Source of the DNA: a virus
IMG/VR virus record: IMGVR_UViG_3300043429_000671
Coordinates: 1-49,467 of that record
Direction: 5' to 3' (one strand)
DNA: 49,467 bases
Translations under genes and position numbers: made by a program
Shown: one piece after another, positions 1 through 49,467 of the stretch
Position numbering within the stretch: position 1 is the first letter of the stretch
How the letters are laid out: every line of letters starts with the position of its first letter
The notes under the pieces: generated by a model
The model's input: only the letters and a program-made list of their open reading frames with translations
Database searches by the model: none
Told to the model about the DNA's origin: nothing

Positions 1-123
1 TAATTTCTGTTTAACTGACCGTATGTTTTTAGCTCGTTTTTTCGCAGACATGCTATATTACTATTTACATATAATTTCTACACTATGAAAGAACTTAAAG
101 AGGAAAAGGTAAATATATGTGTT

Positions 124-543
124 ATGAAAAAAATACTACTTCTAATCTCTACGATGTTTTTGATGTCTTGTGCATCATTAGAACAATCCTTCAACCTCCA
201 AAAAGCACCACAACTTATTAATGGTGTTGTTCCCTCTGCTGTTCAGATTGGGGTTCGCAAGCAACCTAAATCAGAGCCATATCTTCGTGCATTGGTGACG
301 ATTGTGAATGGTTTCGCACTTGGCGAAGATCTAACTCCTGAAGCACTTGAACAAGCTATTAAAGCTGCGAAGGTGAAAGAACTTGAAACTCCTGAAGCAC
401 TTGCAGTGGCAAATTCTGTAGTATCTTTATATAAAGCATACTACGATGCTGCTGTGACTAAGAAAGTTGCTGAAGTTGAAAACCTTGCACCTATTCTTAA
501 AGCACTCACAACTGCAATCGAAAAAGGACTTACAAAGGTTTAA
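124..543 (+). CDS. Small lipoprotein
   Basis: Reads as a bacterial lipoprotein precursor: two lysines, a hydrophobic run and the lipobox LMSC, so Cys about 16 residues in would be lipidated and the protein anchored to a membrane. The mature part is Ala/Glu/Lys-rich, probably helical, with a repeated TPEAL(E/A) segment. An in-frame ATG at 85 would put 13 charged residues before the signal peptide, so 124 is the better start. Followed by a hairpin terminator at 579. Function unknown; a superinfection-exclusion or lysis-related lipoprotein is possible but unproven. Confidence 0.75.
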   Translation: MKKILLLISTMFLMSCASLEQSFNLQKAPQLINGVVPSAVQIGVRKQPKSEPYLRALVTIVNGFALGEDLTPEALEQAIKAAKVKELETPEALAVANSVVSLYKAYYDAAVTKKVAEVENLAPILKALTTAIEKGLTKV

Positions 544-546
544 TAA

Positions 547-687
547 TTAACCTCCAAAAATAGTTTCAATATTTTTTTCCGTGATAATGATGAACTCAAT
601 ATCACGGTTTTTCTTTTCCCGTAACTCTTGGCACCATTTTTTTGCCGCATTCCACTTATCGGAATTTGTTTTAATGGATTTTTTCAT
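547..687 (-). pseudogene. Remnant 3' end of a gp4-like head-completion gene
   Basis: Read on the minus strand this stretch encodes 46 residues closely matching the C-terminus of the intact gp4-like protein at 2045-2536: DKWNAAKKWC against DKWDAARAWC, and IEFIIITEKNIETIF against IEFIILTEKNIDSLF. Only the last quarter of the gene is present and it stops beside the homing endonuclease gene that begins at 698 on the other strand. It looks like a 3' end displaced when the endonuclease module inserted. It could still be translated from the Met at 687, but no function is expected. Confidence 0.8.
579..618 (+). terminator. Rho-independent terminator of the lipoprotein gene
   Basis: CCGTGATA at 579-586 pairs with TATCACGG at 600-607, followed by a T-rich run. 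It lies about 35 nt after the lipoprotein stop, and its bases are at the same time codons of the gp4 remnant on the opposite strand. Confidence 0.7.
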
Positions 688-697
688 AAATAATAGT

Positions 698-2056
698 ATG
701 AGCAAGTATAAAATAGGAACAGTTAAATATAGTTACGATTATATAAAAACAGAGGCGTTGAAATATTCTTCTAGAAGTGAATTCAAAAAGAATTCACCAG
801 GAGCGTATAATGCAGCCGTTGGAAGAAAATTATTAAATATCGTAGCATCACATTTACCAGCTAATAATACAAGATATACTGAAGATATTATCTTTAAAGA
901 GGCGGCAAAATACAATACTAAAGCAGAATTCTCTTTATATTCGAGGGGTGCTTATGATGCTGCACATAGGAGAGGAATAGCAAATGAAGCATGTAAACAT
1001 ATGGTAGTTCCTGCGGCCTCCGTACCCCAAAAAATATGTAAACAAATATTTGATATATTATTGAATGATGACGGTATTCTTGATGATACTACTATAATAA
1101 AGCCCTACCACATAGATATTTTCTACCCATCACATAATTTCGGTATAGAGTATGATGGGGCTTATTGGCATAGAGATGAAGATAGTATTTTAAATAGACG
1201 AAGTAAAAAATTGGCGAAAATTGCAGAATCTAAGATAAAAGTGTTTTTCTTAAAAGAAACATTAACTAAGAAAAATGATTACGAACGATATGTTAAAGAC
1301 CTTATAATTGGCAATTTAACGAATATAGAAGAACTAATAGGGCATGAGCTATCTGTGCAGAGTGTTAACGATTGTATAATCGATTATAATAAGTTATATG
1401 ATAGTGTAGTTATGACCGATGCATATAACTATAATTCAATAACAGAATTGTCACGTAAGAATAGATGCTTATTTAATTTATGTAGAAAAAATGCAATGGA
1501 ATATGAGAAGATTAAGAAATTTTACAAAACGAAACAACAAGAAAAAAAGTTATACAATAATTCTAAAAAGAGGCAACAGATAAAAGAAGATATTATCAAT
1601 GTAATAAAACAGAAATATAAGACTTATAGAGAGTTGCTGGCTGATAAAGAATTGTTGAAAAGGTGTAGAAGTTTAAACATTATAGATGATGTGAAGCGGT
1701 TGTTGGATACTTCAGGATTATTAAAGGGTAGACATACACGACGAGATAATATTGTAGGATATAAAAAATTGATATCAGATATGACAGATGATGTGTTTGC
1801 ATCTTACATATTAGAAAATTTTAAAGAATATAGTGATGTCAGAGCTGATTATATAATATTGTGCAATTTAAAAAGCCGAAATATGATAGAATATATAAGA
1901 AATAAATTCAATAACGGATTTTATAGAAGAGGTAGGTGGACTAAATATTCCAATGAAGAACTTTTAAATATGTACAACACTGCTACGCCTGATGATATAA
2001 ATACTATATATAATGGATTATTAGACGCTTGTTATAGAAGAGGATTAATGAAATAG
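698..2056 (+). CDS. Free-standing homing endonuclease, Vsr-like fold
   Basis: Protein of 452 aa. The N-terminus has two modular repeats of the type seen in phage nucleases (RSEF...GAYNAA at about 26-40 and KAEF...GAYDAAHRRG at about 76-93), likely DNA-binding, with a partial third copy at the C-terminus ending CYRRGLMK. The centre has IDIFYPSHNFGIEYDGAYWH and later IKVFFLKE, the layout of Vsr/EDxHD-type endonucleases with an acidic residue and a YWH motif. An upstream in-frame ATG at 581 lies over the antisense gp4 remnant, so 698 is preferred. Its 3' end overlaps the stop of the intact gp4-like gene by 12 bp on the other strand, placing it exactly between the two copies of that gene's 3' end. 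Confidence 0.8.
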   Translation: MSKYKIGTVKYSYDYIKTEALKYSSRSEFKKNSPGAYNAAVGRKLLNIVASHLPANNTRYTEDIIFKEAAKYNTKAEFSLYSRGAYDAAHRRGIANEACKHMVVPAASVPQKICKQIFDILLNDDGILDDTTIIKPYHIDIFYPSHNFGIEYDGAYWHRDEDSILNRRSKKLAKIAESKIKVFFLKETLTKKNDYERYVKDLIIGNLTNIEELIGHELSVQSVNDCIIDYNKLYDSVVMTDAYNYNSITELSRKNRCLFNLCRKNAMEYEKIKKFYKTKQQEKKLYNNSKKRQQIKEDIINVIKQKYKTYRELLADKELLKRCRSLNIIDDVKRLLDTSGLLKGRHTRRDNIVGYKKLISDMTDDVFASYILENFKEYSDVRADYIILCNLKSRNMIEYIRNKFNNGFYRRGRWTKYSNEELLNMYNTATPDDINTIYNGLLDACYRRGLMK

Positions 2057-2536
2057 ACTATCTATATTCTTTTCAGTTAATATTATAAATTCTATATTTC
2101 TAGATTTTTTAGACAACTGCTCACCACACCACGCCCTAGCAGCATCCCATTTATCTTTATTAGTCTGGGCGGTTAATACGTCATATGCAATGGTACTGGG
2201 TTTTTTATTTTTATGAGAAACCCCTTCCATTACATTTTTCAACTGATTCGCAGGTTTGACTTCTACAATAAATTCTTTTATAATTTCTCCAAGCCTAAGC
2301 TTCATATAGAAATCTAGGAAGTACCGGGCATTACGTTTCTCCACACTCTTGTAATAGGGAATGATTACATTTTCACTTCCCCATGAAATAACATTCGGGT
2401 TTTTATCAAGAGTGGTCATCATGGAACGTTCTAATCCACTTCTATAAACAATTTCACCTTTATTGAGGCATTTGGATTTGTTTATTGGCTTATAGATTCC
2501 TTGTTTAAATTCACGGAAGGTTCTTTTTTTAGCCAT
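2045..2536 (-). CDS. 4: T4 gp4-like head completion nuclease
   Basis: 163 aa, the usual size for T4 gp4. Family landmarks: an N-terminal FREFKQGIYKP, then IVYRSGLE, NPNVISWGSENVIIPYY, RYFLDFYMK and EVKPANQ. The E/D/EVK arrangement is that of a PD-(D/E)XK-like nuclease core. In T4 this protein joins packaged heads late in assembly and allows tail attachment. It is the last gene of the minus-strand late operon, overlapping the preceding gene by 8 bp. A homing endonuclease gene abuts its 3' end and a second copy of that 3' end lies at 547-687. Confidence 0.9.
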   Translation of the reverse strand: MAKKRTFREFKQGIYKPINKSKCLNKGEIVYRSGLERSMMTTLDKNPNVISWGSENVIIPYYKSVEKRNARYFLDFYMKLRLGEIIKEFIVEVKPANQLKNVMEGVSHKNKKPSTIAYDVLTAQTNKDKWDAARAWCGEQLSKKSRNIEFIILTEKNIDSLFH

Positions 2537-2741
2537 TAGATTTAAGCGACTGAATCTCGGCTTCCTGTGTTTCTACTTTCTTAGAGAGGTCCGCAACTTT
2601 ACCCGCTTGATAAAATTGTGCAATCAATCCACCAATAGTAGCAGAAAATATTTCACTAGATACTACTCCTAAAAAGAAACCAATTATGATAGCAAAAACA
2701 GCAACTATTGCAAGGAAGGCACGTACATTATCAGGACTCAT
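2529..2741 (-). CDS. Small membrane protein with coiled-coil tail
   Basis: 70 aa with one or two hydrophobic segments at about 8-45 (AFLAIVAVFAIIIGFFLGVV, then an Ile/Gly-rich stretch), followed by a short coiled coil (VADLSKKVETQEAEIQSLKS). Size and topology would suit a holin or spanin-like lysis protein, but no motif proves it. A GATAAATA box lies 11 nt upstream of the ATG. Overlaps the gp4-like gene by 8 bp. Confidence 0.65.
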   Translation of the reverse strand: MSPDNVRAFLAIVAVFAIIIGFFLGVVSSEIFSATIGGLIAQFYQAGKVADLSKKVETQEAEIQSLKSNG

Positions 2742-2742
2742 A

Positions 2743-3075
2743 TTATTTAAGATATTTATCCAATTCCCTTGAGGATTGTTTTAATTCCGCAACAAGGGTT
2801 CCTTCGTTTATAAAAGACTGTGCAACTGCGCCAATATCCAAACCAACCAGAGGACCGTATTTTTCGAATATCTCTTTTATCTTTCCAGTTACTTCTATAG
2901 TTTTAGGAAGATATTCGGATACCAACTTTCCGAGCTTGGTATCGTTAGTCTGACTTTCGATAAAAACTAAGGCAGTGTGAACCTTTACGAGTGCAGTATA
3001 AGAGGTGTTTAAAACATCCTTGATCTTATCAAGATTTTTGAAAATAGCGAAGAAGTTGGAAAATTTACTGAACAT
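2743..3075 (-). CDS. Hypothetical helical phage protein
   Basis: 110 aa from the ATG at 3075, chosen because AATAAGTA ends exactly 5 nt before it, as at other late genes here; an in-frame ATG at 3093 would lie upstream of that box. The sequence is helical with a hydrophobic N-terminus (FSKFSNFFAIFKNL) and a central YGPLVGLDIGAVAQSF. Family not recognised. Sits directly before the small membrane protein, so a joint role is possible. Confidence 0.65.
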   Translation of the reverse strand: MFSKFSNFFAIFKNLDKIKDVLNTSYTALVKVHTALVFIESQTNDTKLGKLVSEYLPKTIEVTGKIKEIFEKYGPLVGLDIGAVAQSFINEGTLVAELKQSSRELDKYLK

Positions 3076-3080
3076 AAATA

Positions 3081-3088
3081 TACTTATT
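3081..3088 (-). promoter_or_regulatory. Late promoter box, AATAAGTA variant
   Basis: Ends exactly 5 nt before the ATG at 3075 and decides the start of that gene. Confidence 0.5.
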
Positions 3089-3656
3089 AACAACGCTTAT
3101 ATATAGCCAGTTGAATATTACATTCCATCCACCATTCGGGATGATATGGCTGTATAATATGCGGACATAGTAGAGATGCATGAAGTGTATGATTAAATTC
3201 AACTCCCAGATCATGGGCACTTATAATAGATTCCGCAGGAAGAGATGGTGCGTAAAAATTCAATTCCTTATTTTTACATCCACCATCACAGAATATCCAT
3301 GTCGGCTTATTATTTATAGTTTTTTTAATCGCGGCTTGGGCTTCTTCTGAAAATATATCAACCTGTAGATATTTAATATCCAATTTGTTAAAAATTTTAG
3401 AAGAATGTCTATTCAATGTATCTATTGTTAGAACAGGAATATTTTTTTCAATACCCCATAAACCGAATACAGTAGTTAAGGCTCCTAATCCGGTTCCAAG
3501 TTCTATAATACTTTCGATCTGTGGGTTTTCGGTCAATATTCTATCCACAATATTATATAGCCAAAAATTATGTTGCATTTTCTGCCCTATGAAGGTAGTA
3601 TGCCATGGTATAGAATATTGGCTTATCTCTCCATATGGTCGGGCAGGTGGATGCAT
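3087..3656 (-). CDS. Class I SAM-dependent methyltransferase, probably sugar O-methylating
   Basis: 189 aa. Motif I is IIELGTGLGALT near residue 50; VLTIDTLNRH follows as the acidic loop, then WIFCDGGCKN. The layout resembles the CmcI/rhamnosyl O-methyltransferase group (Asp and His metal ligands, ISAHDLGVEF). It follows a FkbM-type methyltransferase and two glycosyltransferases in one operon, so methylation of a sugar on a virion glycan is the likely job. Substrate is inferred from context only. Confidence 0.75.
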   Translation of the reverse strand: MHPPARPYGEISQYSIPWHTTFIGQKMQHNFWLYNIVDRILTENPQIESIIELGTGLGALTTVFGLWGIEKNIPVLTIDTLNRHSSKIFNKLDIKYLQVDIFSEEAQAAIKKTINNKPTWIFCDGGCKNKELNFYAPSLPAESIISAHDLGVEFNHTLHASLLCPHIIQPYHPEWWMECNIQLAIYKRC

Positions 3657-3659
3657 ATA

Positions 3660-4268
3660 TTATACAAGATTTTCTCGAACTAATACAGTATCAGAACTGG
3701 CAGAGATTATGGTATATCCTATTAATTGTAGTTTGTTTATTATATCTTGTTGCGTGGTATATGACGAAAGACTATTGGTTTCGAATATTATTTTGTCTAT
3801 TTTTAATTTATCATATAATAACGGTAGTATATTATTCAATATTATACAGTCGTGCCCCTCAGTGTCTACTTTAAGACATTTGATATAACATATATCAAAT
3901 GTCTTAATTATTTTTGTTAAAGGAATTACCATAACCTCCTCTGTTTCTATAATATCATATATATCAACTCCACGTTCCTCACAATTCAATAATGCTGTAG
4001 GATGTATATTATCAATAGAATTACACCCAATTAACCAATCTGGTAATTTGTTTTTTCGTATAATATGTTCAGGTATATAGTAGAAATTGCGTAATTCTTC
4101 GACATCCGATATACCTACATGCATTTTTAATATATTTGATTTATTGGGTAATTTATTTAAATAATATGAAATAGGTTCAATAGAAATACCTCGGTCTTCG
4201 TCAGATGCCGTCTGAATTAAAGTGTTGAAATTCGAGCACCCAATTTCAATAAAGTCTAGAGTATTCAT
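3660..4268 (-). CDS. FkbM-family methyltransferase
   Basis: 202 aa from MNTLDFIEIG; an alternative ATG lies three codons upstream at 4277. FIEIGCSNF is motif I, and CLKVDTEGHDCIIL near residue 140 is the FkbM signature (usually K.DVEG.E). Such enzymes O-methylate sugars or polyketides. The start overlaps the end of the upstream glycosyltransferase gene, consistent with translational coupling and shared work on a glycan. Confidence 0.85.
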   Translation of the reverse strand: MNTLDFIEIGCSNFNTLIQTASDEDRGISIEPISYYLNKLPNKSNILKMHVGISDVEELRNFYYIPEHIIRKNKLPDWLIGCNSIDNIHPTALLNCEERGVDIYDIIETEEVMVIPLTKIIKTFDICYIKCLKVDTEGHDCIILNNILPLLYDKLKIDKIIFETNSLSSYTTQQDIINKLQLIGYTIISASSDTVLVRENLV

Positions 4269-5793
4269 AATTATCATTAATACAGTTATTTATATAATCT
4301 CTTACATTTGTAGACTCGAACTCATCTCTGTTCATAGCTTTAAGAACATTTAGCGTTGAACCGTGAAGAATTATTATCAAGAATTTTTTATTTATTTTAG
4401 AGAAATCCCATTGTGTGAAATTATTATCCGTATACTGTAGAGTCACCAAACCTAATAGACCACCAATTTTATAACCGTGATATGTATCCGTGCTATATTT
4501 TTTCACAGTATTATGAATCCCGGTTATACCAAGTTCCGACCAAGTAATGGGTTTATATGATGACAGATAATTTTCTATATTTTGTAATGCTTCTTTGAAA
4601 ACCCTCGAATGTATTCTCGCCCCGAAAACTGCGCTTATTACTCGGTATGGTACATCACGTTCCCAGGGAAATAATGTTTCGTATGATGTTATGTATCTAA
4701 AATAATTGAAATCTAAATCACCACGAATTATAGTATCACTATCAAAATAAAATCCCCCGAATTTGTATAGTAGAAAAATTCGTAGATAGTCGGATTTATT
4801 GACGTAGTTTAGTCGGTAATAATGTTCCGATACAGGCAATAAATTTAATTGAATATATTCATCATTAACAACTACAACATTACAGAATGTATTAGATCTT
4901 ATAGTATTTATACAATCTTCGATGAATAATGGCATAGTATGTTCTGAGTTATCCCAATAAATCCAAACATTATATTGATCAATATGATTAAATTGATCAA
5001 TATTATATGACAATAATTTAGTGTATAATTTTATACGAGACTGTTCATCGACAGGATATAATAACTGAGTATCAGTAACTGTATGTATATTACATAAAAT
5101 ATCATAAAAAATATAATCCACTTTGTTTGGGCGTAATACTACATTTTTGCCCGTATCTTCGTTTTTATGCGGGCCTGATGCAGATAGGTGTCTATAATTT
5201 TTACCGTAGTTCCATCGGAACATAGCGGTAATATTGTTATTATATAAAAATGAATTTGAATTTATTAACGAGTTGTACCAATTTATATGGGGATGCCTGT
5301 GATTGGACGTATCAGTTTCAGCATAGTTTTCATTTTCAAAATAAATGTATGATTTTTTAACAATCATACTAGCTTCTAGCACGTTAGAAACCACATCTAT
5401 TTTATTTTTATAATTATTATCTTGCCAATAACCTTGTTTTGACCTGATTGCATTCTTATCAGAGTTTTCTAGAAGTTCTATATTTTCCGATAAATGCCAT
5501 GGAAAATAAACATCGTCATCATCCCATATAGAAATATATTCAGCGTCTTCGGATACATATTTTAACGTTTCTTTATATATTAAATTCATAGACTTATCCG
5601 ACATATCTCCCCCGTTTATCACTTTTATATTATGTTTTAATAATTTAGGGTGTGGTATTAATGGTATTGGATGGTTATTGAATATTATAAGTTCTTTATT
5701 AGGATAATCCTGTAATATGAATAAAGATATACTCTCGCGTAAAACCTCGAATCTACCCCGAGTAGGGCATATGCAGCTTACTTTAGGACTCAT
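4246..5793 (-). CDS. Two-domain glycosyltransferase (GT2 plus GT32-like)
   Basis: 515 aa. N-terminal half is a GT-A fold of the GT2 type: VSCICPTRGRFEVL at the start and the metal-binding DxD as IWDDDDVYFP near residue 90. The C-terminal half restarts as NVWIYWDNSEHTMP and carries YLRIFLLYKFGGFYFDSDTI, the DxD motif of GT32/OCH1-like sugar transferases. It probably adds two different sugars. An alternative ATG lies four codons upstream at 5805; the one at 5793 puts the CPTRGR motif at the usual distance. Overlaps its neighbours on both sides. Confidence 0.85.
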   Translation of the reverse strand: MSPKVSCICPTRGRFEVLRESISLFILQDYPNKELIIFNNHPIPLIPHPKLLKHNIKVINGGDMSDKSMNLIYKETLKYVSEDAEYISIWDDDDVYFPWHLSENIELLENSDKNAIRSKQGYWQDNNYKNKIDVVSNVLEASMIVKKSYIYFENENYAETDTSNHRHPHINWYNSLINSNSFLYNNNITAMFRWNYGKNYRHLSASGPHKNEDTGKNVVLRPNKVDYIFYDILCNIHTVTDTQLLYPVDEQSRIKLYTKLLSYNIDQFNHIDQYNVWIYWDNSEHTMPLFIEDCINTIRSNTFCNVVVVNDEYIQLNLLPVSEHYYRLNYVNKSDYLRIFLLYKFGGFYFDSDTIIRGDLDFNYFRYITSYETLFPWERDVPYRVISAVFGARIHSRVFKEALQNIENYLSSYKPITWSELGITGIHNTVKKYSTDTYHGYKIGGLLGLVTLQYTDNNFTQWDFSKINKKFLIIILHGSTLNVLKAMNRDEFESTNVRDYINNCINDNYEYSRLY

Positions 5794-6634
5794 ATTTTTT
5801 AACATCTTCTAGAATGTGTAAGATTTTTTCGCTAGAGATTTTAGTAGAAAAAAAGGAAGTTATAGATTTTATAAATTCATGATCAGCGTCACCCCCTAAT
5901 AATTCCAACCATCCTACAAAATAATTATGTACCCTGTCTTCTATTTTATTTGGGTAAGGTATTCCAGCAGGTCGTTTGAATCGATGATTCCACTTCATAC
6001 CTGGAATACATATACATTTCCCACCACTCTTTCTAAATTTCTCATGAATGTATCCCTCCTCCCCCCCAAACCCCTTGAAGTTTTTATTAAAACCTTGCCA
6101 ATTACTAGTTTTACATGAAAACATACCAAGTCCCATCATTTCAATTTCGAAAGGTTCCCCTCGTTCGTATGCACTGAGATTGTTTCCCCATATCCCAAAC
6201 ATGTTACCTCTCCATACTGGATCAAATTGGGTTGATATATTTTTTAAGTCATCGTACCATATTGGACCTTGGATTAGATTATTGGTATCGGGGTTATCAT
6301 TATAATATTCTAATAATTTCTTAATTGCGTTTGGTTCAAATAAGACATGCGAATCCATACAAAGCGTATACTTTCCATTTGCGTTGTTAAATATTTCATT
6401 CCTTACGGATGTTCCGGTTTTATCGGATACTGCTATATATCTACCTTTTACCCATTTTTCTACGAATTCTTTCACAGCTTGCCCATGTTTACCAGTCGGA
6501 TTGTTATCTATTACAATAAACTCGATTTGATCCTCTATACCACATAGCTGATACATTCGCAATGCCTGAATAGAAAAAAAAACCCCGTCAAAATCATCGT
6601 ATGTAGCCATTCCTATAGTTAATAATTTCTTCAT
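5783..6634 (-). CDS. GT2-family glycosyltransferase, GalNAc-transferase-like layout
   Basis: 283 aa. LTIGMATYDD at the N-terminus, EFIVIDNNPTGKHG, and TLCMDSHVLFEPNA give a GT-A fold with the metal motif as DSH (DxH), as in polypeptide GalNAc-transferases. Downstream are the GGEEGYIHEKFRKSGG and GMKWNHRF segments expected in that group. The gene has its own AATAAATA late box 6 nt before the ATG and follows a protein with a Thr-rich repeat tail, a plausible acceptor for O-glycosylation. Confidence 0.85.
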   Translation of the reverse strand: MKKLLTIGMATYDDFDGVFFSIQALRMYQLCGIEDQIEFIVIDNNPTGKHGQAVKEFVEKWVKGRYIAVSDKTGTSVRNEIFNNANGKYTLCMDSHVLFEPNAIKKLLEYYNDNPDTNNLIQGPIWYDDLKNISTQFDPVWRGNMFGIWGNNLSAYERGEPFEIEMMGLGMFSCKTSNWQGFNKNFKGFGGEEGYIHEKFRKSGGKCICIPGMKWNHRFKRPAGIPYPNKIEDRVHNYFVGWLELLGGDADHEFIKSITSFFSTKISSEKILHILEDVKKYES

Positions 6635-6640
6635 TTTCTA

Positions 6641-6648
6641 TATTTATT
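6641..6648 (-). promoter_or_regulatory. T4-type late promoter box
   Basis: AATAAATA on the minus strand, 6 nt before the ATG of the GT2 gene at 6634. Confidence 0.55.
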
Positions 6649-6678
6649 ACAAGATTACCAGAATGTCTAGAAAATTTA

Positions 6679-6902
6679 TTAAGGTTCTTCTGTTGTTGTA
6701 GGTTCAGCAGTGGTTGTAGGTTCTTCTGTTGTTGTAGGTTCAGCAGTGGTTGTAGGTTCTTCTGTTGTTGTAGGTTCTTCTGTTGTTGTAGGTTCAGCAG
6801 TGGTTGTAGGTTCTTCTGTTGTTGTAGGTTCAGCAGTGGTTGTAGGTTCTTCTGTTGTTGTAGGTTCAGCAGTGGTTGTAGGTTCTTCTGTTGTTGTAGG
6901 TT
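6679..6902. repeat. 36-bp tandem repeat encoding TTTEEP/TTTAEP
   Basis: Alternating 18-bp halves (ggttcttctgttgttgta and ggttcagcagtggttgta on the plus strand) repeat about a dozen times, with one place near 6765-6795 where two TTTEEP halves are adjacent. Copies are nearly identical in DNA, so the array is young or kept uniform by recombination and may vary in length. Confidence 0.9.
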
Positions 6903-7737
6903 CTACGAAACATTCCACATATTCATCACCATTATAACTAAATGTCCATGTAAATGCACGTTTCCCACCACCTACATCTAACAACGATGCTTCACAAAAA
7001 GGAGAATAATCATTACAGATTCTATTATTTTGACAGGTCAGTACATTATCTTCCGCATATCGGAAGAAATATTGAATTCTCGGTACCGACATATATAGGG
7101 GATCAACATAAGGCCAATCTGAAAATGTTGTACGTATTGTTATGGTATTATCCCCGCTAATAAGCGCCGATGGGTTCACAAATACGGTTTTGACATTTTT
7201 TCCCCCGTATGTAATATAATCAGGTTCTATATTAGTTTGATCGAATATTAGGGATGTGTTCGTAGAGAATATCAATAATATCACATCTACTGGGATATAT
7301 GTTGCTGGATGTTTTACCCAAATAGGAAAACCGTTGTAGTTTCCTAAATATATTGAATCCCCCATATAACCACCAGTTGTTTCGAGATGCCCTATTGTAA
7401 ACTCGCCACTCTTAACGCCATTTATCAAAATTTCATGTTTTTTAGGTGACACTGTGCTCGTTAGATAATTCCAGCTACCTCCCGAGCTGTGACAAGAATC
7501 ATATAGACTTAAACAGAACACATTACTTAGATTTGGATTTAAACATAGTTCACATATTTGAGTATCGGAAATTTCCGCATTATCAATATCGCTATCTTGA
7601 ATAAATTTAGCACGCTTAAAAGGGGCATTTTTATCAGCCCGACGAACGAAATATTTGCGAGTCTGCCCATCTATAGTGATGTCGGCATAAGAACCGACCA
7701 TACTTGATAATATCGGAGAGTTGGTGAGTTTATTCAT
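6679..7737 (-). CDS. Virion-associated protein with mucin-like Thr-rich repeat tail
   Basis: 352 aa. Residues 1 to about 280 are a globular domain with several Cys (CELCLNPNLSNVFC, CQNNRICNDYSPFC). The last 72 or so residues are tandem copies of TTTEEP and TTTAEP, mostly alternating as a 12-residue unit, rich in Thr and Pro and acidic, like a mucin stalk. Placed between virion genes and a glycosyltransferase cassette, it is the obvious candidate substrate. The 8-bp overlap with the gene before it suggests coupled translation. Function as a surface or fibre-tip protein is inferred. Confidence 0.75.
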   Translation of the reverse strand: MNKLTNSPILSSMVGSYADITIDGQTRKYFVRRADKNAPFKRAKFIQDSDIDNAEISDTQICELCLNPNLSNVFCLSLYDSCHSSGGSWNYLTSTVSPKKHEILINGVKSGEFTIGHLETTGGYMGDSIYLGNYNGFPIWVKHPATYIPVDVILLIFSTNTSLIFDQTNIEPDYITYGGKNVKTVFVNPSALISGDNTITIRTTFSDWPYVDPLYMSVPRIQYFFRYAEDNVLTCQNNRICNDYSPFCEASLLDVGGGKRAFTWTFSYNGDEYVECFVEPTTTEEPTTTAEPTTTEEPTTTAEPTTTEEPTTTAEPTTTEEPTTTEEPTTTAEPTTTEEPTTTAEPTTTEEP

Positions 7738-8731
7738 AACATTCTTCTAACACATACTCGAAACTATTGAAACATGGTTTCTCACCAGTGTATAGTTTAT
7801 TAACATCAATTATATCGTAACAATCAGAACAGTTGCCACTTGTGCAAAACTCAGTTCCTATATAAGGATATAATTCCCAAGATTCTCCAGTATTTCTAAA
7901 AAAGAAACTACCGCCATTATAGACTTCTAAATTTTTATTAGTGAATTGGTTTAATATAAACTCTGGAATATCATCTATATTTTTAGATAACAGCACATTC
8001 ATTTTTTCTTGCAACACTTTATACTGAATCATATAACTATAAAAATATTGTAGATCATTTTGAGAAAAATTAGCAAACTCTGAAGATGTAAAAATATGGT
8101 TTCTATAGTTATAACCAATATATATAGTATAGTTTGATAATTCGTCCCAGGAGTTGACAAATAAATCTTTACGACTGTTGCGAACTAATATAGAATTTAT
8201 TATATTCTTTATACTGTTTAATTGGTTTAGATGACTGAGATATGCATACACTTCGTTTATTTTTACATTATATGTCTTTGCATAAATTTCTAATGCAGAG
8301 CGGTTTTCTTTCAGCACCGGATATTGTTTGAATTTTTCGGGTGTATAATTTTTACATAAGAAATCACAGCGAATTAATTGTGTTGGAGAGAAGTCCGAAA
8401 CTGGAAAATTTAGATCCAACCAACTACGAACTTCTAAAAAATTTGCAACCATGTTGAATGTTTTTTGAAATACTATAAGAATTGGCTCCTCCCAAAATCC
8501 CTGGACATTGTACACAAGGTCGGAAGTGTTTTTCCAATTTGCGGACAGATTAGACACTTCTGATAGCGTCGTTAAGTCACTTGATATCGTGGATATAGTG
8601 TTAAACAGAGACTTCCATTTTAAAGAATCTTCATATAATCTATCGAAACGAATATTTAATTCATGCATATTAGCATTGAATTTATATATGCTGTTGCCTA
8701 AGAATTCGTATTGCGACAATAGTTTAATCAT
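7730..8731 (-). CDS. Virion structural protein, probable fibre or baseplate component
   Basis: 333 aa. Near the N-terminus there are LKWKSLFNTISTISS and LSANWKNTSDLVYN segments, the W-spaced Ser/Thr repeat style also found in the next upstream gene product. The C-terminal part has a Cys pair cluster (CTSGNCSDCYD). Exact family not recognised. It lies in one operon with the 1706-aa virion protein and touches the preceding gene end to start. Confidence 0.6.
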   Translation of the reverse strand: MIKLLSQYEFLGNSIYKFNANMHELNIRFDRLYEDSLKWKSLFNTISTISSDLTTLSEVSNLSANWKNTSDLVYNVQGFWEEPILIVFQKTFNMVANFLEVRSWLDLNFPVSDFSPTQLIRCDFLCKNYTPEKFKQYPVLKENRSALEIYAKTYNVKINEVYAYLSHLNQLNSIKNIINSILVRNSRKDLFVNSWDELSNYTIYIGYNYRNHIFTSSEFANFSQNDLQYFYSYMIQYKVLQEKMNVLLSKNIDDIPEFILNQFTNKNLEVYNGGSFFFRNTGESWELYPYIGTEFCTSGNCSDCYDIIDVNKLYTGEKPCFNSFEYVLEECYE

Positions 8732-9433
8732 TTAATCAAAAAGGGCAGAATCAAATAACCATGTACTGGTTTCGGGATCTATAACAAATTTCAAACCTTT
8801 GAATTTGTTGATATATTTATCAGGAACTGCTACTTCCAATGAAGAAGAACCGCAATCTATGGAACCTTTTGGATAGTACGTTCTACGACCCTTTCCTATG
8901 CAACTGATGACAAACTTAACCTTAACAGTTTTAACTCCAACAACTTTAGTTTGTGTTAAAACTCGGTTTATTTCAGTGTACAGAGGAGTGAAAACATATA
9001 ATTCTTGGCCGACAATAAAATTGGCACACTTTTCGTTCATAACAGGTAGTGTGTTGTTCAACCATACGGTTATATCGCTTATTATACTTCCGTCTTCTCC
9101 TATTTCCTCGAAAGGATATGGATAGATCAGTGATATAGGTTTAAGCCATATTGAACTTAGAGTAGATACTGTAGTATACGTATCATTCCAACAAGCACTA
9201 TTACTTTTTATTGTTGATATAGTATCGACCCATTGTGCGCTATTAGAGTGAATGAGATTATATGCCGCATTCCATTTATTGTTAGCACTGAATTCGAAAT
9301 TCCCCGTATATATATCCAAGACATTGAAATTATAGTTTATAGATGACAGCGAATCGCCTATATTCTCATAATCTTTGATAGGAAATACCAGTTGATTATC
9401 AGTTACTTTTAGAAGCTCTTTAGGATAGGACAT
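8732..9433 (-). CDS. Virion structural protein with W-spaced repeats
   Basis: 233 aa. NNKWNAAYNLIHSNSAQW, ISTIKSNSACWNDTY and STLSSIWLKP form a repeated coil-like region near residues 50-100, seen in fibre or baseplate proteins of environmental T4-like phages. The rest is beta-rich. A TGTAAATA box ends 6 nt before the ATG. Function is inferred from position after the giant virion gene. Confidence 0.6.
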   Translation of the reverse strand: MSYPKELLKVTDNQLVFPIKDYENIGDSLSSINYNFNVLDIYTGNFEFSANNKWNAAYNLIHSNSAQWVDTISTIKSNSACWNDTYTTVSTLSSIWLKPISLIYPYPFEEIGEDGSIISDITVWLNNTLPVMNEKCANFIVGQELYVFTPLYTEINRVLTQTKVVGVKTVKVKFVISCIGKGRRTYYPKGSIDCGSSSLEVAVPDKYINKFKGLKFVIDPETSTWLFDSALFD

Positions 9434-9438
9434 TATAT

Positions 9439-12400
9439 TTATTTACAAACGTCTACACTATCTTCAAAGATAGTTTCTGGTATTTCACAGCAATTTCTCT
9501 CTAAATCTTCCCATGTAAATATGTGACCAGATAGATTATTAGCTTCTGTTTGTTCCCAGGTGAGGGGGAAATAACCATTACTTTGGATATTCATATAATT
9601 CCAACATATTTCAGAATGATTTCCTCCCGTACCTTCTCGAATAATCCACCATGCACTTATAGAACTTAATGAGGTGTTTTGTATTTTAGAAGACATAAGT
9701 TCAGTCCAAGATATTGGATTCTTAAGTTGAGACGGACGCTGTGTTTTGTCAACATAGTGATATGCCCAAACCCATTGAAGATCCTCACTGTTATTAGGAT
9801 ATGTATAACCGTACTGAACATTTTGTTTTAACTCATCTAAATTATACATGATGTCCATAATTCCACGATTTATGGTGTCATAAGATATAGGCTCGTTCAG
9901 ACCTAGATAATTTATAGGTGAAATCGAAGAAACGACGGAGGATGACAGGACATAATTTATTGTCTTATCATATTCGTCCCTGTTCTGGATTATACGGCCA
10001 GTTATACTGTCATTTAAAAGATATATTTTATCGTGTATCTTTTTGAATGAATCATTATATACATAATCTGCAACAAATTCTTCGTCACCAATAAACACAT
10101 CGTTCCATTCTGGAATATGTGAAGTATCTGATATGATGGTGTGTATTTTTATTCGATCTGTTATTTTTTCTATATAGTTATCATGTACTAATAGGATATG
10201 GTCAGAACTGTAGGCTATATTTAATAGGTTCGATATTTCGTAACTACCTAATAACTGTCCATTTAAAAGATATTTAAATAAGAAATTACCGTTTGATATG
10301 TATATAATTCCTAATAAGTCGGGATTTAATGAGGCAAATTTAGAGTTTGTGATATTTATTATATGTTGTTCTGTTCCCAATTGATCTATTACAGATATAT
10401 AGTTTTCTGTGGTTATGGCTAACAGAGTATCATCAGTAGATATCGCTAATACATCAGATATATCAGGAATAGCTATGTTAGTAATCCATTGGTAGTTTAT
10501 GTCATATTTTTTTATTGTTCCGCCAGAATCCAATATGTATATATTTCCTACGGAATCGAGACAGAAATCTACAGGATTTACAAACTTTATTTTAGAGTTC
10601 TTTTCACCTGCGCCTCCCCAATAATATATGAGTTCTGTAGCAGAAAAATCATTAGTATTATAACTTACTATATAGAATATTTTATTTTTAGAATCCAATA
10701 GATATATATGGTTACTGGTTACTTTTATTTTATTTATATCTACAATAGCAGGTAGATTTTTTAGATTATCTGTACTATATAAAAGTGATAGAGTTTCTGA
10801 AATATTGTAAAAATTAATAGTTTCCCCTTTTATAGTAACTAGTAAATCATCAATAATATCCCCACAAGTCATATCAAAATATGGAGATGTGTCTGTGAGG
10901 GATTTTCCAATATGCCATTTGAAATTACCGAAAATCTTACCTAGTATTCCTCCTTTGGATGCAGGGAATACAGGATCATATATACTACATTTTGCACTTA
11001 TGTAATCAAAATTAGTTTGAAGTTTTCGGAAAGAAGAATTGATCACATCAGCATATTGCCAACTATTAGCAGGTATTAATACATCATCTAAACTATATGG
11101 ATATTCAAATACAGAGAAGTCGTTTTCGATTGCCGAATTGTACGAGTAACTCTTATTATCAACTACTATGAGGTTATCAAATTGTTTAACCAATATTTCA
11201 CCAGAGCTTAGTATACCTGTTAATATAGGAGAATATATTCCTTCATTAGTAAATGATGTTGCGAAAGAAGATGTATTTTCCACAGTGGTAGTCTCCCCGT
11301 TGTAAAAGATGAATCCTGAGAACGGCATAAACTGTAGGGAATTGCCACTGAAATTATATATATCTAAAGATTCTCCTGCACTTACTATGTTCTTAGATGT
11401 ATATAAGTCTAATATAGGACCATTAAAAGCAGTAAGAACTAATGTATTAGACACTAGGGATTGTGATTTTGTGCAGAAAGTATTATCATACCTGAATTGT
11501 GCATCACCACTTACGACAACATTAAAAATCTGATATGAATCTTCATTTAGTATAAAATCAGAATCTTTTAGCCCGAAGCGTAGAACATAATTATTAGAAA
11601 CAGTGTCGCCGACTATTTTTCTAATCTGGAATGAATCTGCACTGGATAGGATTATGTTGAAATTGAAAGATTCCAATCCGACAGTGGTCCCAATATCTGT
11701 GTATAGGGTTGGTAAACTTGAATATCTATTAATATCTACTAGCGAATTACTACTTTCTATTGTTAGTGCTGCTGCTGGATAATCTTCGAAACGAATAGGC
11801 TCCCTATAAATGGATGAATCATCAGATGATGCGGTATTATATCTAGTAATTTGATTGGTTTCTTTAAAAATATTATCAAAAGCTGAAACAGAAACTATAC
11901 CAGTTGAAGATATATTATTATAAGCAACGTCTATCTTTGTTACATTAGAATCACTTTCTTGGGTAAGATCTCCAACTGACCAACGATATTTATTAAAACC
12001 AGGAGTTGCAGAAAAATAAAAGGATTCGGTTTTACAAGCATTTAAGGCCGACATTCCGACTGATTTGGAATAATCTGTTGTCGTGTTTATGGAATATGGG
12101 AAATAATTTGTTTCAGGAAATCCTATATAGCTTATAGGATTTATAGTGGATAATGCATGTATAGATATAGTATCTGAGAAATCATAGGATCGGAAGTTCC
12201 CATAATATGGTTCAACTCCTCCTGCTGACACATTAATAACTGTTGATAGCGTAGAAATGTTCAAACTTATAGTTGCGCCTGTAAGATAATTAGTCAATCC
12301 TCCTAAAGTTCTGTAACTCCATTTTATATGCGAAGGACTTGGTATGATGAGATCAGGGTAATGGGCAGACAAGTACCAAATACCGGTAGTGTTTGTTATT

Positions 12401-14559
12401 ATATTTTCTGTGTTGCTACTTAAATATGAACTTAATCCGACCGAAGACGATGCAATAATAGTCAACAATTCTCGATCAGGGTATTGTCTCATATAGAAAA
12501 GTTTATTAGCATTTAGACTATATGCTTCATCGAATATGTTACATGTGAGATTGAACGTAATCTTATTAGGATTATCAGTTACTGGTATAGTAGAGAATAC
12601 TGGTGATATTACCGAGTAACCATCAGAAGGATATATAGTAGATTCAGATAGTAATTCATTTGATGGTGTATATATTGCTATATGTCCCTTTTTAGGAGAA
12701 GCTGATTCGTTCCATATTATACTGCAATTCTCAGGAGCACGATACAATAGACCGTTTCTGCTTACCATTGCACTTAATGTTCCGGTATTAGTAGGCTTGT
12801 TATCTAATATACTTCCCTCTATTTGTAATCTGGCAGATCCTAGCACCGCTGAAGTAGGGAACCAATATGAAGATGCAGAAAGATCAAATTCTTCAGAATA
12901 TAGCGTTATCTTAGTTTTATCAACCCCTAAATTATGTACTTGAACAGACATCTCTCCCGCAGGGTATGGAGTATTTCGTTCTAGTATAGCACCAGTTTCT
13001 ATGTTTTTAAATACTATGTTTTCAGGCGGATATGCGTCCCATCTTATTAACAGTTCCTCATCTTGTGTAGGAAATATAGTGGTGTTTATGGTTGCGGATA
13101 AATCATTAGATTCGCTAATATATGTTTCAAATACAATATTTTTGTTATTTAAAAGAAATTCAAGATCATCGACACAGTCATATATTGCACCCGTAAATGC
13201 GCTTACCTGGATACCCACTACATATCTATTTCCTAGACCATCGTTTATAAAGCGCATGGTTGCGGATGCAGGCATCCACCCATTTGCATTATATATAACA
13301 TTAGTTGCTACATCATATGCACTGAGGCTAAAATCTGCGGAACGTTCTATAAATCTTTTTTTTGCTTTAGAGGAATTAACGTTTACATTGAAGGTGTTTT
13401 GATAAAAATTATCCGTGAATATTATAGAGGAGTCTATTGATGAAATACCATAATCACCTGTATGTGTATTGGTTATTCCTGCTGATGGGTAATAACTTAT
13501 AGTGAATGCATCCCTGTTGGTCGCTAGTGACCCTCCCATATAAGAAAATCGTTGATTAAAGAAATATATAGGATCAATAGTGGATAATATATAATAGTCA
13601 GTAGATGGATTTGTTAAGGAGTATCTTCCTACAGTAAGAAGAGAAGAAGTTTCATATGTTACGGTAACTTCTTGATTTTTTGCAAAATATAAAGGAGCCG
13701 CTAAGGTTGTTTGTAACAAACCAGTATCACAATTTAAGGTTTTTACTGTAAAATAATTTGCAGGGGCTAATCCTGATGCATCAGTTATTTCCTCGGATGG
13801 AATATATGTTAGAACGTTGGTGGTATCTATGGTCGATACATTCGGAGAACCATCTTTGTACAATGTTACATTCCATACATTTTCCTCATCAGTTACTAAA
13901 TTTGATGATACCACTGGTAATGTTATGCTAAAACTAGAATCTATTATTTTTTTACCTAGTATAGTATTAAATGTTCTTGCATAGTTCTTTGTAGTTGATT
14001 GGATATAGTTTCTACGTGTTTTAGATATATATGGAGTCGAAGCACTGGAAAATGTTATTCCGAAGGGTGTTGCATTTTTTACTGCGGAGAGTGGTAATTG
14101 TTTTCTAAATTCAATAGGAGTTACGGGGTCGTCATATCCGAAATATTGGAATGGTAGTATACCCGCAGATATAGTACACTGATTGTTAGATACTTTTATT
14201 ATTATAGGGTAAGGCTGTGTAGGATATATAGTTAATCCAGACAATCCACCTAACATAGACATGTATAAATAGTTATGGTTTCTATCCGCAGTAGCCACAA
14301 TATCATTGATCCACGTCATAGGGAAGTCCGCAGGAACTGATGCAGAATTCGTAGGTTGAGATAGAACAGTAGGGGTTCCTGTATTAGAATTCCACACAAC
14401 TACAGATGTACTTGGAGAATATTTTTCATTATAGTAGTAATAATTAGCAGCCCTAAGACCTAATCGTGCATTATCTAGGCGAACATCTGGTTCATTTATA
14501 GAAATTACCAAGCGTTCTGCGGGAAATGCCACGGAAGATACTACATTATTTAAAATCAT
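9439..14559 (-). CDS. Giant virion protein with NHL-like propeller region (1706 aa)
   Basis: The longest gene in the window. The N-terminal two thirds is a Ser/Thr/Tyr-rich chain of beta-sandwich-like segments, as in long tail-fibre or baseplate proteins. Around residues 1220-1440 the text becomes propeller-like with NHL-style repeats (FVNPVDFCLDSVGNIYILD, HIYLLDSKNKIFYIV). The C-terminus is Trp-rich (ISAWWIIREGTGG, FPLTWEQTEANN) and ends in Cys residues. First gene of the late operon, with AATAAATA 4 nt before the ATG. Probably an adhesin, tail fibre or baseplate spike; the exact role is not provable from sequence alone. Confidence 0.75.
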   Translation of the reverse strand: MILNNVVSSVAFPAERLVISINEPDVRLDNARLGLRAANYYYYNEKYSPSTSVVVWNSNTGTPTVLSQPTNSASVPADFPMTWINDIVATADRNHNYLYMSMLGGLSGLTIYPTQPYPIIIKVSNNQCTISAGILPFQYFGYDDPVTPIEFRKQLPLSAVKNATPFGITFSSASTPYISKTRRNYIQSTTKNYARTFNTILGKKIIDSSFSITLPVVSSNLVTDEENVWNVTLYKDGSPNVSTIDTTNVLTYIPSEEITDASGLAPANYFTVKTLNCDTGLLQTTLAAPLYFAKNQEVTVTYETSSLLTVGRYSLTNPSTDYYILSTIDPIYFFNQRFSYMGGSLATNRDAFTISYYPSAGITNTHTGDYGISSIDSSIIFTDNFYQNTFNVNVNSSKAKKRFIERSADFSLSAYDVATNVIYNANGWMPASATMRFINDGLGNRYVVGIQVSAFTGAIYDCVDDLEFLLNNKNIVFETYISESNDLSATINTTIFPTQDEELLIRWDAYPPENIVFKNIETGAILERNTPYPAGEMSVQVHNLGVDKTKITLYSEEFDLSASSYWFPTSAVLGSARLQIEGSILDNKPTNTGTLSAMVSRNGLLYRAPENCSIIWNESASPKKGHIAIYTPSNELLSESTIYPSDGYSVISPVFSTIPVTDNPNKITFNLTCNIFDEAYSLNANKLFYMRQYPDRELLTIIASSSVGLSSYLSSNTENIITNTTGIWYLSAHYPDLIIPSPSHIKWSYRTLGGLTNYLTGATISLNISTLSTVINVSAGGVEPYYGNFRSYDFSDTISIHALSTINPISYIGFPETNYFPYSINTTTDYSKSVGMSALNACKTESFYFSATPGFNKYRWSVGDLTQESDSNVTKIDVAYNNISSTGIVSVSAFDNIFKETNQITRYNTASSDDSSIYREPIRFEDYPAAALTIESSNSLVDINRYSSLPTLYTDIGTTVGLESFNFNIILSSADSFQIRKIVGDTVSNNYVLRFGLKDSDFILNEDSYQIFNVVVSGDAQFRYDNTFCTKSQSLVSNTLVLTAFNGPILDLYTSKNIVSAGESLDIYNFSGNSLQFMPFSGFIFYNGETTTVENTSSFATSFTNEGIYSPILTGILSSGEILVKQFDNLIVVDNKSYSYNSAIENDFSVFEYPYSLDDVLIPANSWQYADVINSSFRKLQTNFDYISAKCSIYDPVFPASKGGILGKIFGNFKWHIGKSLTDTSPYFDMTCGDIIDDLLVTIKGETINFYNISETLSLLYSTDNLKNLPAIVDINKIKVTSNHIYLLDSKNKIFYIVSYNTNDFSATELIYYWGGAGEKNSKIKFVNPVDFCLDSVGNIYILDSGGTIKKYDINYQWITNIAIPDISDVLAISTDDTLLAITTENYISVIDQLGTEQHIINITNSKFASLNPDLLGIIYISNGNFLFKYLLNGQLLGSYEISNLLNIAYSSDHILLVHDNYIEKITDRIKIHTIISDTSHIPEWNDVFIGDEEFVADYVYNDSFKKIHDKIYLLNDSITGRIIQNRDEYDKTINYVLSSSVVSSISPINYLGLNEPISYDTINRGIMDIMYNLDELKQNVQYGYTYPNNSEDLQWVWAYHYVDKTQRPSQLKNPISWTELMSSKIQNTSLSSISAWWIIREGTGGNHSEICWNYMNIQSNGYFPLTWEQTEANNLSGHIFTWEDLERNCCEIPETIFEDSVDVCK
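9440..9447 (-). promoter_or_regulatory. T4-type late promoter box
   Basis: TGTAAATA on the minus strand, 6 nt before the ATG at 9433. Confidence 0.5.
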
Positions 14560-14563
14560 TGTG

Positions 14564-14571
14564 TATTTATT
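14564..14571 (-). promoter_or_regulatory. T4-type late promoter box
   Basis: AATAAATA on the minus strand, 4 nt before the ATG of the 1706-aa virion gene. A longer TAAATAAATA run allows a second register. Confidence 0.6.
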
Positions 14572-14573
14572 TA

Positions 14574-14602
14574 TTGAATAGTAGTAGTCGTTCTATTATA
14601 AT
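14574..14602 (+). promoter_or_regulatory. Sigma-70-type promoter
   Basis: TTGAAT at 14574-14579, a 17-nt spacer, then TATAAT at 14597-14602. The -10 box ends 5 nt before the ATG of the small membrane protein, predicting a transcript that starts at or next to the AUG. Confidence 0.65.
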
Positions 14603-14607
14603 ATGAT

Positions 14608-14823
14608 ATGATATGTATCCTTCTGTATATAGTATATTCTCTTATTGGTTTTCATTTCTTACGAGATTATACCAAGAAATGTTACCAAATGAATAGATTA
14701 CCATTTGATGGATCTATTTGGAAATTTTACATAGTATCACTTATTTGCGGAGGAATAAGCATAATAATTATATTGATTTCAACAATTTGGGCTTTTTTTG
14801 AAGCTTTTTCAAAAAAAGATTGA
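14608..14823 (+). CDS. Small two-helix membrane protein
   Basis: 71 aa with hydrophobic helices at about 2-17 (ICILLYIVYSLIGFHF) and 44-66 (VSLICGGISIIIILISTIW), a basic linker between. It has a strong sigma-70-like promoter directly before the ATG, so it is probably an early gene. Function unknown. Followed directly by two tRNA genes. Confidence 0.65.
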   Translation: MICILLYIVYSLIGFHFLRDYTKKCYQMNRLPFDGSIWKFYIVSLICGGISIIIILISTIWAFFEAFSKKD

Positions 14824-14854
14824 CATCATATGATAAGTAGTGTAATATAAGATA

Positions 14855-14930
14855 TTCAGTCAAGTGGTCTAGTGACCATTCAAGCCTCATAAGTTTGAGA
14901 GTGGCGGCGCAAATCCCCAGACTGGAACCA
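14855..14930 (+). tRNA. tRNA with CAT anticodon (Met or Ile2)
   Basis: Acceptor stem TTCAGTC/GACTGGA, discriminator A and encoded CCA. Anticodon stem CAAGC/GTTTG with loop CTCATAA. The T stem is imperfect and its loop reads CGCAAAT instead of TTCRANT. Because the phage encodes a TilS, one of the two CAT tRNAs is likely Ile2, read as AUA after lysidine modification. Confidence 0.8.
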
Positions 14931-14935
14931 TTATT

Positions 14936-15010
14936 GCCTCTTGGTCGGTTTGGCATCGAGAATCTTTCATAAGGATTTTAAACGGAGTTCGAAACTCCGA
15001 CGAGGCACCA
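14936..15010 (+). tRNA. tRNA with CAT anticodon (Met or Ile2), second copy
   Basis: Acceptor GCCTCTT/ACGAGGC with one mismatch, discriminator A, CCA encoded. Anticodon stem AATCT/GGATT, loop TTCATAA; T arm CGGAG-TTCGAAA-CTCCG is perfect. Five nucleotides separate it from the first CAT tRNA. Sequence is unlike the first copy, so the two probably carry different amino acids. Confidence 0.85.
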
Positions 15011-15011
15011 A

Positions 15012-15569
15012 TTATTTAATACTGTGACGAATAGCCTTTGTATTTTGAATATGATTGTTCATAAGTGCAGCTATACTTCGAAACAGAGAACCTGATTGTC
15101 CACTATCCCCTTTTTCAGATAAAATAACAGTCAATTCACGAAATGAATTGTATAGATTGGATAATGCGGCAGGTATAGTAGAAGGATTTTTACCCTGGTA
15201 TTTGTTATTAAAATTTTCCCTTATAAAAGTGTTTATCATTCCAGTTACTCTCATAATTGTTGATAAATCCCTGTTGATAGGATTATTACCAATTTCATCT
15301 CTAAAATTCTTCAAAGAGTTATAGGCGACATACACTGCATCATTAGAAGTTTCCTTTGATAAAGGTGTATAATCTTTTTTTATTTTTGGTCCACTATCCT
15401 TTTGTATTTTTACCTTTTCGCCAAAATCTGGAGAGTAATTCAATTTATTTTTAGTTTTTTCTACTGGCGAATTTATATGCCCAATTTTAGATTGGGATAT
15501 ATAACCCTGTTCTTGAACTAACTGCCAGCCTTTATGTGCATTATAGACGTATTCTTCTTTGTGTTGCAT
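15012..15569 (-). CDS. Hypothetical late phage protein
   Basis: 185 aa, Lys/Ser/Asn-rich first half and a helical second half (NLYNSFRELTVILSEK, SLFRSIAALMNNHI). No family recognised. AATAAATA ends exactly 5 nt before the ATG, so it is expressed late and may be a virion or assembly protein although it lies among tRNAs. Confidence 0.65.
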   Translation of the reverse strand: MQHKEEYVYNAHKGWQLVQEQGYISQSKIGHINSPVEKTKNKLNYSPDFGEKVKIQKDSGPKIKKDYTPLSKETSNDAVYVAYNSLKNFRDEIGNNPINRDLSTIMRVTGMINTFIRENFNNKYQGKNPSTIPAALSNLYNSFRELTVILSEKGDSGQSGSLFRSIAALMNNHIQNTKAIRHSIK

Positions 15570-15574
15570 GATTA

Positions 15575-15582
15575 TATTTATT
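15575..15582 (-). promoter_or_regulatory. T4-type late promoter box
   Basis: AATAAATA on the minus strand, 5 nt before the ATG at 15569. Confidence 0.6.
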
Positions 15583-15662
15583 GAAATAAGTAATTCTTAC
15601 TGTATGTTATGGAGTTTCTTTAAAAATATCGGATATGACCGGAAAACTAAGAAATATATAAA

Positions 15663-15956
15663 ATGACAAATCAATTTAAATTTAATTGGAAGAACGAACT
15701 TGATGGTAAATGTTCATACCTTAGAATAGGAAAGATGGGATATTTCCGAATCACGAACAATGAAGACGAAGAACGTCGATTTTTCAATGCAACGTTCTAT
15801 AATTCATATGGAAATGAAGATGAACGATTTTCTTGTGGTGGATCAACTTTGGAAAAGTCGAAGATCGAGGCTGAAATTGTAATATTAGAAGATATGTTTG
15901 AAGGACTTTTTAAAACATATGAAGAATCTTCTTGCAATCAAAACAAAATGTGTTAA
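15663..15956 (+). CDS. Hypothetical protein
   Basis: 97 aa, charged and single-domain: NQFKFNWKNELDGKCSYLRIGKMGYFRI, then an acidic helix (KIEAEIVILEDMFEGLFKTYEE). No family recognised. It precedes the structured RNA region. Confidence 0.6.
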   Translation: MTNQFKFNWKNELDGKCSYLRIGKMGYFRITNNEDEERRFFNATFYNSYGNEDERFSCGGSTLEKSKIEAEIVILEDMFEGLFKTYEESSCNQNKMC

Positions 15957-15974
15957 AATAGAGTAAGTAAAATA

Positions 15975-16455
15975 ACAGATATGAAATCTCATACGAAACA
16001 ATTTAATATTAGCTCCGAGCCGAAAACGGCAGGGAGTGTTTCGTTTAGTCCCAAATGGGAACGAAATACAAAGATTTCATAACTCTAATTGAGGGAAACC
16101 CGTTAGAGTGTTCTAACAGGGTTTTCAACGTTTTCCGAAAAAAGATAAACATAGCGAGCGATACAAGCATAGATCGAGGACGACAATTAAAAGTGTGGTG
16201 GCAAGATTTAAGCGTGACTAAGGACCACGTATAGAGTTACCAAACTTAATCAAGTTCTCATAGATCGCAGTTTCGGGAATCCGAATAATCTCTATGTAAA
16301 AACACTGCACCACGCTGTTGAAGTTGGATGGATAACGCGAAGCCTGAAAAGTTTCGAAGACTGGATCGTTACCAGTAACAGCGGCCAGATAATTTAAGAA
16401 TTTTGGAAAGTATAAATGAGCCGATCAATCCCGGTAGCTAACCACTAAAACAAAG
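15975..16455 (+). ncRNA. Candidate large structured RNA, about 480 nt
   Basis: No open frame of note. Dense nested pairings are visible: TATGAAATCT near 15982 with AGATTTCATA near 16072, enclosing ACGAAAC/GTTTCGT and CTCC..GCCG-AAAA-CGGC..GGAG; then TTGAGGGAAACCC with GGGTTTTCAA around a GTTAGA/TCTAAC hairpin (16090-16130); then CGTG/CACG near 16211-16230, GCTGTT/AACAGC near 16313-16382 and ACTGG/CCAGT near 16360. Size, complexity and position in a phage tRNA array recall the GOLLD and ROOL ornate RNAs, but no consensus match can be claimed. Strand is assumed from the flanking tRNA direction. Confidence 0.5.
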
Positions 16456-16464
16456 TGTTGTACG

Positions 16465-17022
16465 CTAATTGGGAAGCGGCGAGATAATAGTGTATCCGAA
16501 GTTTGTTAGTACCTTTTTACATAGTTCGATGTATTCGTCTACAGTAAGTGCCGCTTTTGATTGGTTTGCATCTTTAGTACATAATCCCATATTGTTGATA
16601 GTATTATCTCCGCCCCTAGATACTGGCACTTTATGGTCAAGAGAAATTGTATTCAAGTTTTCTAAATCCAAAATATCACCCGTCAAATAACAACGAGGAT
16701 TTTCCTCTAAGAGAGCCATAACGTCTCTCCAGTTAAATTTTAATTTTTCTGAATCAAACGGTAATCGTTTTCCTTTATATGTGTTGTCTCGTAATTGAAA
16801 GTGTTCACATTTGACTCTAAGACGGCGTTTTTCTTTTTTGAAGCTTTCTGTCTTTTTTATTAAAGGATTCTTTTCCTTATTCATCTTAATTCTTTCGATA
16901 GCATTTTTTCGATAGACATCATTGCAATAGTATGATACAGTAGATTTGCTACAATTTAAAATATCACAAATTTCTTTATATGTGAGTCCTTCTGAGCGTA
17001 ATTTGAGTATTTGTTCTTTCAT
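16465..17022 (-). CDS. HNH endonuclease with N-terminal helix-turn-helix
   Basis: 185 aa from the ATG at 17022, which lies 5 nt after an AATAAGTA box; the in-frame ATG at 17058 would sit upstream of the box. Residues 1-35 (QILKLRSEGLTYKEICDILN.SKSTVSYY) form an HTH. The C-terminal half has the HNH core: CYLTGDILD, ISLDHKVPVSRGG, then NNMGLCTKDANQSK. It lies between the candidate ncRNA and tRNA-Asn in reverse orientation, as a mobile, self-serving nuclease gene would. Confidence 0.85.
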   Translation of the reverse strand: MKEQILKLRSEGLTYKEICDILNCSKSTVSYYCNDVYRKNAIERIKMNKEKNPLIKKTESFKKEKRRLRVKCEHFQLRDNTYKGKRLPFDSEKLKFNWRDVMALLEENPRCYLTGDILDLENLNTISLDHKVPVSRGGDNTINNMGLCTKDANQSKAALTVDEYIELCKKVLTNFGYTIISPLPN

Positions 17023-17027
17023 AACAA

Positions 17028-17035
17028 TACTTATT
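17028..17035 (-). promoter_or_regulatory. Late promoter box, AATAAGTA variant
   Basis: Ends 5 nt before the ATG of the HNH gene at 17022. Confidence 0.5.
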
Positions 17036-17079
17036 AGCGTTCGATTATATATCAACATATTCGAACAAAAAAATAAAAA

Positions 17080-17157
17080 TCCTATCGGGCTGGCTTGGTG
17101 TTAAGCGCGAGACTGTTAATCTCGATAAGCGTGGATCGTAACCACGGGTAGGAGCCA
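17080..17157 (+). tRNA. tRNA-Asn(GTT)
   Basis: Acceptor TCCTATC/GGTAGGA with one G-T pair, discriminator G, CCA encoded. Anticodon stem CGAGA/TCTCG, loop CTGTTAA. T arm CGTGG-ATCGTAA-CCACG. Confidence 0.92.
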
Positions 17158-17167
17158 ATTATAAAAA

Positions 17168-17368
17168 ATGATAACACCTGATTTATTAGAAGTATGGTCA
17201 AATGCCAAACAAGAAGCAGAATCTAAAGGATTTGAGCTTTTATGGAATGAAAGATATAGATGTACTTTGTATAAAAATGGTAAAATATTAGAAAGTTTTC
17301 AAATGAGTTTGGGATTGTTAAAAAGTCTTCAAACCTTCTTGACATCAGATAAAGATAGTCTAGGTTAG
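17168..17368 (+). CDS. Hypothetical small protein
   Basis: 66 aa starting MITPDLLEVWSNAKQEAESKGF. Its tail LLKSLQTFLTSDKD resembles the tail of the product of 17518-17748 (MLKSLQKVLTKEND). In both, the codons for the LT segment contain TTGACA, the -35 box of a promoter for what follows. Family unknown. Confidence 0.55.
   Translation: MITPDLLEVWSNAKQEAESKGFELLWNERYRCTLYKNGKILESFQMSLGLLKSLQTFLTSDKDSLG
17339..17366 (+). promoter_or_regulatory. Sigma-70-type promoter inside a gene end
   Basis: TTGACA at 17339, 16-nt spacer, TAGGTT at 17361-17366, then 5 nt to the ATG at 17372. Confidence 0.5.
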
Positions 17369-17371
17369 CGA

Positions 17372-17521
17372 ATGCAAGAACAAGATTATAAAGAGCTTTA
17401 TGAAGATTTAGCCATTCGTTTGGGTAATATAAAAAGAGTGGTGAGGAATGCAGATAGACGACATATTTCAGAAGAAGCGAAGGAATTGTTAACATTTTAT
17501 TGTTTAGGTAGAAAAAGATGA
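17372..17521 (+). CDS. Hypothetical small protein
   Basis: 49 aa (MQEQDYKELYEDLAIRLGNIKRV...), helical and charged. Overlaps the next gene as ATGA. Its start sits 5 nt after a -10 box. Unknown function. Confidence 0.5.
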   Translation: MQEQDYKELYEDLAIRLGNIKRVVRNADRRHISEEAKELLTFYCLGRKR

Positions 17522-17748
17522 GAAACCCTTTGACTCTTCTGAAACCTGATGTAAAGTTAAGAATGCACCCAATAATTGAAAAACATTTAAAAACGCTCAA
17601 TCCACAAGAAGCAGAAGAGTTTGAAGATGAATTAATGAGTGTTTTTCTGGAATGTATAGCAGAAGAAATGGAGAAAGAAAGTGATGACTTTAAGATGCTG
17701 AAAAGTTTACAAAAGGTCTTGACAAAAGAAAATGATGGTGTAGCTTAG
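17518..17748 (+). CDS. Hypothetical acidic helical protein
   Basis: 76 aa, Glu-rich (EAEEFEDELMSVFLECIAEEMEKESDDF). C-terminus resembles that of the 17168-17368 product. Translationally coupled to the preceding gene by ATGA. Unknown function. Confidence 0.55.
   Translation: MRNPLTLLKPDVKLRMHPIIEKHLKTLNPQEAEEFEDELMSVFLECIAEEMEKESDDFKMLKSLQKVLTKENDGVA
17719..17746 (+). promoter_or_regulatory. Sigma-70-type promoter before tRNA-Glu
   Basis: TTGACA at 17719, 16-nt spacer, TAGCTT at 17741-17746; lies inside the end of the preceding gene and points at the tRNA beginning at 17764. Confidence 0.5.
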
Positions 17749-17763
17749 TGAGTAGTAAAAAAT

Positions 17764-17838
17764 GTCCCCTTCGTCTAGTGGTTAGGACAATAGTTTCTCA
17801 GACTATAAACGTTGGTTCAATTCCAACAGGGGATACCA
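17764..17838 (+). tRNA. tRNA-Glu(CTC)
   Basis: Acceptor GTCCCCT/AGGGGAT, discriminator A, CCA encoded. Anticodon stem ATAGT/ACTAT, loop TTCTCAG. T arm GTTGG-TTCAATT-CCAAC. Confidence 0.92.
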
Positions 17839-17995
17839 GTTAAAAATACCTTACGAATCTAGGGGAAGCTTATAAACAACTCCGAAAGTCACAAACTCGT
17901 AATAAGAGTGCGCGCTATTATTACAATGGGAATGGATAGATTGGTGTTCTATAAAAGGGTGGTCAATATATAGTAACTTGACAAATTTTTCAAAT
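17839..17995 (+). other. Spacer with hairpins, no gene seen
   Basis: Between two tRNA-Glu genes. One hairpin joins GTAATA with TATTAC around 17900-17921 enclosing a GCGC segment. No tRNA fold, ORF or promoter that I would defend. Confidence 0.4.
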
Positions 17996-18070
17996 GACGC
18001 TTTAGTTTAACGGTAGAACACTATCCTTTCAAGATAGATCATGCGGGTTCGACTCCCGTAGGCGTTACCA
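17996..18070 (+). tRNA. tRNA-Glu(TTC)
   Basis: Acceptor GACGCTT/AGGCGTT with G-T pairs, discriminator A, CCA encoded. Anticodon stem CTATC/GATAG, loop CTTTCAA; T arm GCGGG-TTCGACT-CCCGT. Confidence 0.92.
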
Positions 18071-18083
18071 AATATTTTAAAAT

Positions 18084-18157
18084 CCCTCCGAAGCTTTAAA
18101 TTGAAGCATATGGCTTTTAACCATGTGAATTTGGAGAGTTACCAAACGGAGGGACCA
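18084..18157 (+). tRNA. tRNA-Lys(TTT)
   Basis: Acceptor CCCTCCG/CGGAGGG, discriminator A, CCA encoded. Anticodon stem TATGG/CCATG, loop CTTTTAA. T stem TTTGG/CCAAA holds, but the T loop is AGAGTTA, lacking the conserved TTC. Confidence 0.85.
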
Positions 18158-18160
18158 GTT

Positions 18161-18274
18161 TTCAATTTAGTGTAAGAGTAGCATAACCCCCGTCTAGGGG
18201 TGAGAACGGTGCAATTCCGTCTTAGAGTATTAGATATACATGTGTAGGAACAGGTGCAAATCCTGTAATTGAAA
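18161..18274 (+). tRNA. Non-canonical tRNA-like element with two T-arm copies
   Basis: Acceptor TTCAATT/AATTGAA closes 114 nt, far too long for a class I tRNA. Two T-arm-like hairpins occur in series: ACGG-TGCAATT-CCGT and ACAGG-TGCAAAT-CCTGT, inside a repeat GAAC.GGTGCAA.TCC. Removing the roughly 46 nt between repeats would leave a normal-sized cloverleaf with D arm GTGT/GCAT and a 6-nt anticodon loop CGTCTA. No CCA encoded. Anticodon identity cannot be stated. Confidence 0.45.
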
Positions 18275-18284
18275 AGTTTTTAAT

Positions 18285-18360
18285 CAGAATGTGGCAGACA
18301 AGTAATTGCACTGGATTTGGGATTCAGTAGATGTGGGAGCGTTACCCACCATTTTGACCA
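18285..18360 (+). tRNA. tRNA-Pro(TGG)
   Basis: Acceptor CAGAATG/CATTTTG, discriminator A, CCA encoded. Anticodon stem CTGGA/TTCAG, loop TTTGGGA. T stem GTGGG/CCCAC with the odd loop AGCGTTA. Confidence 0.85.
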
Positions 18361-18368
18361 TTTAAATG

Positions 18369-18443
18369 AAGAGATGTATGCGGATTTCTTTATAATTGGC
18401 CCGAAAGGGGGTTATAAGGAGGGGTTCGAGTCCCCGTCTCTTT
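18369..18443 (+). tRNA. Degenerate tRNA-like element
   Basis: Acceptor AAGAGAT/GTCTCTT and a clear T arm GGGG-TTCGAGT-CCCC, but no CCA and no standard anticodon arm; instead TATAA...TTATA encloses GGCCC-GAAA-GGGGG. The GAA in that loop would be Phe, the one amino acid otherwise missing from the array, but the loop has only four bases. May be a pseudogene. Confidence 0.4.
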
Positions 18444-18455
18444 GCGTTTTTTCTT

Positions 18456-18608
18456 ATGGAAGAATATCTAAAAACCAATAGAGAGAAAAGTCTAACTGCA
18501 AAGAAAGAATTATTTTGGTGTAGATGTGATTTGAATCATATTGGTCAATACGGAAAGTGTTCCGTCTGTAAAAGTAAAAATCCTCGGAGGAAATTAAAAA
18601 AGTTTTAA
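18456..18608 (+). CDS. Small zinc-ribbon protein
   Basis: 50 aa from MEEYLKTNRE. CRC and CSVC pairs (WCRCDLNHIGQYGKCSVCKSKN) form a four-cysteine zinc ribbon with a basic tail. An upstream in-frame ATG would run back through the tRNA-like element, so 18456 is used. Unknown role, perhaps nucleic-acid or RNA-polymerase binding. Confidence 0.6.
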   Translation: MEEYLKTNREKSLTAKKELFWCRCDLNHIGQYGKCSVCKSKNPRRKLKKF

Positions 18609-18611
18609 TAT

Positions 18612-18956
18612 ATGAACGAAAAGATGCTATTGGCATATTTTGCTGCACATGCCACTAAAGATGATATGCTTTCACATCAAGAATGTGATGTGAAAGTTGG
18701 CATAGAGCCTTATTATATCTATAATGCATACCCAAGTATTTCTTATAATTTCGATGATCCCTCTGTTAAAATTATAAGAATACCGTGGAGCGTGTATTGT
18801 AATTATACAAATCAATATCGTTTAGTAAAAACTGATAATGGCTTAAATGGTGGTGTGTATTCCGTTGAAGAACTTAAAATGAAATATGCATTGAATATGA
18901 TTTGGAAGTTAAGAGAATTTGAGAAATTCCTTGACGGTTCTTTCAAAAACTTATGA
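18612..18956 (+). CDS. Hypothetical protein
   Basis: 114 aa (MNEKMLLAYFAAHATKDDML...). Aromatic-rich middle, helical C-terminus. Overlaps the next gene as ATGA. No family recognised. Confidence 0.6.
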   Translation: MNEKMLLAYFAAHATKDDMLSHQECDVKVGIEPYYIYNAYPSISYNFDDPSVKIIRIPWSVYCNYTNQYRLVKTDNGLNGGVYSVEELKMKYALNMIWKLREFEKFLDGSFKNL

Positions 18957-19357
18957 AACTAGAACACGGAAAAGTAATTCAAAAGCCAAAATATAACAAT
19001 GTTTATAAATTCTATCTAAGGTTTATGATCGGTGATGCAGATGGCTGGTTATATGAAACACTATATGTATCACCAGATAATAAACATATCGAAAGATTTA
19101 TTACATTTCTAGATGATTGTGAAAAGGCTTATCCTTATGGTCGTGGTGGCGGTGATCGCGATAATTATCAAAGAGTTGTTCCAGAGTGGAACGTCTTTTG
19201 TGGTGAGGATTTTTCCGATAATGACCATGATTTGAATGCTCTATGTTTTGGTTGGCCTTATGAACCTGAAAGTTGTTGTCAAGCATCGTTTGATCGTTAT
19301 ACAATTACATATTTTAATGCTGATGGCGTTGAGCACGAAGTTAAAGTGGTAAAATGA
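18953..19357 (+). CDS. Hypothetical protein
   Basis: 134 aa, beta-rich, with YGRGGGDRDNYQ in the centre and a Cys pair (ESCCQASF). Coupled by overlaps to both neighbours. No family recognised. Confidence 0.6.
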   Translation: MKLEHGKVIQKPKYNNVYKFYLRFMIGDADGWLYETLYVSPDNKHIERFITFLDDCEKAYPYGRGGGDRDNYQRVVPEWNVFCGEDFSDNDHDLNALCFGWPYEPESCCQASFDRYTITYFNADGVEHEVKVVK

Positions 19358-19473
19358 AAATTATAGAAAATAAAAAACAAAATCCGTTTTCTGAAGTTCT
19401 TCGGAAAAATTTAAAAATTCTTGGAAAAGAGGCAGGAAAGCGAATTCTTTCCTTTCTTCGAAATAAGGGTTAA
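19354..19473 (+). CDS. Hypothetical basic peptide
   Basis: 39 aa (MKIIENKKQNPFSEVLRKNL...), strongly basic and helical. Starts in the stop codon of the previous gene and ends three bases before tRNA-Lys(CTT). Unknown function. Confidence 0.45.
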   Translation: MKIIENKKQNPFSEVLRKNLKILGKEAGKRILSFLRNKG

Positions 19474-19476
19474 TAT

Positions 19477-19562
19477 GCCTTTGTGGGTCAATTGGCCGAC
19501 CAACAGAGTCTTAATCTGTGGAATAAATTCCTATGTGGGTTCGAGTCCCACCAGAGGCACCA
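19477..19562 (+). tRNA. tRNA with CTT anticodon (Lys) and a class II variable arm
   Basis: Acceptor GCCTTTG/CAGAGGC, discriminator A, CCA encoded. D stem GGTC/GACC; anticodon stem ACAGA/TCTGT with loop GTCTTAA, so anticodon CTT. The variable region is 15 nt with its own GGAA-TAAA-TTCC stem, normal for Leu, Ser or Tyr but not for Lys. T arm GTGGG-TTCGAGT-CCCAC is perfect. Either an unusual Lys tRNA or a class II body whose anticodon has changed. Confidence 0.8.
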
Positions 19563-19564
19563 AA

Positions 19565-19684
19565 ATGGAAGAAGAAACAACAAAGATAGAATCTAAACAT
19601 GAACCCGCGATAACGCCGAGTCTTTTCTTCACAGATGAAGAAGTTGAATCGGTGGATTGGGATGCCGTATTTGAAGAATGGTGA
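19565..19684 (+). CDS. Hypothetical acidic peptide
   Basis: 39 aa (MEEETTKIESKHEP...), ending EVESVDWDAVFEEW. Start chosen just after the tRNA. Acidic, possibly an inhibitor-like peptide, but no evidence beyond composition. Confidence 0.45.
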   Translation: MEEETTKIESKHEPAITPSLFFTDEEVESVDWDAVFEEW

Positions 19685-19687
19685 ATA

Positions 19688-19693
19688 TATAAT
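19688..19693 (+). promoter_or_regulatory. -10 box
   Basis: TATAAT ending 5 nt before the ATG at 19699. No good -35 box at 16-18 nt. Confidence 0.35.
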
Positions 19694-19698
19694 ACCCT

Positions 19699-20061
19699 AT
19701 GATCGACAAACAAATTCCATTTCAGTGTTATCAATATGTCACGGCTGATTATGGCGAAGATACTCAGTGTCATAAATTACTAGAGAAAACTGTAATTGGA
19801 ATAAGAAAAGAAATATATTCAAAAGGAATAGAATATGTGTGGGCATTGTTAGATGATGGGAACGACATTCCTATACAGATTATAAGCTATACTCCTGAAC
19901 AGGCTCTCGAAAAATATATAAAGCAAACAACAATTCAGATAAAAGAGATAGAAGATGGTATTGAATTCCGAAAATTAGAAAACCTTCATTGGGAAAAACA
20001 ACAACAACGATTTAAAAAAATTTTAAATACAATAAAAGATGAAACTACAAGAAAAAATTAA
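19699..20061 (+). CDS. Hypothetical protein
   Basis: 120 aa; compact N-terminal part (PFQCYQYVTADYGEDTQCHKLL) and a long helical C-terminus. Overlaps the YqeY-like gene by 23 bp. No family recognised. Confidence 0.6.
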   Translation: MIDKQIPFQCYQYVTADYGEDTQCHKLLEKTVIGIRKEIYSKGIEYVWALLDDGNDIPIQIISYTPEQALEKYIKQTTIQIKEIEDGIEFRKLENLHWEKQQQRFKKILNTIKDETTRKN

Positions 20062-20491
20062 CGAAGATATTAAAATTGCAATGAAGAATTCCGATTCAGG
20101 AAGACTTGCAGTATTACGCCAACTTAAGAATGCATTCACGAATGCTGCTATTATTAAGGGGAACGTGAACAATCCTTTGGACGATGTAGAGGCTCTAGGA
20201 ATTGTGCGTAAACAGGTTGCACAACGGGAGGATTCCTTTGATGCCTATGATAAGGCAAATAGGGCAGACCTTGCTATCAGAGAGTATAATGAGATGGCAA
20301 TTCTCAAGGAATACCTTCCTGCGGCTCTTACAAATGATCAGGTGAGTGATATGGTTGATTCTGCAATTGCAGAGCTTGGTGCTACATCTAAACGCGACAT
20401 GGGTAAAGTTATTAAACGTGTCGTGGAACTCGCAAACGGTGCAACTGATAATAAGACAATTTCTACATTAGTAGGACAGAAATTACAATAA
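20039..20491 (+). CDS. YqeY/GatB C-terminal-domain-like protein
   Basis: 150 aa, the usual YqeY length. Clear family text: MKLQEKINEDIKIAMKNSD at the start, LAVLRQLKNAF, then IREYNEMAILKEYLPAALT and MGKVIKRVVE. YqeY matches the tRNA-binding tail of the GatB amidotransferase subunit and of GlnRS. A tRNA-related role, such as aiding aminoacylation of the phage tRNAs, is inferred from family and from the surrounding array. Confidence 0.9.
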   Translation: MKLQEKINEDIKIAMKNSDSGRLAVLRQLKNAFTNAAIIKGNVNNPLDDVEALGIVRKQVAQREDSFDAYDKANRADLAIREYNEMAILKEYLPAALTNDQVSDMVDSAIAELGATSKRDMGKVIKRVVELANGATDNKTISTLVGQKLQ

Positions 20492-20492
20492 T

Positions 20493-20750
20493 ATGTTTGT
20501 TTGTCCTAAAATAACCAGTGGAAAATTCGACGGAGGAATATTATATCTACAAAGTGAAAGTCCGTCCGAAAAAGACATAATTTTCGAGAATGTGTTATAT
20601 TTTCATATAATTCAAAAGTTTATAAACATTGAATGGAAAAATTCAGGACCGTCTGGACCGTGGGGCAGATTCGTTTCAGAGGATTTTATAGGAATAGAAT
20701 ATAATGGGAATTATATAACGAATTGGAATTCAGAACATGTTAACGCTTGA
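20493..20750 (+). CDS. Hypothetical protein
   Basis: 85 aa, Gly/aromatic-rich, beta-type (FDGGILYLQSESPSE..., GPSGPWGRFVSEDFIGIEY). Ends inside the next gene. No family recognised. Confidence 0.55.
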   Translation: MFVCPKITSGKFDGGILYLQSESPSEKDIIFENVLYFHIIQKFINIEWKNSGPSGPWGRFVSEDFIGIEYNGNYITNWNSEHVNA

Positions 20751-20946
20751 TGAATATAATAAACATTTCGGAAGGCTTAGTTCTAGGAATGGAGCAAGAG
20801 TTGCTTGTCCTAAATGTATTCTTCCGCCCGAAAATAGAGAGGTTGAAATGGTGTTCACATGTCCCGGTATGATGTTACTATCATGTCCAGGACAATATAA
20901 TGTTCATTGCCCTTCTTGTGGATTTAAATCGACTAGATACGAATAA
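20737..20946 (+). CDS. Small zinc-ribbon protein
   Basis: 69 aa. CPKC near residue 24 and CPSC near residue 60, with two further Cys between, make a zinc ribbon. Overlaps the previous gene by 14 bp. Confidence 0.6.
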   Translation: MLTLDEYNKHFGRLSSRNGARVACPKCILPPENREVEMVFTCPGMMLLSCPGQYNVHCPSCGFKSTRYE

Positions 20947-20947
20947 T

Positions 20948-21160
20948 ATGGCAAAGAAAAAGGCAGCGAGAATTCCACCTAAACTACATTTAGAACTTTT
21001 AAGTGAAGTACAAGTTGATCGTTGGGGTCATACAGTTTTTGAAAATGATGATATTCAAGTCGTAGTATCAGCAGAAATTGATTATGGTGGTTGTTTTTAT
21101 GAAAGCGATTCGCCTAGTATTGAAATGAAAGTTACAACATATAAAAAAGTTTGGAAATGA
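20948..21160 (+). CDS. Hypothetical protein
   Basis: 70 aa from MAKKKAARIPPKLH, with a basic N-terminus and a beta-rich body. Coupled to the next gene by ATGA. No family recognised. Confidence 0.55.
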   Translation: MAKKKAARIPPKLHLELLSEVQVDRWGHTVFENDDIQVVVSAEIDYGGCFYESDSPSIEMKVTTYKKVWK

Positions 21161-21336
21161 AAACACCTACACTTGATAAAATTTTAAATGATTTACAAGC
21201 CACTTGGGGTTATACTCCCGAAGAATTGGCAGATATTAGAATGCAATTATTAAATTTTGCATTTGCTGCACATGTTGATTTTCTTGTACTTGATGAAGTG
21301 CTGTATGGATTAGAATTGAAACCGATTAAAGATTAA
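21157..21336 (+). CDS. Hypothetical helical protein
   Basis: 59 aa (MKTPTLDKILNDLQATWGYTPEEL...). Two or three amphipathic helices. An in-frame ATG two codons upstream is possible but the ATGA overlap favours 21157. Confidence 0.55.
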   Translation: MKTPTLDKILNDLQATWGYTPEELADIRMQLLNFAFAAHVDFLVLDEVLYGLELKPIKD

Positions 21337-21374
21337 TGTTGTTGACCTTTTCAGTTTCGGTAGTATGGTTATAT

Positions 21375-21433
21375 GGGCATGTAGCATAATGGTAGTGCGT
21401 TTCCAACTGTGAGTTCGAGTCTCATCGTGTCCA
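21375..21433 (+). tRNA. Truncated tRNA, Gly(TCC)-like, probable pseudogene
   Basis: 59 nt. Acceptor GGGCATG/CGTGTCC, D arm GCAT..TGC and T arm GTGAG-TTCGAGT-CTCAT are all present. In between only TTTCCAAC remains, so the 3' side of the anticodon stem and the variable loop are missing. TTCCAA is the core of a Gly(TCC) loop. No CCA. Confidence 0.5.
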
Positions 21434-21443
21434 TCAATTTATT

Positions 21444-21668
21444 ATGAACAGAACATTAACCAGATTTTATTTGAAAAATCCCATCGTAGGAAGACGTGAG
21501 AATAAACGTCGGAAAGATGCTGCACGAATAAAAGCTCGGGAAGCCGATAGAAAATATAATTACCCAGAAACGTGTTATATGTGTGGCGGTCAGATGTCTT
21601 GGTGTTCCCTTTGCGAGGTGTGGTCATCGAATTGTTGTTGTGACTATGGAACATGTATGTGTTCGTAA
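21444..21668 (+). CDS. Small Cys-rich protein
   Basis: 74 aa: basic N-terminal half, then 9 Cys in the last 32 residues (CYMCGG, CSLC, NCCCDYGTCMCS), suggesting zinc or other metal binding. Unknown function. Confidence 0.6.
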   Translation: MNRTLTRFYLKNPIVGRRENKRRKDAARIKAREADRKYNYPETCYMCGGQMSWCSLCEVWSSNCCCDYGTCMCS

Positions 21669-21840
21669 TTTGTTTAACTAGGACGCAAGTCTAAAAATCC
21701 CGTCAAATAAACCAGATGAAGAAAGCCGTGCGAATTGATACTCGCTAGTCTGGAAGGAGGAAAGCGTTTTATCAGACGCAAAAAATAACCAAATCAGGGA
21801 TGGAAACTGATAGGCGGGGATGTTAAATTACAGAAGATGA
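21669..21840 (+). ncRNA. Candidate structured RNA upstream of an HNH gene, about 170 nt
   Basis: No ORF. Long-range stem ATCCCG near 21699 with CGGGGAT near 21818; inside it CCAGA/TCTGG (about 21710-21752), GCGT/ACGC (about 21764-21780) and TATCAG/CTGATA (about 21794-21813). GNRA-like GCAA and GAAA turns occur. It ends at the promoter of the HNH gene at 21875. Class unknown. Confidence 0.4.
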
Positions 21841-21869
21841 TTGACAAAAAGAAAGGAGTGTTGTAGAAT
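21841..21869 (+). promoter_or_regulatory. Sigma-70-type promoter
   Basis: TTGACA, 17-nt spacer, TAGAAT at 21864-21869, then 5 nt to the ATG at 21875. Confidence 0.7.
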
Positions 21870-21874
21870 ATTGA

Positions 21875-22483
21875 ATGAAACAAGAAGTATTAAAATTAAA
21901 TAGGGGATTTTATCCTATCGGAACAGAATCTTGGAAAGATACTATGACTAATATCTTTTCTGGTGCGGTTCATCCTTTAGATGTTTGGTACGATGTTGAT
22001 GAGGCGGGAAATGTAGATCGTAAAAAAATCGTAAGTATGGAAGTTGTTAAAGATTTTGAATCTTGGAAACAGTTACCGCTTAGAGATTATGATGAATACG
22101 TGAAAACTTCTAAAGGAAGTATCCGTATGCCAAGTATCGTGGTGTGTTCTAAATTTAATAAGATTGTCAACAAGAAGGCGGTATTTCCTACTAAGAGTAA
22201 TATTTGGGATCGCGATAATTGGACTTGTTTATATACTGGTGAAAAGCTCACAAGGGATAACATTTCCATTGATCATATTCTTCCAGTTTCTAGAGGTGGG
22301 CAAAACACTTGGGAAAACCTTGCAACATGTCAGAAGGCTCTAAATATCTGGAAGGGCGATAGAACTCCAAAGGAATGTGGTCTGAAACTTTTGAAGAAGC
22401 CAGAAAAACCGAAAAATTCATATTCTATGAAATTTATGAGAGAAGAGTGGCAACAGTTTGTAGATGGAGGAAAGTTTGAGTAA
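21875..22483 (+). CDS. HNH endonuclease (McrA-like domain)
   Basis: 202 aa with the layout of the common bacterial HNH family that begins VL.LN..F.PI...SW: here LKLNRGFYPIGTESWKDTM. The nuclease core is IWDRDNWTCLYTGEKLT, ISIDHILPVSRGGQNTWENL and KGDRTPKECGLKLL. The catalytic DH is kept but the usual CxxC knuckle has become CLYT, so the structural zinc may be lost. Own strong promoter 5 nt from the ATG. Confidence 0.88.
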   Translation: MKQEVLKLNRGFYPIGTESWKDTMTNIFSGAVHPLDVWYDVDEAGNVDRKKIVSMEVVKDFESWKQLPLRDYDEYVKTSKGSIRMPSIVVCSKFNKIVNKKAVFPTKSNIWDRDNWTCLYTGEKLTRDNISIDHILPVSRGGQNTWENLATCQKALNIWKGDRTPKECGLKLLKKPEKPKNSYSMKFMREEWQQFVDGGKFE

Positions 22484-22490
22484 GTAGATA

Positions 22491-22554
22491 TATCAGAGTG
22501 ATCTAATGGAAGATGCCCTCGGGCTATATAGGTTTAAAATCCTATCTTTGATAA
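22491..22554 (+). tRNA. Truncated tRNA-like element
   Basis: 64 nt. Acceptor TATCAGA/TTTGATA, D-type stem ATCT/AGAT, T-type stem ATAGG/CCTAT with an 8-nt loop TTTAAAAT. The anticodon region is reduced to GCC-CTCG-GGC. No CCA. Probably a tRNA pseudogene, or a tRNA mimic. Confidence 0.4.
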
Positions 22555-22561
22555 TTATATT

Positions 22562-22640
22562 GCGGTATAGGTGTAAATGGTCGCACGTCGCACTTCCAAT
22601 GCGAAGGATTTAGTCGGTTCGATTCCGACATACCGCACCA
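22562..22640 (+). tRNA. tRNA-Gly(TCC)
   Basis: Acceptor GCGGTAT/ATACCGC, discriminator A, CCA encoded. Anticodon stem TCGCA/TGCGA, loop CTTCCAA. T arm GTCGG-TTCGATT-CCGAC. Confidence 0.93.
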
Positions 22641-22660
22641 AATATTAATAATAATATTGT

Positions 22661-23158
22661 ATGAAGTTATTCAAACCTTATAGTAATATTAAAGATTTTT
22701 TACATCGTTTTACGATATTAAAAATTGGAAAATTACATATTCGTATACATAAGATAACAAGTGAAGACAAGACTAGTTTATTTCATAATCATCCTTTTCA
22801 TTATATTAGTATAATTTTGAGAGGTGGATACACCGAAATGATATTAGACAATGATGTTTTATCACAGAGGAGATATACAGCGGGAGATCTTATATTAAGA
22901 AGTAATAAGACATATCATAGAATAGATAAGTTACATGGAGAAACAATTACATTGTTTATTGCATATGGGAAATATGCATGGAATGCAATAAATCCTGTTA
23001 TCAGTGATTCCGATGATGGAATATTTGAGCGTATTATTAATGAAAAAAGATTATGGAATAAGAGAAAAAATGGAATTTGGTATATTGGTAATGTAAATAA
23101 AGATGTAGCAGAGAGGGAAACTAGACATAGTATCCATCAAGTTGAAAATGGTCAATAA
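22661..23158 (+). CDS. Cupin-fold protein
   Basis: 165 aa. Cupin motif 1 is readable as FHNHPFHYISIILRGGYTE near residue 45 (His ligands) and motif 2 as YTAGDLILRSNKTYHRI. Single-domain cupins of this size are common in phages of unknown role. The last five codons double as the 5' acceptor strand of the tRNA at 23150. Confidence 0.75.
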   Translation: MKLFKPYSNIKDFLHRFTILKIGKLHIRIHKITSEDKTSLFHNHPFHYISIILRGGYTEMILDNDVLSQRRYTAGDLILRSNKTYHRIDKLHGETITLFIAYGKYAWNAINPVISDSDDGIFERIINEKRLWNKRKNGIWYIGNVNKDVAERETRHSIHQVENGQ

Positions 23159-23224
23159 GCATAGATAGCGATGTTTCGGTTTTGTACTCCGAATAGTACG
23201 GCGCAAGTCCGTAATTGACCTCCA
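23150..23224 (+). tRNA. Probable tRNA-Thr(TGT), overlapping the cupin gene
   Basis: Acceptor GGTCAAT/ATTGACC is perfect, discriminator T, CCA encoded; D stem GCAT/ATGT; T stem TACGG/CCGTA with loop CGCAAGT. Anticodon stem TTCGG/CCGAA encloses 9 nt (TTTTGTACT); counted with a T-T closing mismatch the loop is TTTGTAC and the anticodon TGT (Thr). GTA (Tyr) is a less central reading, and Tyr has its own tRNA elsewhere. The 5' strand lies within the cupin stop region. Confidence 0.65.
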
Positions 23225-23229
23225 AAATA

Positions 23230-23448
23230 GTGAAAACAGAAATATCATCTAAAATAAAACATCCTTTTCATACGGAGATATGTTTTAAAATTTTCGACAG
23301 TGAGAGTGTTCGCGCCGAAGGAAATATTATTATATATGATATTGATGTAGAAGCTGGACCAAATGCCCTCATAGAGGCGACAACAACCGGCAATAATTTA
23401 AAAGATGAAATCCGAAAACTTGGACAAGTTATATTAGATGAAAAATAA
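23230..23448 (+). CDS. Hypothetical protein, GTG start
   Basis: 72 aa from a GTG six bases after the tRNA CCA; upstream codons would read through the tRNA. VKTEISSKIKHPFHTEICFK..., ending in a helix. Overlaps the next gene by 11 bp. No family recognised. Confidence 0.5.
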   Translation: MKTEISSKIKHPFHTEICFKIFDSESVRAEGNIIIYDIDVEAGPNALIEATTTGNNLKDEIRKLGQVILDEK

Positions 23449-23605
23449 GATAATAAGGGCTGTTCCATATTTTCCGTCTGATATAGATCACTCTGTAACA
23501 AAAGAACAGGCGGAGCAAACTCTTAAAAAGTTTAAAGAAAATCGGCATAAGATAATTGAGTATATGAGAAATATCTTGTTAAAAGAGTTTGACAACGATA
23601 AGTAG
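23438..23605 (+). CDS. Hypothetical small helical protein
   Basis: 55 aa (MKNKIIRAVPYFPSD...), a long basic helix at the C-terminus. Contains the TTGACA of the next promoter within its last codons. Confidence 0.45.
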   Translation: MKNKIIRAVPYFPSDIDHSVTKEQAEQTLKKFKENRHKIIEYMRNILLKEFDNDK

Positions 23606-23617
23606 ATGGTGTAAAGT
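23589..23617 (+). promoter_or_regulatory. Sigma-70-type promoter before tRNA-Trp
   Basis: TTGACA at 23589, 17-nt spacer, TAAAGT at 23612-23617; tRNA-Trp begins 10 nt on. Confidence 0.6.
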
Positions 23618-23626
23618 GATTTAAAT

Positions 23627-23697
23627 ATGTCCCTAGTGTAGAGGTAACACGACAAGTTCCAACCTTGTAATCAAGCGTTCAATTCGTTTGGGACATG
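23627..23697 (+). tRNA. tRNA-Trp(CCA anticodon)
   Basis: Acceptor ATGTCCC/GGGACAT, discriminator G, no encoded CCA. D stem GTGT/ACAC; anticodon stem ACAAG/CTTGT, loop TTCCAAC; T arm AAGCG-TTCAATT-CGTTT. Confidence 0.85.
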
Positions 23698-23705
23698 CAT
23701 TAAAT

Positions 23706-23781
23706 AGGCTCTTGGTGTAATGGTCTAGCACTTGAAATTTTGGATTTCAAAGTACAAGTTCGAATCTTGTAGAGCCTACCA
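23706..23781 (+). tRNA. tRNA-Gln(TTG)
   Basis: Acceptor AGGCTCT/AGAGCCT, discriminator A, CCA encoded. Anticodon stem TGAAA/TTTCA, loop TTTTGGA. T arm ACAAG-TTCGAAT-CTTGT. Confidence 0.92.
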
Positions 23782-23791
23782 AATTTAAAAA

Positions 23792-23866
23792 TCCCTTCGT
23801 ATAATAAAAGTAATTTCATAGCTTGTGACGCTATCTAAGACGGAGCATTACCGTCCAAGGGAACCA
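23792..23866 (+). tRNA. tRNA-His(GTG)
   Basis: Acceptor TCCCTTC/CAAGGGA with a C-C mismatch at the base, discriminator A, CCA encoded. Anticodon stem ATAGC/GCTAT, loop TTGTGAC. T stem GACGG/CCGTC with loop AGCATTA. The base before the stem is A, not the G-1 usual for His tRNA. Confidence 0.83.
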
Positions 23867-23872
23867 AATTTA

Positions 23873-24085
23873 ATGAGAGATGTTTTACACGATACTCAAA
23901 TCTTAAAGAGATGGCCTGCATGGGTTTGTGAAAGGTGTTATTCACCAATTAAGTTAATTAAACAAACCAGTAAATGTCATGACGATTATGAAGAGTGTAA
24001 ATGGTGTAAAACAAAACGAACAGTGAGAACAACACAATGGAGAAAATATCCCGATAATATTGATATTTTCTTTGGAAGAATTTAA
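23873..24085 (+). CDS. Zinc-ribbon protein
   Basis: 70 aa from MRDVLHDTQ. CERCYS near residue 22 and CKWCKT near 46 form a four-Cys ribbon. Start placed after the tRNA-His CCA. Function unknown. Confidence 0.6.
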   Translation: MRDVLHDTQILKRWPAWVCERCYSPIKLIKQTSKCHDDYEECKWCKTKRTVRTTQWRKYPDNIDIFFGRI

Positions 24086-24088
24086 ACA

Positions 24089-24811
24089 ATGAAAAAATAT
24101 TTAAAAACTGTAACAGTAACAGGAGCATCTGATGATACTTCTATTGAGGAAATGGCGGAAATTCAAAAAGAGTTTCCATTTGTTGAATGGGGCATTCTTC
24201 TGTCTAAAAGACAGGCAGGAAAATCGAATAGGTTTCCATCTAGAGATTGGCTATATAAGCTCGAAAAATGTCGCCTTACTGAAGGAGGAGCAAGTTTAAA
24301 ATTATCTGGACATTTATGTGGAGAATATGTAAATGAAATCTTACAGAAGAATTGGTTACATGGCCTAACATTTGTAGAGTACCTTGAACCTGAATGGTTT
24401 GATCGTATTCAAATTAATACTCATGGTGAGAAACATAAAGTTGATTTAGATGTTTTGATACAAAACATCGGATATAACCAGAATATCCAATTTATTGCAC
24501 AGTATGATAAAGTGAATAACTATATTCATGAACTTGATCTTATGGGTATTAGTAACATTTCTGCTCTTTATGATCTATCTCATGGTGCGGGGGTTCTACC
24601 TTCTGAATGGGATTTGCCTTTGGATGGTGTTTACACGGGTTATGCAGGAGGTTTATCAGTTGAGAACCTAGAGAGTCAGTTGCAAAAATTGGACGAGATT
24701 ATCGAGGTTCCGATTTGGATTGATGCAGAGACTTGGTTGAGGACAGAAGATAAATTTGACCTACAAAAAGTGAGACAGTTCTTGACAATAGCACAATCTA
24801 GAGTAATTTGA
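24089..24811 (+). CDS. TIM-barrel protein resembling phosphoribosylanthranilate isomerase
   Basis: 240 aa. Alternating strand-helix pattern with LKLSGHLCGEYV, SALYDLSHGAGVLP, and a phosphate-gripping style end VYTGYAGGLSVENLE followed by VPIWIDAETWLRT. This is the layout of the TrpF/HisA-like barrel group, but the catalytic residues cannot be confirmed by eye. A metabolic role is inferred; neighbours give no pathway. Its end carries the promoter of the next gene. Confidence 0.65.
   Translation: MKKYLKTVTVTGASDDTSIEEMAEIQKEFPFVEWGILLSKRQAGKSNRFPSRDWLYKLEKCRLTEGGASLKLSGHLCGEYVNEILQKNWLHGLTFVEYLEPEWFDRIQINTHGEKHKVDLDVLIQNIGYNQNIQFIAQYDKVNNYIHELDLMGISNISALYDLSHGAGVLPSEWDLPLDGVYTGYAGGLSVENLESQLQKLDEIIEVPIWIDAETWLRTEDKFDLQKVRQFLTIAQSRVI
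24782..24809 (+). promoter_or_regulatory. Sigma-70-type promoter inside a gene end
   Basis: TTGACA at 24782, 16-nt spacer, TAATTT at 24804-24809, then 5 nt to the ATG at 24815. Confidence 0.55.
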
Positions 24812-24814
24812 AGA

Positions 24815-25051
24815 ATGAAAATCGAGGATACGGACAATTATTGTATAGGACATATACGTAATACTGGAATTTATGTTGTAAAACAATACAACGGTTTACA
24901 GTGGCGAATGGATGTTGTAGAAGTCAATGTCTATGAATATCCAGTTAAGCGTGGTGTCGCAATGGGTAATCAAAAATATTTGAAAATTATCGAGACTATT
25001 AACGATAGTCCTATTGATTGGAAATTAAGTGTCTGGTATAAACAATTATGA
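24815..25051 (+). CDS. Hypothetical small protein
   Basis: 78 aa, beta-rich (MKIEDTDNYCIGHIRNTGIYVVKQYNG...). Overlaps the next gene by 4 bp. No family recognised. Confidence 0.55.
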   Translation: MKIEDTDNYCIGHIRNTGIYVVKQYNGLQWRMDVVEVNVYEYPVKRGVAMGNQKYLKIIETINDSPIDWKLSVWYKQL

Positions 25052-25251
25052 AATATTTTAAAGACATAAATACCGATACCCTTAGAGATAGGCACCGAGA
25101 TGAACTCATAGAAATGAGCGTGGAGTATCGAGAATATCTACTGCAAGCATGGGAATATGCGATTGCACATGGATTTAAAGTTTCTGTATTTGATAATAAA
25201 GGTAAATGTGTTGCAAAAAAGATAGAAAATGAAAACAGAATTATCGATTAA
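25048..25251 (+). CDS. Hypothetical small helical protein
   Basis: 67 aa (MKYFKDINTDTLRDRHRDEL...). Helical and charged; overlaps the following gene by 23 bp. Confidence 0.55.
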   Translation: MKYFKDINTDTLRDRHRDELIEMSVEYREYLLQAWEYAIAHGFKVSVFDNKGKCVAKKIENENRIID

Positions 25252-25411
25252 AGATTTCTCCGAATATTTAGAAAAAATTAATACTCTTATAAAGATTGGA
25301 AATAATATGAGCAGTAAACTCGCAGAACAGCATAGATCACATGGTTTATGTAGTTCATTTGAATTAACTCGGCAATGGAATGTTCTTGTGAACGATTTAA
25401 AGAAAAAGTAA
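25229..25411 (+). CDS. Hypothetical small helical protein
   Basis: 60 aa (MKTELSIKDFSEYLEKINTL...). Two helices. Last of a run of three overlapping small genes before a tRNA-like element. Confidence 0.5.
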   Translation: MKTELSIKDFSEYLEKINTLIKIGNNMSSKLAEQHRSHGLCSSFELTRQWNVLVNDLKKK

Positions 25412-25416
25412 TAAAT

Positions 25417-25523
25417 GGGCTAGCTAATTAACATCGAGGTTATTAATCAGAGGGGATTCTGATGATGCAATCGGAAAGGGAGTGCGCAACCCCGAGTGAG
25501 TTCGAATCTCATATAGTCCACCA
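25417..25523 (+). tRNA. Non-canonical long tRNA-like element
   Basis: 107 nt closed by GGGCTA/TAGTCC with discriminator A and encoded CCA. T arm GTGAG-TTCGAAT-CTCAT is good, D stem TAAT/ATTA plausible. Anticodon stem ATCAG/CTGAT encloses AGGGGATT-type sequence with no T33, so the anticodon is unclear. The variable region (about 33 nt) contains a second T-arm-like hairpin, GGG-AGTGCGCAA-CCC. Confidence 0.5.
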
Positions 25524-25540
25524 AAAATTATGGAGAAAAA

Positions 25541-25690
25541 ATGAAAACATTATCAGAATATTTTAATCTTCCACCAAATTCTTTTGCTACTTTTCTTAAT
25601 GCACAGGATATTGTAGAACAAGAAGAACAACGACAGTTGGAAAATAATATAGTTGAATATTTTCAGAAGAAAAAAGAAGAGTGTAAATAG
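25541..25690 (+). CDS. Hypothetical small acidic protein
   Basis: 49 aa (MKTLSEYFNLPPNSFATFL...), Glu/Gln-rich helix at the end. One of few genes with a clear Shine-Dalgarno, GGAG six bases before the ATG. Confidence 0.55.
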   Translation: MKTLSEYFNLPPNSFATFLNAQDIVEQEEQRQLENNIVEYFQKKKEECK

Positions 25691-25697
25691 AAGATAT

Positions 25698-25783
25698 GGT
25701 TCCTACCGAGGTTGGCTCCTCAAGTGCTCTTGAAAAGCACGGTGACTGAAAGGTTAATTGTTCGATGCGATTAGGAACCGCCA
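25698..25783 (+). tRNA. tRNA-Ser(TGA)
   Basis: Acceptor GGTTCCT/AGGAACC, discriminator G (Ser type), CCA encoded. Anticodon stem GTGCT/AGCAC, loop CTTGAAA; class II variable arm; T arm AATTG-TTCGATG-CGATT. Confidence 0.92.
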
Positions 25784-25796
25784 TTAAAAATAAAAT

Positions 25797-26264
25797 ATGA
25801 AAAAAACTCTAAATCTGCCTAGGATTGCCGTAAAGGAATCTAAATTAGATTGGAAAAGTTTTAAAACCGAAGTTGCATGGATTTCTATAGGGGAACCGGA
25901 AAAAAGTTTTCAACATATTCAAAATGAAACACTTGATAAATGTGCAAAACTTAAAATATGTTTTCACGATTTGAAAGAGGTTCATGAAGATGATAAAGCA
26001 AATGGGTTATTCCCACCTACACGAAAAATTGCACATAAAATTGTAAGGTTTATACTTGATAATAAAGATAAGAACATTATAGTAAATTGTGCGGCAGGAG
26101 TGTCTAGAAGTGGTGCGGTTTGTAAATTTTTAGAGGATGTGTTGGAATATAAGTGGATAGAGTTTGGAAAAAAGCTTGCATTACCGAACATGTTGTTGTA
26201 TGATCTGTTAGTAGAAGCTTATAATGAAAAAGCAAAAAGATTTTCACAAAAGGAAAGCCTATAA
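25797..26264 (+). CDS. Protein tyrosine/dual-specificity phosphatase
   Basis: 155 aa. VNCAAGVSRSGAV around residue 98 is the CX5R phosphatase loop (Cys98, Arg104, then Ser-Gly), with a helix after it and FHDLKEVHEDD upstream as candidate general-acid region. Asn replaces the usual His before the catalytic Cys. It probably dephosphorylates a host or phage protein, or RNA; the target is unknown. Overlaps the next gene by 41 bp. Confidence 0.8.
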   Translation: MKKTLNLPRIAVKESKLDWKSFKTEVAWISIGEPEKSFQHIQNETLDKCAKLKICFHDLKEVHEDDKANGLFPPTRKIAHKIVRFILDNKDKNIIVNCAAGVSRSGAVCKFLEDVLEYKWIEFGKKLALPNMLLYDLLVEAYNEKAKRFSQKESL

Positions 26265-26457
26265 TCTTGCGAAAAGATTAGGTTGGGAAGACCCTGTTCC
26301 TGATGCAACATTAAGAGCACTGATGGCAGGAACACCAGTAAAAGTCAAACAAACAAATGATCTTAAGAAAGATTTTGGTAGAAGCTGTTACGGAAAGTTT
26401 ACACATTTATCAAAAAGACATTATTTAGAAAGAGAAAGATGGAATGAAAGACCCTGA
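26224..26457 (+). CDS. Hypothetical basic protein
   Basis: 77 aa, Lys/Arg-rich (MKKQKDFHKRKAYNLAKRLGW...; ...KRHYLERERWNERP). Starts within the phosphatase gene in another frame. Possible nucleic-acid binder. Confidence 0.5.
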   Translation: MKKQKDFHKRKAYNLAKRLGWEDPVPDATLRALMAGTPVKVKQTNDLKKDFGRSCYGKFTHLSKRHYLERERWNERP

Positions 26458-26605
26458 TGATATTTTTGAAAAACATGAAAAAGCACAATCTTCTGGATAT
26501 TATGAAGATATTCGATGGAAAGAGGTTGCAGAGCTTAGAAAAGAAGGCAAAGATCTTTTGGCAAATGGTTTAGTTTTTTCTATAAGAGATGATTGGGGAA
26601 TATAA
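26444..26605 (+). CDS. Hypothetical small protein
   Basis: 53 aa (MKDPDDIFEKHEKAQSSGYY...). Helical, overlapping the previous gene by 14 bp. Unknown function. Confidence 0.45.
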   Translation: MKDPDDIFEKHEKAQSSGYYEDIRWKEVAELRKEGKDLLANGLVFSIRDDWGI

Positions 26606-26621
26606 GTAAGTAAAAATAAAA

Positions 26622-26700
26622 GGGGCTAGGGACTGCTTGGCGTGGTCGTTTCACTTGCAATGAAAATATCAGTAGGGTTCAAATCCCTATAGCTCCACCA
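26622..26700 (+). tRNA. tRNA-Ala(TGC)
   Basis: Acceptor GGGGCTA/TAGCTCC (one G-T), discriminator A, CCA encoded. Anticodon stem TTTCA/TGAAA, loop CTTGCAA; T loop TTCAAAT. Confidence 0.92.
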
Positions 26701-26705
26701 TACAA

Positions 26706-27422
26706 TTAGTTAGACTGGTCGGTATTATATCTATATTTTCTAGCACTATTTTTATTTAATGAGCCAAAGTTAGATGTAAGAGAATGGCAGTTAGGGCACA
26801 CCACTTCTAAATTATTCGGACTGCTATTTGCCGCATTTCCGTCAATATGATTTATTTGAAGAGGAATTCTACCTGTCGAAGGATGAACGGTACCCCAACC
26901 GCATTTCGAGCATTTATTATCCGCACATTCAAGAAGATATCTTCTTATAGAGGGTTTTATGGTTAAATATTTTTCACATCCAATCCCTGTAATATCTCCA
27001 TTTTTCCACATTTCAATATCTCTTGTATATCTATATTCGTGTTGACATTGTAATGAACAATATTGGATGCTATTTGAATGTAATATGTTGGGACAATTTT
27101 TGCAATATTTTACAGGTGTTCGATTTTTATTATTAAAAATGGCCGCACAAGACTGTGAACAGAAATTATTAATGGTTTTGGATGCAGAATTCCTCTTTCT
27201 AATCTCTATATTACAGTTTGCACATACACATGCTTTGGTGTTGATTAATGTTTTGTACGCACCTTGGCATTTTCTCGAACAGAATAATCGATTTATAGTT
27301 CCTTTAAATGATCGATATGCGTCGGAATTTGATATATGAAATATCTCCGAACAGTATTCACATTTACATGGTATGTTATTTTTATAGAGTTTTATGTCGT
27401 TTTGGGATATTTGGATATTCAT
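26706..27422 (-). CDS. HNH endonuclease with multiple zinc knuckles
   Basis: 238 aa. Four CxxC...C-type zinc elements in the first 130 residues (CEYCSEIF..CSRKC, CANC..CSQSC, CKNC..CSLQC) and then the HNH core: CSKCGWGTVHP, LQINHIDGNAANSSPNNLEVVCPNCHSLT. This type recurs in phages as a free-standing homing nuclease. It is reversed relative to the tRNA array and has its own late-type box 6 nt before the ATG. Confidence 0.88.
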   Translation of the reverse strand: MNIQISQNDIKLYKNNIPCKCEYCSEIFHISNSDAYRSFKGTINRLFCSRKCQGAYKTLINTKACVCANCNIEIRKRNSASKTINNFCSQSCAAIFNNKNRTPVKYCKNCPNILHSNSIQYCSLQCQHEYRYTRDIEMWKNGDITGIGCEKYLTIKPSIRRYLLECADNKCSKCGWGTVHPSTGRIPLQINHIDGNAANSSPNNLEVVCPNCHSLTSNFGSLNKNSARKYRYNTDQSN

Positions 27423-27428
27423 ATAAGA

Positions 27429-27436
27429 TACTTATT
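27429..27436 (-). promoter_or_regulatory. Late promoter box, AATAAGTA variant
   Basis: On the minus strand, 6 nt before the ATG of the HNH gene at 27422. Confidence 0.45.
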
Positions 27437-27504
27437 CGAATCGTTTAATAAACTCTGACATATAAGTTGCATTATAAGTCTATGTGTGGTAAATTGACCT
27501 CCAT

Positions 27505-27795
27505 ATGAATAATACAGAAGAGTTCTTTGATAAGAACAAAAATTATTATAAAGAAGGTGTGGCACTTATTTTTTATAAAAGGAAAAGAGTAGAAGGTGAT
27601 GATCCTATATTTTCTTATATAGCATTGGAAGATATAGAAGATTTTCTAGGATTTAAAATACATAGTGAAGATGATCCTATAGACGAATCTGTAATAGTTG
27701 AGAAGTATCCAATCAATTTAGATGACAGAGAGACTTCTTTAAAGCATATGAATACTATAGCTAATTCTTCAACATTTATAGAATGGATAGGATAA
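27505..27795 (+). CDS. Hypothetical acidic protein
   Basis: 96 aa (MNNTEEFFDKNKNYYKEGVALIF...), acidic middle (IHSEDDPIDESV). Stop overlaps the start of the next gene. No family recognised. Confidence 0.6.
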   Translation: MNNTEEFFDKNKNYYKEGVALIFYKRKRVEGDDPIFSYIALEDIEDFLGFKIHSEDDPIDESVIVEKYPINLDDRETSLKHMNTIANSSTFIEWIG

Positions 27796-27914
27796 TGAAA
27801 CCTTTAAGAGAAAGAATAATAATTGCGGAACGTCCTCCTGCATTTATATCTGATAGAGTATTACGAGTGTGGGGGCTGAAAGATTCGGGAATGGTTATAA
27901 TTAAAAAGAAATGA
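27795..27914 (+). CDS. Hypothetical basic peptide
   Basis: 39 aa (MKPLRERIIIAERPPAFISD...). Shares bases with both neighbours at start and stop, which supports its being translated. Confidence 0.45.
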   Translation: MKPLRERIIIAERPPAFISDRVLRVWGLKDSGMVIIKKK

Positions 27915-28060
27915 TACAATATTTATTGACTGATGCCTGGAGATATGCTATATTCGGAATTATTATAGGAGGGCTGTTGAAGACAACGGTCGCAACAGCT
28001 TTTCTATTAGCAATCCCCTTTATTTTATTAGGGTTTTTGATAACATTGATAACAGATTAA
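27911..28060 (+). CDS. Small membrane protein
   Basis: 49 aa, nearly all hydrophobic from residue 12 (YAIFGIIIGGLL..., FLLAIPFILLGFLITLI): two short helices. Starts in the stop of the preceding gene. Confidence 0.5.
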   Translation: MIQYLLTDAWRYAIFGIIIGGLLKTTVATAFLLAIPFILLGFLITLITD

Positions 28061-28065
28061 AAATT

Positions 28066-28154
28066 GGAAGATTAACTAGTCGGGGCACTAGAATTGTTTG
28101 CTAAACAATATGTACCTGAAAAGGTATGCGAGTCGGGATCGCAATCTTCCTCCA
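28066..28154 (+). tRNA. tRNA-Ser(GCT)
   Basis: Acceptor GGAAGAT/ATCTTCC, discriminator T (unusual for Ser), CCA encoded. Anticodon stem ATTGT/ACAAT, loop TTGCTAA; variable arm ACCT-GAAA-AGGT; T stem TGCGA/TCGCA with the odd loop GTCGGGA. Confidence 0.85.
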
Positions 28155-28162
28155 AACAAAAT

Positions 28163-28417
28163 ATGACAACATTTTTAATAATTCTTATATCATATATTCT
28201 TCTTACGATTATATCATTGTTCGTGGGAAAAAGCTGGCCGAAAATCGAAGAAGGCGTACCTCCTCCGCCGATCTGTATGAGTTTCATTCCCATAACTGCA
28301 ATTACAATTATACTTTGTGCAATATATATTTGCCTTATAGAGAAGTTCTCGACAAGAGTGGGTAAACACTGTTCTAAATATATAACTAAATTCAAGAACT
28401 GGTATTATAATGATTAA
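28163..28417 (+). CDS. Small two-helix membrane protein
   Basis: 84 aa from MTTFLIILISYILL; hydrophobic segments at about 2-20 and 42-62 with a Pro-rich loop (EEGVPPPPICMS) between. Start set after the tRNA. Unknown role. Confidence 0.55.
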   Translation: MTTFLIILISYILLTIISLFVGKSWPKIEEGVPPPPICMSFIPITAITIILCAIYICLIEKFSTRVGKHCSKYITKFKNWYYND

Positions 28418-28484
28418 AAAATTGAAAGATAAATATGGAACTAAATATATTATTTGCTTTTTTAATTATATGTGTATTTTATAA
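28410..28484 (+). CDS. Possible micropeptide
   Basis: 24 aa (MIKKLKDKYGTKYIICFFNYMC), overlapping the stop of the gene before it and, in another frame, the next micropeptide. Weak support. Confidence 0.25.
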   Translation: MIKKLKDKYGTKYIICFFNYMCIL

Positions 28485-28503
28485 AATTTTTAAAAATTGG
28501 TAA
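28435..28503 (+). CDS. Possible membrane micropeptide
   Basis: 22 aa (MELNILFAFLIICVFYKIFK), a single membrane helix. Its TAA shares bases with the next ATG, the same spacing as real genes here. Confidence 0.3.
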   Translation: MELNILFAFLIICVFYKIFKNW

Positions 28504-28604
28504 TGAAGAAGGTTAAAGAAACTATTGGACTTTGTTTATATCATATGTTAAGATGTATTCTTGCATATCTTACAAAGTTTAAAATAATTAAGAGAGAATA
28601 TTAA
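28503..28604 (+). CDS. Hypothetical small basic peptide
   Basis: 33 aa (MKKVKETIGLCLYHMLRCIL...). Amphipathic and basic; ends three bases before tRNA-Ile. Confidence 0.35.
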   Translation: MKKVKETIGLCLYHMLRCILAYLTKFKIIKREY

Positions 28605-28606
28605 TT

Positions 28607-28681
28607 GCTTCTGTGGCTTAATGGCTAAAGCGAAGGTCCGATAAACCTTATAAGATGGTTCGATTCCATCCAGAAGCACCA
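28607..28681 (+). tRNA. tRNA-Ile(GAT)
   Basis: Acceptor GCTTCTG/CAGAAGC, discriminator A, CCA encoded. Anticodon stem AAGGT/ACCTT, loop CCGATAA, where C replaces the almost universal T33. T loop TTCGATT. Confidence 0.9.
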
Positions 28682-28684
28682 AAT

Positions 28685-29176
28685 TTATTTTCCCAAATGT
28701 TTGGGACGACCAGTTGAATCTTTTAGACCATATCCAAAGGTGTTGTCGGTAGGATATCCATATGATTTTTGTCTTTCTACCTTTTTGTTCATGATACTAG
28801 CTGATTTACCTGGGTGTGCAAACCCTCTCTGAACTCTTTGTTTTTCTAATCGTTTCTTGGTCAACTCCCAAGGTTCTAATTCAGGAATCGGTTCTTTCTG
28901 AATATTTCTTCTTATGACATATTCCCATTCGGTTCCCATCAAAGAATGTCTATTTAAATTAAAATCGACATCTTCTCCATTTTCTTTTAAAAAATCGATA
29001 ATAGGTTTGATATACTCTTGCGCAAAATTAACATTTTTCCCCATAGATCTATCTTTTATTTTTATCCAACCATTTCTATCCAGAAGATTGCGTAAATTAT
29101 CTATATTCAATTCATATTCACCTATGAATGGTCTTGATTCTGTGATATATAAAGAATATAGTTCGTTGAAAGTCAT
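28685..29176 (-). CDS. Hypothetical late phage protein
   Basis: 163 aa. N-terminus MTFNELYSLYITE is of the kind found on small virion or head proteins of T4-like phages; the C-terminus is Gly/Lys-rich (NTFGYGLKDSTGRPKHLGK). It has the best late promoter in the window, an exact TATAAATA ending 5 nt before the ATG. Family not recognised. Confidence 0.65.
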   Translation of the reverse strand: MTFNELYSLYITESRPFIGEYELNIDNLRNLLDRNGWIKIKDRSMGKNVNFAQEYIKPIIDFLKENGEDVDFNLNRHSLMGTEWEYVIRRNIQKEPIPELEPWELTKKRLEKQRVQRGFAHPGKSASIMNKKVERQKSYGYPTDNTFGYGLKDSTGRPKHLGK

Positions 29177-29181
29177 AACAA

Positions 29182-29189
29182 TATTTATA
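29182..29189 (-). promoter_or_regulatory. T4 late promoter, exact TATAAATA
   Basis: Minus strand, 5 nt before the ATG at 29176; the only exact T4 consensus in the set. Confidence 0.75.
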
Positions 29190-29196
29190 CAATAAT

Positions 29197-29424
29197 ATGA
29201 ATCCAGTAGGTCTAAATAATATCAAGAATTTGAATACAAAACAATTAGAATCATTATTACATTCTAGAGAACAAGCTGCTTTCTATTCGACTATTGATTT
29301 TCCAAAAACAAAGGAGGATTTTGCTCATAATAAAAGTATTTCAGATGGCATAAAAGAGATAAAAGATGAAATTTCTTTAAGAAATATGGTTGCAGTCTTT
29401 GGAAAACGTGATATAGTGTTGTAA
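29197..29424 (+). CDS. Hypothetical small helical protein
   Basis: 75 aa (MNPVGLNNIKNLNTKQLESLLHSREQAAF...). Divergent from the late gene at 29176, only 20 bp away. No family recognised. Confidence 0.6.
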   Translation: MNPVGLNNIKNLNTKQLESLLHSREQAAFYSTIDFPKTKEDFAHNKSISDGIKEIKDEISLRNMVAVFGKRDIVL

Positions 29425-29435
29425 GTAATTAAAAT

Positions 29436-29525
29436 GCGTTAGCGGCGAAGTTGGAGTGTGTCGCGTCTGGCTGTAACCCAGAAACATAAGAACCTTAGTA
29501 GATTCGAATTCTACCTAACGCACCA
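29436..29525 (+). tRNA. tRNA-Tyr(GTA)
   Basis: Acceptor GCGTTAG/CTAACGC, discriminator A, CCA encoded. Anticodon stem TCTGG/CCAGA, loop CTGTAAC; class II variable arm as expected for Tyr; T arm GTAGA-TTCGAAT-TCTAC. Confidence 0.93.
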
Positions 29526-29535
29526 AATTTTAAAA

Positions 29536-29625
29536 GGAAGGTAAACTAGTTGGCTAAGTAGTTTGTTTGGAAAACAAATACACTTCAAAAAGGTGTCCAG
29601 AGTTCGAATCTCTAACTTTCCGCCA
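29536..29625 (+). tRNA. tRNA-Ser(GGA)
   Basis: Acceptor GGAAGGT/ACTTTCC, discriminator G, CCA encoded. Anticodon stem TTTGT/ACAAA, loop TTGGAAA; class II variable arm; T loop TTCGAAT. Confidence 0.92.
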
Positions 29626-29633
29626 TTTAAAAG

Positions 29634-29708
29634 GTCTCTTTAGTGAAATGGATATCACGCGAAACTACGAATTTCGCATTTTGGGTTCGAGTCCCAAGGG
29701 AGGCACCA
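29634..29708 (+). tRNA. tRNA-Arg(ACG)
   Basis: Acceptor GTCTCTT/GGGAGGC with several G-T pairs, discriminator A, CCA encoded. Anticodon stem CGAAA/TTTCG, loop CTACGAA; A34 would need host TadA to become inosine. T arm TTGGG-TTCGAGT-CCCAA. Confidence 0.9.
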
Positions 29709-29715
29709 GTGAAAT

Positions 29716-29794
29716 GCAGGCGTATCGGCTCTCGCTTCTAACGAGTTAAAACCGTAATGGATATATGGGGGTTCAAGTCCCTTCGTCTGTACCA
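29716..29794 (+). tRNA. tRNA-Arg(TCT)
   Basis: Acceptor GCAGGCG/CGTCTGT, discriminator A, CCA encoded. Anticodon loop CTTCTAA on a stem with one T-T mismatch. T loop TTCAAGT. Reads AGA/AGG, codons much used in this AT-rich genome. Confidence 0.87.
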
Positions 29795-29797
29795 TAA

Positions 29798-30103
29798 ATG
29801 ATACCGAAGGAACAGTCTTATAAAACTATAGAAGATATTATACAAAATATCCAAGAGCATGTAGTAGGTAAAGTCGGATATGTCCGAAGAATCGGACCAT
29901 TCGATTTTGCTCCGAGAATCGAAATGACTATAAATTCTGAACCAATTTCTATATTTCTTTCAGTCTATCTTATAAATGACGTTTCACAGTTTAAGATGGA
30001 AATAGTTCATGCTGTATTATACGAAATCCGCAGATTGAATCCTGATTATTTAAAACCCGATTATAAACATCCCTCTGATGATAAACAATTTCGAAGTTCA
30101 TAG
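29798..30103 (+). CDS. Hypothetical protein
   Basis: 101 aa (MIPKEQSYKTIEDIIQNIQEHVVGKVGYV...), alpha/beta. Overlaps the next gene by 26 bp. No family recognised. Confidence 0.6.
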   Translation: MIPKEQSYKTIEDIIQNIQEHVVGKVGYVRRIGPFDFAPRIEMTINSEPISIFLSVYLINDVSQFKMEIVHAVLYEIRRLNPDYLKPDYKHPSDDKQFRSS

Positions 30104-30296
30104 AACACATTGTTGTAAGGTTTGTGGCTGTAAATATGGTGACAACGATTGTCCCGTGACGAATAATATAGTAAAACCTGCCCATGAATGTTGGGAATGT
30201 GAACAAACCGATTATCATGGATGTGGTGAATATATCAGAGAAATAGATAAGTTGGAGACTTTGATAAAAGATATTTTAAAGATAACAGCATTATGA
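30078..30296 (+). CDS. Small Cys-rich zinc protein
   Basis: 72 aa. CCKVCGCKYGDNDCP near residue 12 and CWECEQTDYHGCGEY near 38 make two metal-binding clusters. Coupled to YopX gene by overlap. Confidence 0.6.
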   Translation: MINNFEVHRTHCCKVCGCKYGDNDCPVTNNIVKPAHECWECEQTDYHGCGEYIREIDKLETLIKDILKITAL

Positions 30297-30721
30297 GAGA
30301 GTTAAAATTTAGAGTATGGGATAAACAATTTTCCCATTTTTGGAACGAGGGTGTGGGGATGGATATAAAGAGAATCGCATTCAATTTTTATGAATCTCTA
30401 TTTGAAGATAATGAACGATTTGAATTTCATCAATATATCGGTATAAAAGATTCTACTGGTAAGGAAATCTATGAAGGAGACATAGTCGAGAATACTGTAT
30501 GTTATGAAGAGTATTGCTCGCCTGCCGTAGTTGCAATGAGTGTTTATGAACAATTACAATGGGCATTGTTCAGAAAAATAGACAATCCTGAAATCGATTA
30601 TACTCCTATTCAGCAAACTTTTAATGGTGTAAAATTATACGAAGAATTGCCCATTGTTTATAGTAGTTATGGTTACAAAGTTATAGGAAACATTTACGAG
30701 AATATAGATATATTTAAATGA
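30293..30721 (+). CDS. YopX-family phage protein
   Basis: 142 aa. MRELKFRVWDKQ at the start, FHQYIGIKDSTGKEIYEGDIVE in the centre and GYKVIGNIYENIDI at the end are the family's defining segments. YopX proteins are widespread in phages and lack a settled function. Overlaps its neighbours on both sides. Confidence 0.9.
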   Translation: MRELKFRVWDKQFSHFWNEGVGMDIKRIAFNFYESLFEDNERFEFHQYIGIKDSTGKEIYEGDIVENTVCYEEYCSPAVVAMSVYEQLQWALFRKIDNPEIDYTPIQQTFNGVKLYEELPIVYSSYGYKVIGNIYENIDIFK

Positions 30722-31497
30722 AAGAGTTAAATACGGAAACCAATATTGGATGTCAAGGTGAATGGATGAGAAAAACCGCATTCGTTTCAGGACATATCAG
30801 AATTTCACAAGAAGAATTTGATACACATTACATTCCTCTCTTAGATAAAGCTATTGTAGAAAACCATAAATTTCTTATTGGTGATGCGAATGGCGTAGAT
30901 GCAATGGCACAGAAATATCTAGAAGAGAAAGGTGTTACTGATATAACAGTGTATCATATGTTCACTTCTCCTAGAAATACAGTGCCATCTGCAAAGTTGA
31001 TGGGCGGATTTGAGGACGATGATTCCCGTGATGCGGCGATGACACAGGCTAGCACTTATGATATTGCATGGGTTCGTAAGGGTAAAGAAAAATCAGGAAC
31101 CCAGAAAAATTTGGATAGACGCAAATCACCAACGGCAATATTAGTAGAATCTCAGGAACATTGGATAAAACCTGTACCTACTCGAAAATCTATCAACTCT
31201 CTCAACTTTGAGACTGCGACTTCGGAAGAGTTATATGAATTTTTTCGGGCACCACCGAAAGATGATCCCCGTTGGCCTAAAACCGGTGATAAGGTAAAAT
31301 TCCTTACGGCTGAAGGGCGATTCTTTCCGCATTATACTAATGTTATTGCAAATGCGAAAGAAAAGCTACGAATGGGAGAAATTTATACAGTTAGTAGATG
31401 CGAAGCATATTCTTCTTGGTGTGCAGTATGGCTAGAAGGTTTCGGAGATGATGAATTATTTCATCTTTCTATGTTTGAATTTCCTATAAAGGACTGA
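30718..31497 (+). CDS. SLOG-type nucleotide-binding protein with a C-terminal extension
   Basis: 259 aa. KTAFVSGHIRISQEEF, then FLIGDANGVDAMAQKYL and AWVRKGKEKSGTQKNL resemble the Rossmann-like SLOG fold of YspA/DprA-related proteins, which sense or process nucleotide-derived ligands. The last 80 residues form a separate beta domain (PKTGDKVKFLTAEGRF...). Another possible start is the ATG at 30766, which places the domain at the N-terminus. A role in nucleotide signalling or defence is only inferred. Confidence 0.7.
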   Translation: MKELNTETNIGCQGEWMRKTAFVSGHIRISQEEFDTHYIPLLDKAIVENHKFLIGDANGVDAMAQKYLEEKGVTDITVYHMFTSPRNTVPSAKLMGGFEDDDSRDAAMTQASTYDIAWVRKGKEKSGTQKNLDRRKSPTAILVESQEHWIKPVPTRKSINSLNFETATSEELYEFFRAPPKDDPRWPKTGDKVKFLTAEGRFFPHYTNVIANAKEKLRMGEIYTVSRCEAYSSWCAVWLEGFGDDELFHLSMFEFPIKD

Positions 31498-31506
31498 ATT
31501 ATTATG

Positions 31507-31514
31507 GGTAAATA
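31507..31514 (+). promoter_or_regulatory. Late promoter box
   Basis: GGTAAATA ending exactly 5 nt before the ATG at 31520. Confidence 0.55.
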
Positions 31515-31519
31515 ACTAT

Positions 31520-32221
31520 ATGTTATTGACTCATAGAAGAAAAGCATTTAGACCCGTTGAAGGTGTCGTAGAAAGTACCACTGATCCTTTTTTTGCTAAT
31601 GTTTCGGTTCTTTTACATTTAAATGGAACCAATGGTTCAACTACTATTGTAGACTCTGGGCCAGGGGCGAGAACATTTACCGCATTCGGTAATGCACAAC
31701 TAAGCACAACTAATCCTAAGTACGGAACGGCGTGTTTATTACTTGATGGAAATGGTGATTACCTATCATCTTCTGCCAATACTGCATACGATTTTGGTGT
31801 TGGCGATTTTTCTATCGAATTCTGGGTTAACTTCACCGGAACTGGAACACAATATATAATGGATTATGCGGCGGCAAATACAAGTGTCATCGCCATAACT
31901 CCAAGTTCGGGTAATGTGTTTGTGTATTGTCAAGGTAGTTTTTGTATAAACTCTGGTTCCACACCATTTACAACATCACAATGGTATTTTATACAGTTAA
32001 TTCGTTCAGGAGGAACATGGACTATATTCAGAGATGGTGTACAATATGCACAGGCCACAGGCCAAACTACGAGAACATTTGGAAGCTCTGCATTAGCCCT
32101 TTTAGTAGGTATAGCAGGAAATGGAGCTGCTCCTACTAATGGTCGAATAGATGAATTTCGAATGACGAAGGGGACCGCAAGGGCAGCTTCCCTTCCCATC
32201 TCCGCTTTCCCTGATAGTTGA
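31520..32221 (+). CDS. LamG/concanavalin-like virion surface protein
   Basis: 233 aa. Residues about 25-225 follow the LamG layout: VLLHLNGTNGSTTIVDSG, YGTACLLLDGNGDYL, FSIEFWVNFTG, WYFIQLIRSGGTWTIFRDG and a closing GRIDEFRMTKGTARA. Such domains decorate phage capsids or fibres and bind glycans. Its late box and the following fibre-associated gene support a virion role. Confidence 0.85.
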   Translation: MLLTHRRKAFRPVEGVVESTTDPFFANVSVLLHLNGTNGSTTIVDSGPGARTFTAFGNAQLSTTNPKYGTACLLLDGNGDYLSSSANTAYDFGVGDFSIEFWVNFTGTGTQYIMDYAAANTSVIAITPSSGNVFVYCQGSFCINSGSTPFTTSQWYFIQLIRSGGTWTIFRDGVQYAQATGQTTRTFGSSALALLVGIAGNGAAPTNGRIDEFRMTKGTARAASLPISAFPDS

Positions 32222-32227
32222 TAAATA
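32220..32227 (+). promoter_or_regulatory. Late promoter box
   Basis: GATAAATA ending 5 nt before the ATG at 32233; it overlaps the stop of the LamG gene. Confidence 0.6.
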
Positions 32228-32232
32228 ATATA

Positions 32233-32724
32233 ATGACGCACTTAAAACTTAATAATGAACATAGGTACGAATCTTCTATTCCTATAATAGATAATTTAAT
32301 TCGAAAAGGTTGGACTATTGTTGCCGAACCCCCAGATCCTCCGACTTACGATGCGAGCATTCATAAATTAATATACAATGCATCTACCAATGATTATTCT
32401 GTAATCGAACTCTCTTCTGAAGAATTGGCTAATAATGCAAGAGCTGAATTAGTGATGTTTGTAGAAAGTAAAATAGAAGAAGGATTCTTAGTAGAACCTG
32501 AAAATTTCAGATTAAATCTTCGAGATTCAGACCGTGCAATATTCGCACAGATGTTAGCACTAGTTAAAGAAGCACTAGACCTAAATTTTATAAACGATGA
32601 TACATTACATACTATCACAGATAAAGAAGGTATTAAAAGAGAAGTCACAACATTGAGATTTCGCCAGATAATGGTAGCATATGGATTTTATTATAAAGGT
32701 CTATGGGATATGTTAGTGAGTTGA
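32233..32724 (+). CDS. Probable tail-fibre-associated protein
   Basis: 163 aa from MTHLKLNN, chosen because the late box ends 5 nt before it; an in-frame ATG at 32218 would lie over the box. The text (DASIHKLIYN, EELANNARAEL, a long helix, then TTLRFRQIMVAYGFYY) resembles DUF4376-like proteins that follow fibre genes. Identity is tentative. Confidence 0.65.
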   Translation: MTHLKLNNEHRYESSIPIIDNLIRKGWTIVAEPPDPPTYDASIHKLIYNASTNDYSVIELSSEELANNARAELVMFVESKIEEGFLVEPENFRLNLRDSDRAIFAQMLALVKEALDLNFINDDTLHTITDKEGIKREVTTLRFRQIMVAYGFYYKGLWDMLVS

Positions 32725-32746
32725 TCAAATTATTTCATCTTTCGTA

Positions 32747-32775
32747 TTGACAAAGACGAAAATGTAGTGTAAGAT
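32747..32775 (+). promoter_or_regulatory. Sigma-70-type promoter before tRNA-Asp
   Basis: TTGACA, 17-nt spacer, TAAGAT at 32770-32775. Probably drives the tRNA group 32836-33476. A hairpin (AACGCCT with AGGTGTT) follows before the first tRNA. Confidence 0.65.
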
Positions 32776-32835
32776 ATAAGTAGTTTACAAACCTTGAACG
32801 CCTCTTAACAATGCGCAATTTTTAAGGTGTTTTAT

Positions 32836-32911
32836 GGAGCCGAAGACAAACAGCAGAGTCGCAATCCTGTCAAGATTGAGTTAGTGGGGGCAGCACCCAT
32901 CGGTTCCGCCA
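32836..32911 (+). tRNA. tRNA-Asp(GTC)
   Basis: Acceptor GGAGCCG/CGGTTCC, discriminator G, CCA encoded. Anticodon stem CAATC/GATTG, loop CTGTCAA. T stem GTGGG/CCCAT with the odd loop GGCAGCA. Confidence 0.87.
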
Positions 32912-32924
32912 GATAATTTAAAAT

Positions 32925-33002
32925 GCCGTTGTGGTGTAATTGGTAAACACACATGTCTTAGAAACATGTTATCTGTGGGTTCGACTCCCACCAATGGTAC
33001 CA
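32925..33002 (+). tRNA. tRNA-Leu(TAG) with a short variable region
   Basis: Acceptor GCCGTTG/CAATGGT, discriminator A, CCA encoded. D stem GTGT/ACAC; anticodon stem CATGT/ACATG, loop CTTAGAA; T arm GTGGG-TTCGACT-CCCAC. The variable region is only 6 nt (TTATCT), whereas Leu tRNAs are class II. Confidence 0.87.
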
Positions 33003-33011
33003 AATCGCCGC

Positions 33012-33080
33012 AAGGCTAGGTGTGTTATAACCACCGAAAGAAGAGAGATAAATTTAGATGTGGTTCGATTCCCTAGCCTT
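33012..33080 (+). tRNA. Degenerate tRNA-like element
   Basis: Perfect nine-base end pairing AAGGCTAGG/CCTAGCCTT and a T-loop-like TTCGATT, but the T stem is poor, no anticodon arm is visible, and AACCAC near 33030 pairs instead with GTGGTT near 33060. No CCA. Probably a decayed tRNA. Confidence 0.35.
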
Positions 33081-33135
33081 GGTAGGCATTTAAATTCAGA
33101 ACGTTCGTGAAATCCTTCGAATAAGTATTTTATAC

Positions 33136-33210
33136 GCCTATATCCCAATTGGTAGAGGAGAATATCTCAAAAATATTTTGTTCAGAGTTCGAATCTCTGT
33201 ATAGGTACCA
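33136..33210 (+). tRNA. tRNA-Leu(CAA) with a short variable region
   Basis: Acceptor GCCTATA/TATAGGT, discriminator A, CCA encoded. Anticodon stem AATAT/ATATT, loop CTCAAAA; T arm CAGAG-TTCGAAT-CTCTG. Variable region 5 nt, again class I rather than class II. An AATAAGTA late-type box lies at 33120-33127. Confidence 0.87.
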
Positions 33211-33230
33211 AACTTTTATAAGTAATAAAT

Positions 33231-33304
33231 GCGGGGTTGTTGTAACGGTAGCGAACTGGTTTTACATTCCAGAAGAAAGTGTTCGATTCACTTACCCCGT
33301 ACCA
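33231..33304 (+). tRNA. tRNA-Val(TAC)
   Basis: Acceptor GCGGGGT/ACCCCGT, discriminator A, CCA encoded. Anticodon stem CTGGT/TCCAG with a T-T closing pair, loop TTTACAT. T arm AAGTG-TTCGATT-CACTT. Confidence 0.88.
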
Positions 33305-33398
33305 ATTTTAGAAATTAAAAACTTCTAAAAGATACGCAAACTCTTATGATTTTGCTATGGTTTCTTTTTCCGTGTACCCGATAAACACGGAATATAAT

Positions 33399-33476
33399 GG
33401 CGGCTGGCGTGGCTAGTGAAACGGAGAATCTGCAAAATTCTTATTAAACGGCAGGGTGCGATCCCCTGAGTCGCCT
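33399..33476 (+). tRNA. tRNA-Cys(GCA)
   Basis: Acceptor GGCGGCT/AGTCGCC, discriminator T as Cys tRNAs require, no encoded CCA. Anticodon stem AGAAT/ATTCT, loop CTGCAAA. T stem CAGGG/CCCTG with loop TGCGATC. Upstream (33307-33330 and 33379-33392) two plain hairpins lie between it and tRNA-Val. Confidence 0.88.
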
Positions 33477-33487
33477 CATATAATTTG

Positions 33488-33721
33488 ATGAAATTAGAAT
33501 TAGAAGGAAGTGAAGAGTTTCTTTCATCCATATTAGTGATGATGTCATTTATACAGAAAAGTATAGACAAAAAAACTCCAATAAAATTAGATGTATCAAT
33601 TGATAGTTGTGAACCACTATCAATAATATATAAAGACGGTCGTAAATCTACCAAGTTAGACGAGATGCAACTATATGAAAACGTAAATCTTGCCAACGGT
33701 ACATTTAAATTCCACATATAA
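33488..33721 (+). CDS. Hypothetical small protein
   Basis: 77 aa (MKLELEGSEEFLSSILVMMSFIQKS...). Helical start, beta end. First gene of the translation-factor segment. No family recognised. Confidence 0.6.
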   Translation: MKLELEGSEEFLSSILVMMSFIQKSIDKKTPIKLDVSIDSCEPLSIIYKDGRKSTKLDEMQLYENVNLANGTFKFHI

Positions 33722-33738
33722 TTACGTAAGTAATATGT

Positions 33739-33954
33739 ATGAAAACGGAATGCGTTCAGGTTAAGGGAGAAGTTACTAAAATTCTTCCTAGCGGTTTTTA
33801 TCTTATTGTCCTAAAAAAGGTGAATGTAGAAGTTCTTGCTTATTTGTCTGGAAAGATGACAAAGCATAAAATAAGACCTGAAGTAGGTGATGAAGTTGTT
33901 CTAGAAATGTCACCTACAGATGTTAAAAGGGGAAGAATTGTTAAAAGAATGTAG
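33739..33954 (+). CDS. infA: Translation initiation factor IF-1
   Basis: 71 aa, the same length as bacterial IF-1, one OB fold. Recognisable segments: VQVKGEVTKILPSGFYLIV, VLAYLSGKM, then GDEVVLEMSPTDVKRGRIVKR, matching the family's HISGKMR and GDKV.VE.SPYDL..GRI..R. IF-1 sits in the ribosomal A site and tunes start selection with IF-2 and IF-3. The SGKM loop that contacts 16S rRNA is kept. Its neighbours include TilS and many tRNAs. Confidence 0.95.
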   Translation: MKTECVQVKGEVTKILPSGFYLIVLKKVNVEVLAYLSGKMTKHKIRPEVGDEVVLEMSPTDVKRGRIVKRM

Positions 33955-33983
33955 TTGAATCGATAGTTTTCTTAGGGTATATT
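33955..33983 (+). promoter_or_regulatory. Sigma-70-type promoter
   Basis: TTGAAT at 33955, 17-nt spacer, TATATT at 33978-33983, then 7 nt to the ATG at 33991. Confidence 0.55.
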
Positions 33984-33990
33984 TAATCCT

Positions 33991-34332
33991 ATGAAAATTG
34001 AAAACTCAGATATTCTAACTCAAAAACTTCCTCGCCGTTTCCGCAATAAACTAGTAAGAGCACTCCGTAGTGGACGATATACACAAACTAATGGGGTGAT
34101 GCGTGATCCATTGGAAAATGCTTATGATGTTCTAGGTGTAGCCCATCGTATTGCAGGAGTCCCCAAACAATCTATTACTAAGATGAGAGGTGCTCCACAA
34201 GGAAAGCAGTATAATTTCTTACCAAAGGTTCTTACTATGAAAGATACAGAAGTTACGCAAAAGCTTATGGCTTTAAATGATAAAGGTCTTTCGTTTAGGT
34301 GGATCGCTTCCCATCTTGAAAATTGTATGTAA
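33991..34332 (+). CDS. Hypothetical basic protein
   Basis: 113 aa, starting MKIENSDILTQKLPRRFRNKLVRALRSG, likely two helical domains; GLSFRWIASHLE near the end resembles an HTH helix. Might bind nucleic acid. Own promoter; a terminator follows. Confidence 0.6.
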   Translation: MKIENSDILTQKLPRRFRNKLVRALRSGRYTQTNGVMRDPLENAYDVLGVAHRIAGVPKQSITKMRGAPQGKQYNFLPKVLTMKDTEVTQKLMALNDKGLSFRWIASHLENCM

Positions 34333-34378
34333 TTATTAATTAATATTTTCGGCCTGTTGTAGGGTCGTTGTCATACCC

Positions 34379-34424
34379 ACTTATCGGCTATTTGGTTTTT
34401 ACTGAATAGCCGATAAGTATTTTT
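34379..34424 (+). terminator. Rho-independent terminator
   Basis: ACTTATCGGCTATT at 34379-34392 pairs with AATAGCCGATAAGT at 34405-34418, then TTTTT. The next ATG is at 34425, directly after it. Confidence 0.85.
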
Positions 34425-35174
34425 ATGAATCTCAAAGAATATTATCTACTCAAAGAACGTGCATATTTTATAGACCTTGCCACTCTATCTGAAGAAATTA
34501 TCAACCAACTTCAAGAGAAACTAGCAAAGAAAAAGTCCATTCGTTCTGGAGATAAGATCACTGTTAAAATTGCAGATGCATATGAATTAGATATAAAACT
34601 CTATAAAGGAAAAAGCCATGCCGCAAGAGATGCAGAGCATAACGGTCCAGCAGTCGAAGAAGAATCTTCTGCAATGTATTTTCCTGCAACAGATGAATCG
34701 AATGGACGAATTGAAATATATGTTAACTCTTCTAAGAAATCACAGAGTTATTATAAAGAGCGTAAATTTGAAGATTTTATAAATAAGAGTCTTCCTAAAT
34801 ATATTAAAGATATTCTGCGACATGAAATTGCACATGCATATGAAGATATAGTATCTGATGCAGGAAAGTACAAACAAACCCAAAATACTACAAGAAAGGG
34901 ATATTTTAATTCAGATGATGAAGTAAATGCATATTTCATGCAGTGGTTCCCAGGAGAACTTCAAAATAATAAAATAGCACAATATCATTTGTCAGCAGCG
35001 CGTAATGCGACAGATGATAGGATTAAAACTGATCATATAAATCGTGCTGCAAAAGTATTACTGAGTAAGTTATCTGAATTGCCTTGGGTAGCCGAATTGG
35101 ACGAGAAGAATAAAAAGTGGTTAATAAAAACAACCTATACTTCTTTACAGGAGTTACTTGACAGGTCGAAATAA
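34425..35174 (+). CDS. Zinc metallopeptidase-like protein
   Basis: 249 aa. HEIAHAYED at residues 133-141 is an HExxH zinc motif with an acidic residue shortly after. The N-terminus MNLKEYYLLKERA is of the short helical type seen on T4-like virion proteins, so it may be packaged or act in maturation. No homologue named with confidence. The end of the gene contains the promoter of the TilS gene. Confidence 0.7.
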   Translation: MNLKEYYLLKERAYFIDLATLSEEIINQLQEKLAKKKSIRSGDKITVKIADAYELDIKLYKGKSHAARDAEHNGPAVEEESSAMYFPATDESNGRIEIYVNSSKKSQSYYKERKFEDFINKSLPKYIKDILRHEIAHAYEDIVSDAGKYKQTQNTTRKGYFNSDDEVNAYFMQWFPGELQNNKIAQYHLSAARNATDDRIKTDHINRAAKVLLSKLSELPWVAELDEKNKKWLIKTTYTSLQELLDRSK

Positions 35175-35185
35175 AGTCCTATAGT
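35158..35185 (+). promoter_or_regulatory. Sigma-70-type promoter of the TilS gene
   Basis: TTGACA at 35158, 16-nt spacer, TATAGT at 35180-35185, 7 nt before the ATG at 35193. Confidence 0.65.
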
Positions 35186-35192
35186 GTGGAAT

Positions 35193-35849
35193 ATGCGGTT
35201 CATTCCACAGATTCTCAAGTTAGCCAACAATAAAGTTACCGTTGCATGTAGCGGTGGCATAGATAGTCTTGCTATTGCAGCTTTTCTAAAGATTTATTAC
35301 CCCAGGATTAATCTACAATGTTTTCATTTCAATCATAATCTTCGTGAACAAAATGAGATTATGTCTAATTCGGTTTTTACCTTTTGTAAAGATTTTAATA
35401 TTAGGTGGGAAGAATCTTATAGAAATGGTAATTACGATGACACCGATCCTAAAGACGAATCTACCCTTAGAGCATTGCGCTATAAAGCAATGGCAGGTCT
35501 GGGATATGTAATCACAGGTCATCATATCGACGATGCATGTGAGAATTATATGTTTAATTGTTTGAATGGGGTTCCTGAATATCTTCCGATTCCGTTGGTT
35601 ACTGAATATAAAGATTTTGATCTTACTGTTATTCGCCCCTTTATTCTGAATGAAAAGGAAGAGTTTCGTGCATTCGTAAAAGATTATGATTTGGAACAAT
35701 ACGTTGTAGAAGATGAAACTAATACTGATGAAGGTTATCGCAGAAATTGGCTAAGAAATAATTTAATTCCACAGATTTCCGAGAAGGGATATAATTTAAA
35801 AACTATTGTCAAGAAACGTTATGAAAAATACATTAAAGAAAACTATTAA
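35193..35849 (+). CDS. tilS: tRNA(Ile)-lysidine synthetase, short form
   Basis: 218 aa. PP-loop SGGIDS at 20-25, then FHFNHNLREQ, GHHIDDACE at 109-117, RPFILNEKEEF, DETNTD and RRNWLRNNLIP, all TilS signatures. TilS converts C34 of the CAU tRNA-Ile to lysidine so that it reads AUA. It is the catalytic N-terminal domain only; the C-terminal domains of the long bacterial form are absent. A GTG at 35184 is in frame but lies in the -10 box. Two CAT tRNAs of the phage (14855, 14936) are obvious substrates. Confidence 0.93.
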   Translation: MRFIPQILKLANNKVTVACSGGIDSLAIAAFLKIYYPRINLQCFHFNHNLREQNEIMSNSVFTFCKDFNIRWEESYRNGNYDDTDPKDESTLRALRYKAMAGLGYVITGHHIDDACENYMFNCLNGVPEYLPIPLVTEYKDFDLTVIRPFILNEKEEFRAFVKDYDLEQYVVEDETNTDEGYRRNWLRNNLIPQISEKGYNLKTIVKKRYEKYIKENY

Positions 35850-36087
35850 GAATATTATTATAGAATATTTCGATAAACATTGTAAAAAGCTTGATGAGGA
35901 CTATTGGGATTATAGTGAATGGGAGGATTTGTTAGATTTTAAGAAATTCGTAGATACTGTCCCAAATATAGTGTTAGAAGCGAATAAAAGAAGAACCATC
36001 TTCACTATAAAATTTGTAGAAAATGGTGAACGGGTAAAGTTTAGTTTAAGGGAGTATAACAAATTAATATCAGATCTATCAGTATGA
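35821..36087 (+). CDS. Hypothetical small protein
   Basis: 88 aa from MKNTLKKTIKNIIIEYF, overlapping the TilS gene by 29 bp in another frame. Helical then beta. No family recognised. Confidence 0.6.
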   Translation: MKNTLKKTIKNIIIEYFDKHCKKLDEDYWDYSEWEDLLDFKKFVDTVPNIVLEANKRRTIFTIKFVENGERVKFSLREYNKLISDLSV

Positions 36088-36311
36088 AAGGTTGTGTAAC
36101 TATAGAAGAATCTCTACAGAGTTTAATAGATGCTGCGAAATTATACTCTAAGAAAAACGAAGGGGAAGGTCCACATAGTTTTTATCCTACGATGTATCAT
36201 TATACAATGATACGATATCTAAAATTAGTCAAAAGAAAAGCTAAATTCTTCTTTGATCCTGATGACCGAAGATTTGGTGGTCCTACTTTGAATTGGGATG
36301 TAGACGAATAA
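36084..36311 (+). CDS. Hypothetical small protein
   Basis: 75 aa (MKGCVTIEESLQSLIDAAKLYSKKN...). Coupled by ATGA to the gene before; a bidirectional terminator follows. No family recognised. Confidence 0.6.
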   Translation: MKGCVTIEESLQSLIDAAKLYSKKNEGEGPHSFYPTMYHYTMIRYLKLVKRKAKFFFDPDDRRFGGPTLNWDVDE

Positions 36312-36314
36312 AAT

Positions 36315-36350
36315 AAAAAAACCCGCTAATTTCTTAGCGGGTTTTTTTAT
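36315..36350. terminator. Bidirectional terminator
   Basis: ACCCGCTAA/TTAGCGGGT with A-run before and T-run after, between convergent genes. Confidence 0.9.
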
Positions 36351-36359
36351 TATTTAAAT

Positions 36360-37040
36360 TTAGCGTTGTGGTATATTAACAGGTGGACAGCTTCCACCCG
36401 TTCCAGTGAGAATTTTAGCTTCGTATGCTTGGAACACATTATCAATTTCTTGTTGTGCTCCTGCATTAGAATCAAGAACACCAGTTTCATATGCATGTGC
36501 AACTCTCCAGTATTGATACTGGAACGCTACCTCGAACTCTGTAAGGTCGTTTCCTTCGATGTTGTAGGTGATTTGTCCTACATTCTGAGGGTAGACACCA
36601 TGAAGGCGATAAACACGCATAATGTCGCAATTAGGAGCAAGTATGGCAAGGTCTATAGTTGTGTTGTCGCATGGGAAACCTGTTCCACATGATGTTTCAT
36701 CACTAATAGTTGCAAAACTCCAACGTTCAAGAGCATTACGCACAAGATAATCCCCAGGAGTTCTGAATGTTATAGACCACGGGTTAGGTGTGTAACGGGC
36801 CATCCCTTGAATGTTGATAGGAAACCCTTGATAAGGCACTTCGATATTCTGAATTTCTCTTCCAGGAACAGAGAGGGTCTTTGCATAAACATGGCCCCCA
36901 AGTCCAGCGGGTTTTTCAATAAGTTCACGATACACATAATCGGGAACATTGCTCATGTTTAAAATTCGAATCTGCCATGATCTCGAAAAATCATGTTGTT
37001 GGAAAACTTCTCTTGCGTTTTTAATACTGCCTAGTGCCAT
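36360..37040 (-). CDS. 19: Tail tube protein, T4 gp19-like
   Basis: 226 aa from MALGSIKNAREV, just over the 163-aa T4 gp19. Family text: SRSWQIRILNM, AKTLSVPGREI, then PYQGFPINIQGMARYTPNPWSITFRTPGD and VYRLHGVYPQNVGQITYN. The last third adds an insert with Cys and a tail. A late box GATAAATA ends 5 nt before this ATG, excluding the upstream in-frame ATG at 37064. Tail tube subunits stack inside the contractile sheath. Confidence 0.9.
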   Translation of the reverse strand: MALGSIKNAREVFQQHDFSRSWQIRILNMSNVPDYVYRELIEKPAGLGGHVYAKTLSVPGREIQNIEVPYQGFPINIQGMARYTPNPWSITFRTPGDYLVRNALERWSFATISDETSCGTGFPCDNTTIDLAILAPNCDIMRVYRLHGVYPQNVGQITYNIEGNDLTEFEVAFQYQYWRVAHAYETGVLDSNAGAQQEIDNVFQAYEAKILTGTGGSCPPVNIPQR

Positions 37041-37045
37041 GTAAT

Positions 37046-37053
37046 TATTTATC
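37046..37053 (-). promoter_or_regulatory. T4-type late promoter box
   Basis: GATAAATA on the minus strand, 5 nt before the tail tube ATG. Confidence 0.65.
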
Positions 37054-37076
37054 ACTAAAAACACAAATCTATAAAA

Positions 37077-37115
37077 TAAAAAACCCGTTAGAATTTTCTA
37101 ACGGGTTTTTTATTT
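37077..37115. terminator. Bidirectional-looking terminator
   Basis: AACCCGTTAGA/TCTAACGGGTT with flanking A and T runs, between the tail tube gene and the next minus-strand group. Confidence 0.9.
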
Positions 37116-37157
37116 TATTCAGTCCATTCTCGAATACTGTAAGAAACTAGTCCTGCT

Positions 37158-37481
37158 TCATGCTAAGAATTCGTATGTTAGTTCTTCTGTATTATTCGAT
37201 TCTTCTGTACTTCCTCGAAGGGAATACTTATAAGGAATTCCACCAGTTTTCTCTATACAAGTCTTGATGTCTCCACTGACATTATTAATATAAGTCAGTA
37301 AATCACCATGTGAAATATCTTTTTCTTCAATATTTTTCCCTGTTAATTGACTCATATTATTAACGAATTTCAATGCATTACATAGTGCTACCCATTTTGC
37401 GGCTTCATCTAGCGACATTTCGGCAGCGGGTAGAATTTTATATTTATCGGATAATTTGGATACGTTCGTTTCGGTTTTCAT
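37158..37481 (-). CDS. Hypothetical protein
   Basis: 107 aa (MKTETNVSKLSDKYKILPAAEMSLDEAAKW...), helical. Overlaps the upstream gene by 38 bp. No family recognised. Confidence 0.6.
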   Translation of the reverse strand: MKTETNVSKLSDKYKILPAAEMSLDEAAKWVALCNALKFVNNMSQLTGKNIEEKDISHGDLLTYINNVSGDIKTCIEKTGGIPYKYSLRGSTEESNNTEELTYEFLA

Positions 37482-37983
37482 ATATTTTTAGATTCACTAC
37501 TCCCACAAATGGGAAATCTTTAATTTGGACACCTTTGGCTAGGTTGTCCCTGGAAAGCAGGATATTGAAGGAAGTGATATGTTCCTTTTTCAGTCTTTCC
37601 GTTAAAATATTATTGAGAACTTGGAAGTCTTGCTGTGTTTTGAATGATGTATTGAACGGATCAAACATCTCTTTTAAATCTTTCGAAAGATTATGAAGAA
37701 GTTCACCGTGAACAATTCCAAATTCAACAGGATTGGATCGCTCTTTCATTTGACACGGTTTACATTTGTATTCAGCGGATACTCTTTCATCCGAACCATA
37801 AGTATCAAATAATAGTTGATACTGGTCTGGATTTAGAATTTTTATTTCTGAACAATATGCACAGGGGACTTCTCGATTAATGCGAACAAGGCGTTCTTTG
37901 GTATCGATAATCTTTTTTGGCGCTTTTTTAGGTTTTTCCGGTTTTTTAATATCCGGTAGGATGAAGGATTGTATATTTTCCAT
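37444..37983 (-). CDS. Hypothetical protein with a zinc ribbon
   Basis: 179 aa. Lys/Pro-rich start, then CAYC near residue 41 and CKPC near 73, then a helical half. No family recognised. Confidence 0.6.
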   Translation of the reverse strand: MENIQSFILPDIKKPEKPKKAPKKIIDTKERLVRINREVPCAYCSEIKILNPDQYQLLFDTYGSDERVSAEYKCKPCQMKERSNPVEFGIVHGELLHNLSKDLKEMFDPFNTSFKTQQDFQVLNNILTERLKKEHITSFNILLSRDNLAKGVQIKDFPFVGVVNLKIYENRNERIQIIR

Positions 37984-37993
37984 TTATTTTAAA

Positions 37994-38566
37994 TTAATCT
38001 GCATATAATGAGCCCGTAGCACAACCAGTATCATATTCGCTGGGGTATTCTTTGACTATACTGTTATAACAATAAACTCCGCCTAGCCCAGAAGGGCATG
38101 GATGATTAGGACATACATATCCGATTGGCCCATTACCAAAATCTATACCACATTTAGAACATCTAATACCTTTATTATAATAAGGTTTTGGAATTGTCGG
38201 CCATGGTGGGGGATAAAACGGACGTTGTTGATTATCCTCTGTTCGCTCTTTTGCGTGTTCAAGTAACAACTTCATCTCATCCGAAAGAGTGGATTTCTTG
38301 ACAGGTTCTTCATTCTCGAAGACGAACATTAGTACCCAAGTTCCGTAAAAGCCTTCTTCAACCCAAAACGAATCACCATCAAACTTATATTTCAATAGTT
38401 GTGTGTTATGATCAAAATCCTCAATCAATAACTCTGAGTATGCGCCTGATTCTCCAGTGCAGGTGGAGCAATCTATTACACAATTTTTTCCTATTACTTT
38501 AGACCAATCTACTTCATTAGTATTTGGTTTATAATACTCTTTTCCTAATCTTTTAATAATTTTCAT
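37994..38566 (-). CDS. Hypothetical protein with a zinc ribbon
   Basis: 190 aa. First half beta-rich (KNCVIDCSTCTGESGAY..., YKFDGDSFWVEEGFYGTWVL); second half with CSKCGIDFG...YVCPNHPC. Starts within the end of the preceding gene. No family recognised. Confidence 0.6.
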   Translation of the reverse strand: MKIIKRLGKEYYKPNTNEVDWSKVIGKNCVIDCSTCTGESGAYSELLIEDFDHNTQLLKYKFDGDSFWVEEGFYGTWVLMFVFENEEPVKKSTLSDEMKLLLEHAKERTEDNQQRPFYPPPWPTIPKPYYNKGIRCSKCGIDFGNGPIGYVCPNHPCPSGLGGVYCYNSIVKEYPSEYDTGCATGSLYAD

Positions 38567-38999
38567 AATTTAATAGTCCTTCGATCATCCCTAACATCAT
38601 AGGAATGATAAACTTGTTCTCTACATTATCATGCTTTAGAATTTCTGCAATTGATTCTTTTATAGTTAATAAAGATTTTTCGATATCGGAGAAATCTTTG
38701 GATGGAAATTCTTTGCGAAGGGCACCTATATACAGAACAGAGAATTTTTCTAAAAATGAAATACTATCCAAAACGTTTACACTAGTTTTAAATGTCATAC
38801 TGGACAATTTATAAAAACGTAAAATTTCTGCATCTGTGAAGTTATTGGCGAATTGTAGTAAATGTAAATGTAATTCGTCCCTGCTAGAAACAGTGGCAGT
38901 TTTTTCTATCTCGGGGACGATAGCAGTATTCCTCGTAGGAATATACATATCTATTCTTTTAGACGGATCATATTCTATATCAGGCTTCAATAAGCTCAT
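38553..38999 (-). CDS. Hypothetical helical protein
   Basis: 148 aa, all helix after residue 35, with regularly spaced Leu/Ile. Overlaps genes on both sides. No family recognised. Confidence 0.6.
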   Translation of the reverse strand: MSLLKPDIEYDPSKRIDMYIPTRNTAIVPEIEKTATVSSRDELHLHLLQFANNFTDAEILRFYKLSSMTFKTSVNVLDSISFLEKFSVLYIGALRKEFPSKDFSDIEKSLLTIKESIAEILKHDNVENKFIIPMMLGMIEGLLNYENY

Positions 39000-39394
39000 A
39001 GGAAGTTCGTTTCACTAACAGGAACAGTTATTGCCGCCGTCATAAATTCAATATGAATACCATTATCTTTTTTACAATTGGTACATTTAAATTCTGTTTC
39101 TGCTAAATCCATTTCAACGGTATTTATTTGTCCGCAATGAGCACAGTTCAAATTTATCATATATCTTTTAAATGGTTTTGCAGCATATTCTTTTGCAAGA
39201 TTTATTAATTGTGCTGATTCGTAATATTTGTTCCACAACATAGGTCCAACAAATTGAACAACAGAGATAAAAAAGAACGTCTTCCAAAAAGCAAAACCGA
39301 AGAAAAGTTCGAAACCTATAGATAACCCACCACTTATTATACCTATAATAAGAAAGGATAATAAAGCATATAGTATTTTTTTACTAGTTTTCAT
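38996..39394 (-). CDS. Membrane protein with zinc ribbon
   Basis: 132 aa from MKTSKKILYALLSF. Two membrane helices (about 7-30 and 34-52), then a soluble CAHCGQ...CTNCKK ribbon. The start shares bases with the stop of the upstream gene, so 39394 is preferred over the ATG at 39454. Confidence 0.65.
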   Translation of the reverse strand: MKTSKKILYALLSFLIIGIISGGLSIGFELFFGFAFWKTFFFISVVQFVGPMLWNKYYESAQLINLAKEYAAKPFKRYMINLNCAHCGQINTVEMDLAETEFKCTNCKKDNGIHIEFMTAAITVPVSETNFL

Positions 39395-39579
39395 TATTTT
39401 GTTTTTGCTGGTTCGACTATACGAGTTATACCATGTTTTAGATATGTTCCACATCTACCACATCGCCAGTTACACTCCATAACTAAAGAGCCATCGGTTT
39501 TTCTTACTGGTTGCTCCCTACCAGGGGTCATCTGTCCACAAGAGCGACATGAGATAGGTGTATTTTGTAATATTTGCAT
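39394..39579 (-). CDS. Small zinc-ribbon protein
   Basis: 61 aa: CRSCGQM and CNWRCGRCGTY, basic tail. A TGTAAATA box lies 8 nt before the ATG. Probably a nucleic-acid or polymerase-binding protein, unproven. Confidence 0.6.
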   Translation of the reverse strand: MQILQNTPISCRSCGQMTPGREQPVRKTDGSLVMECNWRCGRCGTYLKHGITRIVEPAKTK

Positions 39580-39590
39580 AATAGTTATAT

Positions 39591-40523
39591 TTACATCACA
39601 ATCTGTGAAAGTAAATCACTATTATCGTAATCAGGATTGAATAGTTTATTCCAATTTCCAAACTCTCTAAGAAATTGGTGCATTTCAAATCTATAAAACA
39701 GTTCTTTCAATTTAGCAGTATCAAAGGAAGTATTAGAAGCTTTTACTTGTTCTCTATAAAAGCCATATTCTTCTGGCTGTTCAGTCTCAGTATAACCAAG
39801 ATCCATAACACGAAGATTTCGACAAATAATTGTAGCGTCCTCTGGGTTTAATACAGATGCAACTGCTTCTTGAACAGTACAATTATTTTGTACGATAATT
39901 TGTGTCAGTCTTTCAGTAAGAATTTTCGATTTGACAGGACCGTGCCCACAGAGTCCAGAAATATTATCAGATTTATCACCTAAGATAGCTTTATATCCTA
40001 GATATTGCTCAGGCTTAACCGAGACAACTTCTTCAAAATTTTCCAAGGTAAGAATGATATTTTTAGTAGGAATATACTGATGAACCTCCTCCGTAACCAA
40101 TTGAAATAAATCATTATCTGAGGATACTATGATCGTAGATTTTGTATCATTTATAGCACAGAACCGGATAACGTCATCTGCCTCCATATTAACGGGGTAT
40201 ATAGTAACAACGCCTAAATTATCCAAGAATTCCTGAATGATCGGGATTGTTGCAAACATCTTTTCGGTATGTTCGGTTTCTGTTCTTTGTTCCTTATAAG
40301 GAACCAACTCTTTACGGAAGTTTAGTTTAGTAGGATTTAATTTTTTATCCCAGGTTAGATAGATTTCTTTCGGCTCGAATCTCGTAACCATAGTTCGAAA
40401 CATGTGAAGGAATTGGTGAATGGCTGTTGCATTTACCCCTTCTATGATTTTTTCAGGTCGTTTGGTAAAAAATGCACGAAATAGAAAATTGTTTCCATCA
40501 ATAATAAGTTTGCCGTATTGCAT
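39591..40523 (-). CDS. rnh: RNase H / 5'-3' exonuclease, T4 Rnh type
   Basis: 310 aa, close to T4 RNase H (305). Metal-binding acidic residues in the FEN/PIN-like order: IIDGNN (Asp9), EADDVI at 114-119, SSDND at 134-138 and GDKSDNISG at 182-190, followed by a helix-hairpin-helix region (GHGPVKSKI). Removes RNA primers during lagging-strand synthesis; fits with the clamp loader nearby. Has a -10-like TATAGT 5 nt before the ATG. Confidence 0.9.
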   Translation of the reverse strand: MQYGKLIIDGNNFLFRAFFTKRPEKIIEGVNATAIHQFLHMFRTMVTRFEPKEIYLTWDKKLNPTKLNFRKELVPYKEQRTETEHTEKMFATIPIIQEFLDNLGVVTIYPVNMEADDVIRFCAINDTKSTIIVSSDNDLFQLVTEEVHQYIPTKNIILTLENFEEVVSVKPEQYLGYKAILGDKSDNISGLCGHGPVKSKILTERLTQIIVQNNCTVQEAVASVLNPEDATIICRNLRVMDLGYTETEQPEEYGFYREQVKASNTSFDTAKLKELFYRFEMHQFLREFGNWNKLFNPDYDNSDLLSQIVM

Positions 40524-40546
40524 AGACGACTATAATTCCCTCTTTG

Positions 40547-40792
40547 CTACGATGCAAGGTTTCTTTTCATTTCTTTCCATACAAACTTAGGAACTGTTTC
40601 CACGAATTCTAATGTATCATATGCTAACAAGGTTTCGAAAGATTCTTTAGGAATAGAAAAGTGTTCACTTTTACCAACACATAGTTTGATACCTGTTATG
40701 TTCTTACCGACATCTAGAACGACTAATCCGAGCCCTTTTTCAAGACCTTTGATATATGCATAAAATCCGTATTTTTTAATTTCAGTTGACAT
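40547..40792 (-). CDS. Hypothetical small protein
   Basis: 81 aa, beta-rich (GLGLVVLDVGKNITGIKLCVGK) with a helical end. Divergent from the gene at 40833, sharing a 40-bp promoter region containing TATAAT on the plus strand. No family recognised. Confidence 0.6.
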   Translation of the reverse strand: MSTEIKKYGFYAYIKGLEKGLGLVVLDVGKNITGIKLCVGKSEHFSIPKESFETLLAYDTLEFVETVPKFVWKEMKRNLAS

Positions 40793-40832
40793 GATGATTA
40801 TGTAGTTTACTCTGTATAATAGTAATAATCAA

Positions 40833-41024
40833 ATGACACTTTTAACAGATTTTAAAACATTTCGGAAAAAATTAGTATGTCCTGAAGATGCGAGTCGTAA
40901 TGGAGATTACACGATTTTCACGTATACTGATTGTGAAAGTTTGACTGCATATCACGAAGATACTAAAAAAGAGTATTATATGCAAATTACAGACTTTTCA
41001 AAGATTTACAGAAAACAGTCTTGA
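40833..41024 (+). CDS. Hypothetical small protein
   Basis: 63 aa (MTLLTDFKTFRKKLVCPEDASRNGDYTIF...). TATAAT lies 12 nt before the ATG. No family recognised. Confidence 0.55.
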   Translation: MTLLTDFKTFRKKLVCPEDASRNGDYTIFTYTDCESLTAYHEDTKKEYYMQITDFSKIYRKQS

Positions 41025-41054
41025 ATCGATTATACCCGTCTAGTATCTTACTAC

Positions 41055-41237
41055 ATGGCAAATTTAATTAGCACTAATCGTATTAATGTAACAGTAGGAT
41101 ATCAAACCTTTTCTATTCCTACCGATCAAGTCAACCATGTTATCAATCTTTTGACTCAATTACAGAGCATCCAAGTAACAGAACAGAACCCTTCACCTAT
41201 TTTGAAATATAATGGAAACACCCTTATCAACGGCTGA
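41055..41237 (+). CDS. Hypothetical small protein
   Basis: 60 aa (MANLISTNRINVTVGYQTFSIPTDQV...), strand-helix. Overlaps the next gene by 26 bp. No family recognised. Confidence 0.55.
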   Translation: MANLISTNRINVTVGYQTFSIPTDQVNHVINLLTQLQSIQVTEQNPSPILKYNGNTLING

Positions 41238-41460
41238 GAAAGTTTTAAAAACAAATCTTGATAGTGCGGGAATTATAAGAGATTGTAAAAGTCTCTTCGA
41301 AAAGGCTAGTGAAAGCGAATCCGAGACTTTAGAGTACCTTTGGTCTGTTTACGAACAGCTTGAATTAGATACTTCATGGGCAAAAGGAGAAGTAGAAAAG
41401 GGACATCCGTTCACAATAGGAAATTACAAATATGTTAGACACAATAAAGAAAAATTATAA
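41212..41460 (+). CDS. Hypothetical helical protein
   Basis: 82 aa (METPLSTAEKVLKTNLDSAGI...), helical and acidic. Overlaps genes on both sides. Confidence 0.55.
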   Translation: METPLSTAEKVLKTNLDSAGIIRDCKSLFEKASESESETLEYLWSVYEQLELDTSWAKGEVEKGHPFTIGNYKYVRHNKEKL

Positions 41461-41581
41461 ATTAATAGCACTAGGACTTGTCTATACAGGTCTTTATACA
41501 TGTTTCGGATTTGGAGCAAGTTTAATCTTTTTAGGATTGCACTGTTTCGTGTGGGGAACTACGAACAGTAAATGCTACTAA
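41432..41581 (+). CDS. Small membrane protein
   Basis: 49 aa with two hydrophobic stretches (LIALGLVYTGLYTCFGF, ASLIFLGLHCFVW). Overlaps the gene before by 29 bp. Confidence 0.5.
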   Translation: MLDTIKKNYKLIALGLVYTGLYTCFGFGASLIFLGLHCFVWGTTNSKCY

Positions 41582-41582
41582 T

Positions 41583-41768
41583 ATGCATTGGAAATATACA
41601 AAGGAGGGGATTCCTTATCTCGAATGTGATAGTATCCCTACGCCCTCTTCTCCGCCTCCGAGCGAAAATTTTAAAAGAATGCTCAGAGACTTCCTACAAA
41701 GAATGAAAGATAATAATGTAAAAGTTGTTATAAGCAAACCATTTTTATATCAAAAAAATGACAATTAA
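41583..41768 (+). CDS. Hypothetical small protein
   Basis: 61 aa with a Pro/Ser stretch (IPTPSSPPPSENF). Overlaps the clamp-loader gene by 11 bp. Confidence 0.5.
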   Translation: MHWKYTKEGIPYLECDSIPTPSSPPPSENFKRMLRDFLQRMKDNNVKVVISKPFLYQKNDN

Positions 41769-42663
41769 TCAAGTATGGACTATCAAATATAGTCCGAAAA
41801 CAATAGAAGATATCCTCCTAAATGAGGAAGATAAAAGCTTTTTCACCAATTTAAAGGAAATACCTAATAATCTCCTATTTACAGGAAGTCCGGGAACGGG
41901 AAAAAGTTCAATGGCGAAAATTCTTGCTGATAAGTTTTCGCCCAACTCTTATATGATTATCAATGCATCTGAGCAAGGTACCATTGATGTATTACGAGAG
42001 AAAATCCAAGGATATATTGAAATCGCAAGTATTGATGGTAATCCTAAGCTAGTCATTCTTAATGAGGTGGATGGTGCAAGCACGGTATTTCAACAAGCAT
42101 TGCGCGTAACCCTTGAAGAATATTTGGATGAGGTTAAATTCATTCTCACGGGTAATTATCGTTCGAAAATCATCGAAGCGATTCGGTCACGTTGTCAAGA
42201 ATTTACATTCAATGTTCCTGAGGGTGATGTTCTTCGAAGAGTTGCAACAATTCTGAAAGCAGAGAATATTGTAGTTGGAGAGGATCAGATATCAAATGTT
42301 CGACTTCTAGTAAAGACTCATTTTCCTGATATTCGTAAGACTATTAACGAACTACAAAGGAATTGCTCTACAGGAAAATTCATATATAAGTTCAAAAAAG
42401 ATACTGGAGTTGCATTGTTAATTAAGACAAAGCTGAAAGCGAAGGAAGATGTTTTTGCTATTCGTAAATTTGTTGTAGAAAATTCTGATAAATTTGCAAA
42501 CAATTATCATCAATTGATGAAATCTTTGTTTGACTTATACGTTGCAGAGTGTAATACTGTTGCAGTGCTATTGATTTCAGAATATATGTATCGCGATGCA
42601 TTTGTTGCTGATACAGAAATCAACTTTAGTGCATTATTATTCAACCTAGGACAGAAATTGTGA
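41758..42663 (+). CDS. 44: Sliding-clamp loader ATPase, T4 gp44-like
   Basis: 301 aa, near T4 gp44 (319). AAA+ motifs: Walker A GSPGTGKSS at 43-51, Walker B VILNEVDGAS around 99-107, sensor 1 TGNYRSKII at 131-139 and the arginine-finger SRC at 144-146. It loads the sliding clamp for DNA replication. The small subunit gp62 is not recognisable in the next gene. Overlaps its neighbours. Confidence 0.93.
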   Translation: MTINQVWTIKYSPKTIEDILLNEEDKSFFTNLKEIPNNLLFTGSPGTGKSSMAKILADKFSPNSYMIINASEQGTIDVLREKIQGYIEIASIDGNPKLVILNEVDGASTVFQQALRVTLEEYLDEVKFILTGNYRSKIIEAIRSRCQEFTFNVPEGDVLRRVATILKAENIVVGEDQISNVRLLVKTHFPDIRKTINELQRNCSTGKFIYKFKKDTGVALLIKTKLKAKEDVFAIRKFVVENSDKFANNYHQLMKSLFDLYVAECNTVAVLLISEYMYRDAFVADTEINFSALLFNLGQKL

Positions 42664-42860
42664 TTGGAGAACAGTCAATATACGACGACTTAACCATTAA
42701 GGCATTAAAACCTATGGTTATTAGAAAGATGAAGATATGTTCTAAAGGCTGTTGTCATGAAGAAATTGAAGTGCATCTTTCTATTGGTCAGATAGAAGAT
42801 GTTGAACGATTTATGTTAGATGAATATGAGATTGATGAGGATTATACATTACAAATATGA
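42660..42860 (+). CDS. Hypothetical small acidic protein, GTG start
   Basis: 66 aa with CSKGCCHEEIEVHL in the centre and an acidic C-terminus. GTG start overlapping the clamp-loader stop. Too short and unlike gp62. Function unknown. Confidence 0.5.
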   Translation: MIGEQSIYDDLTIKALKPMVIRKMKICSKGCCHEEIEVHLSIGQIEDVERFMLDEYEIDEDYTLQI

Positions 42861-43489
42861 TTGAGTACCCTTCCATTATAAACAGTAGCAAGGCTCCCCG
42901 TCAAAATTGTATAGCCTTCGACAAACTTGATGGCAGCAATTTCAGAGCAAAATATACCCAAAAAAGAGGATTCGATTGTTTTGGAACGAGGACACAGCTT
43001 ATTAATGAGACTACTCCATTCTGGAAAGAAATGGTAGAAATCTTCAATTCGAAATACAAGGAACCCCTAGAAAATGTCTTCAAGAAAGAGAAATCTTTGC
43101 GTGATTATAGAGAGATTGTCGTTTTTGGGGAATTCTTGGGGGAAAATTCTTTTGCAGGACATCATGAAGATGAACCACACGATCTGGTATTTTTTGATAT
43201 TATGGTCGGACATAAACAGCGAAAATTTCTTAAACCCTTGGAATTTGTAAAAACACTTGATGAAGTGGTTCCGATTCCTAAAGTTGTATATGCAGGAAAT
43301 CTTAATGATGAATTTATCCAAAGTGTCCGAGATAACGTATATGGTTTAAAGGAAGGCGTTATATGTAAAGGTACTGAAACTAATGGTGCTTTTTGTGGCA
43401 ATACTTGGATGTGTAAGATTAAAACTAATGAATATTTTCAGAAATTAAAAGACAGATTCAAAGACGATTGGGAAAAATACAGCGAATAA
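42857..43489 (+). CDS. RNA ligase, nucleotidyltransferase domain only
   Basis: 210 aa. Motif I as FDKLDGSNFRAKY (Lys nucleophile), motif III as VVFGEFLG, IV as LKEGVICKG and V as WMCKIKT: the covalent nucleotidyltransferase fold of RNA ligases. It has little else besides the core domain, like small DRB0094- or Rnl-type ligases. Likely seals nicked RNA, for example tRNAs cleaved by host anticodon nucleases; that target is inferred. Confidence 0.88.
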   Translation: MIEYPSIINSSKAPRQNCIAFDKLDGSNFRAKYTQKRGFDCFGTRTQLINETTPFWKEMVEIFNSKYKEPLENVFKKEKSLRDYREIVVFGEFLGENSFAGHHEDEPHDLVFFDIMVGHKQRKFLKPLEFVKTLDEVVPIPKVVYAGNLNDEFIQSVRDNVYGLKEGVICKGTETNGAFCGNTWMCKIKTNEYFQKLKDRFKDDWEKYSE

Positions 43490-43492
43490 CAA

Positions 43493-43521
43493 TTGACAAA
43501 GATAACAACATAACCTATAAT
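43493..43521 (+). promoter_or_regulatory. Consensus sigma-70 promoter
   Basis: TTGACA, 17-nt spacer, TATAAT at 43516-43521; perfect hexamers. The ATG at 43532 follows 10 nt later. Confidence 0.85.
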
Positions 43522-43531
43522 AAAGACCTCT

Positions 43532-43915
43532 ATGAGTGATACAACAGATACAGTGAGTGATATTGATAATGTAATTGGCACAGATGATGAGCCAGAATTG
43601 ACGGGGAAGTTTTTTAATACTCTTACCCGTCCTAATAGTAAAATTAGGAAAGATCGTGCGATCTCTATTGTTGAGATTGCTCAACTAAAGTATAAGCGCA
43701 AGATCGAAGACATGGAACAGGAAGTAAAAGACCTGAAACGTGATCAAAACAATATGTTGGACCTTTCTCCGAGGGATGCTAACAGTCTTGTGTTGGCTAG
43801 CGACTTCGATGTTGATGGATTTGTTGCTAAACATATCGAGATTGGTGTAAAACTTCGTAATCTTGCGATTAAGTTGGAAGTGGCTAAAGCTGGTTACAAA
43901 AACCTTTTCGAATAA
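43532..43915 (+). CDS. Hypothetical coiled-coil protein
   Basis: 127 aa: acidic start, a coiled coil near 55-75 (KYKRKIEDMEQEVKDLKRDQ) and an alpha/beta end. Expressed from the strongest promoter seen. Next to the VWA gene, with which it may act. Confidence 0.6.
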   Translation: MSDTTDTVSDIDNVIGTDDEPELTGKFFNTLTRPNSKIRKDRAISIVEIAQLKYKRKIEDMEQEVKDLKRDQNNMLDLSPRDANSLVLASDFDVDGFVAKHIEIGVKLRNLAIKLEVAKAGYKNLFE

Positions 43916-43919
43916 TATC

Positions 43920-44792
43920 ATGGGTGGTTCATCTTACGATTTTAGTGCAAGAAGCACACGGTCTGCAACGTATGCAGTAAAATCTCTCGCAGATACTTTC
44001 GAACAAAGTAAAACGCGAATGATCCACGAATCTATGGAACCAAAAGCCATCAAGATTCGTGAGGCAAGGGATTCAGCAGTTCATCCAAACACAGTTCCAA
44101 TTATATTAGGAATGGATGTTACAGGTTCTATGGGGATTATTCCTCATAATCTTGTAAAGGAGGGACTTCCAAAATTGATGAGTTCTATCATCAACGGTGG
44201 GGTTCCTGATGCCGCTCTTCTTTTTATTGCGGTTGGTGATCATATATCAGATCGTTATCCTATCCAAGTAGGACAGTTCGAATCTGGTGATGAGGAACTT
44301 GATATGTGGTTAACTCGGACATATCTCGAAGGCAATGGTGGTGGTAATGGTGGTGAAAGCTACAGTCTTGTATGGGACTTTGCTGATAGGTTTGTAGTAA
44401 CTGATGCATGGGAAAAACGTAAACAAAAAGGGTTTATTTTCACTTTTGGTGACGAGCCTATTCATCCAGTAATTCCAGCATCTTTCATTAATGCGACTTA
44501 TGAAAATGCGGGTGCAGAAGGATCAGTAACAAGCGAAGAACTTCTTCGAAAGATTGAAGAAAAATGGAATTATATCCATATTCATATCAATCACGGTTAT
44601 AGATCCCAATCAGCAGAGAACGGTTTGCGTGATCTTCTTGGCGAACATTTAATTGTTACTCAAGATTATACAAAAATCCCAGAAATTATCGCACAATATG
44701 TGTTGAAAAACGTCCAGAAGGGTGTAGAATCAGGAGTAGAGACTACTCCACAGCAGAAACAAAATTTTGAAGAAACAGAGATTATTCTCTAA
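43920..44792 (+). CDS. VWA (von Willebrand A) domain protein
   Basis: 290 aa from MGGSSYDFSARSTRS; the ORF is open further upstream but that overlaps the gene before. MIDAS motif ILGMDVTGSMGII at 62-74 (DxTxS form), a second conserved stretch GGNGGESYSLVW, and IFTFGDEPIHP. VWA domains use the metal site for protein binding. In phages such proteins are often paired with MoxR-type ATPases, none of which is visible here. Confidence 0.8.
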   Translation: MGGSSYDFSARSTRSATYAVKSLADTFEQSKTRMIHESMEPKAIKIREARDSAVHPNTVPIILGMDVTGSMGIIPHNLVKEGLPKLMSSIINGGVPDAALLFIAVGDHISDRYPIQVGQFESGDEELDMWLTRTYLEGNGGGNGGESYSLVWDFADRFVVTDAWEKRKQKGFIFTFGDEPIHPVIPASFINATYENAGAEGSVTSEELLRKIEEKWNYIHIHINHGYRSQSAENGLRDLLGEHLIVTQDYTKIPEIIAQYVLKNVQKGVESGVETTPQQKQNFEETEIIL

Positions 44793-44813
44793 AGTATCCG
44801 AAATTTTAAACTT

Positions 44814-44851
44814 AAAAGTGGAATAGAGCAATTTATTCCACTTTTTTATTT
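44814..44851 (+). terminator. Rho-independent terminator
   Basis: AAAAGTGGAATA at 44814-44825 pairs with TATTCCACTTTT at 44834-44845, followed by T-run. The next ATG is at 44853. Confidence 0.85.
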
Positions 44852-44852
44852 T

Positions 44853-45038
44853 ATGATGATTGAATTACCATTAAACACAGAGCGGGGGTCCGTTTATCAA
44901 CTATTAGCATTGAAAACTATTAGAAGAATAGAACCAGATAGAAATTGGACACTTATAACATTGGATAATCAAGAACAAATCCTCGTAACAAAAGATTATC
45001 GAACAATTTCATCACTTATCAAAAATCTTATTGATTAA
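44853..45038 (+). CDS. Hypothetical small protein
   Basis: 61 aa (MMIELPLNTERGSVYQLLALKTIRRIEPD...), beta-rich. No family recognised. Follows the terminator without spacing. Confidence 0.55.
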   Translation: MMIELPLNTERGSVYQLLALKTIRRIEPDRNWTLITLDNQEQILVTKDYRTISSLIKNLID

Positions 45039-45082
45039 AACTATGGCAAAAAAACAAGCAGACCGTTATAAGTATATGTATA

Positions 45083-45892
45083 ATGGCTTACGACAATCTC
45101 AAAGAATATATAATTCAACAATTTGTAGTTGAAGGAAAAACACAAAAAGAAATCGCAGAGGTATTAGGTAAAAGTGAACATAGTATATCATATCTAATAA
45201 GAAAGTACGGTATACAGCGGAATTCAAAAAATAAACGTCTAAAATATTCTTATGATGAGCAGTATTTTTCAAAATGGTCTGCGAATATGGCATATAGTCT
45301 AGGATTCTTGATATGTGACGGATATGTAATAGATACGGGTCGTGTGAGATGGATAGGTGTAGATATTCAAGAAAGAGATCGGTCGATTTTAGAGTTTATA
45401 AGGGATCAATTAGATTCTAGAATACCTATAACAGAAAGAGTGCGGATTGATAAAAGAACTAATATTGGCCCCTCTAAACAAGTGAGTTTAAAATTTGGTT
45501 CAAAGGCTATAATTGAAGATATAGCTACTATGGGCGTTTTTAAAAATAAGACTGGTAAAGAATTTGTGGTAGAAGTTCCAAAAGAATTTATTCCTGATTA
45601 CCTGAGAGGAATTGTTGATGGTGATGGTAACATATATGTGGGTAAAACTAAATCTGGGGGATCACAATTTTCGATTAATATATATTCGGCATCAGAATCC
45701 TTTTTAACAGATTTAAAAGAAAAGTATATGTTTGGCTATGGCACAATTGTAAAGAAAAAAACAATATATGTTTTACGAATATTTCGTAAAAACGAAGTAG
45801 TTGAAATATTAAAATATATATATAATGGAAATTTTTGTTTAGAGAGAAAATATAAAAAATATTTAGAAATTAATGAATTATATGAAAAATAA
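45083..45892 (+). CDS. LAGLIDADG homing endonuclease
   Basis: 269 aa. N-terminal HTH (EGKTQKEIAEVLGKSEHSISYLI at about 17-40), then the two LAGLIDADG helices: AYSLGFLICDGYVI and YLRGIVDGDGNIYV, each with the acidic Asp-Gly end. Free-standing homing nuclease. It overlaps the first codons of the PurA-like gene by 11 bp, and a 29-codon frame beginning ATGGCAAAA at 45043 is cut short over its start, so insertion beside purA is likely. Confidence 0.92.
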   Translation: MAYDNLKEYIIQQFVVEGKTQKEIAEVLGKSEHSISYLIRKYGIQRNSKNKRLKYSYDEQYFSKWSANMAYSLGFLICDGYVIDTGRVRWIGVDIQERDRSILEFIRDQLDSRIPITERVRIDKRTNIGPSKQVSLKFGSKAIIEDIATMGVFKNKTGKEFVVEVPKEFIPDYLRGIVDGDGNIYVGKTKSGGSQFSINIYSASESFLTDLKEKYMFGYGTIVKKKTIYVLRIFRKNEVVEILKYIYNGNFCLERKYKKYLEINELYEK

Positions 45893-47024
45893 AAAAGCTT
45901 ATATTGTTGTTGGAATCGGACACGGGGACGAGGGAAAGGGAACAGTGACTGACTATATAACATCAGTTACCAAGAGTTCATTGGTTGTTAGATTTTCTGG
46001 CGGGGCACAATGCGCCCATAATGTTCACGTTAGAAATAAACATTTTTGTTTTAAACAGCTATCCGCAGGAACTTTTGCAGGTGCGGATACACTTTTATTA
46101 GATAGTGTAATCGTAAATCCTATTCTTCTTATTCATGAGATGCGAGATTTTGAAAGCAAATTCGGATTTCTTCCAAAAGTTTATGTTCATGAAAATGCAT
46201 TAGTTACTACTCCTTATCATATCTATGCAAATCGCATTGAAGAGAAGGTTAATAATCATGGGTCTGTAGGTCTTGGGATTTATAAAACCGTCGAATATGC
46301 ACAAAAATATAATCCACTTAAAATAGGTGACTTATCCAGTATAAGGAATTCTTTTTTAGATATACATATATTTGATATTATTTCTAATTTCAGGGACGAG
46401 ATTGGTCCTAAAGATTATGAGAAGGATGAAAATTGGGAAGGATTGTTTGTTGATGATCATGAAGAAGAGCAAGATTTAATTTCTATATATAAAAATATTG
46501 AAGCCTTCATCACAATTGTGAATGATGAAGATTGTAAGAAATTGATTAATAATTCAGAAATCGTGGTATTTGAGGGAGCACAAGGAGCACTTCTTGATAA
46601 AGATCGTGGATTTTTACCTCATGTCTCTGCTACCGATACAACGACACAATTAGCAGAAGATTTCCTAAAGAGGATCGATTATGACGGGCATATTCTTCGT
46701 ATAGGTATCACACGGTCTTATGCAACGAGACATGGAAATGGACCACTTCCAACAGAAGTAAAGGGTATAGTGTTAAAAGGCGAAGATAACACATACAATG
46801 AATGGCAGAAAGGATTTCGTGTAGGGACACTAGACTATGACTCCCTTAGATATGCATTATCATTTACTAAGGTTGATAAATTATTTGTAACCTGTTTGGA
46901 TAATGATCCCTTTTATAAGGATGAGTTTTATCTCAGTCGTGCATTCGGTATCGCAATAGAATTGAAGCTGCCTTTATTTGGTTATTCTTTTGGCAAGGAT
47001 CGTAGTCATAAAATTTTAATGTAA
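45882..47024 (+). CDS. Adenylosuccinate synthetase-like enzyme (PurA family)
   Basis: 380 aa from MKNKKAYIVVGIG, shorter than bacterial PurA (about 430). GHGDEGKG at 13-20 keeps the catalytic Asp of PurA (the P-loop-like GDEGKG), with His for the usual Trp. SGGAQCAHNV replaces GG.NAGHT, keeping the His. VVFEGAQGALLD, PHVSATDTT and TRHGNGPLPTE match the family. PurA joins IMP and Asp with GTP. The Asp is typical of PurA; phage PurZ enzymes that make 2-aminoadenine precursors normally change it, so PurZ is less likely but not excluded. Confidence 0.88.
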   Translation: MKNKKAYIVVGIGHGDEGKGTVTDYITSVTKSSLVVRFSGGAQCAHNVHVRNKHFCFKQLSAGTFAGADTLLLDSVIVNPILLIHEMRDFESKFGFLPKVYVHENALVTTPYHIYANRIEEKVNNHGSVGLGIYKTVEYAQKYNPLKIGDLSSIRNSFLDIHIFDIISNFRDEIGPKDYEKDENWEGLFVDDHEEEQDLISIYKNIEAFITIVNDEDCKKLINNSEIVVFEGAQGALLDKDRGFLPHVSATDTTTQLAEDFLKRIDYDGHILRIGITRSYATRHGNGPLPTEVKGIVLKGEDNTYNEWQKGFRVGTLDYDSLRYALSFTKVDKLFVTCLDNDPFYKDEFYLSRAFGIAIELKLPLFGYSFGKDRSHKILM

Positions 47025-47025
47025 T

Positions 47026-47781
47026 ATGGAAATATCTGGTAATATAAATTATGATTTTATAAAATCTTATACTCCTGATTTTTTTGATAAAAATCCTAAT
47101 TTGGATTTTGCACTAATGAGGAAGGCTATTACCGGGACTTACCCAGAGAAAGTTACATTTTCGATGACAGTTCCTGATAGTTTAATCAGTTGGATCAGTA
47201 AGAAACCTAGTAAAATACGTTGTGATTTGAATAAAATTGCAAAAAGGCTCGACGAATATAATCTAGAGGTTGTTCCATTAACCCATACCTTGTTGGATGA
47301 ATGGTATATTGGATATAAAAATTTCTTACATAGTATCGCACACGGCATTGATCGTGTGGATGTACAAAGAATAAAAAATAATATAGGCGAATATCTACTA
47401 GTTATTGGTAGAGATTCGCTTGGATCAATACGTGGTGGAAGTATTCTTAAAAATCTTGACGAGAAATTATCTTATTCATATGCATGGTATTCTGATGAGT
47501 TTAAGAAGAATGGTGGCAGCACGGCATGTATCTTAAAAAGTATAGAATATGCTATAAGCAACGGATTTGAAACATTTTCTCTGGGTTTAGATACTAACTT
47601 ATATGGTGGGCATTTATCGTTTGGGTTGTTACATTATAAGGATTCGCTCATGGAACCAATAAAACCGAACGGAGTTAATATGTATAAAATCTTCATAAAT
47701 CCCAATACCACTAAATCTTTCTGTTATTTTATTCAAAGCGATAAAAAATTGAAAAAAGTGATTATTAATAAGAAAGTCTGA
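47026..47781 (+). CDS. GNAT-like acyltransferase
   Basis: 251 aa. Central LLVIGRDSLGSIRGGSILKNLDEKLSY, then a helix and FKKNGGSTACILKSIEYAISNGFETFSLG read as a GNAT/FemAB-type fold with an acetyl-CoA-like loop. Substrate unknown. Follows the PurA-like gene with one base between. Confidence 0.6.
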   Translation: MEISGNINYDFIKSYTPDFFDKNPNLDFALMRKAITGTYPEKVTFSMTVPDSLISWISKKPSKIRCDLNKIAKRLDEYNLEVVPLTHTLLDEWYIGYKNFLHSIAHGIDRVDVQRIKNNIGEYLLVIGRDSLGSIRGGSILKNLDEKLSYSYAWYSDEFKKNGGSTACILKSIEYAISNGFETFSLGLDTNLYGGHLSFGLLHYKDSLMEPIKPNGVNMYKIFINPNTTKSFCYFIQSDKKLKKVIINKKV

Positions 47782-47817
47782 AAGAAAAGACATTAACGAT
47801 AAGTATATCTCAGCAGT

Positions 47818-49467
47818 ATGAAAACTCTCATTTTATCTTTACTCATATGCTTTTTTCCTTTTAGTGGAAATGCCTATAATGATTTAGACAGACATTTACA
47901 AAAATTTTATGTCGAAAACAAAGTAAAAGGCGACCCTACGAAAGTGGACGATCATACATGGCTCAAACGAACCTATTTAACTGTTGCAGGAAGAATACCT
48001 ACTCTTTCCGAAACACAAGAATTTATAAAAAATAAGGAGCCCGTTAAGAAAAATAAAATTGTTGAGAAACTTTTACATTCAGAAGACTATGTGAATAATT
48101 TGTATAATTTCTGGGCTGATATATTTAGAATTCGTCCAGAAAGACTTTCTGATGGTACTGGTATTCTTAAGGCATATCCTTATATGGATTATGTGCGTGA
48201 TTCTATTCGTGCTGATAAGCCATATGATAAATTTATATTCGATCTTCTCACTGCAACAGGGAAATACAGTGATAATGGTGCCACAGGATATATGCTCCGT
48301 GATACGGGTATGCCTTTAGATAACCTAGCCACCACTTTACAACTGTTCATTGCCACCGATTTAAGTTGTGCCCAATGCCATGATGACCCATTTCAGGAAT
48401 ACACACAAAGACAGTTTTTTGAGATGGCAGCATTTTTCAACACATTAGATAATAGAGAGTCGAGAAAAGAGTATGGTGATATTTTAAAAAAGGTCGATCA
48501 AGAAATTAAAGAGATTACGAAACAAGATCGTATAGATAATAATGTTAGACAACTTCTTTCTGCAAATCTTTTCAATTTAAAAGATAATGATGCAAAAGAA
48601 ATGAAGCTTCCTCATGACTATAAATATTCAGATGCAAAGCCTTTTGATGTCGTTAAACCGTTAACCCTTGATAGTAAATTGAAGGTAGTTGATTCTAATA
48701 AAAGAGAAGAATTGTCTAAATGGATAGTAGAACATGAGAATTTTTCACTTGCAGTATCTAATCGTATTTGGGGATTAATCGTCGGCACCCCTTTAATTAG
48801 TCCAGAGACTAGTTTTGTATTAACAGATTATAATACAGGTTCGGTTTTAAAGTATTTAGGTGATTATCTCAAGGCGCATGGCTATAGTATCAAAGAACTT
48901 ATCAGACATATAATAGAATCTGATTTCTACAATAGAGTGGCATACACAGGACCAACGACATTGTATAATTTTCAGTCTGTACAGATACAAAGACTACCAT
49001 CATATCAGATATGGGATAATATATTAACTCTGGTAATCCCTGATACAAATTATTCTAAAATCGTTTTCGATGAATATTCTAATTTAATTGAAATAGATTG
49101 GAATAATGTTAGTGGGAAAGGTCTTTTAGAAAAGATGGAAACCATACGAGCATATGATAGTAATATCACTAAGAATACTCTAAAATATAAGAACATAGAT
49201 TTGATACGATCTGCATTTATAGTAAACCGAAATAGTTTTGTCGGTCAGTTTTTACGTGAGTATGGTAGCTCCGATAGAATACTAATAGATTCTACTGATA
49301 ACAAAGGAAGTATAACACAAATTCTTATGTTGATGAATTCTCCTTTATTCGAATTGGTGACAAGTAAAGAGTCTATTATTTCTTCCATGTCTAAGGAAGA
49401 AATTTTTTCTACCGTTTTAACTCGGAATCCTAATATCGAGGAACGTGCAATAATTAATAAAACAGAA
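47818..49467 (+). CDS. Secreted DUF1549/DUF1553-type protein with CxxCH motif, partial
   Basis: 550 codons are open to the window end, no stop. Residues 1-19 form a signal peptide (MKTLILSLLICFFPFSGNA). DUF1549 landmarks: HTWLKRTYLTVAGRIPTLSE near 46-65 and CAQCHDDPF at 184-192, a heme c-type CxxCH. DUF1553-like text follows: SNRIWGLIVGTPLI and GYSIKELIRHIIESDFYNR. These proteins belong mostly to Planctomycetota and Verrucomicrobiota, where they are secreted. In a phage it is unexpected and implies acquisition from such a host. Confidence 0.85.
   Translation, partial: MKTLILSLLICFFPFSGNAYNDLDRHLQKFYVENKVKGDPTKVDDHTWLKRTYLTVAGRIPTLSETQEFIKNKEPVKKNKIVEKLLHSEDYVNNLYNFWADIFRIRPERLSDGTGILKAYPYMDYVRDSIRADKPYDKFIFDLLTATGKYSDNGATGYMLRDTGMPLDNLATTLQLFIATDLSCAQCHDDPFQEYTQRQFFEMAAFFNTLDNRESRKEYGDILKKVDQEIKEITKQDRIDNNVRQLLSANLFNLKDNDAKEMKLPHDYKYSDAKPFDVVKPLTLDSKLKVVDSNKREELSKWIVEHENFSLAVSNRIWGLIVGTPLISPETSFVLTDYNTGSVLKYLGDYLKAHGYSIKELIRHIIESDFYNRVAYTGPTTLYNFQSVQIQRLPSYQIWDNILTLVIPDTNYSKIVFDEYSNLIEIDWNNVSGKGLLEKMETIRAYDSNITKNTLKYKNIDLIRSAFIVNRNSFVGQFLREYGSSDRILIDSTDNKGSITQILMLMNSPLFELVTSKESIISSMSKEEIFSTVLTRNPNIEERAIINKTE

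Follow-up and report, generated by a model that had tools for sequence, protein, structure and literature searches.

Why should a phage carry its own translation initiation factor IF-1? Initiation factors encoded by phages have so far been recorded largely as entries in gene catalogues. The question is posed here by a gene in a 49,467-nucleotide stretch of viral DNA (hereafter, the window), which is a 49-kb piece of a T4-like phage with 34% GC. Assignment to the T4-like phages comes from PHROG profile matches to a tail tube protein (PHROG 45) and a gp44-type clamp loader (PHROG 168), plus a 5′–3′ exonuclease. Two more IMG/VR contigs represent the same phage (>99.9% identical) and carry an identical IF-1 open reading frame (ORF); one contributes an extra 47 kb, and a combined stretch of 96.9 kb was taken for analysis.

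A phage IF-1 as such is already published and frequent in IMG/VR, and there is no novelty in it. The translation genes of huge phages include IF1 and IF3 (Al-Shayeb et al. 2020, PMC7162821), Lak phages, Sinorhizobium phage Phosso, and two genomes of uncultured huge phages also have an IF-1 gene, and at least 573 IMG/VR stretches encode one, some of which may be bacterial. GenBank matches labelled 'Acinetobacter phage' lie in a bacterial-looking chromosome—with infA beside leu and tru genes—and were excluded from the phage count. What is new, judging from the sequences, is a single IF-1 clade that is kept throughout one phage family and lacks both Arg41 and Tyr60.

The IF-1 gene and its neighbourhood

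A complete IF-1 of 71 residues is encoded, from ATG to stop, within the cluster of features listed below. The ORF matches the Pfam eIF-1a/IF-1 profile PF01176 (E = 2e-14; 53.3 bits, cut-off 30.2) and the NCBIfam infA profile TIGR00008, in the latter case barely above the cut-off (61.6 versus 61.15 bits), and its top PDB sequence matches are all IF-1. An AF2 model, for which the input was an 8-sequence family alignment, displays the OB fold of IF-1 type over the full length (pLDDT 83.8) and superposes on 30S-bound IF-1 of E. coli (9fco) with a TM score of 0.93 and an rmsd of 1.1 Å. The claim of the sequence-only reading that this is a full-length IF-1 with an intact SGKM loop is thereby confirmed, and the gene is a genuine IF-1. 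The SGKM loop reaches helix 44 in 30S–IF1 structures, and the phage protein would presumably bind the 30S subunit as well.

Fold, length, SGKM, and GRI are common to the phage protein and bacterial infA products (E. coli, T. thermophilus, Verrucomicrobia). It differs from them in lacking Arg41 and Tyr60 (residue numbers follow E. coli, with Met1), both of which are replaced by Thr, and it has one additional residue in the β2–β3 turn relative to E. coli and Thermus IF-1. Position 41 directly follows SGKM and is Arg in nearly all IF-1s.

14936–33477, + strand: tRNA-rich region with 18 tRNA genes (ARAGORN) and one more (Rfam)
20039–20491, + strand: YqeY-like protein of the translation-related gene set (PF09424, E = 5e-40)
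33488–33721, + strand: short ORF that separates tRNA-Cys from IF-1, with an ATG 10 nt past the tRNA 3′ end (the ORF tool gives a TTG start at 33485)
33717–33722, + strand: TATAAT, 16 nt upstream of the IF-1 ATG and the sole −10-like box in its vicinity (from sequence)
33739–33954, + strand: IF-1 (infA-like), 71 residues, SGKM kept, Arg41 to Thr and Tyr60 to Thr (from profiles, alignment, and model)
33991–34332, + strand: conserved gene adjoining IF-1 in L021, L182, and L184–L189
34425–35174, + strand: conserved gene with an HExxH-like motif (HEIAH), at or near IF-1 in L021, L175–L179, and L087
35193–35849, + strand: TilS (tRNA-Ile lysidine synthetase) N-terminal domain protein (TIGR02432, 106 bits; PF01171)
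36360–37040, − strand: T4-like tail tube protein (PHROG 45, E = 7e-27)
41758–42663, + strand: T4 gp44-like clamp loader, a marker of T4-like phage (PHROG 168, E = 1e-62)

The large tRNA array reported near IF-1 is indeed present, with the 18 ARAGORN tRNAs at 14.9–33.5 kb. IF-1 had also been placed beside TilS: the two share a cluster but are not adjacent, since the genes at 33991–34332 and 34425–35174 intervene. The first of these has a predicted leaderless promoter (TTGAAT at 33955–33960, TATATT at 33978–33983, 7 nt to the ATG). For TilS, boxes TTGACA (35158–35163) and TATAGT (35180–35185) end 7 nt before the ATG at 35193, and therefore the true start is probably this ATG rather than the GTG at 35184.

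The Rfam tRNA (21375–21433, + strand), which was missed by ARAGORN, directly precedes a gene at 21444. The CAT tRNA at 14936–15010 was considered as an initiator and rejected, as it lacks initiator features (its acceptor end is paired and it has no GGG/CCC stem); no fMet tRNA was found among the phage tRNAs.

Besides its 18 tRNAs and TilS, the phage encodes YqeY, GluRS, Pth2, and an RNA ligase. This gene set favours the main rival to a leaderless role, namely that IF-1 is a general translation supplement that sustains initiation under host shut-down with no leaderless preference, much as huge phages carry IF1 and IF3 with other translation genes (PMC7162821). The supplement is a serious contender, though less likely than not.

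Start sites in the phage and its family

The idea that this is a genome of apparently leaderless genes could be examined in the phage and then across its family; gene starts were the analyst's own calls, with ATG preferred. Shine-Dalgarno motifs at −18 to −4 occur before 6 of 132 genes of this phage, exactly as often as at −45 to −31 (6/132). TTGAC starts 33–39 nt before the ATG in 12 of 125 genes, versus 1.3% of other ATGs (P = 4e-7), and is accompanied by a −10-like box 5–10 nt before the ATG. A translation signal would not be expected to lie as far as 33 nt upstream, and the two boxes at this spacing imply that transcription starts at or beside the ATG.

A second promoter type points the same way. 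T4 late promoters have the form TATAAATA with TAAATA as the core, and TAAATA lies exactly 11 nt before the ATG (5 nt between) in seven genes of this phage; at 7–17 nt, there are 21 listed cases (including a few genes with two boxes) versus 0.6 expected per 6-nt bin. With T4 late geometry, TAAATA at 11 nt would put the +1 on the A of the ATG. Examples of both types are as follows:

37046–37051, − strand: TAAATA 5 nt before the tail tube ATG, predicted +1 on the A of the ATG
29182–29189, − strand: T4-late-like TATAAATA, 5 nt upstream of the start codon of 28685–29176 (−)
15575–15580, − strand: TAAATA 5 nt upstream of the start codon (ATG) of 15012–15569 (−)
31509–31514, + strand: TAAATA 5 nt upstream of the start codon (ATG) of 31520–32221 (+)
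24782–24809, + strand: sigma70-like promoter TTGACA-16-TAATTT, ending 5 nt upstream of the start codon (ATG) of 24815–25051
21841–21869, + strand: sigma70-like promoter TTGACA-17-TAGAAT, ending 5 nt upstream of the start codon (ATG) of 21875–22483

The pattern extends to the family, for which ten stretches with 339 genes were pooled (two of the stretches, L186 and L187, being close kin), and the spacing peaks become sharper. Shine-Dalgarno motifs do not rise above background (11/339 genes versus 20/339), TTGAC is found at 33–39 nt before 31 genes, 13 of them at 33 nt (background around 0.6 per position), and TAAATA before 16 genes at 11 nt and 12 at 12 nt (background 0.4 per position). Tests free of gene calls agree: the TTGACA-to-ATG offset of 33 was seen 15 times in the relatives versus 2.5 expected (P = 4e-8), and the TAAATA-to-ATG offset of 11 was seen 16 times versus 3.7 expected (P = 1.5e-6). 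A promoter scan that allowed loose mismatches was too noisy to give a usable signal. That nearly all family genes are leaderless is thus supported as a prediction, with 5′ ends placed from sequence by both promoter types, and the premise appears much better founded than the sequence-only reading could have known.

IF-1 itself is less tidy. Its TATAAT box implies a leader of about 9 nt and no Shine-Dalgarno motif precedes it, and its predicted start is thus not a textbook leaderless one, which counts against a leaderless role for the protein.

Similar boxes with a predicted +1 on the start codon characterise both the T4 late promoters and the leaderless genes of Actinobacteria and Deinococcus, in which TANNNT sits some 10 nt upstream of the start codon. 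In T4 itself, however, TAAATA at 11–12 nt precedes 0 of 51 genes in the stretch sampled, whereas in this family such spacing is the rule and applies to both promoter types.

tRNA genes may supply further near-leaderless messages. In the relatives, 19 of 56 tRNAs have an ORF ATG 0–17 nt after the 3′ end, versus 7% at random positions, and the IF-1 ATG itself directly follows a tRNA in L021 (by 7 nt) and in L184–L189 (by 13 nt). The arrangement resembles the tRNA punctuation of mitochondria, in which a gene begins immediately past the 3′ end of a tRNA, and processing would give near-leaderless messages; however, mitochondria lack IF1, the processing is putative here, and only 2 of the 18 tRNAs of this phage are so placed. 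Starts of this kind were located in L021 (696–10001), L178 (131–1977), and L184–L189.

The IF-1 clade and the probable host

The family was found using the three closest IF-1s as queries and then the neighbouring tail-tube protein. IF-1 adjoins the tail-tube gene cluster in every family fragment spanning the locus (the window, L021/L183, L182, L184–L189, L197, L175, L176, L177, L178, L179, and L087); L194, which ends before the site, and L198, which is only a distant tail-tube relative, were left out of this count. The family IF-1s form one clade (SH-aLRT 99.7) in a tree that has few columns and of which the family fork alone is relied upon. Among themselves they are 37%–51% identical, and the tail-tube proteins 45%–63%.

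Position 41 sets the clade apart. Arg occupies it in all 31 Verrucomicrobia and all 22 Planctomycetes sampled and in 30 of 33 IF-1s from other viruses—83 of 86 in all—but in none of nine family members, which have Ser (six), Thr, Asn, or Lys (one each). Tyr60 behaves likewise, being found in 28/31 Verrucomicrobia, 22/22 Planctomycetes, and 32/33 other viral sequences, against 0/9 in the family (eight Thr, one Ile). The huge-phage, Lak, and Phosso IF-1s belong to the same protein family and also stand alongside tRNAs and tRNA-related enzymes; they differ in having Arg (or Lys) at 41 and Tyr60, are 35%–41% identical, and fall outside the clade.

Could the gene be a chance capture or a decaying copy without function? 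The TIGR00008 score, barely over its cut-off, is what such a copy might give, but the gene is intact, of near-constant length, and in the same neighbourhood across a family whose tail tubes have diverged so far, and this explanation is scarcely credible. IF-1 appears instead to be a core, inherited gene of the family. Rather better, though still improbable, is repurposing of a small RNA-binding OB-fold protein—IF1 being one—for RNA chaperoning, transcription antitermination, or a block of host initiation. The fast sequence change within the family would suit it; against it, Gly38, Lys39, Met/Leu40, and Arg66 are retained in all nine family IF-1s tabulated and Gly65 in the eight aligned, as if the ribosome site were used.

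The likely host group was approached through a PSCyt2/PSD1 gene (DUF1549/DUF1553), chosen as the query for the bacterial genome scan because the broad IF-1 alignment was too degenerate. The gene lies at the window end (47818–49467, + strand) and continues in G001, where it and the gene that follows it, which by eye we take to be DUF1501-like, occupy L008:11403–13109 and 9975–11273 (− strand). A PSCyt2/PSD1 gene followed by a DUF1501-like one is a pair typical of Planctomycetes and Verrucomicrobia and is unusual phage cargo; we know of no phage role for it. The gene is conserved in the family (54%–59% in L178, L182, and L183), and the closest bacterial relatives found, only distant at 36%–43%, are from Planctomycetes and Verrucomicrobia, so that the phage host probably belongs to this (PVC) group. 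Within it, the nearest sampled bacterial IF-1 is verrucomicrobial (53% identical), and Tyr22, present in 29/31 Verrucomicrobia and 8/9 family members where all 22 Planctomycetes have Phe, hints at a verrucomicrobial source of the family IF-1.

These observations bear on host mimicry, whereby the phage would be leaderless as its host is and IF-1 would be a captured host gene with a sequence that tracks the host ribosome, with no hijack of start selection. The PVC-type neighbours and Tyr22 accord with it, as does a survey that lists Planctomycetes—represented by one species only—among phyla with few Shine-Dalgarno genes and with leaderless or S1-type biases (PMC5397173). Against it, though weakly, 20 sampled PVC stretches mostly use Shine-Dalgarno motifs (around 0.2–0.6 of genes in most) and have no leaderless spacing peak, and none of 53 sampled PVC IF-1s lacks Arg41. 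Mimicry is on balance unlikely.

IF-1 and leaderless translation

A link between IF-1 and leaderlessness had been suggested from this one genome, and that interpretation is only partly supported: the family has both IF-1 and leaderless signals, but other IF-1 phages mostly use Shine-Dalgarno motifs. In 27 other IF-1 phage stretches, these precede 36% of 517 genes versus 5% background. A general association was thus sought but not found, and IF-1 does not mark leaderless phages in general. The same figures support the supplement explanation introduced above, which does not, however, predict that residues 41 and 60 should diverge alongside the family's loss of Shine-Dalgarno motifs.

Late promoters give a more graded picture. 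Among other IF-1 phages, 43 genes have one at leaderless distance, only one of these with a Shine-Dalgarno motif, and 55 have one of the leadered class, 32 with the motif. Leaderless and leadered late promoters stand at 21:93 in HTVC008M-like phages, 43:55 in other IF-1 phages, and 32:2 in this family, a rise in the leaderless share that is a suggestive lead among groups of related phages representing no independent events. No IF-1 was found in the HTVC008M-like phages, despite their leaderless-type late promoters. Full leaderlessness together with IF-1 was seen in a single lineage and so is not independently replicated; a causal link is a plausible hypothesis, and the controls argue against a general rule. 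In both the other IF-1 phages and the HTVC008M-like phages, T4-late-like promoters about 11 nt before the ATG are almost never accompanied by a Shine-Dalgarno motif, and late genes without leaders may be common among T4-like phages at large. A different IF-1 phage, L093 (a 20-kb IMG/VR stretch), has Shine-Dalgarno motifs in 2/33 genes versus 2/33 background; its IF-1 has SPLD in place of SPYD and a C-terminal extension.

The explanation we tentatively prefer, while giving it a little less than an even chance, is that a functional phage IF-1 tops up or replaces that of the host and favours 5′-terminal AUG starts. The protein would bind the host small subunit on its A-site face, either substituting for host IF-1 or supplementing it. 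Given the role of Arg41 suggested by 30S–IF1 work, losing this residue beside the SGKM loop could loosen the part that IF-1 plays in start discrimination. With family messages that would mostly begin at, or a few nucleotides from, the AUG and have no Shine-Dalgarno motif, high levels of an IF-1 without Arg41 would let ribosomes start more readily on 5′-terminal AUGs, and phage messages would be favoured. IF1 assists IF2 and IF3 in a general way and is not specific to leaderless messages, and this weighs against the preferred explanation, as do the Shine-Dalgarno use of most IF-1 phages outside the family and the HTVC008M-like phages just described. One review states that leaderless translation is stimulated by IF1 whatever its concentration and does not require the anti-Shine-Dalgarno sequence (PMC9031893). 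Phage messages starting at the AUG would thus gain from more IF-1, the more so if host protein synthesis is off. Both the start-site bias and the leaderless 5′ ends are what we infer. For IF1 Arg40/Arg69 mutants, as for leaderless phage transcriptomes, literature searches found nothing usable.

A stronger version, in which an IF-1 altered at Arg41 and Tyr60 is specialised for leaderless translation and host ribosomes are retuned to a wholly leaderless family, is possible but doubtful. The family pairs the absence of Shine-Dalgarno motifs and predicted promoter +1 starts with an IF-1 clade whose ribosome-facing loop is changed, and this makes for a clear prediction. If it is true, the family would offer a natural case of ribosomes being switched between messages with and without leaders, together with a small protein for testing how IF-1 sets start-site choice.

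The phage also carries genes of other kinds. An adenylosuccinate synthetase-like gene (45873–47024, + strand; PF00709), of PurA or PurZ type, is matched in L182 too. A protein encoded at 6679–7737 (− strand) has terminal PTTTEEPTTTA-type repeats, and the array aligns in several registers between the same-phage contigs and may vary in length. In G001, an NMN adenylyltransferase/Nudix-like gene (profile match; L007:15513–16475) lies near a gene at 35839–37263 that looks NAMPT-like by eye, and the two are a possible NAD salvage pair.
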